Below, piece after piece: positions 1 to 64,000 of a stretch of DNA of 64,000 nt. The DNA lies in the NCBI GenBank assembly GCA_964058805.1, contig CAXKVV010002144.1:496001-560000 (forward strand), in the 5' to 3' direction. Positions within the stretch are counted from its first letter, which is position 1. The number at the start of each line of letters is the position of its first letter. A model generated the notes under the pieces. That model searched no databases. It saw only the letters and a program-made list of their open reading frames with translations, and was not told the DNA's origin. Both the position numbers and the translations under genes were made by a program. Source of the stretch: Schoenoplectus triqueter (Eukaryota; Streptophyta; Magnoliopsida; Poales; Cyperaceae).

Positions 1-216
1 TATTTTTAGAGCTATTTTTTTAAAAAAAAACAGTGACTTAGAAAACTCAAAACATCCTAAATTTTTGAATCTCATATATTTTTGAAGAATTTAATGAGCA
101 TGATAAATTAAAAATATGAAGATGATTTGATATAGTTTTTGAGTTAAGCTCGCAGAACGCTTCTTTGAGTTTAAGCTCATGGTATATTTACTCATTGTTT
201 TAATACATTTGTGTTA
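1..216. other. AT-rich flank, nothing recognised
   Basis: This is low-GC sequence with A and T runs. It contains no usable reading frame, repeat unit or motif that I recognise. It meets the first satellite monomer abruptly at about 217, so it is probably the native edge of the array or the end of another unrelated repeat. Nothing in it matches the LTRs or internal regions of the two retrotransposons. Confidence 0.5.
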
Positions 217-686
217 ATGAAAACGGGACCCGACGCCCTCGGTACCGCTGAAAACGAGTTCGGACGTCCAAAATAAGAAAACGAGGACCGACGCACTCGG
301 CATAGCCGAAAACGAGTCAGGGAGCGCAAAATATGAAAACGGGACCCGACGACCTCGTTACCGTCGAAAACGAGTCCGGGAGCGCAAAACATGAAAATGA
401 TACCCGACGCACTCGGTACTGCCGAAGACGAGACCCGATGCCCTCGGTACCGCCGAAAATGAGTCCGGGCGCGCAAAATATGAAAACCGGATTCGACGCC
501 CTCGGTACCGCCGAAAACGAGTCTGGGAGCGCAAAACATGAAAACGGGACCCGACGCCCTCGGTACCGCCGAAACCGAGTCCGGGTGCGCAAAACATGAA
601 AACGGGACCCGACGCCCTCGGTACCGCCGAAACCGAGTCCGGGAGCGCAAAACATGAAAACGAGACCCGACGCCCTCGTTACCGCC
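217..686. repeat. 58-bp satellite, left block (about 8 monomers)
   Basis: About eight tandem copies of the same GC-rich 58-bp monomer that fills 53278-64000. Each monomer has a first half starting GAAAACGGGACCCGACG and containing CTCGGTACCGCC, then a second half starting GAAAACGAGTCCGGGAGCGC and ending AAAACAT. Near 425-455 a first-half unit occurs without a second half, showing that half units can be lost or gained. The block ends exactly at CCGCC, the left target-site copy of the retrotransposon at 687. The left and right blocks were therefore one array before the insertion. Confidence 0.92.
682..686. repeat. Target-site duplication of outer element, left copy (CCGCC)
   Basis: CCGCC directly precedes the LTR terminus TGTGCGACCC and recurs at 53278-53282 directly after the other LTR terminus GGGTAAACA. 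A 5-bp duplication is the usual footprint of Ty3/gypsy integrases. CCGCC is part of nearly every satellite monomer (GGTACCGCCGAAAA), so the element entered within a monomer. Confidence 0.93.
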
Positions 687-1001
687 TGTGCGACCCTTTT
701 TCGCGCGCCGCCGCACCGCCGCCGGGCGATGGGTTTTGCGGAAGAAGGACACGGAGATCCCTCCCGAGCGTGCATCTGCTGGGTGTCGGCCGATTCTGCC
801 GTTTAGAGAGATTTGGATGCACATTCAGGGGGTTTTTTTAGTGATTGTGAGTTCTTGTAGATTCCGATGGGCGCAAGCCCCCACCGTTAATTACCCTGGG
901 CTACGAACCTCGAGGCACCTCTGGATCTTTGAAAGAGAGAAGCAAATAGTATAGTTAAAAGATGGTCAAGTGGTCGTCTAACTTCATAAAAAGGGGTCTA
1001 G

Positions 1002-1240
1002 GGAAGATGAACCTACAAACAGATCGGTTCAATCTATGGAAGACAAACCTACAAACAGATCGGTTTTGTCCTATGGAAGACGAACCTACAAACAGATCGG
1101 TTCAGTCTATGCCACCTCGAGATGTAACCTTACCTACAGACCAGGTTAATCTCTTTAGAGGGGCTTGAGGTGAGTCTACATACAGATCGACTCGACCTCC
1201 GTTGATCTAGAAGATAAACCTACAAACAGATCGGTTCAAT
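1002..1240. repeat. Short LTR repeats of 36-37 bp around CCTACAAACAGATCGG
   Basis: Three adjacent units start near 1002, 1038 and 1075. Each has a GGAAGA-A-C/G-AAACC opening followed by CCTACAAACAGATCGGTT. Further degenerate copies follow near 1130, 1175 and 1210. The same cluster occurs in the other outer LTR (about 46657-46895) and reversed in both inner LTRs (about 23430-23660 and 41560-41790). It lies in the transcribed part of the LTR, near its 3' end. Repeated protein-binding sites are possible, but nothing in the sequence proves this. Confidence 0.75.
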
Positions 1241-1971
1241 CTTAACTAGTCAACAACCAATCACACAAAATACAACTCGAAGCGCTGAGCCGGTTGATCT
1301 TGAGGTTGGTGAATCAGGAGAAGGGTGGATATGGCCCACGTGTTTCTTCTCACTGATCTTCTAGATCATGAATTCGAAGCACTAAGCTGATTCATAAACC
1401 TAGGAAACACAATTACACACAATGTCAAACCTGAAGCACTGAGCCAGTTCAACATTGAGGCATGTGTTAGTGAAGGAACCTACCTACAGAATGGTTCACA
1501 TTCACTGTTTTGTGGATGAATCTACTCACAGATCGATTCGATCTCACAGTCTCGGGAAATGAACTAGGAGACGAACTTATCGACGGATGAGTTCAGTCTT
1601 GCTAGCTCAAATGGTCATGAATTACTTGTTCATGACACCGAGTCATTAAGATGTCGCTTCGCTCGGACATCGTAATGTTCTTCTTCTTCAAAGTCGACAT
1701 ATCTCTCCATGCTGATGTCGTAGCTTTGGTCATTCTTCAGCGAGCGTCAAGATGTTCTTGTCTCGACTAATCATTCAATATGTTGCATTACTTGTGCAAA
1801 ATTACTATGTTGCCCTACACCCCTTTTGTGAGCGTATTCAATCATGAGTTACTTGCTCATGGCAGTGAGTCATTAAGATGTCACCTATCTAGGACATCGT
1901 AATGTTCTTCTTCTTCAGAGTTGACATACATCTCCATGTTAATATCGTAGCTCTGTTTATTCTTCATCAAA

Positions 1972-2165
1972 CGTCAAGATGTTCCTGTCTCGACATATTC
2001 CTTCATGTTGCTATCAAAGCCTTAATCATTCTACGTCAAGATGTTCTTGTCTCAACGTATCTTCTCATGTTGCTATCGAAGCTTTAGTCATCCTACGTCA
2101 AAATGTTCCTGTCTCGACGTATCTTATTATTCTTCATCAAGTGTCAAGATGTTCTCGTCTCGACT
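1972..2165. repeat. 62-bp tandem repeat in LTR
   Basis: Units begin with CGTCAAGATGTTCCTGTCTC at 1972, 2034 and 2096, an exact 62-bp period, with a partial copy near 2142 and related copies upstream near 1745. The same array is present in the second outer LTR (about 47626-47820) and in reverse in the inner LTRs (about 22435-22700). The small reading frames here repeat the same peptide and are products of the repeat, not genes. Confidence 0.8.
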
Positions 2166-2259
2166 AATCATTCTAAAGATTATATCATGTGTGCAAATAT
2201 TCTTATGTGGCTCCATACTCCTTATGTGAGCATATTTATTCATTTTCTGAAATGCACAA

Positions 2260-2304
2260 AGTCTATTATATAATATCTTCCATTATTATTTTTATTATAA
2301 AGAT

Positions 2305-2357
<53 letters not shown>

Positions 2358-3590
2358 TCTTATTATTTTTTTTATTATTATTTTTTTATTATATTTTTTT
2401 TATTATTATTATTATTATATTTTTTTTTATTTCTTAAACTCTATTTATCTATGTAGAAAAATTACTTACAAAAATAATAGGAAAAGGGGTTAGCTATTAA
2501 CTAGAGTTTCATTTATATTTTTGGAATTTTTATAATAGCTAAAATAGTAGAATTTTATTTTTATTATTTCTAAACTCTATTTATTTTGTAGAAAATCACT
2601 TACAAAAATAATAGAAAATAAAATGGCTATGATTTTTTATTTATATTTTCAAAATGTTTATAATAGCCAAAGTAATAGAATTTTATTATTATATTCTATT
2701 ATTCATTATGTAGGAATTATTTACAAATCAAAATATAGCTAACTATATTATTTTTTTTTAGTATTATTATTATTTTTTTATTATTATTTTTTTTATTTTT
2801 AAAATCCATAATAGCTAAAAGAAATCATTATTAATATTCTATTCCATTTATTATACTATTCATTATATATTTTTATTATTTCTATTTATAAGATTTTTTA
2901 TTATTACTATTATTAGTTGAAAAATAGCCATGAGAGATGAAATTCATTATATTTTTATTACAACTATTATTTTTATTGCATTTTTATTCATCAAAAGTAT
3001 TTTTGTTGTATATTTGTATAGAAATAACAAAAGAAATACAATTCATATTATAAAACTATATTATCATTCTTCATTATAAAAGAAAATGTATTTTACTATT
3101 TATTACCATGGTAGTATATTTTTGTATATATTTTGTACTATTTATTTTTATTATTCTTTTTACAGAAAATATCAACATAACATCTATTTTTATTTTATTT
3201 ATATTTTTTTTTATTTATCAAAGAATATAGCTAATCTCATTATTTATTATGGCATTTTACTATCATTATTATTTCATGGAAAATCACTTGAAAAATCACT
3301 AGAATATGTCTAGTTATTATTTATGATTTTTATTTGTATTTTTGGAATTTTTATAGTTTTTAAAATGACAAGTCAAAGCTAGGTCAAATATATCAATATA
3401 TATAATGTATTTTGCTTTTAAATTGTTTTATCATGATTATATTTTTAAAACTGGAATATTATTGTATAGAAAAATAGTATGAAAAATAAGAAAATTTTAG
3501 AAACAAATTTGAGTTAATTTGGAGTTCAGGAGCATTTTCAAATTATTTATTTATTCTATATTATTACTATTCTGTTATTATTTAATTACT
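2260..3590. other. AT-rich block of the LTR with (TTA)n microsatellite
   Basis: About 1.3 kb of almost pure A/T, including a (TTA)n run near 2311-2360 whose length differs between the two outer LTRs. Repeated short modules such as TAGCTATTATAAA-like and GTAAGTGATTTTCTAC-like words are shared with the inner LTRs. I see no gene. It is present at the matching place in all four LTRs. Confidence 0.7.
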
Positions 3591-4983
3591 GGGCCTAATC
3601 TGGGCCGTCAGATTTGCATCCAGATTATCATATACCTTTATTTCATTATAAACTTATTTGGGCCACTGGATCTGTTCCTGAGATTGGTGCACATTAGATG
3701 AAGGGCCCAGATCTTTATTTATTCAATCAGGCTTATTTGACTATGGATCACTTGGGCCATTAGATCTACTTTGAGATTCGCTCATCTGAGATGAAAGGTT
3801 TAGATCAACTCCTTCTTTTTCCTTTAAGCCGCGGTTTATAACTGACGTTGGATTCCTTTAAGATGTGTTTTCGCGCATCAAATCTCGTGTTCATGCGCTA
3901 AAAGTCGTGCACATTCGTCCCTCTGACTGTCCCATTGACCACTTCGCTGAGATTCGTGCAGGGAGTTGTTTTCGGTGACCGGAGCTCCATCTCCCCGATC
4001 AGATGGATTCAGCAGTGTCGCCTCTTTGTCAGGAGCACGTCCATGGCATCTGATTGAAGATCGGTGCGGTGCTTTAGTGTGTGTATGAGTACCATTTTCG
4101 GTACAGTTCAAATTCGGTACCGATTGAGTTTTCAATCGCGAATTTCACTCAATTGATTGATGAATCCTGCAATTGAACTTCTGTTACTGATCGCCTGTGT
4201 CTTCTGATCGTGTTTGTAAAGTCGAATTTTCTTTTGAGGTGTCGTGCATGGCCTATTCCACTTGAACGTTGTCGTGCACGGTACCGGTCACGCTAACTTC
4301 AATACTATACGATGAATTGCTCCAATTACACCGCTTCCTTGCACCTTGAACCAGTCTCAAGCTCTCAAGTCATCGTTTAGGCAAAGGAGTCGAGAGGAAT
4401 AGCTTATCCTTCTATCGACTCCATACTGACAGATCATCGGCCGATTTGGTGAATGGGAGAGTTGTGAAACTCTACTACCAATCCCGTTGCAGATTCAAAT
4501 GATATAGAAAAAAAGCGAAAGAACAGGTACATGTAATCATATGAAGCCTAAACCAAAAGATCAAATCTTTGCTTCTATGAAATACTGGTAATTTCCAAGA
4601 TTTAATCAAAAGAACATGAATTGAAAAGAAGAAAAAGGACAATGCGAGAAAGGCATAAAGAATCACACTGTAAACTAAAATTGGACAGAAAATAGCAAAT
4701 TATTTGATTATCCAATGCAAGAACTGATTTTATTGCACAGCTACAACTCTTCCCTAATCACATTTTCAATTTCATAGCAATACCTGCTTAGCAAACTTGC
4801 AAATGATGAATAGAACTTGTGAAGATTATAAATTGGATCGAATTGAGAGACTAGGTCTACTATCAATTGATCCAATTGCCTCTGTTCACTTTGCCTCACT
4901 CTCTCTCTTCTCCCTGCTGGTCTCTCTCTCTCTCTCTTAATTGCTGGAAATTTTCGAACCCCTTCTTCATTCTCTGTAGAGGG

Positions 4984-4991
4984 TTTATATA
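4984..4991 (-). promoter_or_regulatory. TATA box of outer 3' LTR
   Basis: On the minus strand the sequence reads GGCCTATATAAACCC, a strong plant TATA box. The inner LTR has TATATAAA in the equivalent place. The box lies about 2.65 kb into the LTR, which would put U3 at about 2.65 kb and leave about 4.3 kb of R plus U5. The start site was not mapped, so the U3/R border is inferred. Confidence 0.65.
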
Positions 4992-6230
4992 GGCCAAAAT
5001 ACAAGGTGTGAGAGAGGGTTTGTGTTTGTTCAATTCTTTGGATTGCTAATGTGGCACTCCATCTCACCTTTCATTTTACAAGCCAGTGGCCAGGATTGAC
5101 TCTCTTTGTGCTTCTTGATGTTAAGTCCACGGATTGATGACTTGGCAATCGACAGGTATAACAGATTGTGGCGGGTTAGTTATTGTTTTCCTTGTATTCA
5201 CCATCTTGCCATTTATAACTGCCATTTGCACTCCTTTCAATTCTTCTAGAACCTTCTCTGATCCAATTAACATTCGTCTAAATCAATTAATTGGGTCTAT
5301 ATATACTAATTAGGTGCCACTAGCGTTTTCCTTTCTGATTTGCCTTAATCCACTGCCAAAGCATCCTTCTTCATCTCTTTGCTTATTTCTCTAATTACAA
5401 GCTCATTCATGCCCCTTTTAGTCTCAGATATCAATTTCACACCTTTTCTTGAGATCCTATACTGTTGAGATCGAGTATTACAGATCTCTTCACTGACCCG
5501 AGTGGTGGACTGGTGTAGCACTAGGTTAGAGCTTCCCTCAAGTTAATCTAAGCTTCTGGATAGCATCGCAAAGGTTAGAACATTGCATAAGCACTGCCAA
5601 TTTGATCTCTTATATTTGTATGAGTCGATTACAAGTTTCAATTTTACAAGCTATCTTCGACCGATTCTCCATATTTCCTCTGCGGTTCATTGAAATTTGT
5701 TGCTTATGTATCTCTAATCCACTTTGCTTTGCCCATTCCAATCATATCCAGGGAACAAGAACACCTTTCAAAGCATCCCTCCATGGCACCTCCTTCTGTG
5801 TCGCGCGGAAGAAAAAGACGGAAGGGAAGGGAAGAAGAAGGAAGTAGTTTCGATCGGGATGGTCTAGGCGCATGTGAGCCGCAACAGCAAAGGGTCCACC
5901 GTCAGAGAGGCGTTACACAAGAGCCAGGTACTCATCTCCCTTCTTTGCTGTTTATTTAAATTTCAACTTTATTTGAATGGGCTTGGTTCATGCGCCTCTG
6001 TCTTATAATGCTTACAACCTGGCCCCACTTGTCAGGATTTAATCTTGCTGCTTAGCTAAGATTTAGGAATTGATCATCATTTAGCCTTAATTAGGGCCCA
6101 CATGTCAGTCATACAGGGTTTAAACTAATGACTTACACATAGCTAATTGGGATGATGTGTCACCAATCATGCTGTGACACATGTCAAATGAACTTGGCTG
6201 TGTTGGAATTAACCTGCTGATGTGCTATAC

Positions 6231-6420
6231 CACGTGTACTGCCATGTGGCAAGGTTGCTGAGATGGCCCTATCACCAGCTGCCACGTGGCATATCGGTGG
6301 GGTCCACTTCTTGGCTGACTTCACTGGTGTGGGGCCCACATGTGCTGAGGTGGTCCAATAGATGTGTGCCACGTGGCACATGTATGCTGACTTGGCTTAT
6401 CCTGGTGCTGCCACGTGGCA
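6231..6420. promoter_or_regulatory. Cluster of four G-boxes (CACGTG) in outer LTR U3
   Basis: CACGTG occurs at 6231-6236, 6283-6288, 6370-6375 and 6412-6417. The last three lie in the identical 12-bp palindrome TGCCACGTGGCA (6280-6291, 6367-6378, 6409-6420). CACGTG is the core site of plant bZIP and bHLH factors, including ABRE- and light-response sites. The cluster lies about 1.2-1.4 kb upstream of the LTR TATA box in element sense. The other outer LTR has the same set at 51870-52059. The inner LTR shows only one ACACGTGG near 18930. Confidence 0.7.
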
Positions 6421-7434
6421 CACCCTCTCTCCTCTGTTATTTTATATATTCTGTGTTCTCTTGTACCCAGTTTGCACCCAAAGAGGCCTCTGTCCCCAAG
6501 TTGCACCCAGAGTCATTTTGATCAAATCTCAGCTCTTGATTAATCCATTTAATCTGTTTTATCTTCTCTGAATTTATTTTAATAGCTCCACTTATCCAAA
6601 AATCATGAAAATTTCACCAAAAATCCCTAAATTCATGATGATCATCCCTGTAATTTTTAATTCCATTTTTGCCCCTTCTTCTCTGAATTAAAAATTCTTT
6701 TGTCAAATAAACCCTGTTATTCCTTATGAATTAATCCCTGATCTCAATTATAGCTCTGTGTCTCTGCCAATTATCTCCCTCTTGCAGAAACCACCCTAAC
6801 TAAATACCAATTAGACTTATATTGATATTCATTAGGGCTTGATTTGATCAAATGCTGACTACTTATCAGCAATTAATACAAATCTAGACTTGATCAGGTG
6901 GTTGCTCCCAGCTTTGGCACCTGATCAGTCTTGTGAAATTGACTTTCAATCCCTTAACATGAGGGTGACTTGGTCAAAGAACTGACTACTTATCAGTAAT
7001 TGACACAAATCAAAGCATGGTTAGGTGGTTGCTCGCAGCTTTGGCACCAGGTCAGCCTTGAAAGCAAAATCACATTTGGAATTTCTCATGACTAGTTGCA
7101 TCAAAATGCTAGCTTGGCATTGACATCATTTCATGTAGCATAGGGATTTTACTGTTTCAGCTCTTTTCTAGGGTTAGCTCCAAAGGCAGATTTTCAGGGT
7201 TCAATTCTGACTCCTTCAATAGGTCACTGAGGTGTGGGGTCCACCTGTTAGTGAAAATGGTCACATGGCTGACTCATCAAATAGGCTATATTGTTAGATT
7301 CATCTACAAGGGACTGCCAGGTGGGTCCCACTTATCAGAGAAAAATATAATCACATGGTGACACCCAAGAGATCTCCTCTCTCCCTCGATCTTCTTGGCT
7401 GTCACTCATGCTGAGTGGATAGAGAATAGTGGGG

Positions 7435-7442
7435 TATTTATA
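7435..7442 (+). promoter_or_regulatory. Possible TATA box for the opposite-strand PMD gene
   Basis: GGGGTATTTATACTC on the plus strand lies about 470 bp upstream of the first in-frame ATG of the PMD gene (7915), inside the end of the 3' LTR. If real, the LTR would drive this gene outward as an antisense promoter. It is one AT-rich word with no further support. Confidence 0.25.
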
Positions 7443-7638
7443 CTCTTCACTTCGTGCTCAGCATTCCATTGTGGGACTAATGGATTTGTTCCGGGGTTAG
7501 GCAGCGACCTCTCCTGATCAGTGGGCCATCTTCTCATTGCTCTCTCTCTTCTCCCCATTTCTTATGATTTATCATTAATCATCAATTCATTTTTCATTTA
7601 TTCATCTACTCATCCTTGAAATTTTTTAAGGGTAAACA

Positions 7639-7654
7639 AAGAGCCACCCACCAA
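7639..7654 (-). other. Candidate polypurine tract of outer element
   Basis: In element sense the 16 nt TTGGTGGGTGGCTCTT directly precede the 3' LTR terminus TGTTTACCC. The identical 16 nt precede the inner 3' LTR, although the sequence further upstream differs. Conservation at this exact place suits the plus-strand priming site, but the tract is G/T-rich and not a clean purine run. Confidence 0.45.
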
Positions 7655-7914
7655 GACGAGTCTTGAATGCTCGAAAGGCTTGTCTTGGTGCATTATTCCT
7701 TATTATTCATCATTTCATTTCTCATGACGTCTTCTCTTCTTCGGGTATTGTAGTTTCTTCTCATGACGCCATTCCGCGTCGCCCCTTGAGTCACTACCAT
7801 TCTTTTTACGAGGATCCTAGTGATTGGACTCCTCTCGTCTCAGCCATCCGAGCGACTCCTGTCTACCCGCGAGGCGGCGGCTTATTTTTCAGGGATGATC
7901 AGCCTCATGACATC

Positions 7915-10900
7915 ATGCCCCTTCAGCCCTTAGGCGTTGCTTCTACGGCTCCTTTGACACATCTCCTGGGCAAGGAGATTATCGACGGGGAGGCTCACAG
8001 ATGGACCACTGCCCCTTTCATCACTCCCTTAGAGTGCCATGATTATCAGCTAGAGTGGACCCGGTATATACTCATGCGGGAGAGGGTTATACTTGAGCGT
8101 ACTGGGATATACGACCCGATCTTTCTGTCGATGTTTCGCTATCATATCGACACACCCTGGTTGTGGGCCTTTTGCGAGAGGTGGAACTATTCCACCAACA
8201 CTTTGTTCATCGATGACCGGGAGCTGACTCCGACTCTTTTAGAGATACAGCAGTTGACAGGGCTGCCGATCTTTGGCTGGTTTTACGACGAGTTCATAGT
8301 CTCTCCTGCTGACTTGAGAGATCCATCTCGATTCCCGTCATCTTTACAGAGGGTGTATGATATATATCACCATTTGAGAGGGGGTCACTCTGGAGTCCCC
8401 TTCAGACATTGGATCGCCTATTTCACAGATCGAGTTCATACTCGTCCCGAGGGCTTAGCCTCTATTCGAGATCCTTTTGGTACAGGTCGGCTCGAGATTC
8501 ACTATGATGGCCCTACCCCTTCTCAGGATGCATTGTGCTCTCACGATATAGATCGGGAGACTTATCTGACCGCATTCATTTCCTGGTGGATCTGTTATTT
8601 TTTACTACCCAGCTCCCCAGCATACACCATCCGACCTTCTGTATTTGTCATGGCGAGTTTGATTGCACGCGGCAGCAGGATTTCCTTAGCAGTGCCTGTA
8701 TTGGCCAACATCTACAGGGGTCTTCGCGGTCTAATATCATCTCGTAGTCCTTCGAGATGTAGGGAGCTGATTCCATGGCATTTGGTTAGCGGCTGGCTTC
8801 ATATGCATTGGTCAGGTTCTTATGATCCTGGTATGGCTGCTTCACTGAGAGACCATTTACCTCTGTTGGGCGATTTAGCCGGAGTGCAGCCCACTTCTTT
8901 GACTCCCACAGATGCCAGATACAGATTTTATAGGAGTCGTGATCATCTGAGGTTTGCTCGAGATAGACTGATGACTCGCAGGATAGCCAGGACCGTGGAG
9001 AGGTCAGTGGTTGATAGCAGGGTTCCTTCTTCTGACCCTTCCAGCATTCGGGATAGACTGACTGACTTGGAGTACCTTGTTAGCATCCGCCAGGGTTTTC
9101 TTCCTTTTAGATCGGGTGATCACATATTCATTGAGCCCTATTCACCTCATCGGTGTGCACATCAGTTTGGGCTAGATCAGGATATCCCAGCGCCTCTTCT
9201 CCGTCCTGAGTTTTTGGCAGCTGACTTGGAGGGTGTCGGGTGGTGTTATACTCACCTCTTCCGACTAGGTACAGGTGTTCGTTGCCAGATGGTTTCCACT
9301 TCTCGAGTTCCCACTTTCTCGAGACGTTATCAGCAGTGGTACCATGATGCCATCCGCTCTTATCAGTCATACACTCCTCCTGTAGTTGCACGTATCACTT
9401 GCCCTCGCGACGGATATGTCTTTTCTAGCGGCGATATCTCATACGGCCGCTCTCTTTTCCCAGACATCACTGTAGAGCCTATTGATTTCCAGGGTTTAGA
9501 CAGCCGGTTTTCTCGTGCTCCTGTTAGGACTACTCTTACAGGTATACTTCATTATCCCTTTTAGGGTATTTCCTTTTGATAAGCCTCATCTCATTTCGAC
9601 CAATTCTCTTTTGATTCAGAGCTGGCTTATGAGTATGATCATGCGGAGCCCGGGTTCTCAGTCCCTCGTCCACGAGTAGTCGGCGCTCATTTCCAGTCAC
9701 ATGTCGAGCCACCGGCTTCAGCTACTATGGGGAGAGATCGAGACGGCGCTTCTCAGCCGTCTTCTCCATCTTCTTTTCCTTCTCCCACTCCGGGTGATTT
9801 TCTTTACTGACTCGCCTATCCTTATTTGAGCACACTTCATTTACATTTCTGATTAGGATTTATTTTTTAGCTCGTGATACATCTCTTATAGAGGTAGCTC
9901 AGGGTGACATAGCAGCAGCTCCATCGGCGCCTGCGAGCACTGCTATTTCAGGGTTCTGCACTGACCTTGCCGTCGCAGGTTCGTGTGCTTCATTTTAATA
10001 CCTAGTTGCCAGCATGCACTAGTATTTTTCATTCTTACACGCAGATTTTACAGACCCTGAGACCGATGACATGGCATCTCCACACCGCTCAGAGCCTTTC
10101 TTTTATGACGGCCCCGCTTCACCGTCGATCTTGCTGGTACCCATTGGAGACGGTGACTCATTCGATGTGGTTCTAGGGCCAGTGCTCACTCTTGTACGGT
10201 CAGAGGAGGCTTCTTTAGAGCAGGAGAGTCCATTGGCTGTCGAGCCCGCAGGCGACGAGCCATTATTGATTGAGGGAGGGCCATCTCACGCTTCTTCATC
10301 TCCTGACGAGCAGCCTCTCATGGCCACAGATAGCAGAGTCTCGACTGAGCGGGTTGCAGTCGATTATGACTCGGAGTTGGATGAGAGTTGGCTGGTGGAG
10401 CAGCTATTCCACAGCCCAGAGACGGGGGTTCCGGCTAGCGAGGGTCTTGCCGAGCCTCATGCTTCTCCCGGTACTTTATATTTCCTTTATCGTTTGCCCG
10501 TATTTTACTTTTCATGTACTTATGCTTCTTCATTTTATTTTGTAGCCGGGTCTGGTACACCTGTGGGTCCTCCTGAGGCGACCGACATCCCTATCCCTGA
10601 CTCAGTCCCGCCTGTCTCAGGCGACGAGGCGATAGGTTAGATCTTCTCTTCCTTCTATTTCTTCTTTGGTTATAACAATTTGTCTAACCCATTTATTTTA
10701 CTTGCAGATGTTACATCGAGGGATGTGCAGCTCGCCTTGGCCGCGCTGGCGGATGCACTCCGAGATACCTTCTTCGGGGGCTATCCGCTAGATTTCGAGA
10801 TCTTGGACTCTCTGCCCAGTGGTTTCTCTTTTGACTGGTATGGGCTGATGCGGGATACCATCGCGCCAGCTCTACTCATTGCACCTCGTCTCGAGAGCAC

Positions 10901-11318
10901 TTTCATTTCCAGGAGGTGTGAGGAGTTGCTCAGGATTTACCAGGATGCGAGCTCTCTCGTATACCAGCATGAGTTGGAGATTCATGAGCTACGCAGGCAT
11001 TTGGAGGCTGCTCGACTCCACTATCTTCAGCGGCTCTCTTCTTGTGCCACTCTCCGCTCCATGGGAGTCAGTGGTGGGCCCGCTCGACTGCTCGTGCAGG
11101 AGCTAGAGGACCATAGATTATCAGTGGAGGGCTTCTCCCGACATCTAGCGGGACGTCTCCCAGAGTTGCAGATTCACATGAGCGCCCGGGATAGTGCCTT
11201 CGCTCAGTTCTTGGATTTCGAGGCAGCTTCAGAGGAGGATAGGCACTCCCTTCATGTTCATTTGGAGACTATTAGTACTGTGCTATTAGAGTTGGAGTCC
11301 CGCTTTTTGGGCCCATAG
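7915..11318 (+). CDS. Opposite-strand spliced gene with plant mobile domain (PMD), about 1,011 aa
   Basis: Six exons can be read: 7915-9541, 9620-9793, 9871-9978, 10045-10470, 10546-10635 and 10708-11318. Each intron (65-78 bp) has GT...AG ends and each splits a codon after its first base, so the frame stays open to the stop at 11316-11318. Residues about 86-121 show the PMD hallmark: ERWN, then TNTLF, then LTPTLLEIQQLTGLPIFG. A second block near 221-270 (FISWW, then ARGSRISLAVPVLANIYRGL) matches the later part of that domain. Exons 2-5 are acidic and Pro/Ser-rich, and exon 6 is helical and charged. The PMD is shared by MAIN-type plant proteins and several transposons; its role in retroelements is unknown. 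The gene runs against gag-pol. The frame is open from 7636 but the first ATG is 7915, so a 5' exon may be missing; TTGTAG ending at 7753 would be a phase-1 acceptor. Confidence 0.82.
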
Positions 11319-13068
11319 ACTGCACTTTTCATTTCTTCTTTTCTCCTTTTCTTTTGTTATACTTGATATAGGATGCCTTGACATTTATCATTTTGATCTC
11401 TTGTTGTGGATAATGTTTGCCTTTATTATTATCTCTTCATCGCTTCCTCTGCAGCGCGAGGAAATATTTTATTGATTTTATGCTATGCACCTCCAATCTT
11501 ATTTGCAAAAGCGCCCTATTACAACTGCTTCATCTTTCCGCAGCGTCTAAACATAATAAAAGGAAAATTTTACAACATCCTATTACATTCATTCTATACA
11601 TGTTTCTCTTTATTTATGGCAATACAAAACTCAAGTAACCGTGGTATTTTACGGATACCGAACCTGTCTGTATTGACCTTTAGGCCGGGTACAGAATAAA
11701 CCCGTTTATCCCTTTATTACTGATGGATAAACTTACCAGTATCAATTGGATTATGGATGCAATTGATAATACCATTTTGTGGATGCTCCTTGCATATTTA
11801 GTTGACATTTATTTGTGGAAGCTCACCCACTCTCCCCTCATTTGTGCACCATTGCGTGCTAAAGTGGAAACTCACATTCACTCATCTCCACTCAATTTGT
11901 TTTGTGGGGGTACTACCCTCAAACATCCATCACGCATCTCTGCGAGACAGGCTTTCATCGGGTAGGTCCGCTCTCCATGACCTGAGTCACTTCTTTAAGC
12001 GAATTACTTTATTTGACACTGAATGTCGGGCAAAAGCATAAACCCTTAGTCTGACCCCTCCATGATCTATTTTGGGATTAGAAACAGACCACCTCCTTGG
12101 GCGTGTGGTACTTTTGCGGATGAATGTACCTAACCTGGTTTTTTTTATATTTTAGCTACCCTCAAACATCCATCACGCATCCCTGCGAGACAGGCTTTCA
12201 TCGGGTAGGTCCGCTCTCCATGACCTGAGTCACTTCTTTAAGCGAGCCGCTTTGTTTAACATGGAATGTCGGGTACAAGCGTAAACCCTTGATCTGACCC
12301 CTCCATGATATGTCGTGGGATTATGACACACCATTTCTTCGGGCGTGTGGTGCTTTTACGGATGAATGCACCCAACCTAGCTTTGTATAACACTCATGGT
12401 GTCGGGGACAAAGGTGGCAACCCCTTATTGAAAAGATATTATTATTATTATTATTTTTTTATTATCATTTTTTCTTTATGAGTAGAAAAATAGGTTTTTA
12501 TTGTTTTACATATATATCCTTTTATTTTATTAGAAGAAGGCAGATTTTTGGTTATTAGTGATACATGTTACTAATAATACGAGAGTTATTTATTTATATG
12601 CCCTCGGAAGCGACTATTTACTAGCCACCAATTTGCTCGACCTATCCCTTGGCTTGCGCCGCGGGCGACCAATATGAGCAACTTTCGTCATTGGGCAACA
12701 GATAGTTTGAGGGACAAACTGCAAACCCTGCCCATTTTTGTGTTTATTCTGTATCAAATGGACAAACCCAGTGGTATTTGTATTGTGAGCCCAAACACCA
12801 AAGCTCTCGCCTTACATTCTCGCGTGGTTTTGGCGTTGAATTCTCTTATTCTATATATTTTTTTATTTTTATAGGGCTAAATGTGTTTGTGTGGTTTTGG
12901 ATTTTTGGATGCATTCTATTTACAGATGCACAAGTAGGGTTTTTAGGATTTTTATGCAAAAGTGGAGGTTAGACATGGGTTTGTGTTTCGTGCACGTGTG
13001 TGTAAACGAACACTTATTCCCTCCTTATTTATTTACAATAGATACTACTCGGTTGGCCCCGCTCCGGG
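11319..13068. other. Spacer between converging PMD gene and pol
   Basis: Both genes end tail to tail here. The spacer holds a tandem duplication (11913-12395), a short (TTA)n run near 12437 and AT-rich stretches. It is colinear with 33348-35092 of the inner element. I see no third gene, and the small frames are not conserved between the copies. It probably carries the 3' ends of transcripts from both strands. Confidence 0.65.
11913..12395. repeat. Two tandem copies of about 243 bp in the pol/PMD-gene spacer
   Basis: Copies start with CTACCCTCAAACATCCATCA at 11913 and 12156 and share words such as TGACCTGAGTCACTTCTTTA and GACCCCTCCATGAT. They have diverged clearly from each other, more than the two LTRs have, so the duplication is older than this insertion. 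The inner element has the same pair reversed at about 34018-34499 with a 241-bp period. Confidence 0.82.
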
Positions 13069-16000
13069 CTATGTGTAGTACTTCTTCAGATATCGCCCAT
13101 TAATCGGTGGCATGGGCCTTTCACCTTCATGGTCTATGAGTTGGTATGCGCCGCCCCCGTATACCTTCTCAATTACATATGGCCCTTCCCAGTTCGGAGA
13201 GAATTTCGGGCCGATGTGCCGGCCAATAATCGGCCTCTTAAGGACAAGAACAAGCTCCCCTTGTTGAAATGCCCTGACTCGCGCCATTTTGTCATATGCC
13301 CTTGCCATTTTTGCTTGATATATTTCGAGGTTCTGCTGGGCTATCAGTCTCTTCTCGTCCATGGCATCCAACTCGTCCAGTCTAAGTTGTTGGCATTCGT
13401 CCATGGTCATATCATTTTGCATAGCCACCCGCAATGATGGTAATTCCACCTCGAGAGGGAGAACGGCTTCAACCCCAAAAGCCAGAGAATATGGGGTAGC
13501 TTGCGTAGGTGTTCGGTACGTGGTCCGATAAGCCCATAATGCCTCCTGTAGACGATTATCCCAGTCTCGTTGGTTGCCGTCCACGGTCTTCTTCATGATA
13601 TTTATTAGGGTTTTATTAAAGGCTTCGGCCAGGCCGTTGGCTCTCGGGTTGTAAATGGACGAGAATCTCCAATCAATATTGAATTGCTCCGCCAGGGCAT
13701 AGACTTTAGAGCTCTTGAAGGCTGTCCCGTTATCGGATATTATTCGTTGCGGTGTGCCGAATCGGTAAAGGATGTGCGTCTTGAAGAACTTAACCACATC
13801 GGACGCTTTAACTTCTTTGAGTGGGATGGCTTCAGCCCATTTTGTAAAGTAATCTGTTGCCGCCAGGATGAACCGGTGACCTCTCGACGTCGGAGGGTCT
13901 ATGGGTCCCACTATGTCTGTGCCCCACATATTAAATGGCCAGGATGCTACCGTGGGGTGCAACGGGTTTGGCGCTTGATGTATAAAAGGGCCATGTATCT
14001 GGCACATGCGGCACTTCCTTGCGTGCTCTTCACAATCAGCCACCATCGTGGGCCAATAATACCCCATTCGCTTGATTTTTAACTTCATTTTCGGCCCAGA
14101 CTGATGTGCTCCGCATAGTCCAGAATGAACTTCTTTCATAACCTGCTCGGCTTCAGGCCCTGATACACATCTTAGCCATAACTGATCATAAGACCTACGG
14201 TATAGCGTATTGCCCACATACGCATACCGTAGTACCCGTTTTCTTAGTTGATCAGCTATTCTTTTATCTTTGGGTAGGGTGCCATGCCGGAAATATTCGA
14301 TGAACGGCTGTCTCCAATCATCGTCTTCAGCTATCATTGCTTCTTGGCATTCTACCTTTTCTAGCCCAGCATTTTCATTATTCGCCTCATCTGTTGTTTG
14401 ACACAATGATAATGGCCTTCTATTGCGGACGATGATGTGGATTTCCGGCTCTGTTGGTTCACCCAGCTCTTTGAATTCGCCAATTATTTGATTTATTATC
14501 AGCTGTGAATCCCCAAAGATACGCACAGCCTTGACTTCCAGCTCCAATGATAGCTCTAGTCCAGCGATAAGTGCCTCATACTCTGCTTCATTATTTGTAC
14601 ATGGTTCAGTTAAAGTCAGAGAATGTCGTATTATCCCGCCCTCTGGGGTTACGAAGACCAGTCCTGCGCCAGCTCGCACAGTTGGGACTCCTGGGCCCGC
14701 GATCGGCTTAATCGACGAGGCACCATCAAAGTACATCTCCCATATAGGACTTCCTTCTTCAACATGTAGGGTTTCCTCGTCAGGAAAGTCACATTTTAAT
14801 GGGGAGTCATCTTGAATCGGGTGTGCAGCCAGGAAATCTGCTAGCGCCTGCCCCTTTATCGCCTTTTGCGGTGTATAGGTGATGTCGAACTCGGTAAGAA
14901 TGATAGCCCACTTGGCCAGCCTACCCGTCAGCATTGGCCGAGTCATTAGGTATTTAAGAGGGTCCACCTTAGATATTAATATGATTTTGTGGGCTAGCAT
15001 GTAATGCCTCAATTTCTTCACCGCGAAGATTAGGGCTAGACAGTGCTTCTCGATCGGTGAATACCCGTGTTCTGCCCCTACCATCATGCGACTTAAGTAA
15101 TATAGCGCATTTTGGTTACCATCCTGGTTTTCTTGTGCCAATAGGGCTCCCAAGGATCCATCTAGGGCGGTTGTATATAGGATGAGCTCCTTTCCGGGTA
15201 TGGGCGCCGCCAATACTGGAGGGTTGAGTAGATATGCCTTGATTTCTTCAAAGGCTCGCTGACACTCGCCATCCCACTTAAACGGGATATTCTTCTTAGT
15301 CAGCCGGGTGAAGGGTTGGATTTTACCCGATAGGTTGGCTATAAACCGCCTAATGTACGCCAATTACCCTTGCAAGGATCGCAATTGTTTTAAATTCTTT
15401 GGCGGGGATAGTTCGGTTATTGCTTTGATTTTGCCCGGGTCTATTTCGATTCCCCTATGGCGTACCACAAACCCCAGAAATTTACCGGATGATACCATGA
15501 ATGCGCATTTCAACGGGTTTAATTTGAGCGCATGTTCTCTCAGGCGGTTGAAAACGACCTCAAGGTATTGGAGGTGTTCTTCATATGTCATGGCCTTGAT
15601 GACTAGGTCGTCCACATAACATTCTACTATTTTGTGGATCAGATCGTCGAATATTTTCGTCATCGCCCGTTGGTAGGTGGCTCCCGCATTTTTGAGCCCA
15701 AACGGCATGACTTTGTAACAATATATGCCAATCGGCGTGCGGAATGCCGTATGCCTTTCATCTTCTGGCGCCATTTTGATTTGATTATAGCCCGCATAAC
15801 CGTCCATGAAGGAGAAGACTTCATAGGAGGATGTATGATCAATTATGATTTCGGTTACTGGGAGCGGGAAATCATCTTTAGGGCATGCCTTGTTTAAGTC
15901 CCGAAAGTCCACGCAAATGCGGATTTGCCCATTTTTCTTCTTAACCGGGACGATGCTAGCCACCCATTCTGGCGTCTCTTCTTCCCGTATGAAGCCGGCG

Positions 16001-18078
16001 TCGATGAGTTTCTTTGTCTCCTCCACGACCTTTTCTTCGAGTTCTATTCTCATTCGCCTCGGCGCTTGTTTAATCGGCTTGAAGGTTGGATCAATTTTTA
16101 AGTAATGAACCGCTACATTGGGATCTAATCCAGGCATTTCTTTATAACTCCAAGCGAAGCAGTCCATATAGTTTTTAAGGAACATCTTCAACCTGTCAGC
16201 CACTTCTTCTGGCAAAGACGCGCTTATGAATGTTGGTCGTGGGTCTTCTTCCGTCCCCAGATTGATTTCAGCTAACTCATCGACCGTATTAGGTTCTTTT
16301 TCTAGCTGTTTCAGAGCATTTTTCAGGACTGGGGTATTATCCTCTTCTGTTTCATTATCCGGCATTTCAACAGAAGTCATACAGCAGTTCTCTTCCATAC
16401 GGTACTCGTTGAGAGACACCTCAAAACATGATGCGTCATCGCAGTTATACCCTAACCCCCGGGTGTATTTTATTTTGCCATCCAGGCCCAGGACTTTATT
16501 CTGGCCGCCATTCCAGAGTTCATCGAAGCGCTTGGCCTCGGTCTTGGATATGTCTCTCAGACATTTTGCCCTTTTTGCCAGTTTATACAGCTCCTTTCCA
16601 AAGGGATGAGATGCAGCGTCATCGCTCGTTGCATTCTCCGATTCTTGTTCTATCACCCACTTTTTCCAAGTGTTGTGATCAGGGTTCTTCAGAGACTGAG
16701 TTGAATCGCTCTGATAGAAAATTATAGCCTTGTGGATGATAGTTTTCCCTTTGATGCGCTCTACCTTTGCCGGCACAACAAAGGTCTTTAGGGTTTGGAT
16801 GTGGTTCACTTCCCTTGGCATGAGGTCTTTAAAATGCCTTTCGGGAACCGCAGTAATCTCTAGCGCTGCCATCTCCTCTTCTATCTCAATATTCATGACT
16901 GAGTTGGAGCGGTAGATTTCTTTGATCGGCTTACGTCTCGCAACTTTAGGTTTGCTAGGTACGGGAGTGTGCGAGATCGTATAAGCAACCCCTTTGCCTT
17001 TGTTATTCGAGTTGTGCGGAGCTGGGTCTTGTTGACAACTTTTCGGGAGTTGGATTGTCCCGTTTCTATGCCCTTCTTCTATTAGGTCTTTGAATACCCA
17101 ACATTCTTCAATTGTATGGCCCAATATGTGATGATAAGGGCAGAATTCGCCTTCACCGGCTCTTTCTATGTCGGCGGGTCTTTTACAAACGGGAAGTGTC
17201 AATCCGCTCTTTAGGGCCTGCTCAAATATCCGAGCTGTTTTATTTTTCAGGAAAGAGTATGGTTTACTCTTCTTGACCTTGAGAGTTTGCATGACGGTCG
17301 GTTGCTTAGCTTTCGTTTCTTCCCCCTTTGATTCATCTACTATGACAATTACCCGTTTGCCGCTATCGGGTGCTTGTCTTTCGGGGGTCCCGGAACGGGG
17401 TTCGCTCGTCATTTCTTTGAGCAGCTCGGAATTATAGATCGCGGTTTGTAGGTATTCAATCATTATCATGATTTCATTGTGCTGCACCTTGATATCTTGC
17501 ATCACTTCCCATTGTTCAGACACCTCTCTCCTATTATTTTCAACCTGGTGTCTTATTTCATCGATCGCATTCCAGACGCGACCTTCAAAATTTTCCCGCC
17601 ATGAGCGCTCTTCATTTATTTGCCTCGGCCTAACCGGGTTATCCCTTCCGCTACCGGGTCCCGTGTTGATCATATATGACTCCTCACTTTCATTATCTGT
17701 TTCGGACCCTTTATATGGCTTCTTGAGGATGTGATAAATGATCTCTTCGTCAGACTCCTCTTCCCAGGGTTGACGATCATGGCCAGATTCTTCTCCCGAG
17801 GTGGTATCGCCCGGGTTGTTAGAATCTTCGGAGTCTTCTCCTGAAGTTGCCTCTATGATCTGAATTTGAGGGGTGTTGGCAGGCTTAAAATTGAAAATGA
17901 CCTCCTCTTCAGAATCACTTGCATTTATTTCGCTCGGTGTTATTTGGGCCTTATACGTAGCCACCTGTTTAAAGCGGAAGGTTGCTTCTTCACCCGACTT
18001 TCTTCCGGGTCTTTGGGCTCGAGCACCTCGGGGTTTAATATTAAATTTGACCTCTTCTTCTTCTCCGGATGAGGTATC
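13069..18078 (-). pseudogene. Outer gag-pol, 3' part: second CHHC knuckle, RT, RNase H, integrase (broken)
   Basis: This is the downstream part of the outer polyprotein gene, cut off from its 5' part by the inner element at 18078/18079. It is colinear with 28206-33347 of the inner element apart from 132 missing bases. In order it encodes an acidic linker, a second CHHC knuckle (FCPYHHILGHTIEECWVF), RT with YVDD and TAFRTPIG, the gypsy RNase H, an archaeal-type RNase H with YFDGASS, an integrase with HHCC and D,D35E residues, and a C-terminal WEGPY module. Two further lesions are visible: codon 15366-15364 reads TAA where the inner copy has CAA, and an in-frame 132-bp loss at 14469/14470 removes the NGEADALA part of the second RNase H. 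The frame is otherwise open and the integrase is complete. Its stop is at 13069. Confidence 0.92.
18074..18078. repeat. Target-site duplication of inner element, left copy (GTATC)
   Basis: GTATC precedes TGTTTACCCC at 18079 and recurs at 42251-42255 directly after the other LTR end. The continuous target is visible in the inner element's own gene at 28206-28210 (reverse complement GATAC), where the flanks match the two sides of the insertion. Confidence 0.95.
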
Positions 18079-19635
18079 TGTTTACCCCTGAAAGGTTGAA
18101 GGAAGAAATACAAGAGAGAAAGCCAAGATCAAACCCTATGAGCTGAAGCAGTACAATCCCTGTACTACATGGAATAGTATCAATGCCAAGCCAGTATTTT
18201 GATACAACCAATCATGAGAAATCCTAATATGATTTTTGCTTTCAAGGCTGACCTGGTGCCAAAGCTGCGAGCAACCACCTAACCATGCTTTGATTTGTGT
18301 CAATTACTGATAAGTAGTCAGTTCTTTGACCAAGTCACCCTCATGTTAAGGGATTGAAAGTCGATTTCACAAGACTGATCAGGTGCCAAAGCTGGGAGCA
18401 ACCACCTGATCAAGTCTAGATTTGTATTAATTGCTGATAAGTAGTCAGCATTTGATCAAATCAAGCCCTAATGAATATCAATATAAGTCTAATTGGTATT
18501 TAGTTAGGGTGGTTTCTGCAAGAGGAAGATAATTGGCAGAGACACTGAGCTACAACTGATAAATAGGGATTTTATAAGAAGAAAATAGGGTTTTATTGAT
18601 CAAGAAATTTTTAGCATAAGAAAACAGGGGTAAAATGGGAATATAAAAATATAGGGGTGATCATTATGAATTTAGAGAATTTTGGTGAAATTTTCATGAT
18701 TTTTGGATAAGCAGAGCTGATTAAAATAAATTGGAGAAGAAAATCAAAGCAATCTGAAGGCTGGGATTTAATCAAAGGGCTTATGGGTGCAACTTGGGGA
18801 CAAAGACCTCACTTGGTGCAAGTTGGGGCTGCCAAATAAAGAGCCGCTAATTTAGGCGCTGGGAGATCTGTTTGAAAGAGTAACAAACCGCGTGAACTCG
18901 GTGCACCATTGTTATATCTCATTAAACCTGACACGTGGGACCAGACCATGTACGCCTAGTCCACCCGGATTGCATTACCCCTCTTTGTCCCTTCTTTCGC
19001 TGCCAAGGGGACCCACCAAAACAGAAAATCATCTCCCTCTTCTCTGGCGAATTCTTCTCTGCCGACTTGAGTTTTCAACAGAAGCAAACCGAAAAATGGA
19101 AGGAGGCTCAATCGGCGACGAAAAATTACAAACTTTATATCATTAGAGAGCCCTTGATGAGGAGAACTTGATGAAGCAATCGCCACTCAATTTAATATAC
19201 TGTGCATCACTCGCACTCAATGAGTGAAGAATCGGGTATAAAGTTCAATTGGGCGATTTGGGGAACAATCAAACAAATTGACGGCTTAGAAAACCTCATG
19301 TGGGACCCACGATTCGGTTGAGACCGTTACTGGCACAAAAATCGTTGCTCATTGTATAATTGCCTTGGTGGGATTGGTGCACACAACCGAAACCAGTAAA
19401 ATTGAAGATTTCATCCTGGTTTTTGAGAAAGAGGAGCAGGGAAGAATTAAGCTACGATTACTGTGCCAAGCTGGCAATCCATATCCTAGAGCCTACTTGC
19501 AACAAACACAACTGAAACTCATCTACACCCTCCAATTGAGTGATCAAGGGCTATGATCATGCCATGTCAGTGATCTGTGGCACCTAGGAAGCACAGATTA
19601 TGCGAGAATAAACACAATTAGCCACTGCCAAGCTC

Positions 19636-19643
19636 TATATAAA
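19636..19643 (+). promoter_or_regulatory. TATA box of inner 5' LTR
   Basis: GCTCTATATAAACTC is a strong plant TATA box. It lies 1.56 kb into the LTR, with about 4.5 kb of LTR downstream, and corresponds to the TATA of the outer LTRs. Transcription of the element probably starts about 30 bp downstream, which would give a very long untranslated leader of R plus U5. Confidence 0.65.
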
Positions 19644-22255
19644 CTCTAGACATCAATTGAAAGGAGGAGGAGAGATTTTTAGTGATCAAGGCAACCATAC
19701 ACCTCCACACCAAAATCAGTTGAGACAGGTTCATATACATACCATTCTCTACAGTAAGAGCCCCAACCAAGCAGTCTTAATTCGGTAGAGAGAGAGTTAG
19801 TTCTGGAGAGATAGCCATTTCCATTAAGAGCAAAAGAATCAGTAGAAGAGGGAGATAATAGAGTTTACCTATAGAATAAAAATTGCTGTAATAGAGTATA
19901 GGTAGATCTGATACCATTAGGATCAACTCCATTCTTGTGAATTGAAGAGTGAATAGTTGCATTATAAGCAAAGGTTAGTAATTTTCATTACTGTTTCTTC
20001 TTTCCACTCTTTTTTTCTTTTTCTTTTCTTTTGCAAATTCAACTCAGTACAAGATTAACCCTAGAGCTGACATCCAGTGAGCCACTGGCCCAATCACAAA
20101 GTGATTGGTGTGCCTTTAGGCCTGGATCAGCTATCATTATCAAGAATCCAAAAGGTAAAACAGGTATTTCTTACTCAATCAAGAAGAAGAACAAGAAAGG
20201 GTTAGTAGAAGAGCAAATGCATTGCCTCCTAACCATCACCCACAGCTGGTAGAAGACTAAAGTCTCCCAGTTTCTAATTAGTGTCTGATTTGATTAAAGT
20301 TGGAATACAATCTGAAAATCAGCAAAGGTGATTGAAATATGCAATGTTTGATACTGACAGACAGCATAAACCAATGTTTGAGCTATGTAACATAGTAATT
20401 AGCACTAAGATCACAAGAATCAATCAAGAATTAGCTTAATTAAGCATTTGAATCTAAGGAGTCAGGGCCAGGAACTTTTCGGTACCGAAATGGTACTAAG
20501 CAACAAAACGGTACAGGCTCAGCTGGCTATCCATCTTACTGATGCACTCAAAAAAGATACCGCTGTACTCATCTTGCTCCGACGACGCTCCTGACATCGG
20601 CCGATCATTGATCAGACACCGGGAAAGACCGGTGAGGCCTACCTGCACTAATCTCAAAGAAGTCAAGAATAGAAGTGTTGGGACAACCTTGTTGCACGAC
20701 CCTGGAAGCAGGGGCGCGAATCTTGAAGTCGTTGCACGAATCTAAATAGGAATTTAATGACATCCGTGAAGAGAGAAATTGAGATAAAGCCGAGGCCTAT
20801 CTCAACCCTCCATCTTCCTTTTTAACTGATCTTGAGGCAAATCTAATGGTTTAGGATATTAATAGGTTAAGGGTCGGCCCAATAATAGAAGAAAGGAAGT
20901 AGAGTGAACTTGGGCCCAATCAATAGAAAGAAAGAACAGGAAATTAAGACAGGCCCAACTCAGAGAAAAATAACGAAATGGGCCCAGTAGTTAAGAAAAA
21001 ATTAATCTCGGCCCAATCTGTTAAGCCCAACTGATAAATAATAACAGAACATTAATTATATATAGTAAATAAATGATTTGAAAATGCTCCTGAACTCCAA
21101 ATTGACTCAAATTTGTTTCTAAAGTTTTCTTATTTTTCATACTATTTTTCTATACAATAATATTCCAGTTTTAAAAATATAATCATAGTAAAACAATTTT
21201 AAAGCAAAAGACATTACACATATTGGTATATTTGACCTAGATTTGACTTGTCATTTTAAATACTATAAAATTCCAAAAATACAAATAAAAATCATAAATA
21301 ATAACTAGATATATTTTAGTGATTTTTCAAGTGATTTTCCATGAAGTAATAATGATGATAGTAAAATACTATAAAAAATAATGAGATTAGCTATATTCTT
21401 TGATAAATAAGAAAATAATAATAATAGTAATAGATATTATATTGATATTTTTCTGTAAAAAGAACAAAAATAAATAGTACAAAATATATACAAAAATATA
21501 CTACCATGGTAATAAATAGTAAAATGCATTTTCTTTTATAATAAATAATGATAATATAGTTTTATGATATGAGTTGTATTTCTTTTATTTCTATACAAAC
21601 ATATACAATAAAAAATATACTTTTGATGAATAAAATGTAATAAAAATAATAGTTGTAATAAAAATATAATGAATTTCATCTCTTATGGCTATTTTCAACT
21701 AATAATAAAAAAAATCTTATACTTTTCTATAGATAATAAATAGAAATAATAAAAATAGATATAATGAATAGTATAATAAATAAGATAGAATATTAGTAAT
21801 GATTTCTTTTTAGCTATTATAGATATTAAAAATAAAACAAAAATAAAGAAATAATAATAAAAAAATAATAAAAATAATAATAGTAAAATAGTATAGCTAA
21901 CCACCTTTTAATTTTGTAAATGATTCTTACATAATGAATAGTATTTCAATATAATAGAATATAATAATAAAATTCTATTACTTTGGCTATTATAAACATT
22001 TTAAAAATACAAATAAAAAATCATAGCCATTTTATTTTCTATTATTTTTGTAAGTGATTTTCTACAGAATAAATAGAGTTTAAAAATAAAATTTTACTAC
22101 TTTAGCTATTATAAAAATCCCAAAAATATAAATGAAACTCTAATTAATAGCTACCCCTTTTCCTATTATTTTTGTAAATAATTTTCTACATAGATAAATA
22201 GAGTTCAAGAAATAAAAATAATAATAATAAAAAAAATATAATAATAGTAATAAGA

Positions 22256-22299
<44 letters not shown>

Positions 22300-23975
22300 A
22301 AATGCATCTTCATAATAAAAATAATAATGGAAAATATTATATAATAGACTTTGTGCATGTTAGAAATGAATAAATATACTCATATAAGGAGTGTAGAGCC
22401 ACATATGAATATTTGCACACATTTAGAATGATTAGTCAAGACAAGAACACCTTGACGTAGGATGATTAAGGCTTCGATAGCAATATGAAGAAGATACGTT
22501 GAGACAAGAACATCTTGACGTGAGATGATTAAGGCTTTAATAGCACCATGAGAAGATATGTCGAGACAAGAACATCTTGACACTTGATGAAGAATAATAA
22601 GATACGTCGAGACAGGAACATCTTGACGTGAGATGAATAAGGCTTTGATAGCAACATGAAGGAACATGTCGAGACAAGAACATCTTGACACTTGATGAAG
22701 AATAACCAGAGTGGCGACATCAACATGGAGAGATATGTCGACCCTGAGGAAGAAGAACATTACGATGTCCTAGATAGGTGACATCTTAATGACTTACCGC
22801 CATGAGCAAGTAACTCATGATTGAATACGCTCACACAAGAGGTGTAGGGCAACATAGTAATTTTGCACAAGTAATGCAATATGTAGAATGATTAGTCGAG
22901 ACAAGAATATCTTGACACTCGCTGAAGAATGACCAAAGCTACGACATCAGCATGGAGAGATATGTCGACTTTGAAGAAGAAGAACATTACGATGTCCGAG
23001 CGAAGTGACATCTTAATGACTCGGTGTCATGAACAAGTAATTCATGACCATTTGAGCTGGCAAGACTGAACTCGTCCGTCGATGAGTTTGTCTCCTGGCT
23101 CATTTCCCGAGACTGTGAGATTGAATCGGTCTGTAGGTAGATTCATCCACAAAACAGTGAATGTGAACCGTTCTGTAGGTAGGTTCCTTCACTAACACAT
23201 GCCTCAATGTTGAACTGGCCCAGCGCTTCAGGTTTGACATTGTGTGCAATTGTGTTTCCTAGGTTTATGAATCGGCTTAGTGCTTCGAATTCATGATCTA
23301 GAAGATCGGTGAGAAGAAACACGTGGGCCATATCCACCCTTCTCCTGATTCACCAACCTCAAGATCAACCGGCTCAGCGCTTCGAGTTGTATTTTGTGTG
23401 ATTGGTTGTTGACTAGTTAAGATTGAACCGGTCTGTTTGTAGGTTTATCTTCTAGATCAACGGAGGTCGAGTCGATCTGTATGTAGACTCACCTCAAGCC
23501 CCCTATGAAGAGATTAACCTGGTCTGTTGGTAAGGTTACATCTCGAGGTGGCATGGACTGAACCGATCTGTTTGTAGGTTCGTCCTCCATAAGACAAAAC
23601 CGATTTGTTTGTAGGTTTGTCTTCCATAGATTGAACCGATCTGTTTGTAGGTTCATCTTCCGTAGACCCCTTTTTATAAACTTAGACGACCACTTGACCA
23701 TCTTTTAACTATACTATTTGCTTCTCTCTTTCAAAGATCCAGAGGTGCCTCGAGGTTCGTAGCCCAGGGTAATTAACGGTGGGGGCTTGCGCCCACCGGA
23801 ATCTACAAGAACTCACAATCACTAAAAAACCCCCTGAATGTGCATCCAAATATCTCTAAATGGCAGAATCGGCCGACATCCATCAGATGCACGCTCGGGA
23901 GGGATCTCCGTGTCCTTCTTTCGCAGAACCCATCGCCCGGCGGCGGTGCGGCGGCGCGCGAAAAAGGGTCGCACA

Positions 23976-24121
23976 GGATCTGGCACGCCCAGTGGGACTA
24001 TCAAAATAAACTCAGGGAATAATAAGATTTGGATGCATATACGGGAGGGATCTCCGTGTCCTTCTTCCGCAGAACCCATCGCCCGGCGGCGGTGCGGCGG
24101 CGCGCGAAAAAGGGTCGCACA
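23976..24121 (+). repeat. 146-bp LTR-terminal duplication with embedded PBS
   Basis: An LTR-end sequence (GGGTCGCACA, ending at 23975) is followed by GGATC and a PBS-like TGGCACGCCCAGTGGGAC at 23981-23998. Next comes about 45 bp of leader-like or foreign sequence, then a second copy of the last ~100 bp of the LTR ending again in GGGTCGCACA at 24121. The same arrangement is in the 3' LTR (42105-42250). The outer LTR ends at the first terminus, so the extension is specific to the inner subfamily and has been copied through at least one replication cycle. Confidence 0.88.
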
Positions 24122-24126
24122 GGATC

Positions 24127-24144
24127 TGGCACGCCCGGTGGGAC
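24127..24144 (+). other. Primer-binding site of inner element
   Basis: TGGCACGCCCGGTGGGAC begins 5 nt after the LTR terminus. The leading TGG is complementary to a tRNA CCA tail and the remainder would pair with an acceptor and T stem. The outer element has the identical 18 nt. I do not assign the tRNA species from memory. Confidence 0.8.
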
Positions 24145-24260
24145 CTAGATTCTCCTCTTATCTCTGAAAGAGAGAGGCAAATAGAATAATTAAGAGATAC
24201 AAGTGGTCTTCTATGTGCTAAAATGACTAATGATTTTCAAGTATTTTTGTTTTGCAGGAA
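24145..24260 (+). other. Untranslated leader of inner element with splice-acceptor-like end
   Basis: It contains one arm of the inverted repeat (24160-24213) and ends in a pyrimidine-rich tract, TTTTTGTTTTGCAG, three bases before the gag ATG at 24261. The outer element has an equivalent T-rich tract and CAG at its gag start. This looks like a 3' splice site, so the subgenomic or genomic RNA may be spliced into the gag start. No donor can be chosen with confidence. Confidence 0.5.
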
Positions 24261-27200
24261 ATGGCATATTTCGGAAACTTCAACCTCGCTCCCTACACCG
24301 TCACTCCTGCAAAGAGCCCAAAGGGCAAGCTTTTCATGTTCTTCGGGACCATCCCGCAAGAACTCACCATTTACGGCCCAGCTCCAGTGGCCACCTTCAC
24401 TCCCGCGACCGTCCGGATCTCCATCCCGGACGAGGAGGAAGAATCGATCACCCTGACTCCCAAGGGGATCTCAAATAACGTCATGGCCTCTCCTACTACC
24501 TCCCCAAAGAGGAGAAGGCGACCGTCTAAGAAGACAGCCCCAAAGGCAGCAGCCCAAACTGCCCGTAACTCTCAAGCGTCCAGGAAGAGGGCCCTGGATG
24601 CATACCAAAACCAGCTGGTGGCTAGGCCAGCTATCCCAGTCTCCAACAAATTCACGGCTCTCCGTATAGTGGCTAAGAACTCAGCCACAGGCCAGCTCCG
24701 CCAGGCATGGGAGGTGCCTAAGCCCACACCTCGCCCAACTCAAAGGCCTCAGAGCCGCCAGGACAAGTCTCAAGCCCCTGCAGAAGCCATCTACAAGGCT
24801 CACAGGGCCCTCAAACAGAGGAAGAGCGTCAAGAACGCTAGGTTGAGACAATACGTCTCCCGCCCCAATCAATCTCAAGGCATGGCTCAGCTGCAAGCCA
24901 TTGTCTCCACTCCGAACCCGAGGAGGTTTACACCAAAGGCAACACCTAGCACCCAGCAGGTGTGGGTCCCGAAGGGTTCCCAGCCAACAAAACCCCAGTC
25001 TCAAACCCAGCCCAGCAAGGCCGGCAAGTCCAACGCTCCGCCCGAGAGCGTATTCAACCGCTTAGGTCAAAAGAGTGTATTCAGCCGATTAGGCTCGAGA
25101 ATACCACTCAACAACTTAAAAATAACTGCCCCTGACCAAGCAAAGAAGAAGAGAAGAACCGCTCGTTATGAAAAGCACTTCTCAGTCAACACCATCAGTA
25201 TAAGCTACGATACTGATCCTGATACTGATGGTGAGGTGAACATGGTCCAGGATGACCAGTCCCCGCCTAATCAAGCTCACGTCACAAATACCAACAAAAA
25301 TAATGGTAGAAAAGGGAGGCCTCCCAAGAGAGTCAACCCCGAAGGCAATAGCAGGGAAGGGGAAGACCACAACGAAAACCCTGATTTCTTCGACAACGAA
25401 GATGAAGTTGAAACACGTCCCGAGATGCCCATCGATGAAATAGAAATATTAAAAGGCCACATCGAGGCACGGGACGAAGAGCTGATTAGGCAACGGGAGC
25501 TAATCGCTACCATGCTAAAGCAAAACGAAGAACTGATTAAGGCGGTCAAGTCATTGCAAGAATCACAAGACGCCAATTTCAAAGCTGGTAGCTCCCGTCA
25601 AGAAGGGGTCCACAGTACCAAAAGCAATCATAAGGGAAAACAACCTGTCGATTCTAAACCCCATCCACACAGAACAATAGAAGTGGAGGCTGAACCAACG
25701 GGAATATCCCGGAAAGAGATTCAAGCCATGATTGCCCAGCAAATGCAAATAGCTGGAGGTGGATACGCTATCCCTCCTGTCAAAAACTGTGGACATCCAT
25801 ACCCTGCCATATACGACTTGGAAGAATATCCTAAAGGGTATGTAATCCCCCGCTTCAGGACCTTCTCAGGGGAAGGCAATAAAGACCTAAACCCCGAACA
25901 ACACCTGGCCCACTTTGTAGCCTCGTGTGGCAACACGGGCGGCAATGATGCACTGTTGTTAAGACAATTCCCTCAGAGCCTAGTGGGAACCGCTTTCCAA
26001 TGGTATTATTCGCTGGAAAACAACAGCATCAGGACCTGGGACGAGATGGCAGACTCGTTCAGGGCACGATTTGTCATGGTATCCGACAAGATAAACATAG
26101 CCGATCTGGCAAGCACTAAACCCAAGAAAGGGGAGTCAATGACAGATTTTATCAACAGATGGCGGAACCTCAGCATCAAATGCGACCGCACATTAACCGA
26201 AGATGAGGCCGTCAACCTAATCATGAAAAACATTGACGGGTGGATGGGCATGCTTCTTGGTGTGACAAAGGTCAACACATTCAAAGACTTGCTCAGATCG
26301 GTATCCAACATGGAAAGGATGTCACCGCACACCGTGCCGAACTTTATGAACAATAGGCCGCAACGAGGGGCCCGAGCTGAAACCAAAGTGGCATTCACCT
26401 CATTGAAGGATAAGATGGTCGCTAACGCAGACACCCAAAGCGGCAGCAGTAGCACAAATGGCAATAATTACAACAAGGGACCCAGGCCTAACCTAGGAGG
26501 GAGTTCACGGAGTTTCGAGTCCCTCAAACAAAAGAAATCTAAACCGTACTCCTTCAGGAAAGATAAAGTTGCCCAAATCTTCAGAGGGGCACTGAAGAAC
26601 GGCCTAACCCTGCCGGCCAGTAAACGCCCGGAAGATGCCGATAAATCGGACGAACCCAACTTTTGCCCATACCACAGAATAATAGGGCACTCAATTGAGG
26701 ATTGCTGGGTCTTCAAAGATTGGGTCGAAAAGGCATACAAAAACAGTGAAATTACTTTACCTAAGGGGTTCTTGCAAAGCCCATCAGCCCATGAACAGGC
26801 CAACACGATCTCTCATGAGGAAGAGAAAGTCCCGGGCCAGTTAAGCGAAGACCAAGAAGAGCAATGGACTACGCACTTATCGAAGAAATCGATTAAAATG
26901 CTTAAAGCTCTCAAGAAAGAACCTGGTATGAAATGGAAAGACGATATCACGCCAGTAGTCCCACCAAAACCCAGGATGTATTATAAAGTGGACCAGAGCC
27001 AAGACCAGGTTCTTAAGAAAAGAAAGAAGCATAGAAGCAACAAGTCCAGAAAGAATAAAATTGAAGAATATGAGCAGGGCAGTCCCGAGGCGATCACCCT
27101 TCGACATTTCATCTCCAAGGAAGACTGGGAGAAGCTAACCCTAGATCAAAAGAAAGAAGATGTAAATGGAGAAATAAATAAAGAAGAAAGCGAAGAGATC

Positions 27201-30200
27201 TGGGGTGCTTCGTGCAACATGGTATATTCTTCTCACGACGAAGATATGCCAACATTAGAGGAGATGTTCTTCCCGAATGACGAAGGGGAAGCAAGCACCT
27301 CTGGGACCAAAAATGAAGAATGTAAAGCCGTACTCCGGTCCGGGACTTATATACCCGAGAGACAGGCTCCCAAGGATTCCGATAAAGGAAAGGACAAGGT
27401 CCTGAATAAAGGCAAAGAGGCCGAGAGCTTAAGCAAGAACCCAGAAAAGACCCGGTCGACGGGCGAAGAGTATAATGTGTTGGCACATCTGCGTAAGATT
27501 CCAGCGCTATTAAGCATATTTGACGCATTGATGATGTCACAAGACCTAAGGGAGGTACTAATCCAGGCCTTGCAAGATCCTGAGAAGTACAAGTCATACT
27601 TCGTAGAGCAAAATATGCAAGAAGCCCTATTCACCGCCAAACGGGCCGCCTGCATAAATTTCACGGACGATGACCTCCTAATAGGCACTGTCGACCACAA
27701 TCGCCCGCTATACATTACCGGAAACTGCGGAGGGCAAAAGATTGGCCGTATCTTGGTCGACGCAGGGTCTTCGATCAATATCATGCCGCTCAAAACTCTG
27801 AAGACCATCACCTTAGATGTGAAGAATCTATCTGACGAAAAGGTGATTATTCATGGCTTCAACCAAAACTCCCAAAAGGCCCTGGGAGCTATAACTTTGA
27901 ACCTACAATGCGGAAGCCTAAAGGCGCCTACTAAATTCTATGTCATTGATGCTGAAACCTCTTATCGGGCGTTGCTGGGTCGCCCGTGGCTTCACAGCAA
28001 TCAGGTCATACCCTCTACTCTGCACCAATGCCTGAAATATATTGAGAATGGTAAGCAAAAGAGAATTGATGGAGATGTCAAGCCATTCGGGGTGCATGAG
28101 ATTAAGTTCAATGACGCCCAATATTTTCTGCCTAAATCCGCCGTGGCGCCAAGCCGGTCTATAACAAAAGCAGGTCAGAAACCCTTCAACAAAAGCCCTA
28201 AATTTGATACCTCATCCGGAGAAGAAGAAGAGGTCAAATTTAATATTAAACCCCGAGGTGCTCGAGCCCAAAGACCCGGAAGAAAGTCGGGTGAAGAAGC
28301 AACCTTCCGCTTCAAACAGGTGGCTGCGTATAAGGCCCAAATAAAACCGAGCGAAATCAATGCAAGTGATTCTGAAGAGGAGGTCATTTTCAATTTTAAG
28401 CCTGCCAACACCCCTCAAATTCAGATCATAGAGGCAACTTCAGGAGAAGACTCCGAAGATTCTAACAACTCGGGCAATACCACCTCGGGAGAAGAATCTG
28501 GCCATGATCGTCAACCTTGGGAAGAGGAATCTGACGAAGAGATCATCTATCACATCCTCAAGAAGCCATATAAAGGGCCTGAAACAGATAATGAAAGTGA
28601 GGAGTCATATATGATCAACACGGGACCCGGTAGCGGAAGGGATAACCCGGTTAGGCCGAGGCCTATAAGTGAAGAACGCTCATGGCGGGAAAATTTCGAA
28701 GGTCGCGTCTGGAATGCGATCGATGAAATAAGGCACCAAGTTGAAAATAATAGAAGAGAGGTGTCTGAACAATGGGAAGTGATGCAGGATATCAAGGTGC
28801 AACACAATGAAATCATGGTAATGATTGAAAACCTGCAAACCGCGATCTATAACTCCGAGATACTCAAGGAGGTGACGAGCGAACCCCGTTCCGGGACCCC
28901 CGAAAGACAAGCACCCGATAGCGGCAAATGGGTAATTGTCATAGTAGATGAATCAAAGGGGGAAGAAACGAAAGCTAAGCAACCGACCGTCATGCAAACT
29001 CTCAAGGTCAAGAAGAGTAAACCATACTCTTTCCTGAAAAATAAAACAGCTCGGATATTTGAGCAGGCCTTAAAGAGTGGGTTGACACTTCCCGTCTGTA
29101 AAAGACCCGCAGACATAGAAAAAGCCGGCGAAGGCGAGTTCTGCCCTTATCATCGCATATTAGGTCATACTATTGAAGAATGTTGGGTATTCAAAGACCT
29201 CATAGAAGAAGGGCATAGAAACGGGACAATCCAACTCCCGAAGAGCTTTCAACAAGACCCAGCTCCGCACAACTCAAATAACAAAGGCAAAGGGGTGGCT
29301 TATACGATCTCGCATACTCCTGTACCTAACAAACCCAAGATTGCGAGACGTAAGCCGATCAAAGAAATCTACCGCTCCAACTCAGTCATGAACATTGAGA
29401 TAGAAGAAGAGATGGCAGCGCTAGAAATTACTGTGGTTCCCGAAAGGCATTTTAAAGACCTTATACCGAGGGAGGTGAACCACATTCAAACCCTAAAGAC
29501 CTTTGTTGTGCCGGCAAAGGTGGAACGCATCAAAGGGAAAACTATCATTCACAAGGCTATAATTTTCTATCAGAGCGATTCAACCCAGTCTCTGAAGAAC
29601 CCTGATCACAACACTTGGAAGAAATGGGTGATAGAACAAGAATTAGAGAATGCAACGAGCGATGACGCTGCATCTCATCCCTTTGGAAAGGAGCTGTATA
29701 AACTGGCAAAAAGGGCGAAATGTCTGAGAGACATATCCAAGGCCGAGGCCAAGCGCTTCGATGAACTCTGGAATGGCGGCCAGAATAAAGTCCTGGGCCT
29801 GGATGGCAAAATAAAATATACCCGAGGGCTAGGGTATAACTGCGATGACGCAGCATGTTTTGAGAGGTCTCTCAAGGAGTACTGTATGGAAGAAAGCTGC
29901 TGCATGACTTCTGTTGAAATGCCAGATAATGAAACAGAAGAGGACAATACCCCGGTCCTGAAAAATGCTTTGAAGCAGCTAGAAAAGGAACCTAACACGG
30001 TCGATGAGTTAGCGGAAATTAATTTGGGGGCAGAAGAAGACCCACGACCAACTTTCATAAGCGCGTCATTGCCGGAAGAGGTGGCTGACAGGTTGAAGAC
30101 GTTCCTTAAAAGCTACATGGATTGCTTCGCTTGGAGTTATAAAGAAATGCCTGGATTAGATCCCAACGTGGCGGTCCATTACTTAAAAATCGATCCAACC

Positions 30201-33200
30201 TTCAAGCCAATTAAACAAGCGCCGAGGCGGATGAGAATAGAACTCGAAGAGAAGGTCGTGGAAGAGACAAAGAAACTCATCGACGCCGGCTTCATACGGG
30301 AAGAAGAGACACCAGAATGGGTGGCTAGCATTGTCCCGGTTAAGAAGAAAAATGGGCAAATCCGCATTTGCGTGGACTTTCGGGACTTGAATAAGGCGTG
30401 CCCTAAAGATGATTTCCCGCTCCCAGTAACCGAAATCATAATTGATCATACATCCTCTTATGAAGTCTTCTCCTTCATGGACGGTTATGCGGGTTATAAT
30501 CAAATTAAAATGGCGCCAGAAGATGAGAGGCATACGGCATTCTGCACGCCGATTGGCATATATTGTTACAAAGTCATGCCGTTTGGGCTCAAAAATGCAG
30601 GAGCCACCTACCAACGGGCGATGACGAAGATATTTGACGATCTGATCCACAAGATTGTAGAATGCTATGTGGACGATCTAGTCATCAAAGCCATGTCATA
30701 TGAAGAACACCTCCAATACCTCGAGGTCGTTTTCAACCGCCTAAGAGAACATGCGCTCAAATTAAACCCGTTGAAATGCGCATTCATGGTATCATCTGGT
30801 AAATTTCTGGGGTTTGTAGTACGCCATAGGGGAATTGAAATAGACCCGGGCAAGATCAAAGCAATCACTGAACTATCCCCGCCGAAGAAATTAAAACAGT
30901 TGCGATCTTTGCAAGGGCAATTGGCGTACATCAGGCGGTTTATAGCCAATCTATCGGGTAAAATCCAACCCTTCACCCGGCTGACTAAGAAGAATATCCC
31001 GTTCAAATGGGATGGTGAGTGCCAGCGAGCCTTTGAAGAAATCAAGGCATATTTACTCAACCCTCCAGTATTGGCGGCGCCCATACCCGGGAAGGAGCTT
31101 ATTCTATACACGACCGCCCTAGATGGATCCTTGGGAGCCCTATTGGCCCAAGAAAACCAGGATGGTAATCAAAATGCGCTATATTACTTAAGCCGCATGA
31201 TGGTAGGGGCAGAACACGGGTATTCACCGATTGAGAAGCATTGTTTAGCCCTAATTTTCGCGGTGAAGAAATTAAGGCAGTACATGCTAGCCCATAAAAT
31301 CATTTTAATATCCAAGGTGGACCCTCTCAAATATCTGATGACTCGGCCAATGCTGACGGGGAGGCTGGCCAAGTGGGCTATTATTCTCACCGAGTTCGAC
31401 ATCACTTATACACCGCAAAAGGCGATAAAGGGGCAGGCGCTAGCAGATTTCCTGGCTGCACACCCGATTCAAGATGACTCCCCATTAAAATGTGACTTTC
31501 CCGATGAGGAAACTCTACATATTGAAGAAGGAAGTCCTACATGGGAGATGTACTTTGATGGTGCTTCTTCAATCAAGCCGATCATGGGCTCGGGAGTCCC
31601 AACTGTGCGAGCTGGCGCAGGACTAGTCTTCGTAACCCCGGAAGGCGGGATAATACGACATTCTCTGGCTTTAACTGAACCATGTACAAATAATGAAGCA
31701 GAGTATGAGGCACTCATCGCCGGACTAGAGCTATCACTGGAGCTGGAAATCAAGGCTGTACGCATATTTGGGGATTCACAGCTGATAATAAATCAAATAA
31801 TCGGCGAATACAAGGTCTTGAAGCCGGAATTAATACAATATCACCAAAAGGCCATGGAATTAATGAAGAAAATCCCGTACGTGTCCATCGAGAAGGTCAC
31901 GAGGGCCGTGAACGGTGAAGCAGATGCGTTGGCCAAACTCGCCAAGGAGCTGGGCGAACCAACAGAGCCGGAAATCCACATCATCGTCCGCAATAGAAGG
32001 CCATTATCAGTGTGTCAAACAACAGATAAGGCGAATGATGAAAATGCTGGGCTAGGAAAGATAGAATGCCAAGAAGCAATGATAACTGAAGACGATGATT
32101 GGAGACAGCCGTTCATCGAATATTTCCGGCATGGCACCCTCCCCAAAGATAAAAGAATCGCTGATCAACTAAGAAAACGGGTACTACGGTATGCGTATGT
32201 AGGCAACACGTTATACCGTAGGTCTTATGATCAGTTATGGCTAAGATGTGTATCAGGGCCTGAAGCCGGACAGGTTATGAAAGAAGTTCATTCCGGGCTA
32301 TGCGGAGCACATCAGTCTGGGCCAAAAATGAAGTTGAAAATTAAGCGAATGGGATATCATTGGCCCACGATGGTGGCTGATTGTGAAGAGCACGCAAAGA
32401 AGTGCCGCATGTGCCAGATACATGGCCCTTTTATACATCAAGCGCCAAACCCGTTGCACCCCACGGTAGCATCCTGGCCATTTAATATGTGGGGCACAGA
32501 TATAGTAGGGCCCATAGACCCTCCTACGTCGAGAGGTCACCGGTTCATCCTGGCGGCGACAGATTACTTTACAAAGTGGGCCGAAGCCGTTCCACTTAAA
32601 GAAGTTAAAGCATCCGATGTGGTTAAGTTCTTTAAGACGCACATCCTTTACTGATTCGGCACACCGCAACGGATAATATCCGATAATGGAACGGCCTTCA
32701 AGAGCTCCAAGGTCTATGCCCTGGCGGAGCAATTTAACATTGATTGGAGATTCTCGTCCATTTACAACCCGAGAGCCAACGGCCTGGCCGAAGCCTTTAA
32801 TAAAACTCTAATAAATATCATGAAGAAGACCGTAGACGGCAACCAACGAGACTGGGATAATCGTTTACAGGAGGCATTATGGGCTTATCGGACCACATAC
32901 CGAACGCCTACGCAAGCTACCCCGTATTCTCTGGCTTTTGGGGTTGAAGCCGTTCTCCCTCTTGAGGTGGAACTACCGTCATTGCGGGTGGCTATGCAAA
33001 ATGATATGACCATGGACGAATGCCAACAACTTAGACTGGACGAGTTGGATGCCATGGACGAGAAGAGACTGATAGCCCAGCAGAATCTCGAAATATATCA
33101 GGCAAAAATGGCAAGGGCATATGATAAAATGACGCGAGTCAGGGCATTTCAACAAGGAGAGCTTGTTCTTGTCCTTAAGAGGCCGATTATTGGCCGGCAC

Positions 33201-33347
33201 ATCGGCCCGAAATTCTCTCCGAACTGGGAAGGGCCATATGTAATTGAGAAGGTATACGAGGGTGGCGCATACCAACTCATAGATCATGAAGGTGAGAGGC
33301 CCATGCCACCGATTAATGGGCGATATCTGAAGAAGTACTACACATAG
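24261..33347 (+). pseudogene. Inner gag-pro-pol polyprotein, 3,028 codons, with one in-frame stop in integrase
   Basis: One frame encodes all replication functions. By residue it has a basic Pro/Gln-rich N-terminus, a coiled coil (about 391-436) and a capsid-like gag core near 579 (FQWYYSL). A CHHC knuckle (C802, H805, H810, C815) is followed by the aspartic protease (VDAGSS, D1167) and an acidic linker. A second CHHC knuckle starts at C1628. RT has YVDD at 2136-2139, followed by the gypsy RNase H. The archaeal-type RNase H has D2433, E2481, D2505 and D2555. The integrase has H2677, H2684, C2715, C2718, D2747, D2808 and E2844, with WEGPY near the end. Codon 2798 (32652-32654) is TGA where the outer copy reads CGA, between the first two integrase catalytic aspartates. 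In RT, TAFCTPIG replaces TAFRTPIG. The start is chosen because MAxFGNF is the first Met shared by both copies. Confidence 0.93.
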
Positions 33348-35092
33348 CCCGGAGCGGGGCCGATCGAGTAGTATCTATTGTAAATAAATAAGGAGGGAAT
33401 AAGTGTTCGTTTACACACACATACACGAAACACAAACCCATGTCTAACCTCCACTTTTGCATAAAATCCCAAAAAACCCTACTTTTGCATTTGTAAATAG
33501 AATGCATCCAAAAATCCAAAACCACACAAACACATTTAGCCCTATAAAAATAAAAAAAGTATAGAATAAAAGAATTCAACGCCAAAACCACGCGAGAATG
33601 TAAGGCGAGAGCTTTGGTGTTTGGGCTCACAATACAAATACCACTGGGTTTGTCCATTTGATACAGAATAAACACAAAAATGGGCAGGGTTTGCAGTTTG
33701 TCCCTCGAACTATCTGTTGCCCAATGACGAAAGTTGCTCATATTGGTCGCCCGCGGCGCAAGTCAAGGGATAGGTCGAGCAAATTGGTGGCTAGTAAATA
33801 GTCGCTTCTGAGGGCATGTAAATAAACAACTCTCGTATTATTAGTAACATGTATCACTAATAACCAAAAATCTGCCTTCTTCTAATAAAATAAAAGGATA
33901 TATATATGTAAGACAATAAAAAACCTATTTTCCCTACTCATGAATAAAAAAAAAACGATAATAAAAAAATAATAAAATCTTTTCAATAAGGGGTTGCCAC
34001 CTTTGTCCCCGACACCACGAGTGTTATACAAAGCCAGGTTGGGTGCATTCATCCGTAAAAGCACCACACGCCCGAAGAAATGGTGTGTTATAATCCCACG
34101 ACATATCATGGAGGGGTCAGACCAAGGGTTTACGCTTGTACCCGACATTCCGTGTTAAACAAAGCGGCTCGCTTAAAGAAGTGACTCAGGTCATGGAGAG
34201 CGGACCTACCCGATGAAAGCCTGTCTCGCAGGGATGCGTGATGGATGTTTGAGGGTAGCTAAAATATAAAAAACTAGGTTGGGTACATTCATCCGTAAAA
34301 GTACCACACGCCCAAGGAGGTGATCTGTTTCTAATCCCAAAATAGATCATGGAGGGGTCAGACTAAGGGTTTATGCTTTTACCCGACATTCAGTGTCAAA
34401 TAAAGTAATTCGCTTAAAGAAGTGACTCAGGTCATGGAGAGCGAACCTACCCGATGAAAGCCTGTCTCGCAGGGATGCGTGATGGATGTTTGAGGGTAGT
34501 ATCCCCACAAAACAAATTGAGTGGAGATGAGTGAATGTGAGTTTCCACTTCCGCACGCAACGGTGCACAAATGAGGGGAGAGTGGGTGAGCTTCCACAAA
34601 TAAAAGTCAATTAAATATATAAGGAGCATCCACAAAATGGTGTTATCAATTGCATCCATAATCCAATTGATACTGGTAAGTTTATCCATCAGTAATAAAG
34701 GGATAAACGGGTTTATTCTGTACCCGGCCTAGAGGTCAATACAGACAGGTTCGGTATCCGTAAAATACCACGGTTACTTGAGTTTTGTATTGCCATAGAT
34801 AAAGAAAAGCATGCATAGAATGAATGTAATAGGATGTTATAAGATTTTCCTTTTATTATGTTTAGACGCTGCGAAAGGATGAAGCAGTTGTAATAGAGCG
34901 CTTTTGCAAATAAGATTGGAGGTGCACAGCATGAATGCATGAAATATTTCCTCGCGCTGCAGAGGAAGCGATGAAAGGATAATAATAGAGGCAAACATCA
35001 TCTACAACAAAGAGATCAAAATGATAAATGTCAAGGCATCCTATATCAAGTATAACAAAAGAAAAGGAGAAAGAAGAAATGAAAAGTGCAGT
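33348..35092. other. Spacer between converging pol and remnant gene (inner element)
   Basis: Colinear with 11319-13068 of the outer element read in reverse. It includes the tandem pair of about 241 bp (34018-34499) and AT-rich runs near 33930-33980. No third gene is supported. Confidence 0.65.
34018..34499. repeat. Two tandem copies of about 241 bp in the inner spacer
   Basis: The copies end in GAGGGTAG at 34258 and 34499. They are the reverse counterparts of 11913-12395. Corresponding copies in the two elements are more alike than the two copies within one element, so the duplication predates their split. Confidence 0.82.
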
Positions 35093-36057
35093 CTATGGGC
35101 CCAAAAAGCGGGACTCCAACTCTAATAGCACAGTGCTAATAGTCTCTAAATGAGTATGGAGGGAGTGCCTATCCTCCTCCGAAGCTGCCTCGAAATCCAA
35201 GAACTGAGCGAAGGCACTATCTCGGGCGCTCGAATGAATCTGCAACTCCGGGAGACGTCCCGCTAAATGTCGAGAGAAGCCCTCCACTGATGATCTGTGG
35301 TCCTCTAGCTCCTGCACGAGCAGTCGAGCAGGCCCACCACTAACTCCCATGGAGCGGAGAGTGGCACAAGAGGAGAGCCGCTGAAGATAATGGAGTCGAG
35401 TAGCCTCCAAATGCCTACGTAGCTCATGAATCTCCAACTCGTGCTGGTATACGAGAGAGCTCGCATCCTGGTAAGCCCTGAGCAGCTCCTCACACCTCCT
35501 GGAAATGAAAGTACTCTCGAGACGAGGTGCAATGAGTAGAGCTGGCGCGATGGTATCCCGCATCAGCCTATACCAATCGAAAGAGAAGCCACTGGGCAGA
35601 GAGTCCAGGATCTCGAAATCTAGCGGATAGCCCCCGAAGAAGGTATCTCGGAGTGCATCCGCCAGCGCGGCCAAGGCGAGCTGCACATCCCTCGATGAAA
35701 CATCTGCAAGAAAAATAAATGGGTTAGACAAATTGTTATAACCAAAGAAAAAAATAGAAGGAAGAGAAGATCTAACCTATCGCCTCGTCGCCTGAGACAG
35801 GCGGGACTGAGTCAGGGATAGGGATGTCGGTCACCTCAGGAGGACCCGCAGGTGTACCAGACCCGGCTACAAAACAAAATGAAAAGCATAAATACATGGA
35901 AAAGAAAATACGGGCAAATGACAAAAGCGAAATAAGGTAGCCGAGAGATGCTATCTTTACCTATCCCCATAGTGGCTGAAGCAGATAGCTCAGCAGGAGG
36001 CTGAGTACATGCACCATTATCCCACGAGCGAGAGGCTGAGAGGACAGGCCCCACCAT
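35093..36057 (-). CDS. PMD-less three-exon remnant of the opposite-strand gene, about 265 aa
   Basis: Exons are 36057-35961, 35866-35777 and 35703-35093 on the minus strand. Both introns are GT...AG and phase 1, as in the outer gene. Exon 2 (90 nt) and exon 3 (611 nt) have exactly the lengths of outer exons 5 and 6. Exon 3 differs from outer exon 6 by about 8 of 203 residues. The first exon (97 nt, starting MVGPVLSASRSW) replaces the PMD exon and exons 2-4. Its end GCTTCAGCCACTATGGGG resembles outer exon 2, so it is probably the fused edge of a deletion. The gene still reads ATG to stop (GP at the end) with no break. Function is unknown. The C-terminal domain is charged, Leu-rich and probably helical or coiled. 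Confidence 0.72.
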
Positions 36058-36190
36058 GTTGCGCTCATGAGAAGAATCTGATTAAAGGAAAATCTATCGA
36101 AGTCTAGCCTGAACCCGAGGAGGAGAGAGGTGTGTCGGATATGTGCACCAAAGCAGGCCCTTCAAATTGCCAAATTCTTCAGGACCCGCT

Positions 36191-36206
36191 TTGGTGGGTG
36201 GCTCTT
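36191..36206 (+). other. Candidate polypurine tract of inner element
   Basis: TTGGTGGGTGGCTCTT lies directly before the 3' LTR start TGTTTACCCC and is identical to the 16 nt before the outer 3' LTR. It is G-rich but not a classic purine run. Confidence 0.45.
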
Positions 36207-39200
36207 TGTTTACCCCTGAAAGGTTGAAGGAAGAAATACAAGAGAGAAAGCCAAGATCAAACCCTATGAGCTGAAGCAGTACAATCCCTGTACTACATGG
36301 AATAGTATCAATGCCAAGCCAGTATTTTGATACAACCAATCATGAGAAATCCTAATGTGATTTTTGCTTTCAAGGCTGACCTGGTGCCAAAGCTGCGAGC
36401 AACCACCTAACCATGCTTTGATTTGTGTCAATTACTGATAAGTAGTCAGTTCTTTGACCAAGTCACCCTCATGTTAAGGGATTGAAAGTCGATTTCACAA
36501 GACTGATCAGGTGCCAAAGCTGGGAGCAACCACCTGATCAAGTCTAGATTTGTATTAATTGCTGATAAGTAGTCAGCATTTGATCAAATCAAGCCCTAAT
36601 GAATATCAATATAAGTCTAATTGGTATTTAGTTAGGGTGGTTTCTGCAAGAGGAAGATAATTGGCAGAGACACTGAGCTACAACTGATAAATAGGGATTT
36701 TATAAGAAGAAAATAGGGTTTTATTGATCAAGAAATTTTTAGCATAAGAAAACAGGGGTAAAATGGGAATATAAAAATATAGGGGTGATCATTATGAATT
36801 TAGAGAATTTTGGTGAAATTTTCATGATTTTTGGATAAGCAGAGCTGATTAAAATAAATTGGAGAAGAAAATCAAAGCAATCTGAAGGCTGGGATTTAAT
36901 CAAAGGGCTTATGGGTGCAACTTGGGGACAAAGACCTCACTTGGTGCAAGTTGGGGCTGCCAAATAAAGAGCCGCTAATTTAGGCGCTGGGAGATCTGTT
37001 TGAAAGAGTAACAAACCGCGTGAACTCGGTGCACCATTGTTATATCTCATTAAACCTGACACGTGGGACCAGACCATGTACGCCTAGTCCACCCGGATTG
37101 CATTACCCCTCTTTGTCCCTTCTTTCGCTGCCAAGGGGACCCACCAAAACAGAAAATCATCTCCCTCTTCTCTGGCGAATTCTTCTCTGCCGACTTGAGT
37201 TTTCAACAGAAGCAAACCGAAAAATGGAAGGAGGCTCAATCGGCGACGAAAAATTACAAACTTTATATCATTAGAGAGCCCTTGATGAGGAGAACTCGAT
37301 GAAGCAATCGCCACTCAATTTAATATACTGTGCATCACTCGCACTCAATGAGTGAAGAATCGGGTATAAAGTTCAATTGGGCGATTTGGGGAACAATCAA
37401 ACAAATTGACGGCTTAGAAAACCTCATGTGGGACCCACGATTCGGTTGAGACCGTTACTGGCACAAAAATCGTTGCTCATTGTATAATTGCCTTGGTGGG
37501 ATTGGTGCACACAACCGAAACCAGTAAAATTGAAGATTTCATCCTGGTTTTTGAGAAAGAGGAGCAGGGAAGAATTAAGCTACGATTACTGTGCCAAGCT
37601 GGCAATCCATATCCTAGAGCCTACTTGCAACAAACACAACTGAAACTCATCTACACCCTCCAATTGAGTGATCAAGGGCTATGATCATGCCATGTCAGTG
37701 ATCTGTGGCACCTAGGAAGCACAGATTATGCGAGAATAAACACAATTAGCCACTGCCAAGCTCTATATAAACTCTAGACATCAATTGAAAGGAGGAGGAG
37801 AGATTTTTAGTGATCAAGGCAACCATACACCTCCACACCAAAATCAGTTGAGACAGGTTCATATACATACCATTCTCTACAGTAAGAGCCCCAACCAAGC
37901 AGTCTTAATTCGGTAGAGAGAGAGTTAGTTCTGGAGAGATAGCCATTTCCATTAAGAGCAAAAGAATCAGTAGAAGAGGGAGATAATAGAGTTTACCTAT
38001 AGAATAAAAATTGCTGTAATAGAGTATAGGTAGATCTGATACCATTAGGATCAACTCCATTCTTGTGAATTGAAGAGTGAATAGTTGCATTATAAGCAAA
38101 GGTTAGTAATTTTCATTACTGTTTCTTCTTTCCACTCTTTTTTTCTTTTTCTTTTCTTTTGCAAATTCAACTCAGTACAAGATTAACCCTAGAGCTGACA
38201 TCTAGTGAGCCACTGGCCCAATCACAAAGTGATTGGTGTGCCTTTAGGCCTGGATCAGCTATCATTATCAAGAATCCAAAAGGTAAAACAGGTATTTCTT
38301 ACTCAATCAAGAAGAAGAACAAGAAAGGGTTAGTAGAAGAGCAAATGCATTGCCTCCTAACCATCACCCACAGCTGGTAGAAGACTAAAGTCTCCCAGTT
38401 TCTAATTAGTGTCTGATTTGATTAAAGTTGGAATACAATCTGAAAATCAGCAAAGGTGATTGAAATATGCAATGTTTGATACTGACAGACAGCATAAACC
38501 AATGTTTGAGCTATGTAACATAGTAATTAGCACTAAGATCACAAGAATCAATCAAGAATTAGCTTAATTAAGCATTTGAATCTAAGGAGTCAGGGCCAGG
38601 AACTTTTCGGTACCGAAATGGTACTAAGCAACAAAACGGTACAGGCTCAGCTGGCTATCCATCTTACTGATGCACTCAAAAAAGATACCGTTGTACTCAT
38701 CTTGCTCCGACGACGCTCCTGACATCGGCCGATCATTGATCAGACACCGGGAAAGACCGGTGAGGCCTACCTGCACTAATCTCAAAGAAGTCAAGAATAG
38801 AAGTGTTGGGACAACCTTGTTGCACGACCCTGGAAGCAGGGGCGCGAATCTTGAAGTCGTTGCACGAATCTAAATAGGAATTTAATGACATCCGTGAAGA
38901 GAGAAATTGAGATAAAGCCGAGGCCTATCTCAACCCTCCATCTTCCTTTTTAACTGATCTTGAGGCAAATCTAATGGTTTAGGATATTAATAGGTTAAGG
39001 GTCGGCCCAATAATAGAAGAAAGGAAGTAGAGTGAACTTGGGCCCAATCAATAGAAAGAAAGAACAGGAAATTAAGACAGGCCCAACTCAGAGAAAAATA
39101 ACGAAATGGGCCCAGTAGTTAAGAAAAAATTAATCTCGGCCCAATCTGTTAAGCCCAACTGATAAATAATAACAGAACATTAATTATATATAGTAAATAA

Positions 39201-40384
39201 ATGATTTGAAAATGCTCCTGAACTCCAAATTGACTCAAATTTGTTTCTAAAGTTTTCTTATTTTTCATACTATTTTTCTATACAATAATATTCCAGTTTT
39301 AAAAATATAATCATAGTAAAACAATTTAAAAGCAAAAGACATTACACATATTGGTATATTTGACCTAGATTTGACTTGTCATTTTAAATACTATAAAATT
39401 CCAAAAATACAAATAAAAATCATAAATAATAACTAGATATATTTTAGTGATTTTTCAAGTGATTTTCCACGAAGTAATAATGATGATAGTAAAATACTAT
39501 AATAAATAATGAGATTAGCTATATTCTTTGATAAATAAGAAAATAATAATAATAGTAATAGATATTATATTGATATTTTTCCAGTAAAAAGAACAAAAAT
39601 AAATAGTACAAAATATATACAAAAATATACTACCATGGTAATAAATAGTAAAATGCATTTTCTTTTATAATAAAGAATGATAATATAGTTTTATGATATG
39701 AGTTGTATTTCTTTTATTTCTATACAAACATATACAATAAAAAATATACTTTTGATGAATAAAATGTAATAAAAATAATAGTTGTAATAAAAATATAATG
39801 AATTTCATCTCTTATGGCTATTTTCAACTAATAATAAAAAAAATCTTATACTTTTCTATAGATAATAAATAGAAATAATAAAAATAGATATAATGAATAG
39901 TATAATAAATAAGATAGAATATTAGTAATGATTTCTTTTTAGCTATTATAGATATTAAAAATAAAACAAAAATAAAGAAATAATAATAAAAAAATAATAA
40001 AAATAATAATAGTAAAATAGTATAGCTAACCACCTTTTAATTTTGTAAATGATTCTTACATAATGAATAGTATTTCAATATAATAGAATATAATAATAAA
40101 ATTCTATTACTTTGGCTATTATAAACATTTTAAAAATACAAATAAAAAATCATAGCCATTTTATTTTCTATTATTTTTGTAAGTGATTTTCTACAGAATA
40201 AATAGAGTTTAAAAATAAAATTTTACTACTTTAGCTATTATAAAAATCCCAAAAATATAAATGAAACTCTAATTAATAGCTACCCCTTTTCCTATTATTT
40301 TTGTAAATAATTTTCTACATAGATAAATAGAGTTCAAGAAATAAAAATAATAATAATAAAAAAAATATAATAATAGTAATAAGA

Positions 40385-40428
<44 letters not shown>

Positions 40429-42250
40429 AAATGCATCTTCATAATAAAAATAATAATGGAAAATATTATATAATAGACTTTGTGCATGTTAGAAATGAAT
40501 AAATATACTCATATAAGGAGTGTAGAGCCACATATGAATATTTGCACACATTTAGAATGATTAGTCAAGACAAGAACACCTTGACGTAGGATGATTAAGG
40601 CTTCGATAGCAATATGAAGAAGATACGTTGAGACAAGAACATCTTGACGTGAGATGATTAAGGCTTTAATAGCACCATGAGAAGATATGTCGAGACAAGA
40701 ACATCTTGACACTTGATGAAGAATAATAAGATACGTCGAGACAGGAACATCTTGACGTGAGATGAATAAGGCTTTGATAGCAACATGAAGGAACATGTCG
40801 AGACAAGAACATCTTGACACTTGATGAAGAATAACCAGAGTGGCGACATCAACATGGAGAGATATGTCGACCCTGAGGAAGAAGAACATTACGATGTCCT
40901 AGATAGGTGACATCTTAATGACTTACCGCCATGAGCAAGTAACTCATGATTGAATACGCTCACACAAGAGGTGTAGGGCAACATAGTAATTTTGCACAAG
41001 TAATGCAATATGTAGAATGATTAGTCGAGACAAGAATATCTTGACACTCGCTGAAGAATGACCAAAGCTACGACATCAGCATGGAGAGATATGTCGACTT
41101 TGAAGAAGAAGAACATTACGATGTCCGAGCGAAGTGACATCTTAATGACTCGGTGTCATGAACAAGTAATTCATGACCATTTGAGCTGGCAAGACTGAAC
41201 TCGTCCGTCGATGAGTTTGTCTCCTGGCTCATTTCCCGAGACTGTGAGATTGAATCGGTCTGTAGGTAGATTCATCCACAAAACAGTGAATGTGAACCGT
41301 TCTGTAGGTAGGTTCCTTCACTAACACATGCCTCAATGTTGAACTGGCCCAGCGCTTCAGGTTTGACATTGTGTGCAATTGTGTTTCCTAGGTTTATGAA
41401 TCGGCTTAGTGCTTCGAATTCATGATCTAGAAGATCGGTGAGAAGAAACACGTGGGCCATATCCACCCTTCTCCTGATTCACCAACCTCAAGATCAACCG
41501 GCTCAGCGCTTCGAGTTGTATTTTGTGTGATTGGTTGTTGACTAGTTAAGATTGAACCGGTCTGTTTGTAGGTTTATCTTCTAGATCAACGGAGGTCGAG
41601 TCGATCTGTATGTAGACTCACCTCAAGCCCCCTATGAAGAGATTAACCTGGTCTGTTGGTAAGGTTACATCTCGAGGTGGCATGGACTGAACCGATCTGT
41701 TTGTAGGTTCGTCCTCCATAAGACAAAACCGATCTGTTTGTAGGTTTGTCTTCCATAGATTGAACTGATCTGTTTGTAGGTTCATCTTCCGTAGACCCCT
41801 TTTTATAAACTTAGACGACCACTTGACCATCTTTTAACTATACTATTTGCTTCTCTCTTTCAAAGATCCAGAGGTGCCTCGAGGTTCGTAGCCCAGGGTA
41901 ATTAACGGTGGGGGCTTGCGCCCACCGGAATCTACAAGAACTCACAATCACTAAAAAAACCCCTGAATGTGCATCCAAATATCTCTAAACGGCAGAATCG
42001 GCCGACACCCATCAGATGCACGCTCGGGAGGGATCTCCGTGTCCTTCTTCCGCAGAACCCATCGCCCGGCGGCGGTGCGGCGGCACGCGAAAAAGGGTCG
42101 CACAGGATCTGGCACGCCCAGTGGGACTATCAAAATAAACTCAGGGAATAATAAGATTTGGATGCATATACGGGAGGGATCTCCGTGTCCTTCTTCCGCA
42201 GAACCCATCGCCCGGCGGCGGTGCGGCGGCGCGCGAAAAAGGGTCGCATA
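36207..42250 (+). mobile_element. 3' LTR of inner element (6,044 bp)
   Basis: It pairs with 18079-24121. By eye the two differ at roughly 17 sites, about 0.3%. It ends GGGTCGCATA where the 5' LTR ends GGGTCGCACA, so the terminal CA has become TA. The TATA is at 37764-37771. The terminal 146-bp duplication with embedded PBS (42110-42127) is present as in the 5' LTR. Confidence 0.95.
37764..37771 (+). promoter_or_regulatory. TATA box of inner 3' LTR
   Basis: Same TATATAAA as at 19636-19643. From this copy, transcription would run out of the element at 42250 into the antisense strand of the outer gag region. Confidence 0.6.
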
Positions 42251-42255
42251 GTATC
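42251..42255. repeat. Target-site duplication of inner element, right copy (GTATC)
   Basis: Directly follows the mutated LTR end CGCATA and matches 18074-18078. Confidence 0.95.
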
Positions 42256-45200
42256 AAATTTAGGGCCTTTGTTGAAGGGTTTCTGACCTGCTTTAGTTAT
42301 TGACCGGCTTGGCGCCACAGCGGATTTAGGCAGAAAATACTGGGCGTCATTGAATTTAATCTCATGCACCCCGAATGGTTTAACATCTCCGTCAATTCTC
42401 TTTTGCTTACCATTCTCGATATATTTCAGGCACTGGTGCAGAGTAGAGGGTATGACCTGATTACTGTGAAGCCACGGGCGACCCAGCAACGCCCGATAAG
42501 AAGTTTCAGCGTCAATGACATAGAATTTAGTAGGCGCCTTTAGGCTTCCGCATTGCAGGTTCAGGGTTATAGCTCCCAAGGCCTTTTGGGAGTTTTGATT
42601 AAAGCCATGAATAATCACCTTTTCATCAGATAGATTCTTCACATCTAAGGTGATGGTCTTTAGGGTTTTAAGCGGCATAATATTGATCGAGGACCCCGCG
42701 TCGACCAAAATGCGGCCAATCTTTTGCCCTCCACAATTTCCAGTAATGTATAACGGGCGGTTGTGGTCGACGGTGCCTATCAGGAGGTCGTCGTCTGTGA
42801 AATTTATACAGGCGGCCCGTTTGGCGGTGAATAGGGCTTCTTGCATATTTTGCTCGACAAAGTATGACTTGTACTTCTCAGGATCTTGCAAGGCCTGAAT
42901 TAGCACCTCCCTTAGGTCCTGTGACATCATCAATGCGTCAAATATGCTTAATAATGCTGGGATCTTACGCAGATGTGCCAACACGTTATATTTTTCACCC
43001 GTCGACCGGGTCTTTTCTGGGTTCTTGCTTAGGTTATCGGCCTCTTTACCTTTATTCAGGGCCTTATCCTTTCCTTTATCGGAATCCTTGGGAGCCTGTC
43101 TCTCGGGTATATAAGTCCCGGACCGGAGCACGGCTTTGCACTCTTCATTCTTGGTCCCAGAGGTGCTTGCTTCCCCTTCGTCATTTGGGAAGAACATCTC
43201 CTCTAATGTTGGCATATCTTCGTCGTGAGAAGAATATACCATATTGCACGAAGCACCCCAGATCTCTTCGCTTTCTTTTTTATTTATTTCTTCATCCACA
43301 TTTTCTTTCTTTTGACCTAGGGTTAGCTTCTCCCAGTCTTCTTTGGAGATGAAATGTTGAAGGGTGATCGCCTCGGGACTGCCCTGCTCGTACTCTTCAA
43401 TTTTGTTCTTTCTGGACTTGTTGCTTCTATGTTTCTTTCTTTTCTTAAGAACCTGGTCTTGGCTCTGGTCCACCTTATAATATACCCTGGGTTTTGGTGG
43501 GACCACTGGCGTGATATCATCTTTCCATTTCATGCCAGGTTCTTTCTTGAGAGCTTTAAGCATTTTAATCGATTTCTTCGATAAGTGCGTAGTCCATTGT
43601 TCTTCCTGGTCTTCACTTAATTGGTCCGGGATCTTCTCTTCCTCGTGAGAGATCATATTGGCCTGTTCATGGGCCGATGGGCTTTGCAAGAACCCTTTTG
43701 GTAAAGTAATTTCACCGTTTTTATACGCCTTCTCGACCCAATCTTTGAAGACCCAGCAATCTTCGATTGAGTGCCCTATTATTCTGTGGTATGGGCAGAA
43801 GTTGGGTTCGTCCGATTTATCGGCATCTTCCGGGCGTTTACTGGCCGGCAGGGTTAGACCGTTCTTCAGGGCCCCTCTGAAGATTTGGGCAACTTTATCT
43901 TTTCTGAAGGAGTACGGTTTAGATTTCTTTTGTTTGAGGGACTCGAAACTCCGTGAACTCCCTCCTGGGTTAGGCCTGGGTCCCTTATTGTAATTATTGC
44001 CATTTGTGCCACTGCTGCCGCCTTGGGTGTCTGCGTTAGCGACCATCTTATCTTTTAGTGAGGTGAATGCCACTTTGGTTTCAGCTCGGGCCCCTCGTTG
44101 CGGCCTATTATTCATAAAGTTCGGCATGGTATGCGGTGACATTCTTTCCATGTTGGATACCGATCTGAGCAAGTCTTTGAATGTGTTGACCTTTGTCACA
44201 CCAAGAAGCATGCCCATCCACCCGTCAATGTTCTTCATGATTAGGTTGACGGCCTCATCTTCAGTTAATGTGCGGTCGCATTTGATGCTGAGGTTCCGCC
44301 ATCTATTGATAAAATCTGTCATTGACTCCCCTTTCTTGGGCTTAGTGCTTGCCAGATCGGCTATGTTTATTTTGTCAGACACCATGACAAATCGCGCCCT
44401 GAACGAGTCTGCCATCTCGTCCCAGGTTCTGATGTTGTTGTTTTCTAATGAATAATACCATTGGAAAGCGGTTCCCACTAGGCTTTGAGGGAATTGTCTT
44501 AACAACAGTGCATCATTGCCGCCCGTGTTGCCGCACGAGGCTACAAAGTGGGCCAGGTGTTGTTCGGGGTTCAGGTCTTTATTGCCTTCCCCTGAGAAGG
44601 TCCTAAAACGGGGAATCACATACCCTTTAGGATATTCTTCTAAATCATATATGGCAGGGTATGGATGTCCACAGTTTTTGACGGGAGGGATAGCGTATCC
44701 ACCTCCAGCTATCTGCATTTGCTGGGTAATCATGGCTTGAATCTCTTTCCGGGATATTCCCGTTGGTTCAGCCTCCACTTCTATGGTTCTGTGTGGATGG
44801 GGTTTAGAATCGATGGGTTGTTTTCCCTTATGATTGCTTTTGGTACTGTGGACCCCTTCTTGACGGGAGCTACCAGCTTTGAAATTGGCGTCTTGTGATT
44901 CTTGCAATGATTTGACCGCCTTAATCAATTCTTCGTTCTGCTTCAGCATGGTAGCAATTAGCTCCCGTTGCCTAATCAGCTCTTCGTCCCGTGCCTCGAT
45001 GTGGCCTTTTAGTATTTCTATTTCATCGATGGACATCTCGGGACGTGCTTCAACGTCATCTTCATTGTCGAAGAAGTCAGGGTTTTCGTTGTGGTCTTCC
45101 CCTTCCCTGCTATTGCCTTCGGGGTTGACTCTCTTGGGAGGTCTCCCTTTTCTACCATTATTTTTATTAGTATTGGTGACGTGAGCTTGATTAGGCGGAG

Positions 45201-46200
45201 ACTGGTCATCCTGGACCATATTCACCTCTCCATCAGTATCTGGGTCAGTATCGTAGCTTATACTGATGGTATTGACCGAGAAGTGCTCTTCATAGCGAGC
45301 GGTTCTTCTCTTCTTCTTTGCTTGGTCAGGGGCAGTTATTTTTAAGTTGTTGAGTGGTATTCTCGAGCCTAATCGGCTGAATACACTTTTCTGACCTAAG
45401 CGGCTGAATACGCTCTCAGACGGAGCATTGGACTTGCCGGCCTTGTTGGGCTGAGCTTGAGATTGGGGTTTTGTTGGCTGGGAACCCTTCGGGACCCACA
45501 CCTGCTGGGTGCTAGGTGTTGCCTTTGGTGTAAACCTCCTTGGGTGTGGAGTGGAGGCAATGGCTTGCGGCTGAGCCATGCCTTGAGAGTGATCGGGGCG
45601 GGAGACGTATCGTCTCGACCTAGCGTTTCTAACGCTCTTCCTCTGCTTGAGGGCCCTGTGAGCCTTATAGATGGCTTCTGCAGGGGCTTGAGACTTGTCC
45701 TGGCGGCGCTGAGGCCTTTGAGTTGGGAGAGGTGTGGGCTTAGGCACCTCCCATGCCTGGCGGAGCTGGCCCGTGGCTGAGTTCTTGGCCACTATGCGGA
45801 GGGCTGTGAATTTGTTGGAGACTGGGATAGCTGGCCTAGCCACCAGCTGGTTCTGGTATGCATCCAGGGCCCTCTTCCTCGATGCTTGAGAGTCGCGGGC
45901 AGTTCGGGCTGCTGCCTTTGGGCTTGTCCTCTTGGACGGTCGCCTTCTCCTTTTTGGGGAGGTAGTAGGAGAGGTCATGACGTTGTTAGAAATACCCTTG
46001 GGAGTTAGGGTAATCGAGTCCTCCTCCTCGTCCAGAATGGAGATCTGGACGGTTGCGGGAGTGAAGGCGGCCACTGGAGCTGGGCCATAAATGGTAAGTT
46101 CTTGCGGGATGGTCCCGAAGAACATGAAAAGCTTGCCCTCTGGGCTCCGTGCAGGAGTGACAGTGTAGGGAGCGAGGTTGAAGTTTCCGAAGAATGCCAT
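42251..46200 (-). pseudogene. Outer gag-pol, 5' part: gag, first CHHC knuckle, protease (truncated by insertion)
   Basis: It starts at ATG 46200-46198 (MAFFGNFN) and runs to the insertion point. Its length of 3,950 nt exactly equals the inner interval 24261-28210. It encodes the basic N-terminal region, the coiled coil, the capsid-like core (FQWYYSLENN), the CHHC knuckle (FCPYHRIIGHSIEDCW) and the aspartic protease (VDAGSS, then LLGRPWLHSN). This part has no internal stop. The frame runs on about 40 codons into the inner LTR (to 42130), which is an accidental fusion. An in-frame upstream ATG at 46239 lies before the CAG acceptor-like site and is out of frame in the inner copy, so it is not used here as the start. 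Confidence 0.92.
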
Positions 46201-46248
46201 TTCCTGCAAAAACAAAAACACTTGAAAATTATTAGTCATTTTAGCGCA

Positions 46249-46634
46249 TAGAAGACCACTTGTATCCTTTAAATATTCTATTTGCCTCTCTCTTTCAGAG
46301 ATAAGAGGAGAATCTAGGTCCCACCGGGCGTGCCAGATCCTGTGCGACCCTTTTTCGCGCGCCGCCGCACCGCCGCCGGGCGATGGGTTTTGCGGAAGAA
46401 GGACACGGAGATCCCTCCCGAGCGTGCATCTGCTGGGTGTCGGCCGATTCTGCCGTTTAGAGAGATTTGGATGCTCATTCAGGGGGTTTTTTTAGTGATT
46501 GTGAGTTCTTGTAGATTCCGATGGGCGCAAGCCCCCACCGTTAATTACCCTGGGCTACGAACCTCGAGGCACCTCTGGATCTTTGAAAGAGAGAAGCAAA
46601 TAGTATAGTTAAAAGATGGTCAAGTGGTCGTCTA
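46249..46634. repeat. Inverted-repeat arms flanking the LTR end and PBS (outer element)
   Basis: Leader arm 46249-46302 and LTR arm 46579-46634 are imperfect reverse complements over about 55 nt. They are the counterpart of 23683-24213. Here the loop is shorter because the outer LTR lacks the 146-bp extension. Keeping both arms in two subfamilies hints at a role. Confidence 0.78.
46318..46335 (-). other. Primer-binding site of outer element
   Basis: The minus strand reads TGGCACGCCCGGTGGGAC, starting 5 nt inside the 5' LTR terminus (46341). It is identical to the inner PBS at 24127-24144. Confidence 0.8.
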
Positions 46635-47958
46635 ACTTCATAAAAAGGGGTCTACGGAAGATGAACCTACAAACAGATCGGTTCAATCTATGGAAGACAA
46701 ACCTACAAACAGATCGGTTTTGTCCTATGGAAGACGAACCTACAAACAGATCGGTTCAGTCTATGCCACCTCGAGATGTAACCTTACCTACAGACCAGGT
46801 TAATCTCTTTAGAGGGGCTTGAGGTGAGTCTACATACAGATCGACTCGACCTCCGTTGATCTAGAAGATAAACCTACAAACAGATCGGTTCAATCTTAAC
46901 TAGTCAACAACCAATCACACAAAATACAACTCGAAGCGCTGAGCCGGTTGATCTTGAGGTTGGTGAATCAGGAGAAGGGTGGATATGGCCCACGTGTTTC
47001 TTCTCACTGATCTTCTAGATCATGAATTCGAAGCACTAAGCTGATTCATAAACCTAGGAAACACAATTACACACAATGTCAAACCTGAAGCACTGAGCCA
47101 GTTCAACATTGAGGCATGTGTTAGTGAAGGAACCTACCTACAGAACGGTTCACATTCACTGTTTTGTGGATGAATCTACTCACAGATCGATTCGATCTCA
47201 CAGTCTCGGGAAATGAACTAGGAGACGAACTTATCGACGGATGAGTTCAGTCTTGCTAGCTCAAATGGTCATGAATTACTTGTTCATGACACCGAGTCAT
47301 TAAGATGTCGCTTCGCTCGGACATCGTAATGTTCTTCTTCTTCAAAGTCGACATATCTCTCCATGCTGATGTCGTAGCTTTGGTCATTCTTCAGCGAGCG
47401 TCAAGATGTTCTTGTCTCGACTAATCATTCAATATGTTGCATTACTTGTGCAAAATTACTATGTTGCCCTACACCCCTTGTGTGAGCGTATTCAATCATG
47501 AGTTACTTGCTCATGGCAGTGAGTCATTAAGATGTCACCTATCTAGGACATCGTAATGTTCTTCTTCTTCAGAGTTGACATACATCTCCATGTTAATATC
47601 GTAGCTCTGTTTATTCTTCATCAAACGTCAAGATGTTCCTGTCTCGACATATTCCTTCATGTTGCTATCAAAGCCTTAATCATTCTACGTCAAGATGTTC
47701 TTGTCTCAACGTATCTTCTCATGTTGCTATCGAAGCTTTAGTCATCCTACGTCAAAATGTTCCTGTCTCGACGTATCTTATTATTCTTCATCAAGTGTCA
47801 AGATGTTCTCGTCTCGACTAATCATTCTAAAGATTATATCATATGTGCAAATATTCTTATGTGGCTCCATACTCCTTATGTGAGCATATTTATTCATTTT
47901 CTGAAATGCACAAAGTCTATTATATAATATCTTCCATTATTATTTTTATTATAAAGAT

Positions 47959-47994
<36 letters not shown>

Positions 47995-50622
47995 ATTCTT
48001 ATTATTTTTTATTATTATTATTTTTTTATTATATTTTTTTTATTATTATTATTATTATATTTTTTTTATTTCTTAAACTCTATTTATCTATGTAGAAAAA
48101 TTACTTACAAAAATAATAGAAAAAGGGGTTAGCTATTAACTAGAGTTTCATTTATATTTTTGGAATTTTTATAATAGCTAAAATAGTAGAATTTTATTTT
48201 TATTATTTCTAAACTCTATTTATTTTGTAGAAAATCACTTACAAAAATAATAGAAAATAAAATGGCTATGATTTTTTATTTATATTTTCAAAATGTTTAT
48301 AATAGCCAAAGTAATAGAATTTTATTATTATATTCTATTATTCATTATGTAGGAATTATTTACAAATCAAAAGATAGCTAACTATATTATTTTTTTTAGT
48401 ATTATTATTATTTTTTTATTATTATTTTTTTTATTTTTAAAATCCATAATAGCTAAAAGAAATCATTATTAATATTCTATTCCATTTATTATACTATTCA
48501 TTATATATTTTTATTATTTCTATTTATAAGATTTTTTATTATTACTATTATTAGTTGAAAAATAGCCATGAGAGATGAAATTCATTATATTTTTATTACA
48601 ACTATTATTTTTATTGCATTTTTATTCATCAAAAGTATTTTTGTTGTATATTTGTATAGAAATAACAAAAGAAATACAATTCATATTATAAAACTATATT
48701 ATCATTCTTCATTATAAAAGAAAATGTATTTTACTATTTATTACCATGGTAGTATATTTTTGTATATATTTTGTACTATTTATTTTTATTATTCTTTTTA
48801 CAGAAAATATCAACATAACATCTATTTTTATTTTATTTATATTTTTTTTTTATTTATCAAAGAATATAGCTAATCTCATTATTTATTATGGCATTTTACT
48901 ATCATTATTATTTCATGGAAAATCACTTGAAAAATCACTAGAATATGTCTAGTTATTATTTATGATTTTTATTTGTATTTTTGGAATTTTTATAGTTTTT
49001 AAAATGACAAGTCAAAGCTAGGTCAAATATATCAATATATGTAATGTATTTTGCTTTTAAATTGTTTTATCATGATTATATTTTTAAAACTGGAATATTA
49101 TTGTATAGAAAAATAGTATGAAAAATAAGAAAATTTTAGAAACAAATTTGAGTTAATTTGGAGTTCAGGAGCATTTTCAAATTATTTATTTATTCTATAT
49201 TATTACTATTCTGTTATTATTTAATTACTGGGCCTAATCTGGGCCGTCAGATTTGCATCCAGATTATCATATACCTTTATTTCATTATAAACTTATTTGG
49301 GCCACTGGATCTGTTCCTGAGATTGGTGCACATTAGATGAAGGGCCCAGATCTTTATTTATTCAATCAGGCTTATTTGACTATGGATCACTTGGGCCATT
49401 AGATCTACTTTGAGATTCGCTCATCTGAGATGAAAGGTTTAGATCAACTCCTTCTTTTTCCTTTAAGCCGCGGTTTATAACTGACGTTGGATTCCTTTAA
49501 GATGTGTTTTCGCGCATCAAATCTCGTGTTCATGCGCTAAAAGTCGTGCACATTCGTCCCTCTGACTGTCCCATTGACCACTTCGCTGAGATTCGTGCAG
49601 GGAGTTGTTTCCGGTGACCGGAGCTCCATCTCCCCGATCAGATGGATTCAGCAGTGTCGCCTCTTTGTCAAGAGCACGTCCATGGCATCTGATTGAAGAT
49701 CGGTGCGGTGCTTTAGTGTGTGTATGAGTACCATTTTCGGTACAGTTCAAATTCGGTACCGATTGAGTTTTCAATCGCGAATTTCACTCAATTGATTGAT
49801 GAATCCTGCAATTGAACTTCTGTTACTGATCGCCTGTGTCTTCTGATCGTGTTTGTAAAGTCGAATTTTCTTTTGAGGTGTCGTGCATGGCCTATTCCAC
49901 TTGAACGTTGTCGTGCACGGTACCGGTCACGCTAACTTCAATACTATACGATGAATTGCTCCAATTACACCGCTTCCTTGCACCTTGAACCAGTCTCAAG
50001 CTCTCAAGTCATCGTTTAGGCAAAGGAGTCGAGAGGAATAGCTTATCCTTCTATCGACTCCATACTGACAGATCATCGGCCGATTTGGTGAATGGGAGAG
50101 TTGTGAAACTCTACTACCAATCCCGTTGCAGATTCAAATGATATAGAAAAAAAGCGAAAGAACAGGTACATGTAATCATATGAAGCCTAAACCAAAAGAT
50201 CAAATCTTTGCTTCTATGAAATACTGGTAATTTCCAAGATTTAATCAAAAGAACATGAATTGAAAAGAAGAAAAAGGACAATGCGAGAAAGGCATAAAGA
50301 ATCACACTGTAAACTAAAATTGGACAGAAAATAGCAAATTATTTGATTATCCAATGCAAGAACTGATTTTATTGCACAGCTACAACTCTTCCCTAATCAC
50401 ATTTTCAATTTCATAGCAATACCTGCTTAGCAAACTTGCAAATGATGAATAGAACTTGTGAAGATTATAAATTGGATCGAATTGAGAGACTAGGTCTACT
50501 ATCAATTGATCTAATTGCCTCTGTTCACTTTGCCTCACTCTCTCTCTTCTCCCTGCTGGTCTCTCTCTCTCTCTCTTAATTGCTGGAAATTTTCGAACCC
50601 CTTCTTCATTCTCTGTAGAGGG

Positions 50623-50630
50623 TTTATATA
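50623..50630 (-). promoter_or_regulatory. TATA box of outer 5' LTR
   Basis: The minus strand reads GGCCTATATAAACCC, as in the 3' LTR. It is the likely core promoter of the outer element. Confidence 0.65.
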
Positions 50631-51869
50631 GGCCAGAATACAAGGTGTGAGAGAGGGTTTGTGTTTGTTCAATTCTTTGGATTGCTAATGTGGCACTCCA
50701 TCTCACCTTTCATTTTACAAGCCAGTGGCCAGGATTGACTCTCTTTGTGCTTCTTGATGTTAAGTCCACGGATTGATGACTTGGCAATCGACAGGTATAA
50801 CAGATTGTGGCGGGTTAGTTATTGTTTTCCTTGTATTCACCATCTTGCCATTTATAACTGCCATTTGCACTCCTTTCAATTCTTCTAGAACCTTCTCTGA
50901 TCCAATTAACATTCGTCTAAATCAATTAATTGGGTCTATATATACCAATTAGGTGCCACTAGCGTTTTCCTTTCTGATTTGCCTTAATCCACTGCCAAAG
51001 CATCCTTCTTCATCTCTTTGCTTATTTCTCTAATTACAAGCTCATTCATGCCCCTTTTAGTCTCAGATATCAATTTCACACCTTTTCTTGAGATCCTATA
51101 CTGTTGAGATCGAGTATTACAGATCTCTTCACTGACCCGAGTGGTGGACTGGTGTAGCACTAGGTTAGAGCTTCCCTCAAGTTAATCTAAGCTTCTGGAT
51201 AGCATCGCAAAGGTTAGAACATTGCATAAGCACTGCCAATTTGATCTCTTATATTTGTATGAGTCGATTACAAGTTTCAATTTTACAAGCTATCTTCGAC
51301 CGATTCTCCATATTTCCTCTGCGGTTCATTGAAATTTGTTGCTTATGTATCTCTAATCCACTTTGCTTTGCCCATTCCAATCATATCCAGGGAACAAGAA
51401 CACCTTTCAAAGCATCCCTCCATGGCACCTCCTTCTGTGTCGCGCGGAAGAAAAAGACGGAAGGGAAGGGAAGAAGAAGGAAGTAGTTTCGATCGGGATG
51501 GTCTAGGCGCATGTGAGCCGCAACAGCAAAGGGTCCACCGTCAGAGAGGCGTTACACAAGAGCCAGGTACTCATCTCCCTTCTTTGCTGTTTATTTAAAT
51601 TTCAACTTTATTTGAATGGGCTTGGTTCATGCGCCTCTGTCTTATAATGCTTACAACCTGGCCCCACTTGTCAGGATTTAATCTTGCTGCTTAGCTAAGA
51701 TTTAGGAATTGATCATCATTTAGCCTTAATTAGGGCCCACATGTCAGTCATACAGGGTTTAAACTAATGACTTACACATAGCTAATTGGGATGATGTGTC
51801 ACCAATCATGCTGTGACACATGTCAAATGAACTTGGCTGTGTTGGAATTAACCTGCTGATGTGCTATAC

Positions 51870-52059
51870 CACGTGTACTGCCATGTGGCAAGGTTGCTGA
51901 GATGGCCCTATCACCAGCTGCCACGTGGCATATCGGTGGGGTCCACTTCTTGGCTGACTTCACTGGTGTGGGGCCCACATGTGCTGAGGTGGTCCAATAG
52001 ATGTGTGCCACGTGGCACATGTATGCTGACTTGGCTTATCCTGGTGCTGCCACGTGGCA
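51870..52059. promoter_or_regulatory. G-box cluster in outer 5' LTR
   Basis: CACGTG at 51870-51875, 51922-51927, 52009-52014 and 52051-52056, the last three within TGCCACGTGGCA. All four sites and their spacing are unchanged from the 3' LTR. Confidence 0.7.
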
Positions 52060-53277
52060 CACCCTCTCTCCTCTGTTATTTTATATATTCTGTGTTCTCT
52101 TGTACCCAGTTTGCACCCAAAGAGGCCTCTGTCCCCAAGTTGCACCCAGAGTCATTTTGATCAAATCTCAGCTCTTGATTAATCCATTTAATCTGTTTTA
52201 TCTTCTCTGAATTTATTTTAATAGCTCCACTTATCCAAAAATCATGAAAATTTCACCAAAAATCCCTAAATTCATGATGATCATCCCTGTAATTTTTAAT
52301 TCCATTTTTGCCCCTCCTTCTCTGAATTAAAAATTCTTTTGTCAAATAAACCCTGTTATTCCTTATGAATTAATCCCTGATCTCAATTATAGCTCTGTGT
52401 CTCTGCCAATTATCTCCCTCTTGCAGAAACCACCCTAACTAAATACCAATTAGACTTATATTGATATTCATTAGGGCTTGATTTGATCAAATGCTGACTA
52501 CTTATCAGCAATTAATACAAATCTAGACTTGATCAGGTGGTTGCTCCCAGCTTTGGCACCTGATCAGTCTTGTGAAATTGACTTTCAATCCCTTAACATG
52601 AGGGTGACTTGGTCAAAGAACTGACTACTTATCAGTAATTGACACAAATCAAAGCATGGTTAGGTGGTTGCTCGCAGCTTTGGCACCAGGTCAGCCTTGA
52701 AAGCAAAATCACATTTGGAATTTCTCATGACTAGTTGCATCAAAATGCTAGCTTGGCATTGACATCATTTCATATAGCATAGGGATTTTACTGTTTCAGC
52801 TCCTTTCTAGGGTTAGCTCCAAAGGCAGATTTTCAGGGTTCAATTCTGACTCCTTCAATAGGTCATTGAGGTGTGGGGTCCACCTGTTAGTGAAAATGGT
52901 CACATGGCTGACTCATCAAATAGGCTATATTGTTAGATTCATCTACAAGGGACTGCCAGGTGGGTCCCACTTGTCAGAGAAAAATATAATCACATGGTGA
53001 CACCCAAGAGATCTCCTCTCTCCCTCGATCTTCTTGGCTGTCACTCATGCTGAGTGGATAGAGAATAGTGGGGTATTTATACTCTTCACTTCGTGCTCAG
53101 CATTCCATTGTGGGACTAATGGATTTGTTCCGGGGTTAGGCAGCGACCTCTCCTGATCAGTGGGCCATCTTCTCATTGCTCTCTCTCTTCTCCCCATTTC
53201 TTATGATTTATCATTAATCATCAATTCATTTTTCATTTATTCATCTACTCATCCTTGAAATTTTTTAAGGGTAAACA

Positions 53278-53282
53278 CCGCC
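53278..53282. repeat. Target-site duplication of outer element, right copy (CCGCC)
   Basis: Directly follows the LTR terminus GGGTAAACA and matches 682-686. The satellite monomer continues from it. Confidence 0.93.
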
Positions 53283-53628
53283 CAAAACGAGTCCGGGAGC
53301 ACAAAACAGGAAAACGAGACCCGACGCCCTCGGTACCGATGAAAATGAGTCCGGGCGGGCAAAACAAGAAAACGGGACCCGACGCCCTCGGTACGCAAAA
53401 AACGAGTTCGGGCGCCCAAAACATGAAGTCGAGACCCTACGCACCCGACACCGTCGAAAATGAGCCGGGGGCGCAAAACAAGAAAAAGGGACCTGACGCC
53501 CTCGGTACCGCCAAAACCTAGTCCGGGCGCGCAAAACATGAAAACGGGACCCGACGCCCTCGGTACGGCCGAAACCGAGTCCGGGAGGGCAAAACATGAA
53601 AATGGGACCCGACGCCCTCGGTACCGCC

Positions 53629-54365
53629 GAAAGCGAGTCCGGGAGGGCAAAACATGAAAAATAGGACTCGACTCCCTCAGCACCGCCGAAAACGAGTCCG
53701 GGAGAGCAAAACATGAAAACGAGACCTGACGCCCTCGTTACCCCCAAAAACGAGTCCGGGAGCGCAAAACATGAAAACGAGACACGACGCCCTCGGTACC
53801 GCCAAAAACGAGTTCGGGCGCCCAAAAAATGAAGATGAGACCCGACGCCCTCTGAAACGCCGAAAATGAGTCCGGGAGCGCAAAACATGAAAACAAGACC
53901 ATACGCCCTCGGTACCGCCGAAAATGAGTTCGGGCGTGCAAAACATGAAAACAGGACCTGACGCCCTCGGTACCGCCGAAACCTAGTCCGGGCGTAGAAA
54001 ACATGAAAACGGGACCCGACGACCTCGGTTCCGCCAAAAACGAGCTCGGGCGCCCAAAACATGAAGACAAGACCCGACGCACTCGGCACCGCCGAAAACG
54101 AGTTCGGGACCGCAAAACATGAAAACGGGACCCGACGCCCTCGGTACTGCCCAAAACGAGTCCGGGAACGCAAAACATGAAAAAGGGACTCGACGCCCTC
54201 GGTACCACAGAAAAATGAGTCCGGGAGGGCAAAACATGAAAACGGGACCCGACGCCCTCGGTACCGCCGAAAATGAGTTTGAGCGCCCAAAATAAGAAAA
54301 CGAGACCCGACGCACTCGGTACCGCCGAAACCATGTTCGGGCGTGCAAAACATGAAAACGGGACC
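53629..54365. repeat. Higher-order duplicated block within satellite, copy 1
   Basis: This block of about 737 bp recurs at 55836-56571, an offset of 2,207 bp (about 38 monomers), with rare differences such as one deleted A. It shares diagnostic variants such as GAAAAATAGGACTCGACTCC and CTCGTTACCCCCAAAAACG. It records a recent segmental duplication inside the array. Confidence 0.8.
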
Positions 54366-55835
54366 AGACACCCTCATTACCGCCGAAAATGAGTCCGGGA
54401 GTGCAAAATATGAAAACTAGACCCGACGCCCTCGGTACCGCCGAAATCGAGTCCGGGCGCGCAAAATATGAAAACGGGACCCGACGCCCTCGTTACCGCC
54501 GAAAACGAGTCCGGGAGCGCAAAACATGAAAACTAGACCCAACGCCCCTCGGTACCGCCGAATTTGAGTCCAGGCGCGCAAAACATGAAAACGAGACCCG
54601 ACACCCTCGGTACCGCCGTAACCGAGTCCGGGCGCGCAAAACATGAAAACGGGACCCGACAGCGTCGGTACTGCCGAAACCGTGTCCGGAAGGGCAAAAT
54701 ATGAAAATGGGACCCGACGCCCTCGTTACAGCCGAAAACGAGTCCGGGAGCGCAAAACATGAAAACGGGACCCGACGCCCTCGGTATCGCCGAAAATGAG
54801 TCCGGGCGCACAAAACATGAAAACGGGACCCGACGCACTCGGCACCTCCGAAAATGAGTCCGGGAGCGCAAAACATGAAAACGGGACCTGACGAACTCCG
54901 CACCGCCGAAAACGAGTCCGGGAGCGCAAAACATGAAAATGGGACCCGACGCCCTCGGCACCGCGGAAAACGAGTCTGGGAGCGCAATACATGAAAACGG
55001 GACCCGACGCCCTCGGTACCGCCGAAACCGAGTCGGGGTGCGCAAAACATGGAAACGGGTCTCGACGCCCTCGGTACCGCCAAAACCGAGTCCGGGAACG
55101 CAAAACATGAAAACGGGACCCCACGCCCACGGTACGGCCGAAAACGAGTCTTGGAGTGCAAAACATGAAACCGATACCCGACGCCCTCGGTACCGTCGAA
55201 AACGAGCTCGGAGCGCAAAACAAGGAAAAGGGACCTGACGCCCTCGGTACGGCAGAAAACGAGTCCGGGAGCGCAAAATATGAAAACGAGACCCGACGCC
55301 CTCGGTACTGCTGAAACCGAGTTCGGGAGGGCAAAACATGAAAATGTGACCCGACGCCCTCGTTACCGCCGAAAACGAGTCCGGGAACGCAAAACATGAA
55401 AACTGGACCCGACGCCCTCGGTACCGCCGAAATCGAGTCAGGGAGGGCAAAACATGAAAAACGGGACCCGACGCCCTCGGCACCGCCGAAAACGAGTCTG
55501 GGAGCGCAAAATTTGAAAAGGGGAGCCGACGCCCTCGTTACCGCCGAAAACGATTACGGGAGCGCAAAACATGAAAATGAGACCCGACGCCCTCACTACG
55601 ACAGAAAACGAGTCCGGGAGCGCAAAATATGAAAACAAGACCAGACGCCCTCGGTACCGCCGAAAATGAGTCCGGGCGTGCAAAACATGAAAACAGGACC
55701 CAACGCCCTCGGAACCGCCGAAACCTAGTCCGGGCGCAGAAAACATGAAAACGGGACCCGACGACCTCGGTACCGCCAAAAACGAGTTCGGGCGCCCAAA
55801 ACATGAAGACAAGACCCGACGCACTCGGCACCGCC

Positions 55836-56571
55836 GAAAGCGAGTCCGGGAGGGCAAAACATGAAAAATAGGACTCGACTCCCTCAGCACCGCCGAAAAC
55901 GAGTCCGGGAGAGCAAAACATGAAAACGAGACCTGACGCCCTCGTTACCCCCAAAAACGAGTCCGGGAGCGCAAAACATGAAAACGAGACACGACGCCCT
56001 CGGTACCGCCAAAAACGAGTTCGGGCGCCCAAAAAATGAAGATGAGACCCGACGCCCTCTGAAACGCCGAAAATGAGTCCGAGAGCGCAAAACATGAAAA
56101 CAAGACCATACGCCCTCGGTACCGCCGAAAATGAGTTCGGGCGTGCAAAACATGAAAACAGGACCTGACGCCCTCGGTACCGCCGAAACCTAGTCCGGGC
56201 GTAGAAAACATGAAAACGGGACCCGACGACCTCGGTTCCGCCAAAAACGAGCTCGGGCGCCCAAAACATGAAGACAAGACCCGACGCACTCGGCACCGCC
56301 GAAAACGAGTTCGGGACCGCAAAACATGAAAACGGGACCCGACGCCCTCGGTACTGCCCAAAACGAGTCCGGGAACGCAAAACATGAAAAAGGGACTCGA
56401 CGCCCACGGTACCACAGAAAATGAGTCCGGGAGGGCAAAACATGAAAACGTGACCCGACGCCCTCGGTACCGCCGAAAATGAGTTCGAGCGCCCAAAATA
56501 AGAAAACGTGACTCGACGCACTCGGTACCGCCGAAACCATGTTCGGGCGTGCAAAACATGAAAACGGGACC
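55836..56571. repeat. Higher-order duplicated block within satellite, copy 2
   Basis: Second copy of 53629-54365. Sequence on both sides stops matching at the same monomer variants, which marks the block ends. Confidence 0.8.
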
Positions 56572-59500
56572 CGACGCCCTCGTTACCGCCGAAAATGAGT
56601 CCGGGAGCGCAAAATATGAAAACGGGACCCGACGCCCTCGTTACCGCCGAAAACGAGACCGGGAGCGCAAAACATGAAAACTAGACCCGACGCCCTCGGT
56701 ATCGCCGAAATCGAGTCTGGGCGCGCAAAATATGAAAACGGGACCCGACGCCCTCGTTACCGCCGAAAACGAGTCCAGGAGCGCAAAACATGAAAACTGG
56801 ACCCAATGCCCTCGTTAGCGCTGAAAATGAGTCCATAAGCGCAAACATGGAAACGGGTCTCGACGCCCTCGGTACCGCCTAAACCGAGTCCGGGCACGCA
56901 AAACATGAAAACGGGACCCCACGCCCATGGTACCGCCGAAAATGAGTCTGGGAGTGCAAAACATGAAAACGATACCCGACGCCCTCGGTACCGTCGAAAA
57001 CGATCTCGGAGTGCAAAATAAGGAAAAGGGACCTGACGCCCTCGGTACGGCAGAAAACGAGTCCGGGAGCGCAATATATGAAAACGAGACCCGACGCCCT
57101 CGGTACTGCTGAAACCGAGTTCGGGAGGGCAAAACATGAAAATGTGACCCGACGCGCTCGTTACCGCCGAAAACGAGTCCAGGAATGCAAAACATGAAAA
57201 CTGGACCCGACGCCCTCGGTACCGCCGAAATCGAGTCAGGGTGGGCAAACCATGAAAAACGGGACCCGACGCCCTCGGAACCGCCGAAAACGAGTTCAAG
57301 CGCCCAAAATAAGAAAACGAGACCCGACGCCCTCGTTACCGCCAAAAATGAAGCCAGGAGCGCAAAATATGAAAACGGGACCCGACGCCCTCGTTACCGC
57401 CGAAAACGAGTCTGGGAGCGCAAAATATGAAAACGGGACCCGACGCCCTCGTTACCGCCGAAAACGAGTCCGGGAGCGCAAAACATGAAAACTAGACCCG
57501 ACGCCCTCGGTACCAACGAAATCGAGTCCGGGCGCGCAAAACATGAAAACGGGACCCGACGGCCTCGGTACTACCGATATTGTGTCCGGGAGGGCAAAAT
57601 ATGAAAATGGGACCCGACGGCCTCGTTACCGCCGAAAACGATACCTGACACCCCCTGTACCGCCGAAAACGAGTCTGGCAGCGCAAAACATGAAAACTGG
57701 ACCTGGCACCCTCGGTAACGTCGAAAACGAGTCCGGGAGGGCAAAACATTAAAAACGGGAACTGACGCCCTCAGTACTTCCAAAAATGAGTTCGGGCGCC
57801 CAAAATAAGAAAACGGAACCCGACGGCCTCGTTACCGCCGAAATGAGTCCGGGAGCGCAAAATATGAAAACGGGACCCGACGCCCTCGTTAGCGCTGAAA
57901 ATGAGTCCATAAGCGCAAACATGAAAACGAGACACGACACCCTCGGTACCGCCGAAACAGAGTCCGGGCGCGCAAAACATGAAAACGGGACCCAACAGCG
58001 TCGGTACTACCGAAACCGTGTCCGGGAGGGCAAAATATGAAAATTGGACCCGACGCCCTCGGTATCGCCGAAAATGTGTCTGGGCGCGCAAAACATGAAA
58101 ACGGGACCCGACGCCCTCGGTATCGCCGAAAATGAGTCAGGGAGCGCAAAATATGAAAACGGGACCCGACGCCCTCGGTACCGCCCAAAACGAGTCCGGG
58201 AACGCAAAACATGAAAAAGGGACTCGACGCCCTCGGTACCACAGAAAAATGAGTCCGGGAGTGCAAAACATGAAAACGGGACCCGACGCCTTCCGTACCG
58301 CCGAAAACGAGTTCGAGCGCCCAAAATAAAAAAATGAGACCTGACGCACTCGGTACCGCCGAAACCGTGTTCGGGCGTGCAAAACATTAAAACGAGACCC
58401 GACGCCCTCGGTACCGCCGAAATCGAGTCCGGGCGCGCAAAAAAAGAAAACGGGACCCGTCGGACTCGATACTACCGAAACGATACCCGACACCCTCTGT
58501 ACCGCGAGAAACGAGCCTTGGAGCGCAAAACATGAAAACTGGACCTGGCACCCTCGGTAACGTCGAAAACGAGTCCGGGAGCGCAAAACATGAATATTGG
58601 ACCCGACACCCTCGGTACCTCCGAAAATGAGTCCGGGAGCGCAAAATATGAAAATGGGAGCCGACGTCCTCGTTACCGCCGAAAATGAGTACGGGAGCGC
58701 AAAACATGAAAACGAGACCCGACGCCCTCGGTACCGCCGAAAACGAGTCCGGGAGCGCAAAACATGAAAACGGGACCCACGCACAGGGTACCGCCGAAAA
58801 CGAGTCTGGGAGGCAAAACATGAAAACGATACCCGACGCCCTCGGTACCGTCGAAAACGAGCGGGGAGCGCAAAACATGAAAACGAGACCCGACGCCCTC
58901 GGTAATGCTGAAACCGAGTTCGGAGGGCAAAACATGAAAATGTTACCCGACGCCCTCGTTACCGCCGAAAACGAGTCCGGGAACGCAAAACATGAAAACT
59001 GGACCCGACGCACTCGGTACCGCCGAAATCGAGTCCGGTAGGGCAAAACATGAAAAACGGGACCCGACGCCCTCGGCACCGCCGAAAACGAGTCAGGGAG
59101 CGCAAAACATGAAAAGGGGAGCCGACACCCTCGTTACCGCCGAAAACGATTACGGGAGCGCAAAACATGAAAACGAGACCCGACGCCCTCACTATGGCAG
59201 AAAACGAGTCCGGGAGCGCAAAACATGAAAACAAGACCAGACGCCCTCGATACCGCCGAAAATGAGTCCGGATGTGCAAAACATGAAAACAGGACCCGAT
59301 GCCCTCGGTACCGCCGAAACCTAGTCCGGGCGTAGAAAACATGAAAACGGGACCCGACGACCTCGGTACCGCCAAAAACGAGTTCGGGCGCCCAAAACAA
59401 GAAGACAAGACCCGACGCACTCGGCACCGCCGAAAACGAGTCCGGGAGCGCAAAACATGAAAACGGGACACGACGCCCTCGGTACCACCCAAAACGAGTC

Positions 59501-62500
59501 CGGGAACGCAAAACATGAAAAAGGGACTCGACGCCCTCGGTACCACAGAAAATGAGTCCGGGCGCGCAAAACATGAAAACGGGTCCCGTCACGCTTAGTA
59601 CCGCCGAAATCGAGTCCGGGCACGCAAAACATGAAAACGGGACCCCACGCCCACGGTACCGCCGAAAACGAGTCTGGGAGTGCAAAACATGATAACGATA
59701 CCCGACGCCCTCGGAACCGTCGAAAACGAGCCAGGAGCGCAAAACATGAAAACGAGACCCGACGCCCTCGGTACTAATGAAACCGTGTCCGGGAGGGCAA
59801 AATATGAAAATGGGACCGGACGCCCTCGTTACCGCCGAAGACGATACCCGACACCCTCTGCACCGCCGAAAACGAGTCCGGGAGCGCAAAACATGAAAAC
59901 TGGACCTGGCACCCTCGGTAACGTCGAAAACGAGTCCGGGAGGGCAAAACATTAAAAACGGGACCTGACGCCCTCAGTACCTCCGAAAATGTGTTCGGGC
60001 GCCCAAAATAAGAAAACGGGACCCGACGCCCACGTTACCGCCGAAAATGAGTCCGGGAGCGCAAAATATGAAAACGGGACCCGACACCCACGTTACCGCT
60101 GAAAACGAGTCCGGGAGCGTAAAACATGAAAACGAGACCCGACACCCTCGGTACCGCCGAAACCGTGTCCAGGAGGGAAAAATATGAAAATGGGACCCGA
60201 CGCCCTTGTTACCGCCGAAAACGAGTCCGGGATCGCAAAACATGAAAACGGGACCTAACGCCCTCGGTACCGCCGAAACCGAGTCCGGGAGCGCAAAACA
60301 TGAAAACGAGACCCGACGCCCTCGGTATCGCCGAAAATGAGTCCGGGCGCGCAAAACATGAAAACGGGACCCGACGCACTCGGCGCCGCCGAAAACGAGT
60401 TCGGGAGCGCAAAACATGAAAACGGGACCCGACGCACTCGGCGCCGCAGAAAACGAGTCCGGAAACGCAAAACATGAAAACGGGACTCGACGCCCACGGT
60501 TCCGCCGAAAGCGAGTCCCGTAGCGCTAAACATGAAAAAGTGACCCTACGCCTTCGGTACCACCGAAAACAAGTTCGGGAGCGCAAAACATGAAAACGGG
60601 ACCCGACGCCCTAGGCACCGCCCAAAACGAGTCCGAAAGTGCAAAACATGAAAACAGGAGCGGACACCCTTGGTACCGCCGAAAACGAGTCTGCGAGCGC
60701 AATACATGAAAACGGGACCCGACACCCTCGGTACCGCCGAAACCGAGTCCGGGCACGCAAAACATGAAAATGGGACCCCACGCCCACGGTACCGCCGAAA
60801 ATGAGTCTGGGAGTGCAAAACATGAAAACGATACCCAACGCCCTCGGTACCGTCGAAAACGAGTCGGGAGCGCAAAACATGAAAACGAGACCTGACGCCC
60901 TCGGTAATGCTGAAACCGAGTTCGTAGGGCAAAACAAGAAAATGTGACCCGACGCCCTCGTTACCGCCGAAAACGAGTCTGGGAACGCAAAACATGAAAA
61001 CTGGACCCGTCACCCTCGGTACCGTCGAAATCGAGTCCGGTAGGGAAAAACATGAAAAACGGGACCCGACGCCCTCGTTACCGCCGAAAACGAGTCCGGG
61101 AGCGCAAAACTTGAAAACAAGACCAGACGCCCTCGGTACCGCCGAAAATGAGGCCGGCGTGCAAAACATGAAAACAGGACCCGACGCCCTCGGTACCGCC
61201 GAAACCTAGTCTGGGCGCAGAAAACCTGAAAACGGGACCCGACGACCTCGGTACCGCCAAAAATGAGTTCGGGCGCCCAAAACATGAAGACAAGACCTGA
61301 CGCCCTCGTTACCGCCGAAAACGAGTTCGGGAACGCAAAAAAAGAAAATGGGACCCGACGGCCTCGGTACTACCGAAGCCGTGTCCGGGAGGGCAAAATA
61401 TGAAAATGGGACCTGACGCCCTCGTTACCGCCGAAAACGATATCCGACACCCTCTGTACCGCCGAAAACGAGTCTGGGAGCGCAAAAGATGAAAACTGGA
61501 CCTGGCACCCTCGGTAACGTCGAAAATGAGTACGGGAGGGCAAAACATTAAAAACGGGAACAGACGCCCTCGGTGTCGCCGAAACCGAGTCCGGGCGCGC
61601 AAAACATGAAAACGGGACTCGACGCCCTCGGCACCGCCGAAAACGAGTCCGGGAGCGCAAAATATGAAAATGGGACCCGACGCCCTCGTTACCGCCGAAA
61701 ACGAGTCCGGGAACGCAAAACATGAAAACTGGACCCGACGCCCTCGGTACCTCCGAATACGAGTCCGGGAGCGCAAAACATGAAAACGAGACCCGACGGC
61801 CTCGGTATCGACGAAAATGAGTCCGGGAGCGCAAAACATGAAAACGGGACCCGACGCCCACGATACCGCCGAAAACGAGTCTCGGAGCACTAAACATGAA
61901 AAAGTGACCCTACACACTCGGTACCGCCGAAACCGTGTTCGGGCGTGCAAAACATGAAAATGGGACCCGACGCCCTCGTAACCGACGAAAATGAGTCCGG
62001 TAGCGCAAAATATGAAAACGGGACCCAACGCCCTCGTTACCGCCGAAAACGAGTTCGGGAGTGCACAACATGAAAACGAGACCCAACGCTCTAGGTACCG
62101 CCGAAATCGAGTCCGGGCGCGCAAAACATGAAAACAGGACCCGACGGCCTCGGTACTACCGAAACTGTGTCCGGGAGGGCAAAATATGAAAACGGGACCC
62201 GACGCCCTCGGTACCGCCGAAAATGAGTCCGGGAGCGCAAAACATGAAAATGAGACCCGACACCCTTGGTACCGTCGAAACCGAGTCCGGGAGCGCAAAA
62301 CATGAAAACGAGACCCGACACCCTTGGTACCGCCGAAACCGACTCCGGGTGCGCAAAACATGAAAACGGGACCCGACGGCGTCGGTACTACCGAAACCTT
62401 TTCCGGGAGGGCAAAATATGAAAATGGGACTCGACGCCCTCGTTACCGCCGAAAATGAGTTCGGGAGCGCAAAACATGAAAACGGGACCCGACGCCCTCG

Positions 62501-64000
62501 GTACTGCCGAAAATGAGTCCGGGATCGCAAAACAAGAAAACGAGACCCGACGCCCTCGGTATCGCCGAAAATGAGTACGGGAGGGCAAAACATTAAAAAC
62601 GGGACCCGACGCCCTCGGTACCTCCGAAAATGAGTTCGGTCGCCCAAAATAAGAAAACGAGACCCGACGCCCTCGGTGTCGCCGAAACCGATTCCGGAAG
62701 TGCAAAACATGAAAACGGGACCCACGCCCAGGGTACCGCCGAAAACGAGTCCGGGAGCGCAAAACATGAAAACGATACCCGACACCCTCGGTACCGTCGA
62801 AAACGAGCCGGGAGCGCAAAACATGAAAACGAGACCCGTCGCCCTCGGTAATGCTGAAACCGAGTTCGGAGGGCGAAAACAGGACCCGACGCCCTCGGTA
62901 CCGCCGAAACCTAGTCCGGGCGCAGAAAACCTGAAAACGGGACCCGACGACCTCGGTACCGCCAAAAATGAGTTCGGGTGCCCAAAACATGAAGACAAGA
63001 CCCGACGCCCTCGTTACCGCCGAAAATGAGTTTGGGAACGCAAAAAAAGAAAACGGGACCCGACGGCCTCGGTACTACCGAAGCCGTGTCCGGGAGGGCA
63101 AAATATGAAAATGGGACCCGACGCCCTCGTTACCGCCGAAAACGATATCCGACACCCTCTGTACCGCCGAAAACGAGTCCGGTAGCGCAAAACATGAAAA
63201 CGAGACCCGACGGCCTCGGTATCGACGAAAATGAGTACGGGAGCGCAAAACATGAAAACGGGACCCGACGCCCACGATACCGCCGAAACGAGTCTCGGAG
63301 CACTAAACATGAAAAAGTGACCCTACACACTCGGTACCGCCCAAACCGTGTTCGGGCGTGCAAAACATGAAAACGGGACCCGACGCCCTCGTAACCGACG
63401 AAAATGAGTCCGGTAGCGCAAAATATGAAAACGGGACCCAACGCCCTCGTTACCGCCGAAAACGAGTTCGGGAGTGCACAATATGAAAACGGGACCCAAC
63501 GCCCTCGTTACCGCCGAAAACGAGTTCGGGAGTGCACAACATGAAAACGAGACCCAACGCTCTAGGTACCGCCGAAATTGAGTCCGGGCGCGCAAAACAT
63601 GAAAACAAGACCCGACGGCCTCGGTACTACCGAAACCGTGTCCGGGAGGGCCAAATATGAAAACGGGACCCGACGCCCTCGGTACCTCCGAAAATGAGTT
63701 CGGGCGCCCAAAATAAGAAAACGGGACCCGACGCCCTCGTTACCGCCGAAAATGAGTCCGGTAGCGCAAAATATGAAAACGGGACCCGACGCCCTCGGTA
63801 CCGCCGAAAATGAGTCCGAGAGCGCAAAACATGAAAACGAGACCCGACACCCTTGGTACCGTCGAAACCGAGTCCGGGCGCGCAAAACATGAAAGCGGAA
63901 CCCGACGGCGTCGGTACTACCGAAACCGTGCCCGGGAGGGCAAAATATGAAAATGGGACTCGACGCCCTCGATACCGCCGAAAACGGGTCTGGGAGCGCA

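Follow-up and report, generated by a model that had tools for sequence, protein, structure and literature searches.

Closest described systems

VANC21-type proteins are used by a transposon to escape silencing. The plant mobile domain (PMD), called a domain of unknown function (PMC8616336), was reported in 57% of Ogre elements (PMC6317226), and PMD clades encoded exclusively by Gypsy elements have been described (PMC5418596). The gene described here resembles the extra ORFs of Ogre (Tat) and the Gypsy-encoded PMD-A clades in that a Tat element carries PF10536 in an additional gene. It differs from the Ogre PMD ORFs as described in these papers in being antisense, in its six phase-1 introns, in its indicated start within the LTR and in a PMD that is swapped between elements. 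In the open literature searched, neither a spliced PMD gene in antisense orientation nor an exchange of PMDs was found to be described, but the primary paper, Steinbauerova 2011, may report some of these features. Antisense genes between pol and the 3' LTR are known from the TRP28 ORFs of Retand and gene23 of Grande (PMC11963269, PMC7264820), but the Retand ORFs encode a Transposase_28 domain and the word "intron" is absent from PMC11963269. The genic MAIN and MAIL1 share the PMD, but they are host genes acting in silencing, and genic PMDs form a separate clade in our tree (which holds neither MAIN nor MAIL1). Finally, VANC21 and VANC6 of VANDAL transposons are alike in predicted fold, in being element-encoded by a gene with introns, and in the presence of same-orientation motif arrays (PMC5735166). 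They belong, however, to a DNA transposon and contain DUF1985 and DUF287 domains instead of a PMD, and their function has been demonstrated, whereas here we infer it.

Nested retrotransposons in the window

The window, that is the whole 64,000-nucleotide stretch of Schoenoplectus triqueter DNA that was analysed, contains two nested LTR retrotransposons of one family, termed A and B (all coordinates are window positions):

687..7638, minus strand: 3' LTR of element A, 6,952 bp, TG...CA ends, target site duplication (TSD) CCGCC at 682-686
1013..1539, plus strand: LTR array of CTACNNACAGATCGNTTC, seven same-orientation copies with at most 2 mismatches, candidate target array
13069..18078, minus strand: pol of element A in two ORFs (RT; RNase H, additional RNase H and integrase)
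18079..42250, plus strand: element B, LTRs 18079-24121 and 36207-42250 (99.69% identical), TSD GTATC
35093..35866, minus strand: antisense gene of element B, a remnant reduced to exons 5 and 6 with intron 5 (part of intron 4 alongside)
42256..46340, minus strand: gag/protease portion of element A, beyond the nested element B
46341..53277, minus strand: 5' LTR of element A, TSD CCGCC at 53278-53282

The LTRs of element A (687-7638 and 46341-53277) are 99.47% identical, and with LTRs, TSD, gag, RT and integrase present the carrier of the antisense PMD gene is a Ty3/gypsy element. Its additional RNase H (RVT_3, 229-298) lies between RT_RNaseH (56-159) and Integrase_H2C2 (404-457), an arrangement described as a feature of Ogre and Retand (PMC6317226); together with the PMD, this additional RNase H fits an Ogre-like Tat lineage. 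In element A the antisense gene lies in the interval that separates pol from the 3' LTR, on the strand opposite to gag-pol, and this anatomy supports the first-pass annotation, which had proposed an antisense multi-exon PMD gene at that place in a Tat-type element. Element B is inserted between protease and RT of element A and, being nested in it, is the younger of the two. Of the antisense gene it retains only exons 5-6. Its gag, protease and RT share a single frame of 2,806 codons, in which it differs from pea Ogre. Copies of CTACNNACAGATCGNTTC occur seven per LTR in all four LTRs.

Some further observations concern the surroundings and coding regions of both elements. Element A was inserted into a 58-bp satellite array that flanks it at 217-686 and 53283-64000; TRF reported 113 copies at 53277-59844, further copies lie beyond, and the TSD CCGCC is part of the repeat unit. 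Within gag-pol of element B (24234-32654, the frame being broken at 32654) the stretch KKSKPYSF...CPYHRI(I/L)GH(S/T)IE(D/E)CWVFKD occurs twice, an apparent internal duplication with one copy ahead of the protease motif and the other between protease and RT. In the gap between RNase H and integrase, 129 bp present in frame in element B (31814-31942) are missing from pol of element A (at 14472).

Structure of the antisense gene

The gene and its candidate promoter comprise the following features, all on the plus strand:

7435..7442, plus strand: candidate TATA box TATTTATA inside the LTR (TTTATA in 43/43 copies; local dip in divergence)
7480..7495, plus strand: exon 0, ATGGATTTGTTCCGGG, indicated (MDLFR and the first base of the next codon)
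7496..7753, plus strand: intron 0, indicated, 258 bp, phase 1, crossing the border between LTR and internal region
7754..9541, plus strand: exon 1, holding the PMD (PF10536 match; codon-position bias)
9542..9619, plus strand: intron 1, 78 bp, GT-AG, phase 1
9620..9793, plus strand: exon 2 (frame and conservation in copies)
9794..9870, plus strand: intron 2, 77 bp, GT-AG, phase 1
9871..9978, plus strand: exon 3 (frame and conservation in copies)
9979..10044, plus strand: intron 3, 66 bp, GT-AG, phase 1
10045..10470, plus strand: exon 4 (extended by 8 or 13 codons in some copies)
10471..10545, plus strand: intron 4, 75 bp, GT-AG, phase 1
10546..10635, plus strand: exon 5 (frame and conservation in copies)
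10636..10707, plus strand: intron 5, 72 bp, GT-AG, phase 1
10708..11318, plus strand: exon 6 (conserved C-terminus; stop at 11316-11318; dN/dS 0.08)

Spliced from 7636 to 11318, the exons form a single continuous frame with its sole stop at the end, which confirms the six exons and five phase-1 GT-AG introns (with the lengths given above) that had been read from the window in the first pass. The PMD identity claimed there was borne out by a profile search, in which the spliced product matched PF10536 with E 4.7e-26 and 92.2 bits against a cut-off of 34.9. All six introns, intron 0 included, are in phase 1, and each of exons 1-5 has a length divisible by three; the predicted product (MDLFR-VSSHD...) is encoded by 3,213 nt and has 1,070 aa. 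No ORF of at least 150 aa was found on the opposite strand at the gene. An origin of the introns as duplicates of each other was rejected, as 10/10 pairs scored within the shuffled range in local alignments. A survey of ORFs only would miss the extent of this gene, which is split by introns and apparently starts inside the LTR.

Conservation and selection across genomic copies

Searches of the source genome with exon 1 yielded at least 69 matches (69 of 213 candidates were scored, and the count is a lower bound), 59 of these 69 being without internal stop. Forty copies were fetched with their flanks, which together with the window copy gave a set of 41. Donors of introns 1-5 were GT in 41/41, 41/41, 41/41, 40/40 and 39/39 copies and acceptors AG in 41/41, 40/41, 33/41, 39/40 and 39/39, respectively; among the 8/41 other acceptors of intron 3, that of L051 is cut by the contig end and the rest read AA, GG or AT. 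The expectation that splice sites are conserved in the family thus held across the window copy and 40 others. Spliced frames were fully open in 28/41 copies, 11 had stops or a shift and 2 were cut by contig ends; in 21 of the 28 open frames, every one of the twelve splice dinucleotides expected with intron 0 was present. The 39 copies reaching the gene end had exon lengths, exon 0 included, equal to those of the window or longer by 24 or 39 nt, the exceptions being L021 (-28) and L028 (-80, exon 6), and intron lengths drifted. Exons showed 4 distinct gap patterns in 3,194 bp, 3/4 of them multiples of three, and introns 34 in 368 bp, 4/34 of them multiples of three. The first-pass reasoning that antisense introns outlast a sense RNA intermediate is sound, and the 40 fetched copies keep theirs.

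Third codon positions were the most divergent in every exon (15 copies of PMD type I and 19 of type II, the types being described below). Between the two types, dN/dS was 0.08 in the PMD core, 0.33 in exons 2-3, 0.21 in exon 4, 0.43 in the short exon 5 and 0.08 in exon 6, based on 9/18 type I and 17/22 type II copies, mostly undamaged. Judging from the comparison of copies, what lies here is no artefact but a spliced gene that codes for protein and evolves under purifying selection: splice sites are conserved, exon indels keep the frame, dN/dS is low and third positions diverge most. It is extremely unlikely, by contrast, that the antisense RNA is what matters and the protein is incidental: antisense transcripts can yield siRNA (PMC7264820), but dN/dS of 0.08-0.43, frame-keeping exon indels and conserved splice sites speak against this, and the substitution pattern refutes it in its strong form.

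An indicated start within the LTR

While exons 1-6 and the stop of the gene previously placed at 7636..11318 stand, its coding start does not: exon 1 now reaches back to about 7754, and an exon 0 at 7480-7495 is indicated. Upstream of the ATG at 7915 homologues still align well and the protein is conserved back to about 7754, codon-position divergence over 7754-7914 being 0.016, 0.011 and 0.085 at positions 1, 2 and 3. Exon 0 has its ATG in 43/43 copies, its 16-nt length in 43/43 and a GT donor in 39/43. Its last base with the following GT makes a phase-1 donor, and TATTGTAG at 7753 a phase-1 acceptor, whose AG occurs in 41/41 copies of types I, II and IV; the type III copies (n=2) have an AG of their own, likewise in phase 1. 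Divergence is 0.085 at the TATA box and 0.07 at exon 0, compared with 0.22 just upstream of the TATA box, 0.16 just upstream of exon 0 and 0.10 downstream of exon 0. The indels that shift the frame in L027 (+1), L028 and L029 (-2) fall within 7639-7753, that is in intron 0. We consider exon 0 with its phase-1 intron probable, and do not go higher because neighbouring ATGs are almost as well kept.

Other starts were rejected. At the column of ATG 7915, methionine is found in 2/9 of the homologues P0002-P0010 (P0003 and P0004) and absent in 7, and both type III copies have T there. Two other models were judged by eye. If ATG 7667 were the start, a donor at 7682 or 7688 would leave the intron in the wrong phase; this ATG is kept in 13/43 copies. 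For an in-frame start further upstream than 7636, a TAA stands in the way.

Upstream of the conserved TATA block, the LTR stretch 7120-7430 occurs in two very different sequence variants. No link between LTR variant and PMD type was seen (variant a in 6/18 type I copies, that of the window included, and in 8/22 type II); since variant a is found with both PMD types, parts of the LTR are reshuffled too.

Exchange of the PMD between elements

Divergence profiles along the copies revealed one region that sets PMD types apart:

8036..9510, plus strand: PMD core differing between types I and II (divergence profile; type III differs over about 7650-9700)

Per 100 bp, the type I and II copies profiled differ mostly by 15-37% inside this core and mostly by 1-20% outside; dS between the types reaches 1.5 in the core; in the flanks it falls to 0.15-0.25, near dS within types. 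An Fst-like index reached 0.69-0.88 over 7936-9586 and was at most 0.12 elsewhere (18 type I and 22 type II copies; L030, a fourth, closer PMD type, was excluded from this two-type comparison). Type III (L053, L054) is 65% identical in exon 1 and about 86-90% in exons 4-6, with block edges near 7650 and 9700; at least 20 type III exons are 92-100% identical to L053 and at least 2 more 81-83%. The exons had been regarded as interchangeable cassettes on account of their uniform phase. Something has indeed been exchanged, but the edges of the divergent blocks fall within exon 1, exon 2 and intron 0 and not at intron borders, which rejects exon shuffling there. Assembly chimeras are an unlikely source of the mosaic, the same edges being found in copies on many contigs.

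The pol gene does not follow the PMD types. Pieces of a 764-aa pol stretch were 96-99% identical among the matches listed, whatever the PMD type, and near-identical pol accompanies a PMD, about 5.3-5.5 kb away, of type I on C2043, C68 and C404, of type II on C264, C443 and C2079 and of type III on C1816, C751, C422, C884, C1095 and C914. Furthermore, the LTR-edge stretch of element B was found at 96-100% identity in at least 30 other places, a lower bound as 40 of 316 candidates were scored. In nine of those (C51, C159, C326, C357, C618, C1000, C1045, C1846 and C2077) the distance from pol end to LTR end is 1,991-1,996 bp; in element A it is about 5,450 bp, and the missing 3.5 kb or so approximate the length of the antisense gene. 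By these distances, a PMD-null form is common among the elements. One replication machinery is thus combined with one of several PMD versions or with none, given the shared pol, and as element B lacks the PMD although it is the younger element, the gene seems dispensable in cis.

These gene-less copies also bear on a rather unlikely alternative, namely that the protein has another accessory role in nuclear import, packaging or integration targeting, unrelated to silencing. The protein of the antisense extra ORF Grande gene23 is nuclear and other such ORFs are unassigned (PMC7264820), and conservation of the C-terminal exon is on a par with that of the PMD, which would suit such a role; since many gene-less copies share pol with the carriers, however, it would have to be supplied in trans or be dispensable.

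Origin of the element PMD

In a tree of 38 rows a 100/100 branch separates 21 element-type PMDs from 16 genic PMDs and one MULE PMD, where the long rows P0012 and P0103 are unsure and P0002-P0012 are labelled element-type by similarity and not by their surroundings. The element PMDs form one clade apart from the genic ones in this tree, which is without published PMD-A references, MAIN or MAIL1; they share 14-21% identity with genic PMDs, across two branches of about 2 changes per column. Among named proteins, those of Carex and Rhynchospora come closest, in keeping with a source that is probably a sedge or a similar monocot. The host genome has genic-type PMDs as well, and two of these genes (L009 and L011) contain a phase-0 intron before the PMD, at a different place from the phase-1 introns of the element gene. 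At the site of intron 1, eight homologues (38-68% identity) continue their frame with Gly and apparent intron read-through, and Gly is what G|GT in phase 1 would give; an intron thus indicated at the same place and phase makes the arrangement older than this element family.

The first-pass annotation had inferred that a host PMD gene was captured with its introns, to be judged by a phylogeny of retroelement and host PMDs and by host intron phases. The introns look like those of ordinary plant genes, and genic PMDs exist within the family too, but both comparisons go against the proposal: the element PMDs stand apart, the intron beside the host PMD is in phase 0 and elsewhere (two genes), and intron 1 predates the family. 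Such a capture in the history of this family is thus very unlikely. Capture from a present-day host PMD gene is disfavoured on this sequence evidence, while an ancient transfer in either direction would fit tree and introns; Ikeda 2017 (PMC5418596) likewise did not decide between a host and an element origin of the PMD family.

Two observations on other PMDs of this genome may be added. From about 2690 onward the host genic PMD L009 (C1629) continues with LTR-end-like sequence of the element family (TGTTTACCCTTGAAAG...), and the gene appears to be cut by an insertion. Other PMD-like places, on C42, C39, C971, C1850 and further contigs (profile about 128-295), contain several in-frame stops, and the C971 copy (L056) gave only weak matches to the element PMD, so this set is not close to it.

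Predicted fold and proposed function

The element PMD is predicted to adopt the VANC21 fold, based on structure models. With a first, poorer model VANC21 was already the best Foldseek match (E 0.098), and 75/132 proteins were taken into the structure alignment. The best match in a viral structure library was no lower than E 2.1, and when the PDB was searched by sequence, no hit went under E 0.42. A DUF1985 profile did not match the antisense protein, for which PF10536 alone was reported at E 0.01, and we therefore do not file it as a VANC. Our literature search found no paper naming both DUF1985 and the plant mobile domain, and no VANC21 structure paper. A small protein of the same genome (L057) is matched by both the DUF1985 and the PMD profile, each under its curated cut-off. 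Bridging proteins of this kind suggest that PMD and DUF1985 belong to one superfamily.

The fold also bears on the idea that the element PMD is a decoy, which would mimic host PMD proteins of the MAIN/MAIL1 type and spoil their complex (e.g. with PP7L) without binding DNA. MAIN and MAIL1 act in silencing of transposable elements and interact with PP7L (PMC7156037, PMC8616336), element PMDs have been proposed as a counter-silencing strategy (PMC8616336), and genic-type PMDs are present in this host. Mimicry of a surface is not obvious, however, between PMDs as far apart as those of elements and genes, and the predicted VANC21-like fold would point to DNA, so that we regard a decoy as unlikely.

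To the reading that we prefer we give about an even chance: the antisense gene would be a spliced accessory gene of an Ogre-like element, encoding an LTR-promoted nuclear protein whose VANC21-fold PMD counters silencing in trans. Transcription would begin at a promoter that the 3' LTR holds in antisense orientation (TATA 7435, ATG 7480), and splicing would lead to the protein of about 1,070 aa, which would act in the nucleus. There its PMD might bind element DNA, probably the repeat arrays of the long LTRs, and remove or block silencing, and PMD-null copies could use a protein that acts in trans. The PMD types would represent alternative specificities for DNA or host targets, passed from one element to another through recombination in the course of reverse transcription; promoter, linker and C-terminus would remain common to the elements while the PMD varies, and versions with different targets would coexist.

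More tentatively, and with somewhat more doubt than belief, PMD and DUF1985/VANC may constitute one fold and one family. Ogre-type elements would then carry an antisense, spliced, VANC-like anti-silencing gene whose DNA-recognition module is exchanged as coexisting types and off which null copies live, and MAIN and MAIL1 would be host relatives of a counter-defence domain. The VANC21-like fold and the bridging sequences turn this into a testable claim, namely that the PMDs of elements bind the DNA of elements and counteract silencing, and the PMD types and null copies, present in one genome on near-identical elements, are natural variants with which the function of the domain may be tested.
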